Part shown: positions 1 to 64,000 of the stretch, piece by piece | Layout of the letters: each line of letters starts with the position of its first letter | Numbering within the stretch: position 1 is the stretch's first letter | Assembly: GCA_014871385.1 (NCBI GenBank) | Contig: CM026432.1 | Span: 3,312,150 to 3,376,149, forward strand | Reading direction: 5' to 3' | Origin: Ceratodon purpureus | Lineage: Eukaryota > Streptophyta > Bryopsida > Pseudoditrichales > Ditrichaceae | Length of the DNA stretch: 64,000 bases | Notes under the pieces: generated by a model | The model's database searches: none | Told to the model about the DNA's origin: nothing | What the model saw: the letters and a program-made list of their open reading frames with translations, nothing else | Position numbers and translations under genes: made by a program

Positions 1-488
1 TATCAAATACAGCTTCAAAAATGTATATAATTTTTTTTTAAAAACAATATTAAAATTTAAGTGTCTTTTAAATTAAACAAATGTTCAATAAACAACTCTT
101 AATATCAAAAATATTTTCAAATTTATTATATGAAATTATTATTTTTAAAACAATTATACACCACTATAATGAATCTTCGTTTATTTAAAAAAATTAAGTA
201 AATAATGATCATCTTGCTTTGCATTTGGAAAAGAGACAAAAATAGCAACTTATATGAAATTTGGAACTTAATTACTAATTAAATAAAGATAAATAATATA
301 CTAGATATGATTTTTTATTAAAAAATTATAGTTATTACTAAGTAATTTCTATAATAAATACATTATCAAATCATCCAAAGTCCAAAACCAAGTCATTATA
401 GACATTAGAAAGTACGTCTCAACAATCATCACAACAAGTGTTATAAAAAACACATGAGAAAACTAGATTATTTTTATTCAAGTAGATG

Positions 489-529
<41 letters not shown>

Positions 530-1497
530 CATTCACCTCTATTTTGATATGTACATATTAGAGTTTTAAAACCTTTATAGTGACTTTTTTTATGTTAATT
601 GATTAAAATAAATTCTAATAAAATTTAAATTAAAAATAAATTATCTAAAACTAGCAATATCACTAGTTTCTTTGCATAACCTAACTTTTTTGCAGAGATA
701 TAAATAAAAATAATGTAATTAGCATTATTTATAATCTTCACATTTAGAAATTTTACTTAAAAAATTAAATAAAAGAATAATTTTATTTAAAGTTGCATTA
801 GCATGAAAGTTATAAATCAACAAAAAATATAGTAGTATAAAAAATATATATATATATATACAAAAAAATTGCACAACTCTTTGTAGTAACATGCGGATGT
901 ATGATTTTATTCTTCATTGCAAGTTTCAACAACGTCAAATTTATTACAGAATAATACATTTAGAAAGTTAATGAAGAGGATTTTAAAACTTTTTCAAAAA
1001 TAGAAAAGTAAAATACCTACACTGATACAAGTAATCTTGCTTCTTTCAAGTTCTAAAAGTTTTGCGTTTATTGAATATTTCAATCAATAAAATATTTTCG
1101 CTAGCTTTCTTTATATAATTTCCGAGAAGTTCGACCATGCACAATGCCATGGTGGAGTATAAGGCGGTGACGGAGGATTTGCAATAGGTGGGAACCAATC
1201 GCAAATTTGGGTCCAAAATAATATAATGTACAGTACCTTGGCTTTCAGGTAGTGTGGTGTCCTTGATTGGAAGTGGGGTGTATCTTGGTTTTGGAGTAAT
1301 AGGTGTTCTTAGTAATGGAGTGTCCTTAGATGACTTACCCACACACCTGCTGGAGACAAGTAGTGGAGCCGGCATTTACCGTCCTTCATAGAATTTGATG
1401 TAACTCTGGATGGTCAACGGCAATTTCGGGTGGGAAATGTGAGTTGATTGATAATTTAAGTTGATGAGGAATCAATTTGCAATTGTGGGTATGAATG
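1..1497. other. AT-rich gene-free DNA with (TA)n tract
   Basis: I see no coding region here. The sequence is very AT-rich with many A/T homopolymers. A pure (TA)n run of about 40 bases lies at 489-527 and a shorter one near 845-860. Open frames on the minus strand at 1.0-1.6 kb show no recognisable protein. Confidence 0.6.
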
Positions 1498-2370
1498 TAA
1501 GTTAGTGAGCAACAATCAAAATTCTTTGAAGTGGAGGTTTGGGTAGCAGCTGGTATAGAGAACCGCCGACCGGCGCCGCAAATTGCTGTAGTTATTCTGC
1601 ACAACACTCACAACGAAGAAGGGGAATTGATTCCCACAAAGTATGAAAGGTTGTCATGGGTAAGAATTAATCCTGGGAGTATTGGGGCTTGTGCTAGAGA
1701 TGCTCGACGCCATAGAGGTGATGACATGAGAGGATCCTACAAAGCTCAAATAGTTGATTATAGATTCAAAGTTGATGGCCGCAAGGTTGTCATCAAGAAG
1801 CCAGAACTACAATCCGTGTTGGTGAGGCATGCTTATCACAAGCATCAAGTGCTCCTGGATCCACAAATTGGTTAGAAGCTAAACCGCCATAAACTAGGTC
1901 CTATGGCAATGCGAGAGCAACTTGCCTGCCTGTGCGCCATCGTTGCAGGCTACAAAGTGACAAGTGTTGGTAAGAAAAGCTCCATGAAACATCTTAAATT
2001 CCAGAGAGATCAAGCTATACACGAGGTAGAGGCAATTTTGAAAGACAGTTATAAGCTTCAGGAAGAAGCATTGGCTGTCCAAGACGATCTATTGAAGACA
2101 GTGATTAAATTGAAAGAAGGTCTTTTTGGTAGTGGCGAAACAATGAGTGCGGTGTAAGACGAGTATAATGCAACTGTTGAAGCGGCAAAGGAGCTGAAGC
2201 GCAAAGGTAGCAACCGGTTGTCAGCTTAGAAGTGGCGTGAGGGACGAGACTTGTTGGAGAAGCTAATTGCTATGTCGGTACCAATGAATCCATATTGGTC
2301 TTTGAAGAGGATAAGTTGCCAAAGGCTGCCAAAGTTGTTGCACTAGCCCCAAGTGCCATTATCGTTGCTT
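1498..2370 (+). pseudogene. Decayed coding relic of uncertain family
   Basis: One plus-strand frame has protein-like composition over about 870 bases but is interrupted several times. It holds a stretch with the motif IGACARDARRHRGDDMRG followed by KAQIVDYRFKVDG, then a lysine/glutamate-rich segment that looks like a coiled coil (around 1975-2150). The wording is loosely reminiscent of plant SMC-hinge proteins of the GMI1/DMS3 type, but that is a tentative memory-based link. It could equally be a transposon-derived protein. The only start in the long first segment would be a GTG, so no intact gene model is supported. No neighbouring gene shares its strand and spacing. Confidence 0.4.
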
Positions 2371-3310
2371 AGGAGAAATTGCATAACCTTGAAAAAATTT
2401 CTTTTGACAGTGACCATATAAATGGTAATAATCCTTTTTTTCCGAATACCGATAAATGAATTTTGAAGCCAAAGCACTAGGCATCCGAAGACCCAAATTT
2501 CTCTCTTAAGCCATGGCTATTCTATATACGTAGAATTTTAATACTTTTTACAAAGTTGTTAATGATCTTGAACCATTGCATTGAACGGCACCTATTTTTG
2601 GGTGCTTTGCACGTTGGACAAAGAATTTTGCTTAGCGAGGTGTAGAGTCCTTGTGTTGGTTTGTGTACTCAGGAGTGGAGGCTGAGAATGTAGCAAACCT
2701 TTGTAATTTGCAAAAACTGAAAATTGGTCTGCAAGTTATTCAATGCCAGATAACTTGCAGACTAAGTTTTCGAAGATGACGACTAAAGTGTATGAAATAG
2801 GACCTTGACGCTTCCCTTTCACACTCTCAGTTATACTTTCATTCGCGACAACGTGCAACAACCGAAGATGGTATGGTACATGATGTTTCTTGTAATTTGG
2901 GGTAGTATGTTTGCATTTTGGATTCATTTGTATTATGATCGATTTGTTTTTGGTTTGATTTGTGTTGTAATTAAGTTATTATTGATTAATTTGCATTTTT
3001 ATAATTGTTGATTTGCAATTGTGTTAGAGTTTTTGTGTTTTTTATAGAAATTTTTAAATATCATTGATGTTGTGCACTTTAACCAAGTGGGCAATCAAAA
3101 GTGCGAGACGATCCTCCAATAAAAAAAATCTTCCATATTCATAGTACCATTGCATTGAACTTTCTTTGGTTTTTTTAGACAATACAACAATTAAAAACAT
3201 AGTACGATCAGCTAGTGCAGCGGAGGTCGCCTTCGAAGGCGCGCGCAAATGTGAATGTCTCTAGGAGGCAAGGTATGCTCTCGATTCGCATTCTCTTGAT
3301 TCTCCATTTT
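2371..3310. other. Intergenic DNA, no gene seen
   Basis: Short open frames occur on both strands but none has a recognisable motif, codon bias or splice pattern. The DNA becomes less AT-rich towards 3200. Confidence 0.5.
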
Positions 3311-3311
3311 T

Positions 3312-3830
3312 TTAATTCATGGCTCTCTAGCGTATGGCTTCTGCGCTAGACCGAGGATTCTGCATCCTTTCAGAGATGGAGAATTTGCCGCGCTTTGTGA
3401 CCATGGAGGTTAAGTCTCCGGCTTCTCTCGTTGCTTTTCAGCCGGCTTCTGACTCTTCGTCTCCTTCTCTCGTTGCTTTTCAGCCCGCTTCTGACTCTAC
3501 TCCTTAAGCTGTTGCTTTAAGGGAAATTCAAAGACAGTGTGGCGTGTGTTTTCAGACGTTTCCTTCGTATTTGTAGAGGTTTCCTCCATATCTGTCGGGT
3601 TGAACCAGTACGTGATGGCGTCCCGGTTCTCGGGCCTTGACTCCAAGATGGAGGGATTTGAATCCAAGATGAAATGATTGGTCGGCAGAATTGACCTTAA
3701 GATGCAAGGCTTAGACCTTAAGATGCAAGGTTTGGACGCCAAGATGCAAGGAGTGGAGTTGGAGGTGGACGCTGTTATGTTACTTTTGCAAGATGTGCGC
3801 CGCGAGTTGCAGGAAATAAAAACGAAGTAG
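3312..3830 (+). pseudogene. Decayed coiled-coil coding relic
   Basis: A plus-strand frame starting near the ATG at 3376 reads as protein-like but is broken in several places. It contains a tandem duplication of about 45 bases (roughly 3409-3500, repeated phrase LVAFQPASDS). Further on are three or more copies of a seven-residue phrase of the type GLDLKMQ (about 3640-3755), which would form a heptad-repeat coiled coil. The family is not recognised; a transposable-element structural protein is possible. No working gene is claimed. Confidence 0.4.
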
Positions 3831-4750
3831 TTGATTCTACGTACCAGTTGTAGCTGGTTATTTTTAAAAACAATAAAACACTCAACTTTCTACACTTTAT
3901 TTTATTTTTATTTTAAAAAAAAATATATATTTGAATTAATAATTGCATTTAATATTAAGTTTTATTCAAGATAATGATTTTTTTGGAAATAAAAATAAGT
4001 GAATTATATCTAAAAGTAAACAAAAATGTATGTATAATGTTATTTTTATTACATAATATCTACTTATAATCTATAATTTTTTTATACTAACATCTTTTAA
4101 TATATATAGTAACATATAATGTTTTTTGTTGAATTTAATTTATAACAATAATTTTATCTAACATTTTTTATAATAGAATATATCACAATAATTTTGAGAG
4201 AAATCATAATTGAAATTATTAAAACAAAGTGATATTAATCTTTAAAACATAATAAATACTAAATCAAAATTAAATTAAAATAATTATATACCTATTAATG
4301 GAATATCAAATTTAAACTCCAATATTTTTAAATATTCAAAATTCTTTTATTTTTAATAATTTATTTGTCTAATTTTAATATCTAATCCAGTTAATTTTGC
4401 ACTCAAATAATGGATATGACAATCTTCAAGGACTTGTTTCAATAATTTAATGAAAATTCATAAAAATTCATCATTTATTTATTTATTTATCTTAAACAAA
4501 GTATATAAAAGTATATATTGTGACAAGATTTTATGCAATATATGTATTATGTGAATAAGAATCGACCTAAATATGTATATAAAGTTTTGAAATTATGTAT
4601 TTTCTAAACATAATTTGAATTCGTGGATAAAAACTTTAACACAGTATGCGCTGTTAAAAAAGCCATGAATCACCCCCTTTACACAACATTCATGAATTCC
4701 CGATTTTTCCATAGAATTCCAAATATTCTAGTTTTATTCTTGTAAAGATA
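3831..4750. other. AT-rich gene-free DNA
   Basis: Very AT-rich, with no open frame worth calling, no repeat family recognised and no RNA gene seen. Confidence 0.6.
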
Positions 4751-5084
4751 TTTGCCAACGAATAAAACATACTAGTTTTTCCCATACATACCCAAAACAC
4801 TAACACTTGCAACACAAGCGATCATCACACAAGGAATCGAAGTACACACAAACTGCTGATCATTGGAAACTTGTGGGTCATGCACAAAAATTGCTAAAAG
4901 GTACGCCCTAGATGGCAGAAACATGGCAGAATGAGATGCTCGAACCTCAAGGAAACCAACCACTGGGGAGGGCCCAGATGGCCGCGCCCCGCACCAAAAG
5001 CTCTGCCCCGATCGGAGAAAAGGAGCGGAAACGGGTTGCGTGAGTGGCGAAAGAGAAATTTGGTTGGAGACCCTCCGAGACCAC

Positions 5085-5212
5085 CTTATCCATCCAATGC
5101 CATCACCAGGCTCGGCCCCCAATTCACCAACTGATCTCCATCTCGACATCCTCCTGGACCTGCCTGAAAGCTAGCAACACTGTGCGCAAATCTGAATCAC
5201 GACTGATATATG
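5085..5212 (+). promoter_or_regulatory. Possible CP12 promoter elements
   Basis: Upstream of the CP12 start there is an I-box-like CTTATC (reverse complement GATAAG) at 5085-5090 and a weak TATA-like TGATATATG at 5204-5212. GATAAG boxes are common in light-regulated plant promoters. The assignment rests on position and short motifs only. Confidence 0.25.
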
Positions 5213-5275
5213 TAATTGTAATCGAAGTCCCGTGTCTAGATCAGTGTAACTTGTGTCTAGAGTGGTTTAGAGTTG

Positions 5276-5310
5276 TCTAGATTTGTCTAGATTTGTCTAG
5301 ATTTGGCTAG
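5276..5310 (+). repeat. 10-bp tandem repeat in CP12 5' leader
   Basis: Three to four imperfect copies of TCTAGATTTG lie 25-60 bases before the CP12 start codon. They probably fall in the transcribed leader. Function unknown. Confidence 0.7.
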
Positions 5311-5334
5311 TTTGTCGAGATCAGACTGTGTTCG

Positions 5335-5697
5335 ATGGCGGCGGTGTCGATGATGGCAATGGCTGCAGCTAGCGCGGCGGTGTCGCCCATCTCGCAGGTG
5401 AGCTTCGGGCGCGTGCAGGGCGTGAGGTCGGCGAGCGTGAGGGGGACCGCGGGGGTGCGGATCGTGTGCATGGCGGCGCCCACGGGCTCCTCCGGGCCTG
5501 CGATCGACAGTGGGGACAAGGTGGCGGACAAGATTGAGGCAGCGCAGGAGGTTTGCGCCGGGGACGATCAGTCGGAGGCGTGCGCGACGGCGTGGGACGA
5601 CGTGGAGGCCGCGAAGAAGGAGAAGGTGTCGGACCCCCTGGAGGAGTTCTGCGAGGACAACCCCGAGGCTGATGAGTGCCGTGTTTACAAGGACTGA
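5335..5697 (+). CDS. CP12: Chloroplast CP12 protein (Calvin cycle redox linker)
   Basis: CP12 is a small, largely disordered chloroplast protein that in the dark bridges glyceraldehyde-3-phosphate dehydrogenase and phosphoribulokinase into an inactive complex through two redox-sensitive disulfides. The 120-residue intronless frame has a transit-peptide-like N-terminus rich in Ala, Ser and Arg (about residues 1-46, ending VRIVCMA). The mature part has both diagnostic cysteine pairs, Cys74/Cys83 and Cys106/Cys115, the central AWDDVEA motif at 86-92, and the C-terminal SDPLEEFCEDNPEADEC block that ends in YKD, the part that contacts GAPDH. The first ATG gives a length typical of the family. It stands alone on its strand. 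Nothing essential is missing, so this looks functional. Confidence 0.96.
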   Translation: MAAVSMMAMAAASAAVSPISQVSFGRVQGVRSASVRGTAGVRIVCMAAPTGSSGPAIDSGDKVADKIEAAQEVCAGDDQSEACATAWDDVEAAKKEKVSDPLEEFCEDNPEADECRVYKD

Positions 5698-7670
5698 GCA
5701 ATTCGTCGAGCAAATTGCTTGGAAATATTGTGAGTTTCTGTTTTGATGAATCTCTTTTGTACATTCCTTTGTTTCTCTGGTGACTTTGTGGGACAATTGG
5801 TTTGAGCAGTTTTGTCTCGGGCGAGCACATCTTTGGTGTCGTGGTTTCTGGGTTTCTTGAGAGACTAGCTGTACAAATTTCGAGCGAATGTCTGAGAGTA
5901 TTGTGACCGCAGCCTGATTTATGTCTGTGCTTTCGGAATACAGACCAGAATGTAATAATCTCTCATCGATGGTTCAACTGTCCATGTCTGACTTCGTTAG
6001 TGCGTGCGTTCCAAATTAGACGGGAGCTGCTTCAAGTCGTTTGCTGTTTCCGCTTCTTGTTGTAACCTTGTCATATACTTGTCTTTGAGGGTGCTTGTGT
6101 TTGTCTTACCCTTGTTATTTAGAACTTTTGTTGATTGTTCTGACTCTCCTGTTAGTTCAAAGACCCTATGTAACTCTTCGTGAAAACCTAAAATCTTCTT
6201 TTGATATTGTGACGATCCTGGCTAGTTGTAGTGGGTGTGGTCTTCTATGCCCTGTGAGTCTGTGTGTACTCTTTAGTTCTAATATACAAACTTGTAGGAT
6301 TTTGATTCTTTCATTTGATTCTGATCACTCGTGTTCTGTACTTCAGTGAAGGAAGGTGAAGGTGAAGTGACAATGCTAGTGTGATCCTTGGGGTGCTTCA
6401 TCAACCTGCATTTTCAAGCAACTGTAATGTAGAGTCAGTACTGTAGTATCCTTATTGATTTAGTGCTGCAACTGGATCTGAAGTAAGTGGCTTCCTGTTC
6501 CGGTTATGTATGATTGTCTCTATATTGTTCCCTTAAAATTTGAAGCACAAATTGTACTTTGTAACGCCTCCGTGTCACCCTTTTCCACATCGCCATTTGG
6601 AATTGTGTGATGTCATTCTAGTGCAGGAATATGACTCTTATTCTAGGGCGTCTCCTTCGTCAATTATTCCTGGTGTGCTTCTTTTACAAATACATTCCTT
6701 TCCTTCTGTGCAGTCAGACACAAATTCGTATCAAAATAATCTAAGGAATCACACTCTCTTATTGTCCTGCTTGTGGAAGTCCTCTCGTGCGTTTACAGAA
6801 ACATGAGAGCACATGTGTGCAGCTAGTGCATCAATTATCAACACAGCTGCTGTGACCTGCTACGCCAAATATCAATGGTGGAAGTGAATTGGTTTCTGGT
6901 CATAGGTAAATGTTATGATAGCAGATTAGGTTGGAAATACTGCTGTTTGGAATGACTTTCAGACATCAGCTACATAGGAAGCTGTCTACCATAGTTGCCA
7001 TTGTTTTCTAGATGGATTATTTTCCAGCTCTTGCTCTGCACAATATGCTAGCCTTCAAACATCCTACATCTCCATGTTTGTTGCTGGGACCATTCCTTGT
7101 GTAGGAGAAAGGTTTACCGATTACCAGCCACTATTGCCTTGAATCTGAATCGTTCTTGGCTTTTATTGTAGCACATTTTCAGATTCTTGTTTGTTTCCAG
7201 CTTGAATCATAAATTGGTGATATGATTTATTTTGATGTATTATAAATGCAAAGCTTATTACCAAAAATACCTCTAACTTTTCAAAGTTGATTGCGTGAAG
7301 AAAATGTTCAACTACATATGGTGCATTATGTGCATCCAATATATCACTGTGATAGATTTTCCGTTTACGTGCAACCAATATATTATTGTGATAGATTCTC
7401 CATTTAATATCAATATTTATCTTTCTTTTAATAAAACGTGTATAGTAAAACAATGAACCTTTGTCCCTCATCATTTTTTTTAGCATTTCTACTTCCATAT
7501 CTAGAATTGGAAGGTTTTTGGGGTTATATCTTTAGAACTTTGGGGATGCTAAAATTCTTGATCTTTTATACATAATTTTTTCTCCAATCATCCATTGTGG
7601 ATAGCCTTCACTCCGGATAATACACGGAGTTGGGACCAAAAGGAAGAAATAGGAGCATGGATTGACATGA
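5698..7670. other. CP12 3' flank and gene-poor DNA
   Basis: The first few hundred bases are likely CP12 3' UTR. Beyond that I see no full gene. One short plus-strand segment near 6765-6836 reads CPACGSPLVRLQKHESTC in one frame, a zinc-ribbon-like phrase. It follows a good intron-acceptor-like tract ending gtgcag near 6714, but a stop interrupts that frame between the acceptor and the phrase. It may be a leftover last exon. A 44-base imperfect tandem duplication lies at about 7315-7410. Confidence 0.4.
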
Positions 7671-7674
7671 GGGA

Positions 7675-8165
7675 CGGGGAGCATAAACTAAAATGAGCTG
7701 AGATTGATAGTATGGCCACACCATAGGGCTAACTTAGTAGGAAAGTAATTGATAGTAGGGCCACATTGGGCTGCTTAGAAAAATGGGACATGGATTTGAT
7801 GGCATGACAACATTGGAAGGCTCAACTTGATTTAGTCGTCTAAATTTAGCAATATTGAATTGAAAAAGTGATTGATAGGAGGGCCCCACTATAGGACTCA
7901 ATATAGTAGGAAATGGATTGATAGTAGGGCCACACTAGGCCGCTCAGTCTAGTACAACCATCTAAATTAGTTTGGAATGTTATATGCAAGGATGTCTTCT
8001 TCCTTCTAGCCACTCTAGTAGTTCAAACAAACTAAAATTACTTCTCAAATTTCCAAGAAATTGACTTAATAAGATGTTTTTTGTGATTCAACCTACTAGC
8101 TAGTCAAATGTGGGCTCTATATGAAGAAGAATTAAAAGTGGAAAGTGGAGTGATAGGGCCACTTT
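7675..8165. repeat. Degenerate tandem repeat, GATTGATAGTAGGGCCACA type
   Basis: Five or six diverged copies of a phrase like GATTGATAGTAGGGCCACA occur near 7706, 7747, 7794, 7869, 7915 and 8147, some followed by a shared CATCTAAATT-type tail. Spacing is irregular (about 40-75 bases, then a gap). This is an eroded minisatellite or a run of element ends. Confidence 0.6.
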
Positions 8166-10550
8166 AAAAAATCAATTAAAAATAAAGGAGACTAAGGACA
8201 CTCTAGATGATAGTAATGAAGCGCAATGATATATGTGTTTTTTTAAATTTTAGTTCATTTTTGAATATTTTTGGAAAAAAATAAGATAACAATATCTTCT
8301 TTCCTATTTTAAAAACACATGTTTAATCTCTAAATCTTTAACTACGTATCCTTTAAAAACACTCTAAAATTTCCATTTCCAATGAAAAAATCAAAATCCA
8401 ACGCTCAAAATATAGTTTGATACTTCTTCATGGAGAAAAAAAAAAAAAAAAAACTTCCCTACCCCTAAGGGTGGGTAGGCGGGACATCCCTTTACAGGGC
8501 AACTTTTATTACCTTCCTCACCAAATTTCATTCTCAATCAGCCCATTCTCAATTCAAACCTAATCAAATCTGTACACTCTCTTGTGATTCCAAATTACCA
8601 GTGTAGACACATAGTGCTTTTCACCAAAGAATTCTCAATCAACACACTACTTACAATATAGTAGTGTATGACAAAACAATCCAAATAATAGAGAAAAGTT
8701 TGTCTTAAAATTGACAATACAAGATCAAACACAAAATAGTTTGAGTCTCCAGAAATCTTCTCATCCCTTGAATGTTGGTGTAGTAAAGTAAGAAAAATCC
8801 AGAGGTAAAGGACCTCACCTGTCTCCATAAACACAACCAAAACCACAGTTAGGATTATGTTTGTAGACAAGGTGTCAACAGCCCTTTACAGCTTGTTATT
8901 GCAATCACAAGAAAAATCAAACCCTACACCAAACATATAAATCAAAGGGAGAGATGAAAGAGTCTAATTGCAATCTTAAATTAGAGGACCTGACTAGTAG
9001 TTCCACCAGACTCAGCCATGTTGCACTTTGCTTCAGCTCCACACCACCATATACCAAAACTTCACAAGCTCTAAAAATCTCTCACACACATGTAGCAAAC
9101 TAGATTTACTTTCAAAGCAGACAAGTAAACAGATGCATATGGCAAAGAAACTCCCAAGGTTTTGTACCCTCAAAAAAGTCTCTAGAGATTCACTTGTTTG
9201 TTATATGGACAGGAATAGCCTCGCTAGTCCAATCATCTCTGACCCTTAGATGAAGGTTAACCTAGATCAAATCGTCACAAATTAGTGACTTGCTAGACTA
9301 AAGTTAAAGCTTGTAGTAAGCCCCAAGTAAAGTAAGCTTCAAGTTTGGAGTAACTACCAGTAAGCCATGTGTAAGGGAGGTGGGTGGGTTTCACTAATTT
9401 ACACCTTATTCAGCATATCATGCCATAATAAAGTGACTATGTAATTGCTTGCAAAGTTTTACAAGTAATGTGCAAATTTATTTTGCAAGCCTACATAACT
9501 GAAGAGTGCAACTTCTGTCTGAATCATTGTAATAAAAACCTTATTTAGAAAATAAATTCTAAATTAAATACGGATATAAGATCTTCCCAATATTTAAAAA
9601 AGAAAAAAAGAAAAAAAAGAAAAAACGAACATAATGCCATGTGAGAACAAGCCTTTAGGTAGTTATGGGACTTATGGAAGTAAAAAAAACATATTGGTAC
9701 TTAGGAAGGTAGGAAGGAAATCCTTTCTACTTTTCCATTTTTTTCATGGAGAGTTTGGTCTTAATAAAATTAGCGGATTTGGAGCGTTGAAAAGAAATTG
9801 TCTTCTAACAATAACTTCAGAATCTATTGTTGATCAAGATCATTGTTGTTTGTCTATAAATATGTATTCATCCCTCCAAGACCATCTAAAGATTACATAT
9901 TTAAATAATTTCTTTATCTTAAGTTAAAGAAGTGAAATACTCACGTTACTTTAGTGTGTAGAAGAAAAGTAATAAATTCTTCTTTACTTGTAGAAGGTAA
10001 ACAATCACTTTATCTTTATTTGTAGAGTAAATAAATAAAATTATCCTCGATAATTAAATTTTAAGTTTATGAACATGTTTCATTAAGTTTTCATAATATT
10101 TTTTTTTCTTCAAAATATGCTTGTCTAAAGTTTTAAAGAACCATAATTTGCTATATTATGAATTTCATTTTTCCTTTTGTATTTTATTTTAGAATTATTT
10201 TAGACTTAGTTGTTTTTCAAAGTACATTATGATAATAATTATTACAAGAGTAAATTTTTGGGTATTTAATGTATAAAGATTTATAAATTTTAAAAATATA
10301 AATTCAAAAATAATTTAAAGAATGTAAGGATCTTCTTATTTTTCATGCTAATCCACATTGATTATTATTGTTATAATAATTACTATGTTAGATATTTTTA
10401 TTTTAAATGAAAAAACCATTAGAAAGGTATAACACTCATGTAAATAAATCACTAAAATGAACTCTATATTTTAATGCACAAATTAATCTACAAATTGATG
10501 CATAAAATAATGCACAATTTAATGGAAAAATTAGTGCACAATTTAATTGC
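8166..10550. other. AT-rich gene-free DNA with A-tract and GC hairpin
   Basis: No gene is supported. An A-run of about 19 bases near 8437-8455 is followed by a GC-rich hairpin (CCTACCC ... GGGTAGG, 7-bp stem, about 8459-8481). A minus-strand ATG at 9019 opens a 12-codon frame only. Confidence 0.5.
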
Positions 10551-10689
10551 TTAATTAATAAAAAAATAATGCTTGAATAGAAGAAGTTCTGTGATGAAAG
10601 AAGGCAAACTATGGTGAATAGGCCCTTTGAAGAGGCAACTTGAAGTGAAGAAGAACCCACATCGTAGTGCTCGCACGCTGGAACCTCCG

Positions 10690-10934
10690 ACGCACTTACA
10701 TAAATCAATGTATTTGTTTCCGTTTGGAATCACCTTGAGACGGGTGGCGCGCTCAAATGACTCTGTTGAGAGGCTCCAACTTGACATGTTCAGTGCATAG
10801 AACAACTTATACAACAGTTGGAAATATTCTGCGCCGCCAATATTCGAGATGTCCACGGTCTTCACTAGAGCTCCAATTGCACTCAAAAACTCATCCAGTT
10901 CTTGCTTCAAGAGAGCACTGTCAAGTCTCTTCAT
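10690..10934 (-). pseudogene. Possible orphan first exon, unrecognised protein
   Basis: A minus-strand ATG at 10934 begins a protein-like segment of about 80 residues (MKRLDSALLKQELDEF..., with ...GGAEYFQLLYKLFYALN in the middle). Just after the phrase NKYID the DNA carries a strong donor-like GTAAGT, so this could be exon 1 of a gene. I find no convincing following exon to the left; downstream DNA is AT-rich and repetitive. I call it a gene fragment or captured exon of unknown family. The alternative is a chance open frame, which its composition argues against. Confidence 0.35.
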
Positions 10935-11619
10935 CTCTACGTATAAAACGAAGAGGCATCAAAAGGTAAATGTAAAATGTAAGGGAAAGAAAAAGCTTAA
11001 AGTGAAAAGGCATGTTGTTGTAAAGAGGTATTATTCAATGAAGAGGCACTAAGAAATAAAAGGCTAAAAAATATTAATTTCTTATAAGGTTATTAAGAAT
11101 GAAAACATTCCTTCTAAATCATTTTTTTATAAATTATGTTATTTATCATTAGCATTATTCAAGTTTCATTTTAAAATATGTGTTTGTTTATTTGAAGCTT
11201 TATAGAAATTAATTTGAAGATTTATATTTCATTAAAAGATTTTTTTTCATTATTTGAAAGTTAATTGTTTCTTTCTTTTGACAAAGATGGCACCAATTCA
11301 AACATTTGGTAAAATATTTCAATTCAATTAAAATTTTGGTTTAAGTTTTTTTCTTTGAACTTGTGTTATTTAAGATGTCTCATTGATATGCTTAGTTTTA
11401 GAAATGATATTTTAATTCCTCACCAAATCAATGAGGTGATGAAATGTACATTTTTCCTAAACCTTTAAGCACTTTGATTATCACAAATATAAAGAGTTAT
11501 TGAACTCATGTCTCTTGGTTGATTGATAGAGAAGATATCATTGGCATATTGTGCCATGACCATATTGTGTAGATTGGAAGATTAATAATAAGTTTTGATA
11601 TCATTGTAAAAGTTTTTTT

Positions 11620-11920
11620 GACATTATCCAAGCCGTGTATCCAGCCTTTGATGCCCAAAAAGTATACTTTGCAAACACATTTGATTCGTAGAGGAACACA
11701 AAAAATTTCATTGCAATCAGAATAAAACTTAGAAATTTTTGAAGTGCAAGTAGAATATTTCCCTGTAATTTCTAAAGGCAGTTTTGGTAATAGTGGGTCA
11801 TATGGATGGACCCTTTGCCACATCATAGATATTGGATGAGATATGTTAAGTCCGAATGAAAAATGATGATTGAATGTAAAACAATTAGAAATGAAGACAA
11901 CTCTTCTAGATGGAAACAAT
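11620..11920. repeat. Dispersed repeat, copy 1 (pairs with 35.46-35.94 kb)
   Basis: The phrase TTTGATGCCCAAAAAGTATA and following DNA recur in diverged form at 35,478-35,940. The shared tail around 11,740-11,880 includes GTTTTGGTAATAGTGGGTCA against GTTTTGAAAATACTGGGTCG. The copy here lacks about 200 bases present in the other. Family not identified. Confidence 0.65.
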
Positions 11921-12844
11921 TAGTTAGATGAAAAGTGTTATTAATGTACATGGATGAAAAAAGATTGGGCCTATTATTTACAAGTGCCCACCCTTTGAAG
12001 TTTAGTCTTGTCACTTTTTGCCCTTATGAATGATGGGTAACTTGCGCAGAAAATGAGAGATACCGATTAGTTACTTGTTGCTAGATTAAAAACAGATTTT
12101 TCTAAAATCCATAACTTTTGCATTGTAATTTCAAATGCTTTGTAAATTGTGCCATTAGAAAGAAACCAATGAAAGCTATGTCTATTAAATGTACTAGAAA
12201 ATTACAAAAGTTTAGGAACTTAAAATAGGTTGCCCAGAAGTGCTACGACTACCATGATGTCTCAAAAAACTTTAGGGATTAATGCATGAATCAATTGTGG
12301 TGCACTTGCTAACAATGCAAAAGCATGACGACGGAAAACTTGAAGGTGGATAATTTTGTATTGGGCCTAAAGTTGCAACTCAACCTAGCGTTGAGCTTGG
12401 TCGTGCAAACATCAAGAGTTTAAATCCCAACAATGTCAACAATCTAACCACAAAAGAATTGTGCACTACACAATTAATTTATTTTGATGGGGTTGTGCAC
12501 CATTAATTACAGCAGGCTTGTTTATTGCTCTATTGTGCAAGTTATTTTCTAAACAGAAAAGCCTAGTAATGCTGAATGCAATGGCAAGCATATACCACTG
12601 ACAGAGAAGATTCATTTTTTTTGCTAAGTAGTAATATTCCCAAGAATCCCACTCCAAGCGTTTACCACATCATTCACAACTGCTAAGAGTTTGGACGGAG
12701 GAGGACGCAAAAGGCAAACTTAGGCCCAATTTATACTTGGGGCCTGATTGAGGACCGGCCCAAACTCTCCAAATTTCAACCAACAAGATTGCTCCAGTCT
12801 CTCAAATCGGGCCCAAGGGTTTTATACTAGGGTTGGTCCCAAGC
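11921..12844. other. Intergenic DNA, no gene seen
   Basis: No open frame with recognisable content. The part after 12,660 is more GC-rich and probably belongs to old repeats. Confidence 0.5.
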
Positions 12845-12970
12845 ATCACCATATCCTACATGGCGGCTTATGTGGCAATATTTTGACGCCAAATCTTTGG
12901 GCCTAAGTGGTGCAATTGGGACAAGGTTTCCCATGGCCCGAAGTTGGAACTTAGACCCGATTGTGCATCT
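12845..12970. repeat. Dispersed repeat, copy 1 (pairs with 20.69-20.83 kb)
   Basis: About 125 bases match 20,694-20,830 at roughly 70 percent by eye: both hold TATCCTA, a TGTGGCA/AGGTGGCA phrase, GCGCCAAATCTTT or GACGCCAAATCTTT, and a TTGG(A)AACTT-type end. Family unknown. Confidence 0.6.
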
Positions 12971-13562
12971 TCGTTGGATTCTTTGTATCTCCACCGTCCA
13001 TCAATGGATTGTAAATCCACCACCAAGAGAGTTTTCTCCCTACTTCTCTCTCCCTCCTTCCTCTTGCTTCATTTCTCTTTATTTCTTGTCTCTGATCCAT
13101 GTAGAATTTGTAAGAGAGGTTTGCAATACCATGTTACACACAAATTGCAATACTAGGTTTTAAACAAATTCTTGGTTATAGACGAATTTTGCAATACTGA
13201 TGTCAATTGGGTTTTGCAATTTTGGATTAGAGACGAATTGTGGGTTACTTGCAATACTGCAATTGACATCTTCAACCAAGCAATTATAACTCAGCTAGAG
13301 TCAATTGCGTCCATTGATTTAGTAGTGGTTAATTCACAGCCAATACACGAGTGCTTCATAAAAGGGAAGCACAACTGTTGTTTTAAATCAATTGTAGAGT
13401 CTAATTAGAGCAATTTTTCTACACTTATGACTTCACCACAAGAAGAACTTCTGATTAGGCCCAATGAATGGGCCTCACATGTTTACATATGAAGGGGCTA
13501 GATTCCAAAAGTCAGGCCTGATTAGGGTTAGGACCAACTTCGGGCTAGCTCCAGATCACATA

Positions 13563-14281
13563 CACTCTGCACCCCTTATTGTCACATGTTGGATGACCAA
13601 TATGCATGTGATAATAAAGAACTCTCTAACGTTAACTTTGAAGTGTGATTGTAGAGTACTAGTTAGAAATGTGATATTATGGAAATAAGAAATGCCAAGT
13701 TGCAAATAAGGCCACATGTACATGTCTTTACATGCCAACTACAATTGGCAAGAGCTACGTAAGTGCAAGAGGAACGCTTGGAATCACTTGACACTTCTAG
13801 GACACGGTCTTTGATTCTGCTAATATTTCAAGGTTTGCTGTATTTATGATTTTCAACAAATTCATGCTCTAAAGTGTCTAGCGATGTGCACCTGCTCAAT
13901 TTCTTCTGGTATTGAAACATATTTGAAAAAAATTTAAGTTTCTTTAGCTATGGTGACTTGTGAAATCCACCCCCATGTGGTGAGTTGTGATTTAATCCAC
14001 CCCCATGTGCTTATGGAGCAAGTCCATGGAAGCAAACCTAGCTTTCTAAGTTTCTTGAGAATGGTAGACACTTGTATTAATGATCTCTAAGGAACTTTCC
14101 ATACTTGCAACAAATGACAGACCATCACGTCTTTATGTAATGTCAACAAACTTGTGATATTCTAGAGAGTGGTAGTGATAATTGAGGGTGAGTTTTGAAC
14201 TCTGTATATCCGCTCTTCAGGGTTTGGTGAAATTACAAGGGATGTGACATAATAGAATGTGATAATAAGGGGTGTAGAGTG
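13563..14281. mobile_element. Non-autonomous TIR element, TA target site
   Basis: The ends form an inverted repeat of about 27 bases beginning CACTCTGCACCCCTTATT on the left; the reverse complement of the right end begins CACTCTACACCCCTTATT. TA dinucleotides flank both ends (13,561-13,562 and 14,282-14,283), fitting a TA target-site duplication as in Tc1/mariner relatives, though a 2-bp match in AT-rich DNA is weak proof. Length 719 bp, with no transposase frame. Only 16 bases separate it from the next TIR element. Confidence 0.6.
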
Positions 14282-14297
14282 TATAAACTGGACCTTA

Positions 14298-15357
14298 GGG
14301 CCGGTTTAGACTACGTTGGAGAAGTCCACCGGTCATGAAAAAAAGGGCATTTGTGAAATCTGATTGGCCGAAAATGCAACTCTTCACCGGAAGGTGTTTA
14401 CACTAGGTGAAGACAAGAATGGTGGTGAAGTTTTCTCATGGATGATAAAATGACATGGCCGCCTACATGGCAGCACTTTTTGGACTTGGGCTTCTCCGGA
14501 GGAGGAGTTTCTTGTCCGGCCTCAAGAGGCCGGAGAAGAAACTCCACCTCCGGAGAAGCCCAAGTTAATAAAAAATCATTTTTCAAAACAGATCTGAGCC
14601 GTAGATTCTACCATGCACCTCGTGATTGCCAAGATAAGCCTTCCCGGCTTGTGGTCCACCTCCACCTTTTACTTGTGTCCTCTTCTTCTTAAAATTGCAT
14701 ATATGCACTTCTCACTCTAGCTCTACATGCTGTAATTTTTTTTTCAAATCCATTTTGAAGGCTTAGAGTTTATTTTTTGGGCTTTTTATCATGTTTTTAA
14801 AAACATGAGCATGTAGGGTACCAATGATATTTTTGTTATTGATTAGGTGTTGATATATGGGCCAAAATTGACAATTGGCAATTTGGTAATTTTAATTATT
14901 TTTTTGACTAAAACAGAATATTATATTACCATGAGATATATTTCAATTATGATAAAGTGAAAATCAACCAATTTTTTTATTATTCTTCTGCATAATTTGA
15001 TAACAAAATAATTTTGAAGTTTAGTAAAATTGTCATACATATGCATATTCATTTTTTATAAAAACAATTCTTGTTTAAATTTTTTGTTACAATGTGAATG
15101 TAGAGAATTGTGATTTTTATCAAAAAAAAACTTCACAATTTGGTAAGTTTCTCTTCACCGGTACACTTCTCCGGTGGACTTGTCCGTTAAGCTTCTCCTC
15201 TAGGTGTTTAGACTACAACCGGTCAAGACTCCTTTTGAAATATTTTATTGCCTTAAATTCTGCTCCATCACATCCACCATTTCACTCATATAACCATGTC
15301 TTGGCCAAGTATTCTTGACCGAGTGGAGGCCTTCTCCACCGTAGTGTAAACCGGCCC
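14298..15357. mobile_element. PIF/Harbinger-like MITE with TTA target site
   Basis: The ends are inverted repeats of about 27 bases with two mismatches: left GGGCCGGTTTAGACTACG, right (reverse complement) GGGCCGGTTTACACTACG. TTA flanks each side (14,295-14,297 and 15,358-15,360). A 3-bp TWA target site and TIRs starting GGGCC.GTTT are typical of PIF/Harbinger and Tourist-type elements. At 1,060 bp with no transposase frame it is non-autonomous. Subterminal CTTCTCCGGTGGACTTGTCC-type phrases repeat the TIR-proximal sequence, and a large internal hairpin lies at 14,484-14,565. Confidence 0.8.
14484..14565. repeat. 40-bp-arm hairpin inside the MITE
   Basis: Arms 14,484-14,523 and 14,526-14,565 are reverse complements over 40 bases with two mismatches and a 2-base loop. 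They begin ACTTGGGCTTCTCCGGAGG. The arms are far more GC-rich than the rest of the element, suggesting a nested insertion or a captured fold-back. Confidence 0.85.
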
Positions 15358-15551
15358 TTACTAGCAAAGTTGGGGGAAACTTGTAAAGATGGTTCAAACA
15401 GAGACAACCCAACCAGGAATGCAAGAGAAAGATGAAACTAGAAGAACCAACCCCGGGCAACCTCAACTTGGGCAGCAAGGAAAGCCTCCAGCAAGCAGGC
15501 CCATTTGAAAGCTCCTTCCTGTACCCCTTTCCCAGTCCAAGCTCATCTCCG

Positions 15552-15722
15552 TCCTTGTTCCAAGTCCCTGTTCCAAGTCCCTACTCCAAGTCCCTACTCC
15601 AAGTCCCTGCTCCAAGTCCCTGCTCCAAGTCCCTGCTCCAAGTCCCTGCTCCAAGTCCCTGCTCCAAGTCCCTGCTTCAGCCAAGTCCCTGCTCCAAGTC
15701 CCTGTTCCAAGTCCCAAGTCCC
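15552..15722 (+). repeat. 13-bp minisatellite, CAAGTCCCTGCTC units
   Basis: About twelve tandem copies of a 13-bp unit (CAAGTCCCTGCTC and variants with GTTC or ACTC) are present. Because 13 is not a multiple of three, each strand reads as a long repeat peptide in several frames. These are by-products, not genes. Confidence 0.95.
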
Positions 15723-16922
15723 AGCATTATCTACCTACCCCAGTCCGACTTTGAGCACTTCTCCGACCTCTTCGGTCCCATCCCTGGATCCTCACTGGAC
15801 GACCTCTAATCAGTCACAGACCATCTCCGATTCTTTCTACACTCAAGACCAGTGTAATGGCATTTGCCAATTGTTAGTGGCAAACATTCATGCTATGGTG
15901 CTGGACGTGAGGTTTGTGCGAAGAGGCGGGCCCAAGCCAGGTTTTCCATGAGCTCTAGATTCAAACCTTTCACCTCCGAAAGTTAGAGGAAACACCTTCG
16001 GTTCTATAGAAACAGGTGCGATAATTGGTTCCTATTTTGAAGAGAGCGCTGGTCCTTTCTCATTATAGTAGTACTGTCCTGTACACAATACTATATTTCC
16101 CACAGAAGCATTAACCTCTTTGGGTAAGAGTTTATAAATAGAAACGATTGTCTGCAGTTCTTAAGTTTTCCTGCTATTTCTGGTTTAATTCCCTCCACAG
16201 TTCATACTATGGGCGGCAGCCTCCTTAACACTATTAGAACTTTTTAGAAAGATATGTGACCAACCTTTGTTTGATTACCTCGTGTTTACCTCGGTCAGGT
16301 ATTAATTCCACTAAAAAGGGAGATGAATCGGAGATTTTCATGGAAAAGCTCACGTCTTACGGTCTAGATCGAACGACGTGCATGTGCCCTACTGGTGACT
16401 AGCACCGATATTTCCAAGTTTAGATTGTGGGCACATGTATTGAAAGGAGTACAATATATACACAGTATGTAATGTATTGCAATTTGCACCGTCCCTAGTC
16501 AGCTCACCGCCGTTTCACCCGGGCAGCACCATCGTTTCGCTAAAGGCAGATCTGGGTCAAGGCTAGCGTGATACAGTGTTCACACGTTTAGTTAGAAATA
16601 AGTTCGGGACTCGGCGGGAGTGATAGGCTCGTGGTTTTTTTATATTATTTTTGTTTAAGTTTTTTGGATCGACAGAATGTGCGTAAGCCAGAGAATGTTG
16701 TCTACGACCTTGCAGTCTTGTTGCGGTATGGCAGAGGATTTGGTAGTGGCTTTGATAGATCGACAGTGTCGGGATTTGATCAACCAAGGTGTTAGTTTTG
16801 AATCTAGTATTCGTTTGTTATGAGCTCTCATCTTGTCTTGTGATGCTTGGCATTCACAGCATCACGGAGCGTTTGAGAAGAAGTAGAGGGATTTGATTTA
16901 GACCTGTCCGAAGGCTTCAACG
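15723..16922. other. Upstream region of the GT47 gene
   Basis: No gene is seen. The stretch after about 16,340 becomes GC-richer and probably holds the promoter and leader of the glycosyltransferase gene. I see no convincing TATA box. Confidence 0.4.
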
Positions 16923-18443
16923 ATGAAGTTCAAGGGGAGTTTATCGCTCCCGGCGATATACTTCTTCATGTTTCTCAATATCTTTGCTTGCATCTCGAAC
17001 TTTTACAGAATGAATAGTTATTTGTCCACGCCTTCATGGTTTTCCGCTGGCCCGGACACCAAGCCTTTGAAGCTGTCGATGCGGGATGGGAATTGCACTT
17101 GCACTGTCGATTATGTTCCGCCTCAAGTGACTGGCCTATCCAAAGCTGCGAAGCTGCCAACGCTTTCTTGCAAATGTAAGAATGAGACAGCATTGACGAG
17201 CATGCACGACGACGGTAGGTCTCTCACGGAAACCTCGACTAAGCTGATCCAGTTCCTGTGTCCCGTGTGTACTCCAGTCGAAGGCAAGTATGCTTGTCCT
17301 CCGAGCGCGCGAACAGTGGAGACAGTGGAAGTTGCGAAGGCTTGTCCACCGAGCGTGCACACGGTGGAGACAGTCGAAGTTGCGAAGCCCTGTCCTGGCG
17401 TGCCGTGGTACGCTGACGGTAGACCATGGCACTTCCCTCCGAAGTTCCCCTCTTGCACGATGGACACTTGCTTCAACTACTCGAAGTGTGCCAACATGGC
17501 CGAGCCTCTGGTGTACACATACGACCGTCCAAGCCCGCCAACCCGGTACTTCCAGGGCATCAACGAATCCAAGTATTGGACAGATGACCCGGAGAAGGCA
17601 TGTTTTTTCTTTGTCTTTCTCGACACGAACTACCCATGGCCGATATGGCCCAAGGACTTGCCTCATTGGAACGGGGGGATGAATCATGTGTTGATCACAT
17701 ACGCAGATAAGTGGGAGAGCAGGAACCCACCGGGTGATTCCATCGGAAATGCATCGATCATGGGGACAATCGTTTATCAGTCGACTTATCGCCCCGGATT
17801 CGACATTCCGATCCCTCTGCCAGGTAAAGCGCATATGACTCACCTCCAATCTGTGCCCATATTGCAGCGGAAATACTTTGCAACTTTTCGAGGGACGAGG
17901 TACCTGGGTAACTTTGATGGCGCGTTCCGGAGTTCGGATGAATTCCGAGGGTTGCACAATGGGGAGGACGTGGTGGTGGCGACGACTTGCAGGCAGTACA
18001 CCAACAACAAGATTCTTGAAGAGCATCCCGAACTGGGCATTCATTGTGATGAAGACCGCGAGCTCTACACCAAATTTGGCTTCAAGGACTTGATGAATAC
18101 GACATTCGGCCTTGCGCCGGCAGGACGTCAACCAGCTTCGTATAGACTTATCGAAGTGATGAGCGCTGGAGCCATACCTGTTTTGATTACAGACAACTAC
18201 GTGAAGCCGCTCGACACTTATATTCATTGGCATGATTGTTTGTTGGAGTTCCCGACTTCGGAAATACCGAGGATTATTCCTGCTCTTCGGGCTCTTACTA
18301 CGAAAGATATCTTGTACCGACAGGAAAATTGTTTGAGGATTTATAACGAGTTTCTCAAGGACGACGACTCGCTGATGGAGGCTTCGATGCGGGCCTTGAA
18401 GGAACGCTTCATGGGAGTTTTCCCTAGTTTTGCACATGTTTGA
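16923..18443 (+). CDS. GT47 exostosin-family glycosyltransferase, type II membrane protein
   Basis: The 506-residue intronless frame encodes a Golgi-type glycosyltransferase. A short basic N-terminus (MKFKGS) is followed by a hydrophobic segment at residues 8-27 that acts as signal anchor. Next is a Cys-rich stem (58-160) and the exostosin domain (about 195-495). The domain shows FFFVFLDTNYPWPIWP (228-241), FATFRGTR (319-326), and the nucleotide-sugar-binding half FGLAPAGRQPASYRLIEVM (395-413) with AGAIPVLITDNYVKP (415-429) and IHWHDCLLEFP (434-444), as in EXT/GT47 proteins. Plant GT47 members make xyloglucan, pectin, xylan or other wall glycans; the substrate here cannot be told from sequence. 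The stem contains a recent 16-residue tandem duplication at 125-156. The ATG at 16,923 is the first in frame and gives a sensible anchor. Confidence 0.9.
   Translation: MKFKGSLSLPAIYFFMFLNIFACISNFYRMNSYLSTPSWFSAGPDTKPLKLSMRDGNCTCTVDYVPPQVTGLSKAAKLPTLSCKCKNETALTSMHDDGRSLTETSTKLIQFLCPVCTPVEGKYACPPSARTVETVEVAKACPPSVHTVETVEVAKPCPGVPWYADGRPWHFPPKFPSCTMDTCFNYSKCANMAEPLVYTYDRPSPPTRYFQGINESKYWTDDPEKACFFFVFLDTNYPWPIWPKDLPHWNGGMNHVLITYADKWESRNPPGDSIGNASIMGTIVYQSTYRPGFDIPIPLPGKAHMTHLQSVPILQRKYFATFRGTRYLGNFDGAFRSSDEFRGLHNGEDVVVATTCRQYTNNKILEEHPELGIHCDEDRELYTKFGFKDLMNTTFGLAPAGRQPASYRLIEVMSAGAIPVLITDNYVKPLDTYIHWHDCLLEFPTSEIPRIIPALRALTTKDILYRQENCLRIYNEFLKDDDSLMEASMRALKERFMGVFPSFAHV
17295..17390 (+). repeat. 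48-bp tandem duplication in the GT47 stem
   Basis: Two adjacent 48-bp units code for CPPSARTVETVEVAKA and CPPSVHTVETVEVAKP. The reading frame is kept. The repeat lies in the stem, not in the catalytic domain, and adds a CPP motif. Confidence 0.9.
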
Positions 18444-19059
18444 CGACTTCCTGGAGATTAGGATTTTCAGCTTCGACCACTTCATCTGCGAAAGCTCTAG
18501 GAGCGTCCGCTATGCGAGTGCACGTGCTGTGCATCGAGCTATACACTCATCTGCACCGAGTCGTTACCAACTACAACTGTGTTTTGAGACACGGATGCAC
18601 TGCTCAAGGCTCGGAATTCAGTGTCAATGACGAACCAGCCATGAGGTAATGCTGTACGATGTCTTCGACATTTTTTGTGCAGAGAAGAAATCATGCTCTG
18701 ATGCATTAGCAACCCTAATTTAATTACCCATTTTTTTGGTTAGACTAAGTGCTCTTTAGGTCATCGTCGCGAGGGGTTTGGTTTGTTGGCCCTGCCCTTC
18801 AGGGAGGGATTATCCATCCCTAATCTAAATACTGCAGCTAATCTATATCAAACCTTGTAGATCCGGTTTGATTCTTGCACATTCTATTGAATGTTTGAAG
18901 CTTTCTGTATCTATGGTTCATTTTTATTTCAGGCTCCAGAACTGGAATTTTTTTCCTGCACGCATTTTCATTATCTTCAATTTCTGGATCACTTATCTTG
19001 TTGCTGCACCTTCACAAATTATTTTTCTAGCTCACCGTGGATTTGAATGATGCTTAAAG
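18444..19059. other. GT47 3' flank, no gene seen
   Basis: The region holds the probable 3' UTR of the glycosyltransferase gene and ordinary intergenic sequence. Confidence 0.5.
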
Positions 19060-19905
19060 TCATAATTTGGCAACAGATTGGTTTCCACGAGCTGAAATGG
19101 GTGAAACTGTTAGCGGTAGGTTAGAAATTAGATCAACTCTACACGTTTGAGGGATAGGAATGTCCTCAGACTTGACACATCTTTGTTGTATGTTTTTGTA
19201 ACCGAACATCACAACTAGATGCTTGTAGTACTCCGTTGGCACTATCGTTTGACATGATCCGATGTTTGGAAGTGTCCACCTTTGCGCCGGGAAAAATTCC
19301 AGAACTTCAAGGGGCCATTTTTGGCACAACATTAATTGTGGCGGTTGGGCTAGGAATGATGGGCATTTACAGGTCACCAGTGTGCAATAGTAGCGGAAGG
19401 TAGTTGTGAAGGAAGCAGCACAGATGCAGTGGAGGTTTGAACGTTTGAACCAGGACTGTGAGGGGAATTATTATGCTGTGTTGACAGGGATGTAATTGAG
19501 CTTCTAAAGTGGTTTCTGGGAATTACTCTTCCTTTGTGTTGCTTCTCAACTTTCACAATATGGATTGCCATATATCCACAGTAGAGTTTGCCGCCACTGT
19601 GAAGAATGATGACGGGTGACTGCAATACTTCACACACCTTATCCAACACATTTTGGTGTGACTGTCGAAGTCATCATCTCATGTGCAAATTTACGTGTGT
19701 TCCACTAGACATGGCGACTTCAAGTTCAGTTTGATTGCAATCAAGGATTCTGTGAACGTCGTTGCAAGGAAGGGATTGCTTCCAATTGGAGATTGTGGAT
19801 GGTACATATGCTGGAGTATTGAATCTCTGCTTCGTCAGGATTCTGGAAGGTCTGCTTCGGATGCTTGGATTTGTAATGAAAGAGATGAGAGGAGGAAGGC
19901 AAAAC
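19060..19905 (-). pseudogene. Broken minus-strand coding relic, unrecognised
   Basis: Adjacent minus-strand open stretches cover 19,905-19,685, 19,649-19,374 and 19,377-19,060 in different frames. All have protein-like composition (for example NWKQSLPCNDVHRILDC, VIILHSGGKLYCGYM, PTEYYKHLVVMFGYKN). They may be one decayed gene or exons of an unrecognised one. No family could be named, and a transposon origin is possible. Confidence 0.35.
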
Positions 19906-19909
19906 GGTA

Positions 19910-21225
19910 AGGCTCAATATTGTGCAACGAAAAGAACCTCTTTGTTAGATGTCATAAATTTATTTTTATTTGAATTAGTTGTGAGTTGATGGATTCCTAT
20001 TTTTTGTTCATAAGTTGGATTGGAGTGAGAATCAATCATGAAGGCGCTGAGTATTTTGGTCCAGCTAGAGATGCACGGCTACCCTTTCGGTCTATTCATA
20101 TTTCTAGGGCAGCCTCTCTTGGTAAATGAAGACCATTGCATAGTCCTTTCATCGTTAATATTCATTTGAGGTTTGAGGTTTTGTCATGCTAGAGAACAAT
20201 AAAACACATCCAAAACTATGTCTGCACATGTGTCTTATAATTGCTCCACATAAAAAATGGATCAATTTGCATTTGTGTAGCATTACCAAGTTCTCTTTTG
20301 GAGAATGTATGAATGTTTGCAAACATTTTGTGGTTTGAAAACTAAAAAAGTTGAATCATCAAATGGTTGCAAAAAACAACGAACAAAAAGATACATACCA
20401 TTAACTCACTTGTGTAGACCTTTACCTCAATAAGAAGTAGAGTATTCAATGATCAACTTACTTTCAAATTTCTTGATGGAGATTGTTAACTTTTTTGTGA
20501 ATCATAACATTTCATTGGGCCTTTATTTTGACAAATGGTGTTGTTGTGAAAATTATTCCAATCACAATAGTAGTCAAGTTCTTTTCACCTCTCAATGCAA
20601 TAAATCCTTCAAATATTCGTCATTAAAGTTACTAAATTTTTTCAAGTCCGCTTCACGGGTTTCACAATAGTGATGAGTCATGTCAAAATTTCAATCTATC
20701 CTATGTGGCATCTTAGGTGGCATTATTTTGGCGCCAAATCTTTTAGGCAAGATTGATGCAACGGAGACAAAGTTTTTCTTGGCCCAAACTTAAAACTTAT
20801 TCTGGAACTTGGGTCACACTGGGGCTCAAATCATTCCAAAACAGGCTAACCTTCCATCCAGCTCCAATCTGCATATAAAGTGTGTTCATTAGTTAAACTC
20901 ACAAACAGTACATCAACATTGATTTCCTTCAGAGACCGGAGCTTCTCTTTCTTTGGTGGTGTTTTTGCAGCAAGACACATAGATTTGGGGAGAACCTAGA
21001 TGTGGGTCCAAGATGTACAAAACAACCATGATTTTTGGGGCTTGAGCGCCAGCCTTCCTTCATGGGTTGCATCGCCTGGCCTGGCGTCTACTCGAATGCG
21101 CAACTTGATGCTCGCAATGGACGATGTATGACATTCCTGCGCTAGTTGCAGCATTCCAGAAGTAAGTTAACTTGTTGCATGATCACCCAATTCGCAGCTG
21201 CGCCATCGCTGAGCCAGCCTTCGCC
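19910..21225. other. Intergenic DNA with dispersed repeat copy
   Basis: No gene is seen. The segment 20,694-20,830 is the second copy of the dispersed repeat found at 12,845-12,970. The last 150 bases become GC-rich and probably form the leader of the PhzF-like gene. Confidence 0.5.
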
Positions 21226-24200
21226 ATGGCAGCCTGCTTGGGCGCTCACCCGGCGCTGCACCTGCGCATTCGCGGAGCTCAGTCGCTGGTCCTCAGCAAT
21301 TTGAGCTCTCGGCAGCCATGTGGGTCGATTCCAGTGGTGCGGATTGGGGCCAGGGAGAGGAGGCGCGGTGGAGTGGCGGTGTGTTCTCTGGGAGGGTTCA
21401 GCTCTTTCACCGATGAGACTCCTGTGCGGGACACGGGTGTGAAGGAGATCGTGGACTCGCAGATTGCGGATGCTAGCCAGGAGTTTGCGGAGATGGACTT
21501 GGAAGAGGCAGCTGAGAAGTATAATCTGCAGGAGCAGCTGTTTACTGAGGTGGACTATTGCCAGGTTAGTCATTTGCCTGATCTGGTGAATTTGACCATT
21601 CTTTGCTAGGGTTTAAGCGTGGTGAGAATTTGAGGTTTGTTTCGAAGCGTGATTGGGTTTTTGTTGTCACGGTGTAATCCATTTAGGTTTTCGGAGTTTT
21701 TGTCAGTATTGCATTTCTGCAGAGTTTTGACATAACCCTCCGTTTCTTGGTCAGGGTTTAAGACATAGGAACTAGATTTTTGTCATCGGAAAGTTTGGGT
21801 GAAGTTAGATTGTAGTTTGGATGGCATTGGCATTGTCGGAATCCCCTTTTCGTGCACGAGGTTTTTGATCCAAGAGAGTGATGGACATACTTTCTGATGC
21901 TGAGACATCTTCTCGTCTTAAGTAACAGGGTTTTAGTTAGGGTTTCTGGTTTTATCCCAACGAATTTGGTTTTTGGTGTCCCTGAGTCGATATGGAGGTA
22001 CAGCAGACGTTGTGCGCTTGCATTGCTTTTTGAACCTTTTTTAAACGTCAGCTAGAGTATTTGTGCTTCTGAGAAACATGTCTGAAATTTGACTGAGAAA
22101 TGAATGTCCACTGAAGCTCATAAATGCCGAACATTGGTGATGATTTGACAGATAAATACATTCACAGATCGAGCATTTAGTGGCAATCCAGCAGCTGTAA
22201 TTTTCTTACCTTATGAAAGGGATGACAGATGGCTGCAAACGATTGCACGTGAGTTCAATCAGACGACTGCATTTTTGGTGAAGAGATATAACACGAGGAA
22301 CAAGGTCAAAAATCAGAAGCGCAAAGGCCTTGTGCAAGTCGATGAAAGCGGCAAAGGGCTGAAGTCTAGCAAAACGTTCGACCCACTGCCTGTAGAGAAT
22401 GAGTTTGATCTCCGCTGGTTCTCGCCCACAGCCGAGGTACCCCTTCGATTTTCCAGAATCATTTTCTTCCTTTGAAATGTTAAAATGCTTCTAGTTCTCG
22501 TCATTTCTCTGGACAGTCGAGTTTAATCAAAAGCAATGCATGCAGAGGTGTATGGTTCCTATATCTTTTGGTCAATATTTGAGTTGCTGTCATCTATTAT
22601 ATTCTACTAAAATGTAGCGATTATGCTAATTTTCTGCAGCTTGACCTTTGTGGACATGCAACATTGGCATCTGCACATTTGTTATTCTCAGCAAATATAG
22701 TGGAGGGAGATACTGCACTGTTTCATACGAAAGCGGGTGTTTTGACAGCCAATAAAGTGTCTGGTTATGAAGAGTTCGAGGAGGCTCCTGAAGGCGCAGC
22801 CCCCTCAGACCCTCCTGCAACAAGAAAACCATCTAGCAAGGGTGTGATTGAATTGGATTTTCCTTTGGTAGCAGCCACTGAATGCAACGAGGCTTCGATT
22901 CTTTCTGAGGCTTTAGGTGGTGTTGACGTCAAATGGATTGGAAAAAGCAACTTGGGTGACTACCTGGTACGAATTCGAGAGTTTTATATCTTCGTGTTGA
23001 TGCGTGACCATGCCTTTCAATATTTTCACAAGTATCTTTGCCTTTGTGCCTCTTTTAACGGTTTTGTTTTTACTCTGATTTTCTCTATTTGAAAAGCGAA
23101 GAGCATTTTTTTCACCTTTTATTTTATTTCGTGTGTTTAGCTTGTCAGAATATTAAAGGTCTTTAGACTGCTAATTCAAAGTACAGTGATATTAAAGTTA
23201 TTTACGGAAGGGATCTTAAAAGCCTCTAAATCCTTTGTTCTCAGAATAATCAAGATTCAGACTAGGTCTATTGTTGGCAATAGGACTGAATTCTGCAAAT
23301 GCTTTGGCTGTCTCTTTTGCAGGTGGAGTTACAGTCTAGTGAGGATGTAGAGAAACTAAACCCGAAATTTGAAAGGATGATGGACTTCCCTGGTCGAGGT
23401 GGTGTAATAGTTACGGCGCCTGCAGCTGCTAGTAGCGAGTATGATTTCATATCGCGTTTCTTCTGCCCGAAGATGGGGATCAACGAGGTACTGTCTCTGA
23501 ATGTTGTGCAGCTTTTCATTCCGACGTATTTATTTATTACGGACTCACTGAAGTTGATCAGCTCATGAGACTGCAAGTTCCAAATGCGGTTTCAGAGGTG
23601 TCAGCAATGTTACATTGTTATTTTTATTTCACATTATATTCGTATCCGAGAACTAGATTTTTTACAAGTTGTTTCACAATCACCAAACTTGGAGAACCTT
23701 GTCGCTCTTAAAAAATATTTAAAATGTTAACTAGATGGCTCTGGAGTATGGTAACATCCAACCTGACAGTTCCGAAGTTGCAGTGAATGTTTTTCATCTA
23801 CGGTTTTCTCAGGTTGGTTAATTTTTCTTTCTAGAAGAAGCGTTTAATAATTTAACGATGGTGAAAATTTTCTTACCAGGATCCAGCAACAGGAAGTGCC
23901 CATTGCACGTTGGGACCATATTGGGCATCTAAATTGGGGAAGACTGAACTGAATGCATATCAAGTATGTTCCTCTCCTGAATTACTTTGTTGTGTTGTTT
24001 GTAAAGCAAACAGCTCACACAAGGCATTTGGCATCTTCCTGTTTGTAGGTCCATTTAATGTAGATAATTTTGAGTTATCGTAGAGCTAAAAATATTCCGT
24101 GACCCACAACAGCGTCTTGGGTTGGAATTTCTTGGATTTTGCAGAATTTTGCTGAATCGGATCTCTATGTCTGTTAACAGGCTCTTAGCATTGCGTATAT

Positions 24201-24500
24201 TTTTCCTGTTCTTCATTCTGACTACGATTTTCCTGATGCTTAGAGCCTGCAGTTAGCTGAGATTTTATTGAATCTTTCAGGGACATGGTTATGACAGTGA
24301 TTGTTGGAGAGTACTATCTTGAGATTCTCTTGGTTCATGTAGGGTTTATGGTTGTTGAATCTTTGTTTGGTTTTGAACAGGCATCATCAAGAGGAGGAAA
24401 GTTTCTTGTCCGCGTGGATGAAGAAGCAGGACGCTGCTACTTGCAGGGTGGCTCTATTTTGGTCATGCTTGGAATCTGCCTCAACACCAAGCAGATCTGA
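21226..24500 (+). CDS. PhzF-family isomerase/epimerase-like protein, plastid-targeted (six exons)
   Basis: Exons: 21,226-21,564; 22,152-22,436; 22,640-22,966; 23,323-23,487; 23,880-23,963; 24,381-24,500. All five introns are GT-AG and phase 0, giving 439 residues. The PhzF fold is shown by FTDRAFSGNPAAV (117-129), FDLRWFSPTAELDLCGHATLA (199-218, spanning an intron), RGGVIVTAP and GINEDPATGSAHC (369-381), with ASSRGG (401-406) near the end. Residues 1-52, rich in Arg and Ser, look like a plastid transit peptide. Known members isomerise small substrates such as trans-2,3-dihydro-3-hydroxyanthranilate; the substrate here is unknown. Two low-complexity insertions (about 161-188 and 252-277) lengthen the usual 260-300 residue core. 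The catalytic Glu of the N.SETAF motif is not visible: the site reads EFNQTTAF. The ATG at 21,226 is the first in frame. Confidence 0.88.
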
Positions 24501-25818
24501 ACGAGGACACCCTTGAAGCTTATCAAATATTCACGGCATGCTGTCGCTTGAAATTCTTCCGTGGCGTGCGCTTTTTCTTAATTCCTCTGTAGTGTCACAG
24601 GAGCTGGTCCTGATCATAGAAGTGAAGACTTGATTGCTCAGCTTTCTTGTGTTGTATACAGTACGTGAATGTCAGGGTCGCGTTGTTATTTTCCCTGAGA
24701 CCCATATTCTAGGGTTCAGCAACTTCATGCCAATGGGATACATCAGATAAGATTTCTGGCCTTTTTGTATGAGAGAAGGTGGAAAAACTAAATAGAAATG
24801 CTACTATTTTCGAGAGGCATGAAGTTTTTATTATCTCATGTTTTCCTTAGCAACTTTAGAAAATGTTCTATTATTAATATATCAATTTTTCAACAGAATA
24901 CGGTAATGAAACAAGGAAATTGCAACTTGGGTATAAATTCGCTACAGATTTTGCAGTGGACGGATTTAAAAGCGTGATCCAATTCCAGCTGTGAACTTCA
25001 TGTGGGAACTAGTCGTGAGGTAAGTCTGAAGTATTTATTGCCAAGTTACTTTCGGGTGACAACTGGGATACCCGGATGGTGCTGGACAGTGATAACTAGA
25101 ATACGTGTGCAAATAGGACTCAAATATTCCTTTCACTGTAACAGGTCCCAGAACTCTGGAACTCCTCAATAGTAGAGTGAGATCTGATGCGTGATTTCCT
25201 ATGATTTGGAGGACTTTTTTTGATTTACATAGGGTGCATCATGCATGGCTCTTGCTGGAAACTTATGTGATAGTAAAGAAGCTCATTTTTCTTACTTTTT
25301 AATAAAACAGAGCCTGATAAAAAACACTTTGATTGAATTTTAAAATAATTTTGAACCCTGGAATCGACAACGCAGATCACTACTCAAATATTCTTCTGCA
25401 AATTACATGAGGTCAAGAACAATATATACACAACGTGATCAAGATAATATGAGTTTGCACAAGGTCCAGAAAAGGTTGCAGATTCTGCGGATAGGTGTTG
25501 CGATTGAGATTGTGGCTAGTCTGTAAACTTCATATCACCTTTCACTTGTGTTTACTGACAGTGAAGCTGATTCCACACAAACGAGCAATATTTTGCAACA
25601 GGAAGGAAACGATATCCTTCAAATCTTGTTCCTTTGTCTCCAACGTCTCAAAGCATCGGGTTTACTGAGGGTATTCTCATCCATCTTTGAGTAGTGAATG
25701 TACAATATAGAGTCAGATATCTGTACTAGACTAGTCTCCAAGTTGCTCACTATGATCTGAAATTGTCGAGAGTATTGTGACGGACTCACAGCTTAGCTTT
25801 CAGTGATCGCTCTTTGCC
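24501..25818. other. PhzF 3' flank, no gene seen
   Basis: Probable 3' UTR followed by intergenic DNA. I see no coding segment or repeat here that can be named. Confidence 0.5.
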
Positions 25819-26494
25819 ATGGCGTCGAAGGGCGCTCAAGCCTTGGCTGATCATCAGCCAGCTACCACTCCGCGACTTCTCAAGCCAGCTGAGAAGTAAT
25901 CAATGTCTATTTACTAATCATGAATGTCTAATTCGCAAAATTGCTTGTTGATGGTTACAGTTTCAGAAAGTTCAACGATGTCTTTTAGTTTGTAGGAGTT
26001 CCACCAGTTGAGAGTATGTTATTACATTCTTGAAGTACGTTTCATGTCTCTTAGATAGGACAGAAGATTACAGAGAATGGGTGTCCGTAATTGTCCAAGT
26101 ATTGCGGCTTTGCTTGGATCATTAATGTGTAGCACTGCTAGGCTCTAATCTGTCTATTTGGACATCATAGATTGTACTTAGTCTGCAGTTCTACGTTCTG
26201 AGAATCGCCATTTCCAGTACCCCACTCTCCTCAATTTCGGAGACACTTCTTTTGGTTACTTCGTAGACTTATCCATTACTTGACTCGTGTTCATGTACTA
26301 TGTGTTTTCACTCCAGATGCAAGCTGATACGCAAGAGGAAAAGAGACGCACCAAACAAATTGCCATGTTCGAAGAGACAGGAGAAATCTGAGGTTGATTC
26401 TATTAGTCTAGAAGATCAGCTGAGAGCACTGCAGCTTCATGACAGTGCAGCTGGTGGGAACAAAGTCTCCTGCTGCAAAGCATTTGGACAGTGA
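25819..26494 (+). CDS. Possible small two-exon gene, basic 84-residue protein
   Basis: Exon 1 (25,819-25,895) starts at ATG with MASKGAQALADHQPATTPRL and ends at a GT donor in phase 2. Exon 2 (26,317-26,494) follows a clear pyrimidine-rich acceptor (TTTTCACTCCAG) and keeps the frame through LKPAEKCKLIRKRKRD to KAFGQ and a TGA. The product would be 84 residues, with a basic, nuclear-localisation-like centre (KLIRKRKRD) and an acidic SLEDQLRALQL helix. I do not recognise the family. An overlapping frame in exon 2 (KSPAAKHLDSDADFEYKTGE) is also protein-like, so this may be the stub of a longer gene that has shifted. Support is from splice-phase agreement only. Confidence 0.4.
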
Positions 26495-27209
26495 TGCAGA
26501 TTTTGAATATAAGACAGGGGAAGCGCTTATACATACTCAAAATTCTAGAAAATTTTGAAAGCGGAAGGGTCGTTCATGTCGCGATCCTTCCACTTCTTTG
26601 GGAAATTATGTTCATAGTCTACTTCTCTGATGCTTGAAATGTATTATGACAATGTTCAAGTCAACATTTTTACAAGTCTCTATTAAAAAAATGTGTTTGA
26701 AGTTTTTTTGAGAATAAATTCATTTGAGACACATCAAAACACTTGCCAAAAATTATACATGGTCAAACACATATAAAGATCATTTTCTAGATCTAAAACC
26801 GGTGTCAAAAATTTAAAAGCACAGATAAATTTGATTCATTTAAAATCCTGAGCATATAAATCTCTCCACCTGAGCTCAAGACTCTCTCTCCTATCAACTG
26901 CTACTCAAACCTAGACCTACAAAATAGTGTGCCTCATCTCAACTATGTTGTGAACTTCTAAGTTAAAACAATATCAATTTAATCCGACCCATTAGTAGAC
27001 TCTTCAATCCAAGAAAATATTAATCTTTCAGCAGATTCAAAGAAAACAAGGAAGGCTGCAAAAAAACTAATCCCATGAATTATGATAAAATTAGATTCTG
27101 AATTTCTAAAGTTAAGCTGTCAACCAAATATCCAATGTAATTGCCATAATAAAATCCTCATGGGCTTCCACTGTGAAACAAGCTCTGAAATGAAAAGAAT
27201 TGTACCTTC
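26495..27209. other. AT-rich intergenic DNA, no gene seen
   Basis: Nothing beyond short chance frames. The homology shared with the palindrome arms begins at about 27,210. Confidence 0.5.
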
Positions 27210-27357
27210 CATCTGCGTTAAATTAACCCTGACCTAAACACTACGACACCTGGTTATTGGTTAATGGCCTGAGTCTAGAATGCAGCATGACAAGTGGGGC
27301 GAGTTTAGCAAAACAACAATACGGGTTTCCCATATTGGTCTGCCCCCTCACAGATTT

Positions 27358-27428
27358 CCACTTGGCAACCTTCTGTTTCCGAATGGCGAATGGATGTGGA
27401 TGACCCAGGAATTCCTCCGGCTATAAGA
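27358..27428 (+). promoter_or_regulatory. LEA1 core promoter
   Basis: TATAAGA at 27,422-27,428 lies 160 bases before the start codon. CCACTTGGCAA at 27,358-27,368 is also present in the otherwise different promoter of LEA2, so it is a candidate shared regulatory site. Confidence 0.6.
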
Positions 27429-27581
27429 AGGCCCCGCCCCACGCATTTTGCAGCATCGCATCCAAAGTGTGCATATCGATCTGCAAGTTCATAGCATTCT
27501 CAGTTCTGCAGACAGTGTGATAGTTCTCAGTCGAAGTAGTTTGTTCAGAAACAGCTGCGCTTTCCCATCTCAGGAGCGACA

Positions 27582-28050
27582 ATGACGGGCAAGGACACCC
27601 AGGACTTGGACGCCCGCGCCGCCGCCGGCGAGACGGTGGTGCCGGGAGGAACCGGAGGCAAGAGCCTGGAGGCCCAGCAGCACCTCGCGGAGGGTAAGCC
27701 ATATCAACCATGTGCTCTGTTGTCATGTCTGTTCTGATCTCCGCATGCGATTGTGTTCATGTGCTGACGCATTATGGTAATCTGTCTACATTTGAAGTTG
27801 TTCATGATCATGGCAGCGCCTGTGGTGAACATTTCACAAGCTGACTTGTTTTAACAGTGTGACTTGGTGATGATCTGGTTGCAATGCAGGGCGGAGCAGG
27901 GGAGGTCAGGCCCGCGCCGAGCAGCTGGGGCACGAGGGATACGTGGAGATGGGCAAGAAGGGAGGCTCTGCCACGAGCGAGATGTCTGGCGGAGAGGCGG
28001 CCGACGCTGCTGGACGTGAGATTGACGAGTCGAAGTTCACCAACGAGTAG
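27582..28050 (+). CDS. Group 1 (Em-type) LEA protein, copy LEA1
   Basis: Em-type LEA proteins are very hydrophilic, disordered proteins that accumulate during desiccation and protect membranes and enzymes from water loss. Exons 27,582-27,693 and 27,890-28,050 are joined by a 196-bp GT-AG intron splitting a Gly codon, giving 90 residues. The N-terminal half has [21 protein letters not shown] (17-38). The diagnostic group 1 motif [20 protein letters not shown] occurs once at 42-61, followed by [20 protein letters not shown] and the end KFTNE. In angiosperm Em proteins this motif may be repeated; one copy is also normal. It forms a tandem pair with LEA2 and belongs to the inner paralogue type shared with LEA4 and LEA5 (SATSEM, AADAAG). 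The start ATG is preceded by the same GAGCGACA leader in all six copies. Confidence 0.93.
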
Positions 28051-29290
28051 AGTGGGTAGATGTGCCTGCATTACGATCACAGTAGTGAAAGCCGATGTGA
28101 TGAGTCGATACGATAGTGTGAGTGTTGTCGGATGATAGACTGGAATCATAGTTTGAGGTGGAAGGAGTGACCGTGAAGATATGTGTTGTACATGGACGTT
28201 GTGATGTATATATGATTACGATTTTCGCCTCACTTCGGTTTGTCTCAGATGCGCACGTTAGTTTGGACATGACTTGTGGATTTGCTGTTGATTGTGTGTG
28301 CTATGTGTGAGTGGCATCCCTTTGATAAGCTTATGTACGGTTGTGGCTGCGAAGTTTTGTTTTAGGATTTGAAGTCATTATATGGCGTACGTTCTGATTA
28401 CTTTTCGATGATTATTTGATATGTAGTTGCAAGTTTAAAAGAATTAAGAAGATATTCGTTAGCATGTGAGCAGTTCAAATTTGTTGAGTTTATTCGACAA
28501 TTCCCGCACATTGGAAAACAACCTCCCCAGAGTCATGGCATGAGTGTTAAAAAGTATCGAAAAATTTGCTTCGTAACTTCTCTTAAACATTTGGAATACA
28601 GTTTTGTCTACTGTCAATCTGGATACATTTCCAGTATTAACCTTTGAAACACAATGCATTGTCATTTCTACTTGTCTTCTAGCTGTTTCCCAAGTAATGA
28701 AGTCATTCGAACTCTGCTCTTCAGGACAAACGGACATACATTTCCCGTCTTCAATCACGTTAAATACTAAAATATGATGACTCGGGCATCCGTTATTTTG
28801 GAAAATCCTAGTAATTCATACCGAGTGAAAGGAGAGATGTGTACATCTTCGATTCTAATGAGTAATGTGATCGGCAATCCAGCTTCCTATGCCACCGCTA
28901 TTCTCATATGCAACATGGTGATTTGCACCTTCGAACCGCCATATTTCCAGATAGCTGTAGTAAACCGTATAATCGTACCACTGAGTTCAATTACATCTGC
29001 TATGTCCCGGGCCGGCGTTGCTCACAACCACGGTGTCAAAGCAAACACTTAGGTTGCATCCTCTCTAAGTCGTCTTTCTATATGTCACGCTCGATATTTA
29101 ACTGCTAAACCACGCCGATAACAGTCTCGGTAATCGGCCATCATCTATTTCTTTGCTCATTACTTTCTGCTAGACAAATGAACGCTCCTTTCACTGAGGC
29201 AGCGAAGAGACATCAGAGACTCGGAACACAACTCTCCGAGCTATACCATATAAGCTATCCGGGATATTCTACGGACGTTACTTCGATAGA
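28051..29290. other. Spacer between LEA1 and LEA2
   Basis: No gene is present. The spacer is homologous, with many changes, to 41.1-42.3 kb and 53.7-54.95 kb in the palindrome arms. Open frames on either strand are not conserved between copies, which argues that none is coding. Confidence 0.7.
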
Positions 29291-29701
29291 CTTGTAGTGG
29301 TCAGCCTGCCAATCCTGTCGACAACATGTCGATCCAGGATCCGATCTTGGTGAATCACTGCAGCAGTGCAACAGTGCAGCACATAGATTTGGACTGCCGC
29401 CGATTTCAGCATTAAACGGCCACCGTGTTGGTCCTTGTGATCTTCGCCAAGTGTATTGCTGCTGGGCATGTCCATATTTACAGCATCGTGCGAGCGGCGT
29501 GACAGTTGCAGCTCCATGTCGTCCAAGACAAATGGCTCTCTTGGCAGCGGCCATGGCAAGGCCACATTATGATGCAGCAGTAAAGGGTTCTGCTAATCAA
29601 CCCAGTTTATGCAAACACCCGGTAAAGCATGACATGTGGGACGACTGGGGCGTGGGATCGAGGACTGCTCCCGCGCTTTGGAGGTCGCAACTCAGCCTCC
29701 A

Positions 29702-29797
29702 CCACTTGGCAATGTCTCGTGTCTGCACAAAGAGAAGGCCTGGGGCGGATGAATGAAGAATTCTGGGCGAATAGAGCGCCCGACTTGGCTATATAAG
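29702..29797 (+). promoter_or_regulatory. LEA2 core promoter
   Basis: TATATAAG at 29,790-29,797 lies 164 bases before the ATG. CCACTTGGCAA at 29,702-29,712 is shared with the LEA1-type promoter. About 500 bases upstream (29,290-29,790) are strongly conserved with 40.57-41.07 kb and 54.96-55.46 kb. Confidence 0.6.
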
Positions 29798-29953
29798 CGG
29801 CCCCTTCCCCGAGCATTCCAAGCACATCGGATCGAGCGCCATATCATCTGTTTCTGCTGATTGCGCTACCCTCGACTGCATACTTGAAATATTGTGTGAT
29901 TTCGGTCGGAGGTTTGTCAGTGTCTTCTACACATTCCCATCTCAGGAGCGACA

Positions 29954-30413
29954 ATGACGGACAAGGACACCCAGGACTTGGACGCCCGCGCCGCTGCCGG
30001 CGAGACGGTGGTACCGGGAGGAACCGGAGGCAAGAGCCTGGAGGCCCAGCAGCACCTCGCGGAGGGTAAGTCATGTCATGTATTCTGCGAGGTCTCTATG
30101 GTCCCTTATTTTATGGCTGTTTGAGCTCCGCAGTGTGGTCACTAGTTAAGGTGTGTATGTCTAAATGAACTTGCTGATGGCGGCCTCTGCGGAAATTGTT
30201 GACGATTCAGACGGTGACTAATTGGTTGATCTGTTGATCATATGCAATGCAGGGCGGAGCAAGGGAGGCCAAGCTCGCGCGGAGCAGCTGGGACATGAGG
30301 GGTACGTGGAGATGGGCAAGAAGGGAGGCTCTGCCACCAACGAGATGTCTGGTGGAGAGGCAGCCGAGGCTGCTGGGCGCGAGATTGATGAGTCCAAGTT
30401 CACGAACCAGTAG
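29954..30413 (+). CDS. Group 1 (Em-type) LEA protein, copy LEA2
   Basis: Exons 29,954-30,065 and 30,253-30,413 with a 187-bp intron give a 90-residue hydrophilic protein. It carries the single group 1 motif [20 protein letters not shown] at 42-61 and the outer-type signature SATNEM, AAEAAG and the end KFTNQ shared with LEA3 and LEA6. Residue 3 is Asp where the other five copies have Gly. The role is predicted as for the family, a protective protein in drying cells. The gene lies 1.9 kb downstream of LEA1 on the same strand but has its own promoter with a different TATA box, so the two are not co-transcribed. Confidence 0.93.
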
Positions 30414-30590
30414 AGCATGGGAGAGACGCAATTCTGCCTCGGGAGATGCTGGACTTGATTGTAGTTTCCTCGGGTGTAGTGTGGCGGGGTATATATATTT
30501 GGTGATGTAAATGGTGTCATTGGGTCATGTACAGTTCGAGAACTCTGGAAATTTATGAAGATGCTATTTGCGTATTCCTGAAACAATGTA

Positions 30591-31687
30591 TGCATAATTA
30601 TTTTCTTGGTCTCGATCATAATCATAATGTGGTGATACACCGTCTGTGACTTCATTGTTGTTGCTCTATCACGTATTCAAGCTGTGTACTGCTATGCACC
30701 AATCTGCGACCAGTCTAATGAAGTTTACAATTGATATCTTATCCCAGCACGTCTTCAATCTATCTAATGCATAAGGTCCTCGAGGGTGTTGGTTCAATTT
30801 GGAATTAGCGCAACTAAGGTTTAGCGGTGTTACTTTAATGCATGTATAGGTAAATTGTACAGCTATCAAGCCTTCAGAAGCCTTGATAGTGACGAATAGT
30901 ATCAAAATTCTCACGGAATGTAAGTAATAATTTTTAGGATATTTTTTACATGTACGAAGGACATAAACCCATCTAGTGTAATTTTCTCACAAGGTGGATC
31001 AATACTATATTAACCTACTAAGGAGTAGAAGTACAGTAAGTGGAATTCAGTATAGGAGTAGGAAATATGTCTACTCGGGGGGGGGGGGGGGGGGATATTA
31101 ACACTACTTCAGGACTACATGAGACACTGCAATTCTAATGATGCTTGCACAAAGAAAATATGCTGAGCTAGGGTTCTTGTATAAAAATTTTAAGTCGAAG
31201 TTAGGGTTGTACTGTTAAATCGTATACTAACTGTCAACATGCACTGACTGTAAGCTACATTTCGAAATCTAGAGTGACGTCGTCATTCAACAGACCACGC
31301 TGAGTAGTCTGAACATCTAAAACTTTCTCGTTTTTTCTTGTTCTTTTTTTGAGACAAATATGAAAGATTTGATTCAATACCAAAATATTTCATCAATGCC
31401 AACAGTATACCGTAACCACAACACCTTGCCAGCCAAGACAGTATACCGTAAACACTCTTTCATGTGCTAATTTTTGTTACGGTAGTTAGGAAAGGAGCGG
31501 ACCGTCCATGTCCAGGACACCAAACATGCGACAGCAACCCATTTCATTTGAGTAAGTAGATGGCAGAAAAAATACCTCTTCTCTTCAAGTTGAGTTCTCA
31601 AATCAAAGCCAGTAAATGACATCCAAATGTCTGGTGCTCGATGCAAGATGTTAAAATTTACTGCTATCAATTTTCTGTATTCCTAAT
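30591..31687. other. Intergenic DNA with G18 tract
   Basis: No gene is seen. A run of 18 G residues lies at 31,077-31,094. The part after about 31,450 is probably the 3' UTR of the minus-strand augmin gene. Confidence 0.6.
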
Positions 31688-34274
<2,587 letters not shown>

Positions 34275-35455
34275 CGTTGTAACTTGTCGATTGTGGACTT
34301 CGCCCAGTGCCAGTGCCCACCTTCACCACAATGTACTCCGGCAGAGTGAATTTCTTTGAAGACAAATTAGCACTTCACAGTATGGAGAGCCTGTCGGCTT
34401 GCACCAATCAGATTGCTAGAATGTTCAAAGTCTGTCAAAAATTCCTTTGCACGTGAGTTCAAGAGGCCAATACCTCAAAAAGAGCTTACTTTTTGGAAGT
34501 TTTGGCGCCAAGGCAAAGGCTTCTCGAGCAAATCTTGGATTGAGCAAAATACTCGATCTAAATTTTGGTTGAGAAGTTGTGGAGTTTTTTTGATAAAATA
34601 TGCATATGAAGACAGGGTGCTTGGATTGTTAAGGGTTGGTCATGCTACACAAGCCTTGTCATGATCTATTAATTGACCTTTTGACAATCATTCGCAGAAC
34701 ACCTATGCAGGTCCAAAGTAAGATTCATTGTAATGACAATGAATTTATTGCAGAAATTTTCCACATGTTTTTCATTGGTTTTTACACCTTCCCTAGTTCT
34801 TTAGAATTTTTCAAACTTTTTTCAATTTTCTTTGAATTATTCATATTATAAGTCTTCACCTTTGGACTTGGATTTGGAAGCTTCACCTTGTGACTATCCA
34901 AAGGGTTGAAGTGGATAATTTCAATATATTTTTCCAGCCAAAAAGTTGGTACTCTCAATTTAGTTTGATATAAAGTTTTGATGGTCGGCCTCTCGACTTG
35001 GTGACATTCTAGAGCGCCCTTTAGCGTGTAGAAGGTGCAGTAGGTGGCCCATTGGGTTAATCTAGTACCACTTAAACTGGTACCACCCTCTAGTGAGGTT
35101 TCTGAGAAAATGACATATATCCTATATTTTCTATAAATAATCAGTCTTGACTACCAATCCAACATCATTAATGTCTAAATACTATGTATCACATATTTTA
35201 ATTGGGTTTTTAGTTGAAAGCTTTGAATATTATCCATTAAAGGTTCTTAGTGGTTTTTTAGTCAAAACTGCAAAAAACATATCACTACTTATTGCAACCT
35301 ATAGATTTCTTAAGTTAGACATCAAGTGGAATATGTAACTATAGAATCTTATACCTAACTTGTCTAAACATGTGTATAACAAATTTTAGCTTATTCCACC
35401 ATATAGATTGTGTGATAATAATGTTTGAATACACTGCAAAAGGTTATTTTGACAC
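34275..35455. other. AUG2 upstream and AT-rich DNA
   Basis: The first 150 bases may hold the AUG2 leader and promoter. The rest has no recognisable gene. Confidence 0.5.
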
Positions 35456-35945
35456 TACTGCAGCTGTGTACCTAAGCTTTGATGCCCAAAAAGTATACAT
35501 TGCAAATGAATTTGATCCATGGAAGGTTGTCAATTCCTTAGGTGTACGCTCACCAAGTTTGAGCCCCATAGAGATTGTAAAAGGAAAAAAATCCTTGACT
35601 TTGTGAAAGGGGTGTGCTGAAAATGCCTTCCATTCTCCGAATTAAAAACCATCACAAGGGTAATCTTAACATGTCCAACTTGAAATCCAAACGGTAAATA
35701 TGTTTATCTCAATAACAGAAAGTACCAAAAATATTTCCATGTAATCGGAGAAAAACTTAAATTTCTAGAATTATTTGAAGTCGACATAGTATATTTCTTT
35801 GTAATTTTGAAGGGTAGTTTTGAAAATACTGGGTCGTAGGGATTGACCCCTTGCTATGTCATAGATAATGGATGATATATGATAAGTATGGATGAAAAAT
35901 GAAGATTGAATGTAATATTTTCTATGGATGGAAAAATATTTTGGA
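35456..35945. repeat. Dispersed repeat, copy 2 (pairs with 11.62-11.92 kb)
   Basis: This is the longer of the two diverged copies; it carries about 200 bases (around 35,530-35,730) absent from the other. It shares TTTGATGCCCAAAAAGTATA and the GGGTCGTAGGGATTGACCCC region. It has no intact gene and its family is not identified. Confidence 0.65.
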
Positions 35946-36687
35946 TGCAAATTGAGTTATGGATGATAATTGTAATGTACATGATTTTTTTTCAGAAATG
36001 ATGACAACCTCTCTAGATCAAAACATACTTCAAACGAACCATTTTGCAACCTTATCACTCAATCGATCATTTACTCAACATTTTCTTTTGATACTATTAC
36101 TTTTACTTATTTAAAGTTAATATGGTATTAATCTTCGAGAGACGACAGTAGTTTTGTCTCAATGTTCCTTTGTCCGGTGGACACCAAGTCATTGACATTA
36201 CAAATGAAAGCTTTATTCACGCCGGCCCTGCAGAAGGGTCGGTGTTTCTATCTATCTAGACATACGAGTTGACGATGTCGTAGTATTGGCTCTTAGTAAT
36301 TCTCCTTTTTTATTCTCTCCAGAGTTTTGTTTCAAGTCATTGGAAGTGTTTCTGGAACTTCAAGACAGTTGTGCAAACCCTAGGCCAAACTTGCCACATC
36401 AACAACAACGACTTCACTTAACTTGTCAGCAGTGTCATGAGTCATAGGTGTATTCATTGTGAGATGAGATCTATAATTGGAAGGATAGACGTGCCCAATA
36501 GTTTATAAATTAGGAGATCTCTATTGTAAGCTTGTACTTTATGATCTTGAATCTAGACAACATACAATAGTTTAGGCAAATTCATCTACGCCTTTCACTA
36601 AATGATATATGATATTTAATGGAATAACTCAACATTTATAATAAAATGTAATATTTTTTTACTTCAAGCAATCACTGTAATCACATG
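35946..36687. other. AT-rich DNA, no gene seen
   Basis: Nothing supportable beyond short frames. Confidence 0.5.
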
Positions 36688-36691
36688 TTAA

Positions 36692-37619
36692 CCCCTAAAG
36701 GTTTTGGAAATCCAAAATGGCTCTCAGCTGTTTCGGGCAGCTTAGATGAAGGGGTTAAAAGTAATATTTTTGCCTAAGAATTTTACTGGATGCTCCTTCT
36801 ACCGCAAAGTGTATGTGGTAAAATTTTCAAAGCCAAGTTTCACTTTTAGAACCTTCATCTAGAAATTTTAGGTTTCAAGTCCAAAATGGGCAGTTTAAAA
36901 TTAGGTTTTTTTAGAATTGTTTTTTTGGAAATGTGTTCATAACCAATTCACTACTCAAAATCCAAAGTGGCCTAAGTCAAAAAGCTTACCAATTTTACAA
37001 GGGCAGCCTCCAAAAATCACAGAAACAACCTTCACAGTTTTTGGTAATTTTACAATTTTTTCTTTCAAAATTTTTCAATATTTGAGATTTAGGAATTTTT
37101 CAATTTTTTTTTTCCCGAAAATTCAAAAACTCATGGAAGTAACTTTTGACCGTTTAATTTTTTAAAAAACCAAAAGCATTTCACGTCATTTAAGTTTTAC
37201 CAGATTGTGGTTTTTGTACCTTCTTCTCGAAAATAATTTGCATGAGGGCCAAAAAAGTGTAATGAGACTCTAAAACTTTGCATGGAGGTGCCCAACTTAG
37301 TTACCTACGTGGAAAAAAATATGAGCAAAATGTTTGAGGTAACAATAATCAAGTCTCCCTTGGCACCATTTAGAGTATGTCTTTTGCGCAAAGCCAAAAC
37401 AAAAAAACAGTAAACTTTGAACGTTATAATATCACAAATGGTAAAGATCCAACCGTTGAAATTTGACATGGTATTAGTGCAGGTAGCAAGGTTTAAGATC
37501 TTACGGTTGGATGTATCAAAAAGGTAAAAAATTAAGAATCATACTTCAACTTCTACAAGGTTGTCAAAAATCACAGTTTCTGGTTTTGGAGGCCCAAAAA
37601 CGGCTTGAACCTTTAGGGG
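36692..37619. mobile_element. TTAA-flanked TIR element, piggyBac-like non-autonomous
   Basis: The ends are perfect 12-bp inverted repeats CCCCTAAAGGTT, and the target-site tetranucleotide TTAA is present on both sides (36,688-36,691 and 37,620-37,623). A TTAA duplication with TIRs starting with a run of C is the hallmark of piggyBac-type transposons. At 928 bp with no transposase frame it is non-autonomous. Its right half resembles the element in each palindrome arm (shared AACTTTGAAC, TCACAA.NGGTAA and a closing GGC block). The family assignment is an inference from ends and target site. Confidence 0.7.
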
Positions 37620-37623
37620 TTAA

Positions 37624-39484
37624 TTAAAATGGCATTGAAGTAAATTAATAAGGAACATCTAGAGTCTGTTGCATAGGTATCATATAATGTAATATGTTTG
37701 TAGAGGAACTGATGGTCTTCTCCTCTTCAATAAAACTTAGGTACTACTAAACTCAGTAAATGAGGAATTCAATAAGTTATCATTTTGTTGCTTTATTTGT
37801 ACATGTGGCATTTTTTGATAGACTTAGATTAGTATATAATGTGATAATTTCCCTCGTGAATACAATAATTTGTGACATTCTCATAAATAATCTATAAATG
37901 GTTGTTGTTGAACGTCCAATTACCTTATTTCTTTTTGAAGATATCAAATTTAAAACGATGCAAGAGATCCAAATGGTGTGCTCAATTCATAAGATCCAAT
38001 TAAAGTTACATAAAAAATTGGATATTAAACTTCCAAAAATGAAAGTGGTCAAACGCAACCATGACTTAAACAACGCAACTTCCTTCCAATCTTCCATATC
38101 ACAAACAAAGTCAAACATGATTTGTACTTAGACTACTGCACCTTTTGTAAATAAAAATGAGTTATTGCTATATTGCATAGAACAAAAATTTGCACATTAA
38201 ATTAAATTAAGGGAAATTTGAAACATTCATCAACATCGAATAACATGAACTTATAGATCATACAAAAAAGTGCATTATTATGAACAAATTAAAACAAGAT
38301 AAAAAACTTCCAAACAACCACTACACAATACATGTTTTAGAAATATGAATACTTAATATGTTATCAAGTAAACATAATCTTTCTGCATTCTCTATATACG
38401 TACTTAAAGTTTGCAAGATTTCATATTAAAAATTTTCATTCAAGGAAGATACTTTTATAATTCTAGAACTCAAAACCTCTAACTTCAAAGGAAAATCAAC
38501 ACCAAACTACGACAACAAAATATTGAAAATCGAAGCTACAATCAATAAAAACCCGACCTTATTAATTCCTAAACGACAGAGAAGTATTTCCACAGTTTTT
38601 TAGTACCTCCAGTGCTATTCTTGCATTTCCCAAAGTGTGACTAATTTGAGAATCACCATAAGCAATTTAACCGTAAGATCTTTGAAAATTGAAAGTAGTC
38701 GGCTACCAAAATATATACCAAATTATGGATTTGGCAAAGCAACGGATTGAAAGATAATAACATGTGAAGTTTGGAAGATTAGTGAATTTCAGAAATACTA
38801 ATAGTGATTTTTGAGTTTGATTGAAAATTGCTACTTTACAAATTCAAAAAAACTTGGCAACTAAAGCTAATTCTCTTCTCTAGTATGTTAAAAACTTAGA
38901 AACATGCACAATATTTTTTAGATTTTTCCGACTTACCAATTTGGAGAAATAGGTTTGACACAAATGTCACTCTGAATTTCATTATTTTCAATATGGCACT
39001 TTTAGGCAAATTCAAAAAAGTTCCTGATAAATCAAAAACGCTGAAGCTATAGATACTGGTTATACAAGCATTTCCAAAAAAAAGAAATGCTAAAAAAAAA
39101 AAAAAACCACAAGAGGAGATCTTCATTTTAGTGCACACTATGCTCAAAGAAAAATTGAAACACTCTCACTGTAAATATACTAACTTCACTGTAAAAACAC
39201 AAGTCCAACCTATAATCCTTCCTTTTCCTAAAATCAGGGTTTAGTCTTTTTCACTACACTTTCAGCATACTCTTATTACCAACTTGATTTTAAACATATT
39301 ACAAAAATTACTCAAATCTGAATCATTTAAATCATTTTACTAGGTTTTATACTTTTATCGCAACCCAAAACTGATTTCTTCATCCTTAAGGAGATGAACT
39401 ACATACCCTCGCGGCACAACTGACATAATTTTCCATCTCCCATACACCCTCGCAGCGCTGGCATTATTCTACATCTCCCATACA
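37624..39484. other. AT-rich gene-free DNA left of the palindrome
   Basis: No gene, RNA or clear repeat is seen. Homology between the palindrome arms stops at about 39,485. Confidence 0.5.
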
Positions 39485-39939
39485 CTTTATACGAAGACAA
39501 CAACACACGAAAAGTGCGACAAATGATGATACAAGAACATAATCTTCATCACGCAACATCTGCTTCGCGCTACACTTAAATAACTCTTCAAGTGAGTGAA
39601 GAGATCTATCATGCGTAGTTGCAATTTGCTGCAGTAGGTGCACAATGCCAGCATACATCGACGAAAAGGACAACGAATGAAGAAATGACCGCACATGGAA
39701 ATCAGAACTTGTTTGTGAAGTATTCAACCCAGAAACCAGCTGAGAATACAATGAGTACTCCAGAAGTACGCAAACAGCATCTTCATATATTTCCAGAAAG
39801 CTGTACATGACCCCGAGACACCATTTACATCACCATTATATATATATACCCCGCCAAACTACACCCGAGCAAGCTACAACAATCAAGTCTAGCGTCTCTC
39901 TCGGCAGAGTTGCGTCCCTCGGCCCGTGCTCTACTCAGT

Positions 39940-40410
39940 CTAGTTCGTGAACTTGGACTCGTCAATCTCGCGTCCAGCAGCCTCGGCTGCCTCTCCGCCA
40001 GACATCTCGTTCGTGGCCGAGCCTCCCTTCTTGCCCATCTCCACGTACCCCTCGTGCCCCAGCTGCTCCGCGCGGGCCTGGCCTCCCTTGCTCCGCCCTG
40101 CATTGCACGTGATCATCAATATCAATCACTTACTACTCAGCCTCTGAAAGCACGACCATATGATCTACTGCTGCAGCTGCCATCGACAGGTTCTTCTCAA
40201 ACGTAGACACATCAACTCCTGTGACCACACTGCGGGGCTCAATGCAGAAAAAGAACAAGAGACGATCGAGACCTCGCAGAATACATGACATGACTTACCC
40301 TCCGCGAGGTGCTGCTGGGCCTCCAGGCTCTTGCCTCCGGTTCCTCCCGGCACCACCGTCTCGCCGGCAGCGGCGCGGGCGTCCAAGTCCTGGGTGTCCT
40401 TGCCCGTCAT
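39940..40410 (-). CDS. Group 1 (Em-type) LEA protein, copy LEA3
   Basis: Minus-strand exons 40,410-40,299 and 40,097-39,940 with a 201-bp intron give 89 residues. It has the single group 1 motif at 42-61 and the outer-type signature SATNEM and AAEAAG. The protein ends KFTN: where LEA2 and LEA6 have a final Gln codon, a 9-base replacement brings the stop one codon earlier, a harmless-looking change at the disordered C-terminus. Exon 1 is identical to that of its mirror partner LEA6. It lies in the diverged outer part of the left arm, 2 kb downstream of LEA4 on the same strand, with its own promoter. Confidence 0.92.
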
Positions 40411-40568
40411 TGTCGCTCCTGAGATGGGAATGTGTAGCTGACACTGACAAACCTCCGACCGGGAAAACTAACAATATTTCAAGTATGCAGTCGAGGGTAG
40501 CGCAATCAGAAGAAACAGATGATATGGAGCTCGATGCGATGTGCTTGGAATGCTCGGGGAAGGGGCCG

Positions 40569-40664
40569 CTTATATAGCCAAGTCGGGCGCTCTATTCGCC
40601 CAGAATTCTTCATTCATCCGCCCCAGGCCTTCTCTTCGTGCAGACACGAGACATTGCCAAGTGG
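40569..40664 (-). promoter_or_regulatory. LEA3 core promoter
   Basis: On the minus strand, TATATAAG (40,576-40,569) and upstream CCACTTGGCAA (40,664-40,654) match the LEA2-type arrangement. Confidence 0.6.
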
Positions 40665-40669
40665 TGGAG

Positions 40670-42372
40670 GCTGAGTTGCGACCTCCAAAGCGCGGGAGCA
40701 GCCCTCGATCCCACGCCCCAGTCGTCCCACATGTCATGCTTTACCAGGTGTTTGCATAAACTGGGTTGATTAGTAGCAGCACCCTTTACTGCTGCATCAT
40801 AATGTGGCCTTGCCATGGCCGCTGCCAAGAGAGCCATTTGTCTTGGACGACATGGAGCTGCAACTGTCACGCCGCTCGCACGATGCTGTAAATATGGACA
40901 TGCCCAGCAGCTATACACTTGGCGAAGATCACAGGGACCAACGCGGGGGCCGTTTAATTCTGGAAATCGGCGGCAGTCGATCTGTGTGCTGCAGTGATTC
41001 ACCAAGATCGGATCCTGGATCGACATGTTGTCGACAGGATTGGCAGGCTGACCACAACTAGTAGTCCATTGAAGTACCAGTATGCGTCCGTAGAATAGCT
41101 TAATCTGATGTAATTTATGGTATAGCTCGGAGAGTTGTACTCCGAGTTTCTGTTGTCTCCTCGCTGCCTCAGTGAAATTAAGGAGCGTTCATTTGTATGG
41201 CAGAAAGTAATGAGCAAGTAAATAGATGATGGTCGACTTGACTAAGAGTGATATCAGCGTGGCATGGCATAGCGGCCATACACTGACCGTGGCATAGAAG
41301 CTGGACGGCTTCGACGAGGTCCGGCGAGATCCGACCACAGTGTTTGTTTTGTCGATATGGTCGTGAGCAACGTCGGCCCGGGACGTAGTCGATGAAATGG
41401 AACCCAGAGGTATGATTTAATACGGTTTACTGCAGCAGCAATCTGGACGATGTATGGCGTAATGAGTTGCAGGTCACGAACGAGGTCAATAGCTCCCTGT
41501 CCCAGCAAGCAATATTAACCATTCTATTACCCTTCATCGTAGAAGAAGAAATCTCTTCTTTTTCCATTCGGCACAAATTATCAGGGCCTAAATACCAATC
41601 TGACGAAGCTCATCAGCATGTCTGTCTAGTATTCAATGCCAAATGTACAGTCGGAGTTTTCTCCGTTTCTCTGAAAGCAGGGTTCGAAAGACTTCATTGC
41701 GTAGAAAACTGCTAGAAAGCCGCTAGACATGTGAGAATGCAACGTGTAGACAAACACTGGAAATTCCTCCGTGAGTAAAAAGCCTGACGATTGCATATAT
41801 AGTCTGAACAAGCCACAAAACACATGTTTCAGTGTACATTGCAACCGTCCTGCTAGGGCAGTAGAGCTTCTGTTTCTGTCTACGGAGATCAAATCCCCAA
41901 TGCTAGATCTATTAACGGCGCAAGCTCAGACAACTTAGTGCTCGAAACGAATTAAACTACAAAATGTCTGCTGAACCGTCTTAAACTTGGAGCTGGCTTT
42001 TACACCGACATCGAAAACCGTTCAACGTCACCTGAACTTCACCATACAAATCAACTGCGCAGCTATTACAATACACTAGTCTATCATACCAATGCCGCTC
42101 ACAAACAGCGGACACATTCAACAGCCAATCCACAGCTCATATCCAAACCAATGTGTGCATCGAGACGAACCGATTCAAGTGAGGCGAAAATCGTAAGATT
42201 TCATATATACATCACAACGTCCATGTACAAAACATATCTTCATCGTCACTCCTTCCACCTCGAACTATCCAGTCTATCCTCCAACAACACTCAGTGCACA
42301 CTATCATGTCGACTCAACACATCAGCTTTCACTGATATTATGATCGCCATATTGCGAGCACATCCGCCCACT
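40670..42372. other. Left-arm spacer between LEA3 and LEA4
   Basis: This holds the conserved LEA2-type upstream block (to about 41,080) and then a faster-changing spacer. Compared with the right arm it shows many substitutions and indels around 41.2-42.2 kb. No gene. Confidence 0.65.
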
Positions 42373-42849
42373 CTACTCGTTGGTGAACTTGGACTCGTCA
42401 ATCTCGCGTCCAGCAGCATCGGCTGCCTCTCCGCCAGACATCTCGCTCGTGGCAGAGCCTCCCTTCTTGCCCATCTCCACGTACCCATCGTGTCCCAGCT
42501 GCTCGGCGCGGGCCTGCCCTCCCCTGCTCCGCCCTGCATTGCAATTTGCAGATGATCATCACCAAGACGGACGTACCGTCAAAACAAGACTTCAGCTTGT
42601 GAAAAGTTCACCACGGGTGCTGCCATGATCGACAAGTTCAAATGTAGACACACTGCCATTCCTCACCACATAAACACATCCACATGCGGAGAGCAGAACA
42701 GATATGAAACAAAGAGCACAAGATCGATATGGCTTACCCTCCGCGAGGTGTTGCTGGGCCTCCAGGCTCTTGCCTCCGGTTCCTCCCGGCACCACCGTCT
42801 CGCCGGCGGCGGCGCGGGCGTCCAAGTCCTGGGTGTCCTTGCCCGTCAT
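42373..42849 (-). CDS. Group 1 (Em-type) LEA protein, copy LEA4
   Basis: Minus-strand exons 42,849-42,738 and 42,533-42,373 with a 204-bp intron give 90 residues, identical in protein sequence to LEA5. The group 1 motif reads [20 protein letters not shown], with Asp in place of the Glu found in copies 1, 2, 3 and 6. The end is KFTNE, the inner type. Exon 1 differs from the mirror gene by one silent base (A at 42,775, T-equivalent at 53,252). That base marks the edge of the near-identical palindrome plateau. The gene is read outwards from the palindrome centre, head-to-head with LEA5 across about 10.3 kb. Confidence 0.93.
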
Positions 42850-43016
42850 TGTCGCTCCGGAGATGGGAAAGCGCAGCTGTTTCTCAACAGATTACTTCGA
42901 GTCACTGAGAAGTTAGAACTATCAAACTGTATGCAGAACTGAGGATGCTATGAACTTGCAGATCAATATGCAGACAAGTTTGGATGCGATGCTGCAAAAT
43001 GCGTGGGGCGGGGCCT

Positions 43017-43087
43017 TCTTATAGCCGGAGGAATTCCTGAATCATCCACATCCATTCGCCATTCGGAAACAGAAGGTTGCCAAGTGG
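43017..43087 (-). promoter_or_regulatory. LEA4 core promoter
   Basis: TATAAGA on the minus strand (43,023-43,017) and CCACTTGGCAA (43,087-43,077), as in LEA1. The block is identical to that of LEA5. Confidence 0.6.
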
Positions 43088-43405
43088 AAATCTGTGAGGG
43101 GGCAGACCAATATGGGAAACCCGTATTGTTGTTTTGCTAAACTCGCCCCACTTGTCATGCTGCATTCTAAGCTCAGCCCATTAACTAATAACCAGGTGTC
43201 TTAGTGTTCAAGTTGGGGGTAATTGAACGCAGATGGAAGGTACAGTCAGGTCTAGATTGGTTACGAGTTCTAGTGGAAACTTAAGGCAGTGTGTTGGACA
43301 AACTGTCAAATTTTGGAATGCAAGAACTTCCTCAAACTTTGAATGGATGTTGGAATTTCACAATGCATTGGAATGCTAGTGAAGGGTGGGTCTCTTTATT
43401 TTCCC

Positions 43406-43673
43406 CCTACAAGCGTGGCTCGGTAGCCAGGTTCGGTGGAGGCCAATTTTCTGCCCATTTCCGCTTTGGGGCCTTGGGGTCTTTTTTTGGTTTTTAAAAA
43501 ATAAAAAATAAATAAATAAATAAATTATAAAATTTGGGGCCGTAGGCCTCAAATTACCCAATGGAGCCCCCCGAGATCAGTAGGGCCCCATTCAAGGCAA
43601 ATAATAGGGGCAGAGATTTGCCCCCACCCCTCCTATCCCCTCCCGAACCTGGCCTCCGAGCCACGCTCGTAGG
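43406..43673. mobile_element. Small GC-ended MITE, left arm
   Basis: About 268 bp bounded by 30-bp inverted repeats with three mismatches, beginning CCTACAAGCGTGGCTCGG on the left and CCTACGAGCGTGGCTCGG on the right (reverse complement). No coding capacity and no clear target-site duplication. The superfamily is undetermined. The middle contains an (AAAT)n-like tract. Confidence 0.7.
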
Positions 43674-43814
43674 AGGTACTTAGACAGATCCGTAAAGGGT
43701 ATTCTCATATTACAGAATATTTCTCCTTTGCTTGTGAGAAGAAGATTCATGATTACTTATTATAGATAAAGTTTTGTGGATATGCTCTAAATTATTTTCT
43801 TTACCTACTACACT

Positions 43815-44425
43815 ATATTGTCACAAGTAGCTCTTAAATCGGAAGTCCGAGACCTATGAACGTGCACCGCCGAGGTTACCAACTTACCTGGGTGATATTG
43901 TATTTGGAGGTCAAAATAACTTGACTACTATTATGATTGGAAGAAAATTCCAAGAGAATTGAAGAGCCCTCACAAGATTAGGGATACAAATGGTGTAGAG
44001 TGTGTCCCTGCTTTATATACCCGTACCCTTGGTTTAATGCTCTTACTTCTTTAGGGCATCGCCAATGCTCCTTGGATATCATGACTATTGAAGTTGGTGA
44101 TGTGTTTCAAATGGTCTCTTTTTATTTTTGTAAAAATACGCTTACTACTAAAAACATTGACGTACTTGTTAAAATGCATTGGACTTTTCTTCCTATCAAT
44201 GGCTCCTTTGCCTACTAAATGCCTCTTAAACCGGTAGTCCCCGCATCAATGCTGAGGTTACCTCACTCTTTCCAAATTCGGAGTCAAAAAATCTTGACTA
44301 CTATTGTGATTCGTCAGAGCTCTGAGAGAGGTGGAGAGACCACATAAGATTAAAGTTCCAAATGGTGCAGAGTCTGTCCTCGCTTTATATATCCGGACTC
44401 TCAATTTAATATAACTTCAGATGTC
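43815..44425 (+). repeat. Diverged direct repeat, two units of roughly 200 bp
   Basis: Units near 43,820-44,035 and 44,225-44,420 share TTAAA(T/C)CGG(A/T)AGTCC, GAGGTTACC, CTTGACTACTATT(A/G)TGATT, AAATGGTG(T/C)AGAGT and a CTTTATATA(C/T)CCG TATA-like end. They are ordered copies of one sequence about 400 bases apart. A mirror copy lies in the right arm (51,602-52,212). Confidence 0.6.
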
Positions 44426-44912
44426 CTTCTTCATAGCATTTTCCGCTTCCTTTAAACAAATTATGAATATTTTTTTATTTATATGCTAGTCTTAGAAAAA
44501 AAATCCTTTGAGACCTTTCTTCACGAGGTGATACAATTTGACTTGATCCAAGGTCCAATATCATCTTCGGAAATGTGCAAGTCTTTGGTCTTCAATATAA
44601 TAGCATCCACTTCCATAATCTTCTCAAACTAAATCACTACATGATCCTTTAAGTGCCAAAAATTATTATTAGTTAGGAATATGAGTAGTATGATATCTAT
44701 AATATTCTAAAATTTATGTAAGAAATTTAAGCATACAATATTACAAATTAATCTTGAAAAATGAGGTGGACAAATTAATTGCATACCCTAGTCCAAAAGG
44801 TAGCTTCATTTACTCAATTACAAAGAATTGAATTTAAGATAGGTGACGTTGGAAATTTACATCCTTAACTACTCTCTTAAACCATGTCTCACCACTTTTC
44901 ATTGTGCTTTAA

Positions 44913-45740
44913 CCCCTCTAAAGCATGAACTCAACAACAACGGGTTGATTAGGGTCCAATCTTGGCCCGCATAAGTTGATTTTAATAGGATGATGTAATT
45001 TTGGTTATGTATTATCATATCTTTTTAACCAGACCATTCATGCTTCAAAATTCTTCATACTTTAGAAGATATTTACAGTCACAGTTTGAGAACACTATTT
45101 GGACATACTAAAATCTGCCCAAAACTACAGTATATGCTCAAAATGTGCCCAAAATCAATTAGATCATAGAAACTTGAAAAATTCACTAAAAATTGAGATC
45201 TTACCTTTTTTCAAGTTTTGTTCTTTGTACATGTAAATAAAATTTGAAGGCATGATCTCACAGCTCGGATTTCCAATCCAATATTTCTCGGTATGCCTTT
45301 TTTACTATCAAAGACCGGCCTTCATTTTTTGGATTTCATGATACCTCCATGTGAAAAAATCTTTAGACTCTATAGGTCGTACGAGGAAGAAAAGTAAATG
45401 GACGTATTCCTAAGCCACCTAGAAACAAGAATTTGAAGAGCCTCACATCAAATTTACTATTGAAATTGGTTTTCTTGGCTCACGAAACACTTCAAATCCA
45501 TTTTGCAACGAGGAAAAAAAAACTTTTTTTTTTTTTTTTCTAACTTTGAACATTACGATTTCACAAGCGGTAAGGAATTTGAATCTAAGATTTGGAGTCC
45601 ATATAAATGTACAAGTAAGGTAATAGATCCTACATTCATATTCCCTCAAAATACATCAAAACTTGAAAACTTTCACCTTGTGTTGAAAGAGTCTAATTTT
45701 GAAGGTTTTGGGCAATTTTGAGGCCTTTCAACTTTAGGGA
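44913..45740. mobile_element. TTAA-flanked TIR element, left arm
   Basis: Bounded by TTAA on both sides (44,909-44,912 and 45,741-45,744), with inverted ends CCCCTCTAAAG and TCCCTAAAG. Its right half resembles the element at 36,692-37,619. Length 828 bp and no transposase frame. Probably the same piggyBac-like family. Confidence 0.6.
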
Positions 45741-46321
45741 TTAAAGATACCTTAGCTATTGCAATAAGTTGAAATTTCTAAAGAGAAATCTAAATGTTTT
45801 TTAATTAAGGACCTTTCTTTTATTGTCTTGTATCCTCCTTCATATAGCAACAAGTGTCTCATAGTGAGATGGTTAAAAAGGAGAACCTTGGTGAGGAGGT
45901 TTTCTATATTAAATTTTTTGTTCTATGACCGCCTTGAATATGTTTCAAAGGGCATCTATTGTCTTTAATACTTATTTTAATAATGTGGTCAACAAATCTT
46001 ATTCTCCAAGGTATATTGAATAATGAGCTCTTGTTGACACCTAGAAAACACATTCTATTGCATTATATATGTTCATTTTTATCCGATGTAGGCGCCCACC
46101 ACTATGTTGTACCTTCTTGTTAGCATGCACTTTATTCAAATATATTATGACTTCTTTCTATGCATAGAAGCTAAATGTGCAATATAAATTAAATTAGATC
46201 GAACAATGAAAGTGCAATCTAATGAGAATTTAAGAAACTTCTTTTAACACTCAAGTTTCATCACCTCCTTGGATGCAATTTCTTCAAGTCAAAAAATATC
46301 TTCTTCCACTTGTAAAAATCA

Positions 46322-46555
46322 TTAAAAAAATTGAGGAGATGAAGGGAAATTTCTCATATCCATAATCCTACAACATAAATCTTCATTCAAGATTTTATCA
46401 TCACCTGGTATAAGAATTCCATCAATAGAAGCCTTGATTGTTCCAGAAAATTGGAATTGAGAGCTCTTGTTATCAAATGGAACAAATACAATGCTAGATG
46501 AATGGTTTTCAACCCGCTTTGCATTCTTCAAAACACACCTATAAAATATAATCAT
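46322..46555 (-). CDS. Unrecognised 77-residue open frame, left arm
   Basis: An ATG-started frame (MIIFYRCVLKNAKRVENH..., ending FPSSPQFF) of protein-like composition is repeated exactly in the right arm. No family is recognised. The phrase SGTIKASIDGILIPGDDK suggests a folded beta-rich piece. It may be one exon of a decayed gene or a transposon product. Identity between the arms reflects the recent homogenisation and says nothing about selection. Confidence 0.3.
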   Translation of the reverse strand: MIIFYRCVLKNAKRVENHSSSIVFVPFDNKSSQFQFSGTIKASIDGILIPGDDKILNEDLCCRIMDMRNFPSSPQFF

Positions 46556-47054
46556 TATTGGTATTTAGTTATTATACATGTATAAATCAACAACTTCATA
46601 ACTTTATTCTAATTTACAAAAGTAATCTTGAAGATGAAACAAAAACTTAGCTTACCTTATACAATGCTCACATAAACTTGGTAAGAGTGGTTTGTTTTTT
46701 GAGTTCTTCACAATTTGCCCCTTGAAATAATTCTTGTGCCGTGCTTGTACATGTCAAATTGTAATGCTTACAACCTAAAAAGACATCAGGAGGCGATTCC
46801 TAGTAAAATCCTTATTTCTACCGTTTGTTGGAACTCAAGTAGGCGGAACACATGTTGACCACATGGTCCTTGATGGGACGCTTTTATGCTGCAAGTTCCT
46901 CCTTTGTTCAACTTCTCTATGTATCTAATCTTCTAGTTTGGCCACCTAGTCTTTTCTATATTCACATCAAGTAATTCAAATTAATAGCATAGTACCATTA
47001 AAATAAAAAAATTAAGAAAATTTATCAATTATATTATTGTTTGATGTGAGCAGG

Positions 47055-47546
47055 ATGACGAGGGCTAAGAAAGACTTACCTACATTGAAGAAGCATTTTG
47101 GCTGCATTCCTTGCAGGAAATGCATCAAATGCTCACTTTAGTAGGCTGAGCATTTGGGATCTAACAATCACAACAAAGGCGTGTTGTGCTATTTGCTAAA
47201 GCACAAAATACCACTTGATGAGGTGAGACAACTTGCTTTTGAAACTATCATCTCTAGATCTTCTGATGAAGATTTGATCGATGTTTTTCGATCTCGTAGT
47301 GTGCCTATACCACTGTCTGTTAAACACATTGTATATGTACAACGTGTTAAAAAGACGTTGTTGATCAACCAATATGAAGAACTTAAATGCAATAGTCTTC
47401 TTGTTGAAAACGAAGACATTGTGGGTTTAGTTATATTGGATTTTTTTGACAAAAAAGATAGTGAGAAGCATTTTGACACGCTTTTCAATCTAACTAGGCA
47501 TTTTAGAATTGTAGCTAGATCAAAAAAGAAAAAAAATGAGGGTTGA
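47055..47546 (+). pseudogene. Decayed Cys-rich coding relic, left arm
   Basis: From an ATG at 47,055 one frame begins MTRAKKDLPTLKKHFGCIPC with a Cys cluster (CIPCRKCIKC). It is interrupted, then stays open from 47,154 for about 130 residues (GSNNHNKGVLCYLLKHKIPL to a Lys-rich end). The only in-frame start of the long part is a TTG, so it is not an independent gene. No family recognised; a transposable-element protein is possible. Confidence 0.4.
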
Positions 47547-47599
47547 TGTCATGCAAGGGTCGTGGATTTACAATGGTGTTTTTTATCATTATAGAGGTT

Positions 47600-48430
47600 A
47601 GGGTGGTTTGTGTTTTGAGTTCTATACCAATCTCTCCAGTTGTAACCACATTCTTTGACATTTGTTGATGTACTTCCTCAACTCATCAATGTTATTATCC
47701 TCATCCATATCATCAATATTATGAGCTATTTTCATAGCGTTAAATTCTGTTTTTTAAATCCTCAAATTTAAAATTCTGTGGTATTGAATCCTCAAATACT
47801 GAATCTTGAAATACTGAATCCAGGAATACTGAATTCTTGGTTACTAGCTGCATGGTTAAATCTTTTTTATCATTTTCATTAGCCTGAATTTGATAGAATG
47901 ACTCTTTATCAGAGTTTAGAATTTTAATGCTTGTTTATTATATTTGTTTCGTTTTCTTTGCATATTTTTTAACCTTAGTTTTAGGTATGTCAGATTCAAT
48001 TTTTTCATTTTCTTCCCTACGAAAAAATTATATCTGACATACGTAAAATTAAGGCTAAAAAATATGCAAAGAAAACGAAACAAATATAATAAACAAGCAT
48101 TAAAATTCTAAAATCTGATAAAGAGTCATTCTATCAAATTCAGGCTAATGAAAATGATAAAAAAGATTTAACCATGCAGCTAGTAACCAAGAATTCAGTA
48201 TTCCTGGATTCAGTATTTCAAGATTCAGTATTTGAGGATTCAATACCACAGAATTTTAAATTTGAGGATTTAAAAAACAGAATTTAACGCTATGAAAATA
48301 GCTCATAATATTGATGATATGGATGAGGATAATAACATTGATGAGTTGAGGAAGTACATCAACAAATGTCAAAGAATGTGGTTACAACTGGAGAGATTGG
48401 TATAGAACTCAAAACACAAACCACCCTAAC
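47600..48430. repeat. Palindrome centre with quasi-palindromic core
   Basis: Near the centre the arms stop being identical: mismatches cluster in 47,972-48,000 against 48,027-48,055, with another near 47,910. An unpaired loop of about 16 bases surrounds 48,013. On each arm, read outwards, the DNA looks like decayed coding sequence with a five-residue repeat (phrase DSVFQ/DSVFE, from a 15-bp unit repeated four times, 47,784-47,845 and its mirror). Confidence 0.8.
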
Positions 48431-48480
48431 CTCTATAATGATAAAAAACACCATTGTAAATCCACGACCCTTGCATGACA

Positions 48481-48972
48481 TCAACCCTCATTTTTTTTCT
48501 TTTTTGATCTAGCTACAATTCTAAAATGCCTAGTTAGATTGAAAAGCGTGTCAAAATGCTTCTCACTATCTTTTTTGTCAAAAAAATCCAATATAACTAA
48601 ACCCACAATGTCTTCGTTTTCAACAAGAAGACTATTGCATTTAAGTTCTTCATATTGGTTGATCAACAACGTCTTTTTAACACGTTGTACATATACAATG
48701 TGTTTAACAGACAGTGGTATAGGCACACTACGAGATCGAAAAACATCGATCAAATCTTCATCAGAAGATCTAGAGATGATAGTTTCAAAAGCAAGTTGTC
48801 TCACCTCATCAAGTGGTATTTTGTGCTTTAGCAAATAGCACAACACGCCTTTGTTGTGATTGTTAGATCCCAAATGCTCAGCCTACTAAAGTGAGCATTT
48901 GATGCATTTCCTGCAAGGAATGCAGCCAAAATGCTTCTTCAATGTAGGTAAGTCTTTCTTAGCCCTCGTCAT
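48481..48972 (-). pseudogene. Decayed Cys-rich coding relic, right arm
   Basis: Exact mirror of the relic at 47,055-47,546, identical over its 130-residue open part. Status and doubts are the same. Confidence 0.4.
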
Positions 48973-49471
48973 CCTGCTCACATCAAACAATAATATAATT
49001 GATAAATTTTCTTAATTTTTTTATTTTAATGGTACTATGCTATTAATTTGAATTACTTGATGTGAATATAGAAAAGACTAGGTGGCCAAACTAGAAGATT
49101 AGATACATAGAGAAGTTGAACAAAGGAGGAACTTGCAGCATAAAAGCGTCCCATCAAGGACCATGTGGTCAACATGTGTTCCGCCTACTTGAGTTCCAAC
49201 AAACGGTAGAAATAAGGATTTTACTAGGAATCGCCTCCTGATGTCTTTTTAGGTTGTAAGCATTACAATTTGACATGTACAAGCACGGCACAAGAATTAT
49301 TTCAAGGGGCAAATTGTGAAGAACTCAAAAAACAAACCACTCTTACCAAGTTTATGTGAGCATTGTATAAGGTAAGCTAAGTTTTTGTTTCATCTTCAAG
49401 ATTACTTTTGTAAATTAGAATAAAGTTATGAAGTTGTTGATTTATACATGTATAATAACTAAATACCAATA

Positions 49472-49705
49472 ATGATTATATTTTATAGGTGTGTTTTGAA
49501 GAATGCAAAGCGGGTTGAAAACCATTCATCTAGCATTGTATTTGTTCCATTTGATAACAAGAGCTCTCAATTCCAATTTTCTGGAACAATCAAGGCTTCT
49601 ATTGATGGAATTCTTATACCAGGTGATGATAAAATCTTGAATGAAGATTTATGTTGTAGGATTATGGATATGAGAAATTTCCCTTCATCTCCTCAATTTT
49701 TTTAA
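49472..49705 (+). CDS. Unrecognised 77-residue open frame, right arm
   Basis: Mirror copy of the frame at 46,322-46,555, identical in protein sequence. No recognised family; see that entry. Confidence 0.3.
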   Translation: MIIFYRCVLKNAKRVENHSSSIVFVPFDNKSSQFQFSGTIKASIDGILIPGDDKILNEDLCCRIMDMRNFPSSPQFF

Positions 49706-50286
49706 TGATTTTTACAAGTGGAAGAAGATATTTTTTGACTTGAAGAAATTGCATCCAAGGAGGTGATGAAACTTGAGTGTTAAAAGAAGTTTCTTAAATT
49801 CTCATTAGATTGCACTTTCATTGTTCGATCTAATTTAATTTATATTGCACATTTAGCTTCTATGCATAGAAAGAAGTCATAATATATTTGAATAAAGTGC
49901 ATGCTAACAAGAAGGTACAACATAGTGGTGGGCGCCTACATCGGATAAAAATGAACATATATAATGCAATAGAATGTGTTTTCTAGGTGTCAACAAGAGC
50001 TCATTATTCAATATACCTTGGAGAATAAGATTTGTTGACCACATTATTAAAATAAGTATTAAAGACAATAGATGCCCTTTGAAACATATTCAAGGCGGTC
50101 ATAGAACAAAAAATTTAATATAGAAAACCTCCTCACCAAGGTTCTCCTTTTTAACCATCTCACTATGAGACACTTGTTGCTATATGAAGGAGGATACAAG
50201 ACAATAAAAGAAAGGTCCTTAATTAAAAAACATTTAGATTTCTCTTTAGAAATTTCAACTTATTGCAATAGCTAAGGTATCTTTAA

Positions 50287-51114
50287 TCCCTAAAGTTGAA
50301 AGGCCTCAAAATTGCCCAAAACCTTCAAAATTAGACTCTTTCAACACAAGGTGAAAGTTTTCAAGTTTTGATGTATTTTGAGGGAATATGAATGTAGGAT
50401 CTATTACCTTACTTGTACATTTATATGGACTCCAAATCTTAGATTCAAATTCCTTACCGCTTGTGAAATCGTAATGTTCAAAGTTAGAAAAAAAAAAAAA
50501 AAAGTTTTTTTTTCCTCGTTGCAAAATGGATTTGAAGTGTTTCGTGAGCCAAGAAAACCAATTTCAATAGTAAATTTGATGTGAGGCTCTTCAAATTCTT
50601 GTTTCTAGGTGGCTTAGGAATACGTCCATTTACTTTTCTTCCTCATACGACCTATAGAGTCTAAAGATTTTTTCACATGGAGGTATCATGAAATCCAAAA
50701 AATGAAGGCCGGTCTTTGATAGTAAAAAAGGCATACCGAGAAATATTGGATTGGAAATCCGAGCTGTGAGATCATGCCTTCAAATTTTATTTACATGTAC
50801 AAAGAACAAAACTTGAAAAAAGGTAAGATCTCAATTTTTAGTGAATTTTTCAAGTTTCTATGATCTAATTGATTTTGGGCACATTTTGAGCATATACTGT
50901 AGTTTTGGGCAGATTTTAGTATGTCCAAATAGTGTTCTCAAACTGTGACTGTAAATATCTTCTAAAGTATGAAGAATTTTGAAGCATGAATGGTCTGGTT
51001 AAAAAGATATGATAATACATAACCAAAATTACATCATCCTATTAAAATCAACTTATGCGGGCCAAGATTGGACCCTAATCAACCCGTTGTTGTTGAGTTC
51101 ATGCTTTAGAGGGG
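50287..51114. mobile_element. TTAA-flanked TIR element, right arm
   Basis: Mirror copy of the element at 44,913-45,740. One base differs between the arms inside it (45,382 against 50,645), the only mismatch I found in the plateau parts I compared. Confidence 0.6.
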
Positions 51115-52353
51115 TTAAAGCACAATGAAAAGTGGTGAGACATGGTTTAAGAGAGTAGTTAAGGATGTAAATTTCCAACGTCACCTATCTTAAATTCAAT
51201 TCTTTGTAATTGAGTAAATGAAGCTACCTTTTGGACTAGGGTATGCAATTAATTTGTCCACCTCATTTTTCAAGATTAATTTGTAATATTGTATGCTTAA
51301 ATTTCTTACATAAATTTTAGAATATTATAGATATCATACTACTCATATTCCTAACTAATAATAATTTTTGGCACTTAAAGGATCATGTAGTGATTTAGTT
51401 TGAGAAGATTATGGAAGTGGATGCTATTATATTGAAGACCAAAGACTTGCACATTTCCGAAGATGATATTGGACCTTGGATCAAGTCAAATTGTATCACC
51501 TCGTGAAGAAAGGTCTCAAAGGATTTTTTTTCTAAGACTAGCATATAAATAAAAAAATATTCATAATTTGTTTAAAGGAAGCGGAAAATGCTATGAAGAA
51601 GGACATCTGAAGTTATATTAAATTGAGAGTCCGGATATATAAAGCGAGGACAGACTCTGCACCATTTGGAACTTTAATCTTATGTGGTCTCTCCACCTCT
51701 CTCAGAGCTCTGACGAATCACAATAGTAGTCAAGATTTTTTGACTCCGAATTTGGAAAGAGTGAGGTAACCTCAGCATTGATGCGGGGACTACCGGTTTA
51801 AGAGGCATTTAGTAGGCAAAGGAGCCATTGATAGGAAGAAAAGTCCAATGCATTTTAACAAGTACGTCAATGTTTTTAGTAGTAAGCGTATTTTTACAAA
51901 AATAAAAAGAGACCATTTGAAACACATCACCAACTTCAATAGTCATGATATCCAAGGAGCATTGGCGATGCCCTAAAGAAGTAAGAGCATTAAACCAAGG
52001 GTACGGGTATATAAAGCAGGGACACACTCTACACCATTTGTATCCCTAATCTTGTGAGGGCTCTTCAATTCTCTTGGAATTTTCTTCCAATCATAATAGT
52101 AGTCAAGTTATTTTGACCTCCAAATACAATATCACCCAGGTAAGTTGGTAACCTCGGCGGTGCACGTTCATAGGTCTCGGACTTCCGATTTAAGAGCTAC
52201 TTGTGACAATATAGTGTAGTAGGTAAAGAAAATAATTTAGAGCATATCCACAAAACTTTATCTATAATAAGTAATCATGAATCTTCTTCTCACAAGCAAA
52301 GGAGAAATATTCTGTAATATGAGAATACCCTTTACGGATCTGTCTAAGTACCT

Positions 52354-52621
52354 CCTACGAGCGTGGCTCGGAGGCCAGGTTCGGGAGGGGATAGGAGGGG
52401 TGGGGGCAAATCTCTGCCCCTATTATTTGCCTTGAATGGGGCCCTACTGATCTCGGGGGGCTCCATTGGGTAATTTGAGGCCTACGGCCCCAAATTTTAT
52501 AATTTATTTATTTATTTATTTTTTATTTTTTAAAAACCAAAAAAAGACCCCAAGGCCCCAAAGCGGAAATGGGCAGAAAATTGGCCTCCACCGAACCTGG
52601 CTACCGAGCCACGCTTGTAGG
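52354..52621. mobile_element. Small GC-ended MITE, right arm
   Basis: Mirror copy of the MITE at 43,406-43,673. Confidence 0.7.
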
Positions 52622-52939
52622 GGGAAAATAAAGAGACCCACCCTTCACTAGCATTCCAATGCATTGTGAAATTCCAACATCCATTCAAAGTTTGAGGAAG
52701 TTCTTGCATTCCAAAATTTGACAGTTTGTCCAACACACTGCCTTAAGTTTCCACTAGAACTCGTAACCAATCTAGACCTGACTGTACCTTCCATCTGCGT
52801 TCAATTACCCCCAACTTGAACACTAAGACACCTGGTTATTAGTTAATGGGCTGAGCTTAGAATGCAGCATGACAAGTGGGGCGAGTTTAGCAAAACAACA
52901 ATACGGGTTTCCCATATTGGTCTGCCCCCTCACAGATTT

Positions 52940-53010
52940 CCACTTGGCAACCTTCTGTTTCCGAATGGCGAATGGATGTGGATGATTCAGGAATTCCTCC
53001 GGCTATAAGA
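52940..53010 (+). promoter_or_regulatory. LEA5 core promoter
   Basis: CCACTTGGCAA at 52,940-52,950 and TATAAGA at 53,004-53,010. The block is nearly the same as upstream of LEA1 and identical to LEA4. Confidence 0.6.
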
Positions 53011-53177
53011 AGGCCCCGCCCCACGCATTTTGCAGCATCGCATCCAAACTTGTCTGCATATTGATCTGCAAGTTCATAGCATCCTCAGTTCTGCATACAG
53101 TTTGATAGTTCTAACTTCTCAGTGACTCGAAGTAATCTGTTGAGAAACAGCTGCGCTTTCCCATCTCCGGAGCGACA

Positions 53178-53654
53178 ATGACGGGCAAGGACACCCAGGA
53201 CTTGGACGCCCGCGCCGCCGCCGGCGAGACGGTGGTGCCGGGAGGAACCGGTGGCAAGAGCCTGGAGGCCCAGCAACACCTCGCGGAGGGTAAGCCATAT
53301 CGATCTTGTGCTCTTTGTTTCAAATCTGTTCTGCTCTCCGCATGTGGATGTGTTCATGTGTTGAGGAATGGCAATGTGTCTACATTTGAACTTGTCGATC
53401 ATGGCAGCACCTGTGGTGAACTTTTCACAAGCTGAAGTCTTGTTTTGACGGTACGTGCGTCTTGGTGATGATCGTCTGCAAATTGTAATGCAGGGCGGAG
53501 CAGGGGAGGGCAGGCCCGCGCCGAGCAGCTGGGACACGATGGGTACGTGGAGATGGGCAAGAAGGGAGGCTCTGCCACGAGCGAGATGTCTGGCGGAGAG
53601 GCAGCCGATGCTGCTGGACGCGAGATTGACGAGTCCAAGTTCACCAACGAGTAG
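53178..53654 (+). CDS. Group 1 (Em-type) LEA protein, copy LEA5
   Basis: Exons 53,178-53,289 and 53,494-53,654 with a 204-bp intron give 90 residues, the same protein as LEA4: hydrophilic, one group 1 motif at 42-61 with HDGY, and the KFTNE end. Exon 2 is identical in DNA to LEA4 although the intron differs at about eight of 204 positions, so exon 2 is either constrained or converted separately. The gene faces outwards on the right arm with LEA6 downstream. Expression in drying or ABA-treated tissue is expected from the family. Confidence 0.93.
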
Positions 53655-55365
53655 AGTGGGCGGATGTGCTCGCAGTATGGCGATCATAATAGTGAAAGCT
53701 GATGTGTTGAGTCGACATGATAGTGTGCACTGAGTGTTGTTTGAGGATAGACTGGATAGTTTGAGGTGGAAGGCGTGACCGTGAAGATATGTTTTGTACA
53801 TGGACGTTGTGATGTATATATGAAATCTTACGATTTTCGCCTCACTTGAATCGGTTCGTCTCGATGCACACATTGGTTTGGATATTTGTCAATGTGGATT
53901 TGCTGTTGAATGTCTGCTGTTTGTGAGCGGCATTGGTATGATAGACTTGTGTATTGTAATAGCTGCGCAGTTGATCTGTTTGGTGAAGTTGAGGAGACGT
54001 TGAACAGTTTTCGATGTTGGTGTAGAAGCCAACTCCAAGTTTAAGACGGTTCAGCAGACATTGAGTAAACTTTTAAATCGTCTCTAGGCTAAGCTGTCTA
54101 CAGCTTGCGCCGTTTATCTGGCATTGGAGATTAGTTCTCCGCAGACAGGAACAAAAGCTCTACTGTCCTAGCAGGAGGGTTGCAATGTACCGTGACATGT
54201 GTTTCGTGGCTTTTACAGAATGTATATGCAACCGTCAGGCTTTCTACTCTCGCGGAGGAATTTCCACTATTTGTCAATGTACACGTTGCACTCTCACATG
54301 TCTAGCGGGTTTTTAGCAGTTCTCTAACCAATGAAGTCATTCGAACCCTGCTCTCGGAGAAATGGAGAAAACTCCTATTGAACATTTGGCATTGAATACT
54401 AGAAAGACATACTGATGAGCTTTGTCGAATTGGTACTTAAGCCCTGATAATATGTGCCGAATGGAAAAATGAGAGATTTCATCTTCGACGATGAAGGGTA
54501 ATGGGATCGCCAATTGCTTGCTGTGACATCGAGCTATTGATCTCGTGCGTGAGTGACAGAGTTGATGACCTGCAACTCCTAATGCCATATATTGTGCAGA
54601 TTGTTGCTGCAGTAAACCGTATGATCATACCTCTGGGTTCCATTTCATTGACTACGTCCCGGGCCGACTTTGCTCACGACCATATTGACAAAACAAACAC
54701 TGTGGTCGGATCTCGTCGGATCTCGTCGAAGCCGTCCAGCTTCTATGCCACGGTCAGTGTATGGCCGCTATGCCATGCCACGCTGATATCACTCTTAGTC
54801 TAAGTCGGCCATCATCTATTTACTTGCTCATTACTTTCTGCCATACAAATGAACGCTCCTTAATTTCACTGGGGCACCGAGAAGACAACAGAAACTCGGA
54901 GTACAACTCTCCGAGCTATACCATAAATTACATCAGATTAAGCTATTCTACGGACGCATACTGGTACTTCAATGGACTACTAGTTGTGGTCAGCCTGCCA
55001 ATCCTGTCGACAACATGTCGATCCAGGATCCGATCTTGGTGAATCACTGCAGCACACAGATCGACTGCCGCCGATTTCCAGAATTAAACGGCCCCCGCGT
55101 TGGTCCCTGTGATCTTCGCCAAGTGTATAGCTGCTGGGCATGTCCATATTTACAGCATCGTGCGAGCGGCGTGACAGTTGCAGCTCCATGTCGTCCAAGA
55201 CAAATGGCTCTCATGGCAGCGGCCATGGCAAGGCCACATTATGATGCAGCAGTAAAGGGTTCTGCTAATCAACCCAGTTTATGCAAACACCCGGTAAAGC
55301 ATGACATGTGGGACGACTGGAACGTGGGATCGAGGACTGCTCCCGCGCTTTGGAGGTCGCAACTC
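53655..55365. other. Right-arm spacer between LEA5 and LEA6
   Basis: Homologous to the left-arm spacer and to 28.05-29.7 kb, with clear divergence around 53.9-54.9 kb. From about 54,960 it holds the conserved upstream block of the LEA2-type promoter. No gene. Confidence 0.65.
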
Positions 55366-55373
55366 AGCCTCCA

Positions 55374-55469
55374 CCACTTGGCAATGTCTCGTGTCTGCAC
55401 GAAGAGAAGGCCTGGGGCGGATGAATGAAGAATTCTGGGCGAATAGAGCGCCCGACTTGGCTATATAAG
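55374..55469 (+). promoter_or_regulatory. LEA6 core promoter
   Basis: CCACTTGGCAA at 55,374-55,384 and TATATAAG at 55,462-55,469, as in LEA2 and LEA3. Confidence 0.6.
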
Positions 55470-55625
55470 CGGCCCCTTCCCCGAGCATTCCAAGCACATC
55501 GCATCGAGCTCCATATCATCTGTTTCTTCTGATTGCGCTACCCTCGACTGCATACTTGAAATATTGTTAGTTTTCGGTCGGAGGTTTGTCAGTGTCAGCT
55601 ACACATTCCCATCTCAGGAGCGACA

Positions 55626-56099
55626 ATGACGGGCAAGGACACCCAGGACTTGGACGCCCGCGCCGCTGCCGGCGAGACGGTGGTGCCGGGAGGAACCGGA
55701 GGCAAGAGCCTGGAGGCCCAGCAGCACCTCGCGGAGGGTAAGTCATGTCATGTATTCTGCGAGGTTTCGATCGTCTCTTGTTCCTTTTCTGCATTGAGCC
55801 CCGCAGTGTGGTCACAGGAGTTGATGTGTCTACGTTTGAGAAGAACCTGTCGATGGCAGCTGCAGCAGTAGATCATATGGTCGTGCTTTCAGACGCTGAG
55901 TAGTGAGTGATTGATATTGATGATCACGTGCAATGCAGGGCGGAGCAAGGGAGGCCAGGCCCGCGCGGAGCAGCTGGGGCACGAGGGGTACGTGGAGATG
56001 GGCAAGAAGGGAGGCTTGGCCACGAACGAGATGTCTGGCGGAGAGGCAGCCGAGGCTGCAGGACGCGAGATTGACGAGTCCAAGTTCACGAACCAGTAG
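55626..56099 (+). CDS. Group 1 (Em-type) LEA protein, copy LEA6
   Basis: Exons 55,626-55,737 and 55,939-56,099 with a 201-bp intron give 90 residues of the outer type, ending KFTNQ. The group 1 motif at 42-61 is intact. Residue 64 is Leu where the other copies have Ser (GGLATNEM), a private change just after the motif. A G-box-like CACGTG lies in the intron 10 bases before exon 2 and is present also in LEA3. It is the mirror partner of LEA3 and lies in the diverged outer zone of the palindrome. Confidence 0.93.
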
Positions 56100-56545
56100 A
56101 GCACGGGCCTAGGGACGCACCTCTGCCCTGGGATACGCTAGTCGACTTGATTGTTGTAGCTTGCTCGGGTATATTGTGGCGGGGTATATATGTATATGGT
56201 GATGTAAATGGTGTCTCGGGGTCATGTACAGTTTGACAACTCTGGAAATATATGAAGATGCTGTTTGCGTACGTCTGGAGTACTCATTGTATTCTCAGCT
56301 GGTATCTGGGTTGAATATTTCACAAACAAGTTCTAAATTCCATGCGCGGTTATTTCTTCATTTCTTTTTCTTTGCGTCGATGTATGCTGGCATTGTGCAC
56401 CTACTGCAGCAAATTGCAACTCCGCATGATAGATTTCCTGACTCACCTCAAGAGTGATCAGAGTGTAGCGCGGAATAGATGTTTCGTGATGATTATAGGT
56501 TATGAGTATCATCATTTGTCGCCGTATTGCTGTGGTTTGTTGCTT

Positions 56546-57390
56546 TGAATATCGTGCTGTTCGTCTACTGCTTACCTTGGCATTATAATCACGACAATGT
56601 AGAGAACTGTTATTTGTCCACTCATGATGTTTTTCGTATGTCCTAAACAGGAATTTAGTTTGTAACGATTATCTTCATGTTTTACTCACTTAGAATTTTC
56701 AATGCGTAGGATTTTGGAGGTTCAATCTGAACGTAGATGAATTGGAATGATGGATTTATGAGGAAGAATGTAATTAATTCAGTTCTGATAAATTGTAGAG
56801 AGTGTTGATGCAGAACAGATGTACAATAGCATGCGAAGGCATAAAACTAATGTTGGACACTTTTCAAAGGAAAGTAGAGATTTTTGTAGTCAGACAATTC
56901 AGTAAAACTAGAAAATCAAATTCTATGATCCTCATCACTTTAAATGTTATCTTCTTCCAAGTCAAACATGAATTGCATAACATGTAGCTTGTGATCACGA
57001 TTGGAAATACCTTCACTAATCAGTGTACAGGAAATTCACATGTAGCGTTGTAATTTGAAGTTTTTATTTGTAATCTAATACTACGAATCGGAATATTGTT
57101 TTACAGTTGAAGATAGAGCTTTGATCTTGTAACCGTGTAGGGCAACGTAATGAACCATCGCCTCCATCAGGCATGTCTGCAATAGTTATTCCTGCAATAT
57201 GGTTGCAACCTTTAGGGCATGATCAAAGCACATTAAACACGAATTCAAGTGAACGGACATAGCTTAGTCCTCACTTTTAATCCGAAAATTCATAGCAAAT
57301 TCCAGGATGCAAAAGCGTTTCCTAAAGACGACGACTCTTGTCGGAAAGGGTAAATTTGCCTACCTGCGGTTGGAACATTAACAGATCATG
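56546..57390. other. Intergenic DNA right of the palindrome
   Basis: No gene is seen. The last few hundred bases are the likely 3' UTR of the minus-strand bilin reductase gene. Confidence 0.5.
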
Positions 57391-59707
57391 TCATAGTGTT
57401 GCTCCCGGGAAAAGGAAGTCCTTCGTGAAGCGCGTGCTCCACTGCATCAGTAAGGGAAAGATGAAGGTTCAACACAACGAAAATAAGCGATACTTCAAAG
57501 GGCAAGGAAGGATATCTCGTTCAAGTTGCATAATATCTCAATGTAAAAGATTACTGGCCATCAAGTTGTATCCACCCAGGTGGACACTTCTTTCTAAAAG
57601 ATGTAGAAAAAAGACGTGTTCCTCAAAAGTAGAGTGACGCTTCGGTTAACGTACATGACACTGGTTCAGAAGTACTCCAATCTTCTAGAGCTTAGTTCCA
57701 AGGATATATTACCTCAGTGCCGAAATATGTATTGAAGAGTTTGATTGCAGGATCCCTCTCAGCATTATATTGGTCATAAGCGTCCTGACGTGATTGGACA
57801 TACGCCATGGCGTCTGGGTCCTCGTTGCCTTCGGCATTATTCAAAGCCTTGAGATAGATGTCTACATACTCAAGATACACTTCCCATAAGCGTCCAGTTG
57901 GTACGTGCAGGGTAGGCTCTTTGGCACCGAGGCTGGATCGATAGAAGACCAAGTACTTCGAGAAAAACTGAGTCTCATCGAAGAACTTGCTTGACATATG
58001 ACCACATTTTTCACGGATGCGTTCATATACAGGTGCAAGCATACTGGTATGTCGCTCTAGATACTCCGGTTCTTGAGTTAGAGGTTGGAAATCAACGACG
58101 CATAGGATTTTGTTGCTCCCAAAGGATAGCAGATCAATACCTAGCAATGGTAGATCGTACCTGCGGCCAAAACTCAGCTTAGAATCTACACTCTGCACAG
58201 AGTTGAGGTTAATAGGAATTAGAGACTACTTGCGCTGAATTCTTCAAGAGCAAAAATTACAAAGAGATAGTATACGCTTGCAACTTAGAATAGGCTGTAA
58301 GAGCATGGAACGAACTTGGGATCAGGGTACAGAAGGCTATTGAATGCTTGACCAGCAGCACCGCCATCGAAGTAGGTAAATCGTACTCTCCGCACTCTGT
58401 CTCCAGATAACAGCCAATTGTGCACCCTTGCTTTTCTCGCTTTCTGAACGCGATATTCAGGCAACAGGTCCACAGCTCGCAATCCTGGTACCTTTTCTTT
58501 AAGTGTAACCCAGAAGTGATCCATGTATGCTCCATAGAGAAGATTTACATCAGGACCTTCGATTGATGACCCCATCTCTGTCCCTGGAAGACACTGCAAC
58601 GCAATTCAATCGTAACCTCGGCGCCAACAAGATTCGGACATTTAACAAACCTTAATTGCGTCAATGTGGAACTGATCTCAACAAGATGAACATGACTTTT
58701 ACCAGACTCAGAAACATTTCCAGAACCCGTATCCACATCATAATGCCTTATGGTTGTTTTCTGACAAAATATGCACCAGGAGCCATGGAAGACAGAAGTG
58801 ACTGATTCGCTTCAACTGTGAAAAGTGTACATCCAAATCTCTTGGAGACTGGCTCCTGGCAAAACCAACCTAGGAATGATAGAGAAAATGCTAGAACTCA
58901 TAACCATTTCCTCTCGCAACCATTTACACAGACTGGATGGCAAACCTCAAGGCCCAAGACCTTCACCACGGAACATCAGCCCAAAACCACCAACCAAATT
59001 CCCTTAATCACTCTGATTGTCTTGGTAACCCTAAATTCTGTCTCGACACAACCAGGATATGGCTCAAACTACAGACCACCGCTTCTACATAACTCTCCTA
59101 CCGATCACTTCTGCTCGTCACTCGCGAACACCGCATCAATCATCGTCTCCACACCTAATGCCACGTCCTACCACCATCCACAATTCCCTTCGAACCCACA
59201 CGACACCAACAAACAGTCCACACGACGATCGCAAATGCCTCCCAACAATCACAAACATTCCAACGACACTCGTCTTCTTGGTGGCAATCAAGAAGCGAAA
59301 AGAACCTTCTAGAAGGGCTTCCAACTTCGTCTGCAGCGAAACCTCGGATCTAGTGGTAGTATCCAGAATTGCCAAACACGGTTAACCTCCACCACACTCA
59401 TCCACTAAATTCTAAGCTCCAAAACCAATCCTGCGCAGCCAAGAAAGCTGATGCCCCATACCTCTAATGGGTCAGGCACTTCCTGATCGTGGTGCACAGC
59501 TGATGATACTCCCCCCGAACCATCTCCTCGCTCCGCAGCAACATTACCAGACGTTCTCAACCTGGCATTCCGAGCTGAACAGGGTGGAAGTCGCAAACCA
59601 ACCTTGAACTTCACTCTCGCAGACTGGATGCCCTTACAAGGAACGAACAAAGAACCACCAGAAGTGAAATGCTCCGGACCCCGCACATGGAGCACGCAAC
59701 ATGCCAT
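57391..59707 (-). CDS. Ferredoxin-dependent bilin reductase, PebA/PUBS type (four exons)
   Basis: These plastid enzymes reduce biliverdin with electrons from ferredoxin to make linear-tetrapyrrole chromophores. Minus-strand exons: 59,707-59,462; 58,593-58,316; 58,160-57,713; 57,441-57,391; introns GT-AG with phases 0, 2, 0; 340 residues. Residues 1-about 60 look like a transit peptide. The catalytic fold is marked by FNSLLYPDPKYDLPLLGID (166-184) with the conserved Asp184, VVDFQPLTQ, the FFSKYLVFYR segment, the YDQYNAERDPAIKLFNTYFG block that resembles PebA more than HY2, and the short last exon WSTRFTKDFLFPG. The moss phycourobilin synthase belongs to this clade, so that is the likeliest role; a 15,16-dihydrobiliverdin-forming activity is the alternative. 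The exon 1 to exon 2 join is supported by phase only. Confidence 0.85.
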
Positions 59708-60600
59708 AGCTACGCAAATCACAAACTAAACTACCCTCCTCTGCGAACAACCAATTACTGTCAATGACATCAACCTCTCTCTCCCAACTCTTGACAAAAC
59801 CAGAAACCCAAATTGCAAATCCACTCCAGCTACATCAAAATGAATCCAAATGTTCTCCACCCATGGCAACCATATCATGTCCTCCCTGAATCCCAATCAG
59901 CTCAGAGGCAAACTACAATGTGAGCTCATATGGCATGATCATATGATGGCAAAACTGAGCTCCAAAATCAGTGCACACATATAATGCTCACAAGAGTCTG
60001 TGCTTGTTGGACGCAAGCAAAGCAGGGCAGGAATATTTTGGCAATCTCCAGATGTCGGAGGAGCGCAATCTTGCATCATCCGCAGTGCAGGGCAGTGCAT
60101 CCAGCATGATGAGTGTAAGTTAAGTTACGCCATGAGGCTGTCGTCTCCGCTCCGCGCATCGCCACCGATACCTACCCAACACCCGGGTCATACTACCCCA
60201 CTACTACCCCGATACTACTCAGATACCTCCTCAATATCCGAAGTATGATATGTTCATAACTAGGTGAGGTCCGTGATGATACCGGGGCGGGGAGGGCGAG
60301 GGGAGGCAGGAGGGCGGAGGCATCGCTGGACGCATGAGACAGGCGAGAAAGGGGAAGGGTACCCTCCTTGCGTCGTCTTCCCTGGAAAAGTCGAAAGCTA
60401 AACGTATACAAAGCATGGAGTACAAATACATAAGACCCATAAAGTGTGCCAAAATAGACGCAGTCAGATATCCATTCAAAGCGAGTGAATTCAACAATAG
60501 AACACAAAATTCAACCATAAATAACATTCAAGCCCACAAAACTGTTCGAGACTATTAGTGAAAGAAATATAAAATTGGGCTCGGGTGGTTTACAGTATAA
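59708..60600. other. Upstream region of the bilin reductase gene
   Basis: No separate gene is seen. A GC-rich patch at about 60,240-60,360 is typical of a plant leader or promoter and may mark the transcription start of the minus-strand bilin reductase gene, with a long leader between. Confidence 0.4.
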
Positions 60601-63240
60601 CGTCCTGAATCCAAAATCACCACTCAGAATAATGGATCTGCATGACCCCTCAGGTGACATCAATGTACTCGAAAATCAAGAACCACCAGAATATCAAAAA
60701 CCTTATCTACGAATATGAACCGGCATCACACAGATGGCGCTAGCGCCAAGCGCTAGAACTCAAAAAATAAAAAAAATGAAAGTCATGAGGAATACAAACC
60801 ACGGCTTATTGAGCACTACAAGTCATCCTCTTGCGTCACAAAAATAGCCAAAATTCCAAAGGTACCGATCTGCATCAAAACATGGACATATCGATTAAAA
60901 TAAATGCAGTAATCAATTGACGCTTGTACTCAAAGTCAATGATCAATTATAACATAATATTTAGATTAATAATAGAAGAAGATAATAAATTCAGATTAGC
61001 TCATAATCTATATAAAGTGATTATAATGTTTCCAAATCATACACCACCTAGTTTATTTATTAATATTACAAAAAAATTGTTTATGATATTTTCTAATTAT
61101 AAGAATAATACACTTATATGGTTAATTTTTTTTTAAATAAACATAAATAGACTTTATCCTCTAACAAAAGTATTATATGCCTTAAATAAATAAATATATA
61201 TATATATATGCAAGATACAAAAATAAGAAAGAAAAACTAAATATATTTGTTAATTAATAACTAACAAAGAAATGCCTTTAAACATATTGCTATCGAAACT
61301 GCAATGGCTAATACTTTCACAGATTTAAATAATCCGAATTCATCAAAGCAAATTAGAATTCTAAAGCTTGGTTAAAAAAGAATTGAAATCTAGATTTCAT
61401 TACATTATAGAACATTCGATTTTCACTGATGGAATATTCTTATTAAATCAAATATTAAGTACGTTATATTAAAAATAATTTTATCACTTTTGGCTCTTCA
61501 GCAAAAAATCAGTTAAACTGACGTAAAATGTCTTTATAAAATGTTTTTAAAATGACATCGGTATAATCAAATGTAGCTAGAACTAACTTTTTCGATTTTC
61601 TTCCTTAAAACATTGTTTTCTTTTCTTTTCTTTTTGCCGTTTTATAATTAGAACCATTAAAGAACATAATTGTCATCTAGAATTAATTTTCTATCCACAT
61701 AATATATTTCAATGCAACTTCAGTTTTTATCGGAGATTAATATTTTTTTAGGTACCTAGGAAGTGGCAAATGGTCCAATCAAATGACACCTCTTATTGAA
61801 ATTACATTCTAGAAAAAAATAGAAATATATAATTACTCTTCAAAATTTTGTAAAAATTTGAGATTCACTCCAATTGTATTGATATTTATTACAATTGAAT
61901 TGACTATTAACTTCAAGATATCTACTATTCGGATTTCGAAATGGACGAATTTATACTATTCATCAAGTAATCATAAATTAGTGGAATGTTAGGCACTTTT
62001 AAGAAATTCATAATTCTTTTTCCGTGCCTTAAATTGGCAAATATCAACGACCCAAAGCTAGAAGTTAAGGATAGAGATGAAACCGTGGATCTAAACTCTG
62101 GAATACGTATGACATCCACCTCAGGAGGCCACTTTTCAGCACAAATTTCACATCGGTCCATTCAATTAAGTTTTATCTTTTTTTCATATTTGAAGCAGGA
62201 ACTTCCATTATCCGCAACAGTATTCGGAGTTATGTCCGTAACCATTTGTGTACAGATTCATATGCAGTGCATATCCATTTGTCCTCAAATTCATATGTAG
62301 TGTATATCCATTTGTCCTCAAATCTTATCTTGTTAAAGATGTTATTCAAGAATTCAAGAACTTAAACTTCAAACAAATTAATTCTAACAATGACATTCCC
62401 TCATCAAAGAAAAAACATTTAATACTTTGAATATAAATTATGCGGTAAATAAAATTATCCAAGTAATTACGGCCATATAAGTTTTGATTTTTTTAAAAGA
62501 AGTATTTGAAAAAATAACATCTACAAATTATTATACTAAGCATATGATTGTTTAAACAATTCATTTTCATTAAGTAATAAAATACAATTAAAAGGATTGT
62601 TAGTATAAATTTTTACAGAACAGTGCATTATTGAGTTTATATACAGAAAAAATGTTTTTTCATTGCATTGTAAGTAACATACGCTTAAAGTTTTTAAGTT
62701 TTGAACTGATAAAAAAATCGTTGCGTTCAAATTCATGAGCTTTGGAGCGTAACTAATAGATAATTTAATTTTTTCAAGGTTCTTCTAAATCTTATAATAC
62801 TATAGGATAAATTGCTCCTAAACGGAAGGAATTGAGGGAAATTTTCTTAATGGTATAGTCTTGCATGTCATAAGAAAATACCGTTCCAGTAGATTTCTCC
62901 TCTATTGAAGTATGTGCACCAGAGAGGCGGTCCAATTCCTCAATTGATTTTGTTCTCTACTCCATTGCAACTACACTTCAAGCTTGAAGGATTCGGAAAA
63001 CATGGTTGAACGGAATATCCGAGGATTTTCCCGTAAAATACAATCTTAACATCCACATTCTATTTAAAATCATCTAAGTAATTGAACTGGAGTTTTTATG
63101 GTAACTAGCTTGCATATGAGTGTCGTGTGCTTTGCAACCGCGTTTCTACTCGCCAAGGTGTATGCTGTCCTTGTAATAGTTATAAATAACTATAAAAAAA
63201 CAACATTTGGGCCATATCCAACAGTGTAGAAGAACGGGTC
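60601..63240. other. AT-rich DNA with a 33-bp tandem repeat
   Basis: No gene is supported. A (TA)n tract lies near 61,195-61,209. Near 62,240-62,330 a unit of about 33 bases (ATCCATTTGTCCTCAAATTC...) is repeated two and a half times. Confidence 0.5.
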
Positions 63241-63299
63241 ATCGAGGTTCGAATCGACTTTTATACATATATTTCATATTGAGCTGGGGAACCTTGCAG

Positions 63300-64000
63300 C
63301 CTGTTTGTACTTCTGAACCGGAATCTCATAGTCTTGTGGAAATAACCAACGCAACACCGATAGTCGTTGGCATCTCATGCTTTGAGAAGGACATTGTGGA
63401 CTGTCAAAAGGTGGTGGAAAACGCAAAGTTATGCGACATACATCCCTTCTTCGCAATTCAGTTTAAAGCTGAATCCAATGACTACTCTGGATTCTTCGAA
63501 GATTATAACCAGGATCACTTTGGGGAGAAGCAATACTGTAATTTCGAGATGGTCATCAAAGGCTATAACTACGCAAAAATTTGGACTACAGGCGATGTAT
63601 GTGTTTGGGAACATCTAGAGGCAAGGATGAGGCATACCAGGTTATTGGAACACACAGCTGACGATTTTCTGATATGTGATAAATGGCCACATATTGGCCA
63701 ACCGAGGTGCAAGTGGATTATTGAAATGGACGGAATTTATGTGTCTAAGTTCGGTGTGCCACAAGGTCAAATGCATTATATAAAAAAGGGACGATGGATT
63801 GAGGAACTTGATCTAGATGAATTAGTTTTCGAACATAATATTATTATACAAAATGATTTAGAGAGTGAGTTAATGCTTACTGGTGGTACTCAGCACGGAC
63901 CGAGGAAAAGGATAAGGCTACCATCTCGCACAATCGCAGAAGTGGATGATCGTACTGCAATATTGAAATTGGAGCGCGCAAAAGATTATGACTTATTGGT
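63300..64000 (+). CDS. Partial open frame at right edge, unrecognised protein
   Basis: One plus-strand frame is open without a stop from at least 63,186 to the window end, about 234 codons counted from a good intron acceptor (CCTTGCAG) ending at 63,299. It reads like a real protein: SLVEITNATPIVVGISCFEK, then DVCVWEHLEARMRHTRLLEH, PRCKWIIEMDGIYVSKFG and a basic RKRIRLPSRT segment. Codon use is GC-richer than the flanking AT-rich DNA. I do not recognise the family. The 3' part lies outside the window and no start codon is assigned, so it is an internal or second exon. Confidence 0.5.

What the first reader, a model, noticed from the sequence alone, without database searches (positions are those of the whole stretch)
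39485..56545. 17-kb near-spacerless palindrome carrying stress genes in a plant nucleus
Mirror coordinates sum to 96,027 across the inner arms, and both arms encode the same frames on opposite strands. Arms of about 8.5 kb with almost no spacer are rare in assembled plant chromosomes because such structures are unstable. Here the arms carry functional-looking LEA genes reading outwards.
Basis: seen in the sequence. Interest (0 to 1): 0.85.

Follow-up and report, generated by a model that had tools for sequence, protein, structure and literature searches.

The report
Two-age palindrome of moss LEA genes
A 17-kb stretch of a plant (probably fire moss) chromosome really is a mirror image of itself carrying four drought-protection genes, and its halves match almost perfectly only in the inner 5 kb, which points to an old inverted gene duplication whose middle was recently copied from one side to the other.

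Summary
Window 39488-56551 is an inverted repeat with 8.5-kb arms meeting at 48013/48014 around a 14-nt loop. Each arm has two intact two-exon group 1 LEA (Em, LEA_5) genes reading outwards; a third such unit lies at 27.2-30.6 kb.

The outer arms (39488-42775) are an older inverted duplication, 13.5% diverged in a non-coding stretch. The core (42776-47971) has 2 mismatches in 5196 bp. The hairpin stem at the exact centre has 5 in 35. The step from diverged to identical falls inside an Em exon.

Best reading: two old inverted LEA units, then a recent event that copied the inner part of one arm onto the other. This was either hairpin-primed template switching resolved by recombination in the Em gene (slightly preferred), or arm-to-arm gene conversion in an old palindrome. 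A simple fold-back artefact fits poorly, because the outer arms, flanks and centre differ, but no reads were available. The genome (362.5 Mb, 13 large contigs, one of 110.5 Mb) fits haploid Ceratodon purpureus; that identification is inferred. The kind of structure is known; this is an unusual member.

The parts
39488..48013 (-). left arm (L) of the palindrome; its LEA genes read leftwards
   Evidence: self BLAST
48014..56551 (+). right arm (R); its LEA genes read rightwards
42776..47971 (.). near-identical core, left copy (2 mismatches with R in 5196 bp: 45382 C/T and 47914 G/T)
48056..53251 (.). near-identical core, right copy
47972..48055 (.). central imperfect hairpin: stem of 35 bp with 5 mismatches, loop of 14 nt (48007-48020); no other match in the own genome at E up to 10 in a capped first look
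39940..40410 (-). LEA_5/Em gene La, exons 40410-40299 and 40097-39940, 89 aa, open
42373..42849 (-). LEA_5/Em gene Lb, exons 42849-42738 and 42533-42373, 90 aa; the step from diverged to identical (42775/42776) lies in exon 1
53178..53654 (+). LEA_5/Em gene Rb, exons 53178-53289 and 53494-53654, 90 aa; same protein as Lb, one synonymous difference
55626..56099 (+). LEA_5/Em gene Ra, exons 55626-55737 and 55939-56099, 90 aa
27201..30580 (+). third LEA unit (T), homologous to L 39761-43244; genes Tb (27582-28050) and Ta (profile matches 29957-30073 and 30258-30401)
44908..45744 (.). fragment of a dispersed repeat in the core (scored copies elsewhere mostly 79-84% identical); mirror copy at 50283-51119
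46725..47595 (.). fragment of a second dispersed repeat (84-86% to copies on C13, C7 and C2 that span it); mirror copy at 48432-49302

Best explanation
This is a real, two-age palindrome. Step 1 (shown by divergence): a unit with two Em genes was duplicated in inverted orientation long ago, giving L and R; a third, older unit T lies nearby. Step 2 (shown by the sharp step in identity): much later the inner 5.2 kb of one arm was copied onto the other. Step 3 (inferred, my preferred mechanism): DNA synthesis stalled or broke at an imperfect hairpin, now the centre at 47972-48055. The 3' end folded back, primed on its own strand and copied outwards through the spacer into the first Em gene of one unit. 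It then recombined with the matching Em gene of the inverted partner unit, which fixed the copy in place. The stem mismatches are then the original hairpin's own, and the step inside Em exon 1 is the recombination joint. The effect is two head-out pairs of intact Em genes separated by about 9.5 kb of symmetrical DNA in which no gene was recognised; an effect on LEA dosage is inferred only.
For: The core has 2 mismatches in 5196 bp against 63 in 468 in outer non-coding DNA (Fisher p = 2e-67) and 174 in 3428 in the outer bins as a whole (p = 8e-68). The step lies between 42775 and 42776 in Em exon 1. The mismatches reappear at the exact centre, 5 of 35 (p = 2e-10 against the core), on both sides of a 14-nt loop, as fold-back priming on an imperfect hairpin predicts. 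The joint lies inside the unit shared with T, whose homology to L runs to 43244, as the recombination step requires. Imperfect hairpins of this grade (at least 30 of 36 paired, loop up to 20) exist here as possible starting points: 1 other in the 64-kb window, 3 in 85.6 kb of 21 other loci, none in 2 Mb of Markov sequence. In yeast, inverted junctions arise at pre-existing interrupted inverted repeats, mostly 40-80 bp in all, and are integrated by homologous recombination (PMC10766183, abstract and passages); the hairpin here is 84 bp. [quoted passage not shown]
Against: Stem divergence (5/35) is like that of the outer non-coding bin (63/468; p = 0.80), which arm-to-arm conversion in an old palindrome explains without a second coincidence; against the outer bins as a whole it is somewhat high (p = 0.03). 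One of the two core mismatches (47914) lies 58 bp from the stem, with about a 2% chance if the two are placed at random. No other copy of the central hairpin was found in the genome, so its state before the event cannot be seen. The yeast repeats have short arms (2-14 bp), unlike this longer imperfect stem. The assembly itself is unverified.
Confidence: 0.42

Rival explanations
1. Old spacerless palindrome homogenised by arm-to-arm gene conversion: the whole 17 kb formed at once when the LEA units were inverted-duplicated, the arms drifted to about 13%, and one recent conversion tract of about 5.1-5.2 kb reset the inner arms, stopping short of the hairpin tip, where the arms cannot pair.
For: Stem divergence is like outer non-coding divergence (p = 0.80) and differs from the core (p = 2e-10). 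If 47914 counts as old too, 6 of 93 near the centre remain compatible with the outer non-coding bin (p = 0.08) and with the outer bins as a whole (p = 0.48). Conversion between palindrome arms is documented in primates and in the willow W chromosome (PMC3403216, PMC7023750, passages).
Against: It needs a near-spacerless 8.5-kb-arm palindrome to have survived long enough for 13% divergence without central deletion; long, similar arms with a short or absent spacer carry the higher risk of instability (PMC7999016, passages). It needs one long tract that happens to end within about 100 bp of the centre.
Confidence: 0.35
2. Assembly or library artefact: a fold-back read or mis-join duplicated the spacer in inverted orientation and the assembler bridged into the real right LEA unit through the similar Em gene.
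For: The core is almost identical, and the step falls in a stretch where L and R are similar, where a false overlap could form. Fold-back reads occur at about 0.55-0.6% in nanopore genomic DNA and can tangle assembly graphs (PMC12870357, passages). No reads were available here. If the host is Ceratodon, a review table lists its data as Illumina PE150 plus Hi-C (PMC13120521, passage); short reads alone could not resolve such arms, although the 1.4-Mb figure in the same row, which I take for an N50, suggests long reads.
Against: The central stem differs by five substitutions without indels and the core by two, whereas a fold-back read would give two readings of one molecule. Outer arms differ by 0-18% per 200-column bin, and the flanks are unrelated. 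No near-identical third copy of the core was listed in the genome searches; the best other match was 93% over about 400 bp, and first looks are capped. If this is haploid fire moss, mixed haplotypes are excluded. PMC12870357 saw virtually no fold-backs in its PacBio HiFi sample (three PacBio samples in all). Consensus polishing could nevertheless have made the core look more alike than it is.
Confidence: 0.13
3. A foldback or other palindromic transposon inserted between two LEA units.
For: The core holds fragments of two dispersed repeats.
Against: The near-identical stretch begins inside an Em exon rather than at a repeat end. The two repeat fragments are internal and only about 79-86% identical to most scored copies elsewhere. 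No other copy of the central DNA was found. Homology at the outer ends fades over several bins (5%, 6%, 18%, then none) rather than at sharp termini.
Confidence: 0.03

Closest known systems
Sex-chromosome palindromes with arm-to-arm gene conversion (primate Y/X; Salix purpurea W.P1/W.P2)
   Same: Large inverted repeats carrying gene copies, with tracts of very high arm identity next to more diverged tracts.
   Different: Those have larger arms (14-73 kb in willow; averages of 73 kb in rhesus to 344 kb in human) and a kilobase spacer in W.P1 (2.6 kb in the text, 3586 bp in the table; PMC7023750 and PMC3403216, passages), on sex chromosomes. Here the arms are 8.5 kb, the loop is 14 nt, and the locus is not on the 110.5-Mb contig.
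Hairpin/snap-back palindromic duplication and ODIRA-type inverted copy number variants (yeast, human)
   Same: Inverted copy joined at a short interrupted inverted repeat and resolved by homologous recombination.
   Different: ODIRA gives interstitial inverted triplications with two such junctions and an included origin (PMC10766183 passages). Here there is one inverted junction and one apparent homologous joint, and the repeat arms are longer and imperfect.
Tandem LEA/Em gene clusters
   Same: Two-exon LEA_5 genes in local duplicates; in this genome C3, C13, C2 and C5 also hold LEA_5 matches at two or more sites within 100 kb.
   Different: In those four clusters every listed match is on one strand; the C12 cluster is the only one of five with both orientations (a list of 40 matches).

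Membership tests
Long DNA palindrome (inverted repeat with little or no spacer) | two arms of high identity in inverted orientation with a short or absent spacer | tested here: met
   97.0% over 17136 columns; loop 14 nt
Palindrome with arm-to-arm gene conversion | arm identity higher than the age of the duplication predicts, in a bounded tract | tested here: met
   core 2/5196 against outer 63/468 or 174/3428; copying by a fold-back event would give the same picture
Palindrome with arm-to-arm gene conversion | orthologous arms in a relative carry their own fixed differences while arms agree within each genome | not testable with these tools
   no second moss genome at hand; the own genome 'has no relatives here'
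Snap-back / hairpin-primed inverted duplication | junction at a short interrupted inverted repeat that keeps its own mismatches | tested here: met
   84-bp hairpin, 5 of 35 stem mismatches, core perfect for 57 bp beyond it and with 2 mismatches in 5196 bp; an unconverted tip would look the same
Snap-back / hairpin-primed inverted duplication | the interrupted repeat pre-existed the event | tested here: inconclusive
   no other genomic copy of the centre found
ODIRA inverted triplication | inverted interstitial triplication with two inverted junctions | tested here: not met
   the core was found twice, not three times, in the genome searches
Group 1 LEA (LEA_5, PF00477, Em) | PF00477 match above the curated cut-off and intact frame | tested here: met
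   four of four exons of La and Lb above 40 bits; twelve of twelve exon matches of the six window genes above cut-off; five of six genes translated intact; the script's start pattern missed Ta, which is seen as two exon matches only
Group 1 LEA (LEA_5, PF00477, Em) | desiccation- or ABA-induced expression | not testable with these tools
   no expression data

The most novel reading that the evidence does not exclude
An autosomal plant palindrome caught shortly after a one-step, hairpin-primed template switch that was resolved by homologous recombination inside a stress gene. In a moss with active homologous recombination, inverted LEA pairs would then act as recurrent traps that rebuild near-perfect palindromes and keep the gene copies alike without sex-chromosome linkage.
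Probability: 0.3. Interest if true: 0.6.

Novelty: new member of a known kind. Interest (0 to 1): 0.4.

Why it matters
Long palindromes with almost no spacer are unstable in model organisms, and the plant example read here (willow W) is on a sex chromosome and has a kilobase spacer. A palindrome whose outer arms, core and hairpin tip each keep a separate divergence gives a readable record of how such structures are made or renewed. If the host is haploid fire moss, a segregation or mutation-accumulation test is simple. It also suggests a route by which desiccation genes multiply and stay alike.

Tried and rejected
Chance symmetry: rejected. Palindromic transposon: held unlikely, see rivals. 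Ancestral single-copy version of the core elsewhere: none found for the central 238 bp or for 47600-47960. A partial copy at C12:3435682-3436423 covers window 46253-46658 (92.6%) and 46733-47073 (86.0%) but does not reach the centre, so it decides nothing. Pfam on two core frames (47145-47546 and 42943-43137): no family; the other core frames were not searched. Rfam on the whole window: no match at gathering scores. Ceratodon genome paper (Carey et al. 2021): not held under two identifiers, so the read type and isolate are not verified. Other Em clusters compared for recent duplication: C2 copies 94%, C3 copies 82-90%, C13 copies 83%; the pair L030/L034 overlaps the same locus and is not a comparison. 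Ages are only indicative: with recalled rates of 5e-9 to 9.4e-9 per site per year, the core is 20-38 thousand years old (95% limits 2-139 thousand) and the outer non-coding bin 8-15 million. The outer non-coding bin used in the tests is one chosen stretch, the most diverged of the seven outer bins; one search gives the outer bins together. In print: ten searches listed no paper whose title or shown abstract concerns this locus; the search for Ceratodon with palindrome gave 2 papers, of which one was read in passages and the other seen in the listing only. That mosses often carry inverted gene pairs, and that they recombine very actively, is recalled and was not confirmed by any search.

Full report
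Observation. The window was aligned to its own reverse complement. The top match covers 39488-56551, 17136 columns at 97.0%. The half alignment has 8309 identities, 187 mismatches and 72 gap columns in 8568 columns. The centre is a hairpin with a 14-nt loop at 48007-48020.

Layers. Between L 42776 and L 47971 there are 2 mismatches in 5196 positions (45382 and 47914). Just outside, 9 mismatches fall in 42541-42775. The outer non-coding bin 41475-41951 differs at 63 of 468 positions; the seven outer bins together differ at 174 of 3428. At the centre, 5 of 35 stem positions differ. Fisher tests: stem against core p = 2e-10; stem against the outer non-coding bin p = 0.80 and against all outer bins p = 0.03; core against the outer non-coding bin p = 2e-67. 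Counting 48007/48020 as stem (6 of 36) changes little. The arms therefore carry three zones: old outer, young core, and an old-looking tip. Against a narrow tip: 47914 is also a mismatch, only 58 bp from the stem.

Genes. Each arm has two Em genes of two exons matching PF00477 LEA_5; 8 of 8 exons of the four arm genes are above the cut-off in the genome search. They read outwards, La and Lb on minus, Ra and Rb on plus. Lb and Rb encode the same protein and differ by one synonymous change; La ends one codon earlier than the other four translated genes. A third unit T at 27201-30580 has two more genes. T is the outgroup: in the three most diverged bins between the genes L-T and R-T differ by 42-47% (barely alignable) against 12-14% for L-R. 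Homology between T and L ends at L 43244, 469 bp inside the core, so the step at 42775/42776 lies within the repeated unit and, by the gene model, in exon 1 of Lb/Rb.

The spacer. No gene was recognised in the core, though only two of its frames were searched in Pfam. It contains pieces of two dispersed repeats: 44908-45744, with 40 of 3466 candidates scored and most scored copies at 79-84% identity; and 46725-47595, with copies spanning it on C13, C7 and C2 at 84-86%. Both arms carry the same pieces, so copying came after the insertions. No other copy of the central DNA was found in 151 contigs at the sensitivity of the search. No near-identical third copy of the core was listed; the best other match was 93% over about 400 bp. 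First looks are capped, so this is not proof.

Host. G000 has 362.5 Mb in 151 contigs. C6 is 110.5 Mb; C1, C2, C3, C4, C5, C7, C11, C12 and C13 are 16.5-29.0 Mb; C14 is 0.15 Mb; C8-C10, whose lengths were not seen, have matches at positions up to 9.5-16 Mb. So there are 13 large contigs. Ceratodon purpureus has a genome of about 360 Mb with U and V chromosomes over 100 Mb each (PMC8000587, passages); PMC13120521 (passages) gives 358 and 349.5 Mb for its two isolates, neither exactly this size, and lists the data as Illumina plus Hi-C. The match is good but the species is inferred. If right, the sequenced plant is a haploid gametophyte, so the arms cannot be two alleles (established biology, not tested).

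Artefact or real. A simple fold-back read would give arms identical to the tip, the same outer arms, and no further partner sequence. Here the outer arms and the flanks differ and the tip has five substitutions without indels. A compound artefact remains possible: fold-back plus a false join through the Em gene, or polishing that evened out the core. I give it 0.13.

Mechanism. Two copying mechanisms fit. In the first, a 3' end folds back at an imperfect hairpin, copies 5.2 kb outwards and recombines into the inverted partner unit. This predicts mismatches exactly in the stem, identity beyond it, and a joint inside the shared unit. Natural hairpins of this grade are present: 1 other in the window and 3 in 85.6 kb of 21 other loci, none in 2 Mb of Markov sequence. 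The parallel in yeast is close (PMC10766183, abstract and passages; PMC7999016, passages), although its repeats have shorter arms. In the second, an old palindrome was reset by conversion up to its tip. This explains why tip and outer non-coding DNA are alike in divergence, but it needs a near-spacerless palindrome to persist for a long time and a tract that ends at the tip. Only a relative's sequence can separate them.

Comparison. The Salix W palindromes are the nearest plant case read (PMC7023750, passages). They are larger, with a kilobase spacer in W.P1, and sit on a sex chromosome. Among the five LEA_5 clusters of this genome with matches at two or more sites within 100 kb, only the one on C12 has both orientations. 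The structure is a new member of a known kind, with an uncommonly clear two-age record.

Noticed in passing
40478-41059 (L), 54982-55560 (R), about 29293-29888 (T): A block of about 400-600 bp upstream of the 'a' Em gene is very conserved between L and T (7 of 397 differences in 40478-40877), more so than synonymous sites of the Lb/Tb pair (8 of 64), while intergenic DNA further out is barely alignable. Either a constrained promoter/5' leader or a separate conversion between units. It overlaps an open frame of about 150-190 aa; the L copy of that frame has no Pfam match.
   Followed up: partly
G000 C5:10248924-10249376 and C5:10328436-10328888: Two LEA_5 loci 79.5 kb apart with identical scores for both exons (the first exon below cut-off): a very recent duplication or an assembly duplicate.
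   Followed up: no
L013 1480-2491 and 7641-8652 (C7:1357479-1358490 and 1363640-1364651): Two identical 1012-bp direct repeats flanking about 5 kb with a long open frame; looks like a young LTR retrotransposon. The repeat family found in the palindrome core overlaps its terminal repeat but runs about 270 bp past one end of it, so the relation is unclear.
   Followed up: partly
57692-58225 (-): Ferredoxin-dependent bilin reductase frame (PF05996) just outside the right arm.
   Followed up: no
16902-18443 (+): Exostosin GT47 gene frame (PF03016).
   Followed up: no
5311-5697 (+): Open frame that looks by eye like chloroplast CP12 (recalled motif, no family search made).
   Followed up: no
14484-14565: Another imperfect hairpin, 82 bp self-complementary at 93%.
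   Followed up: no
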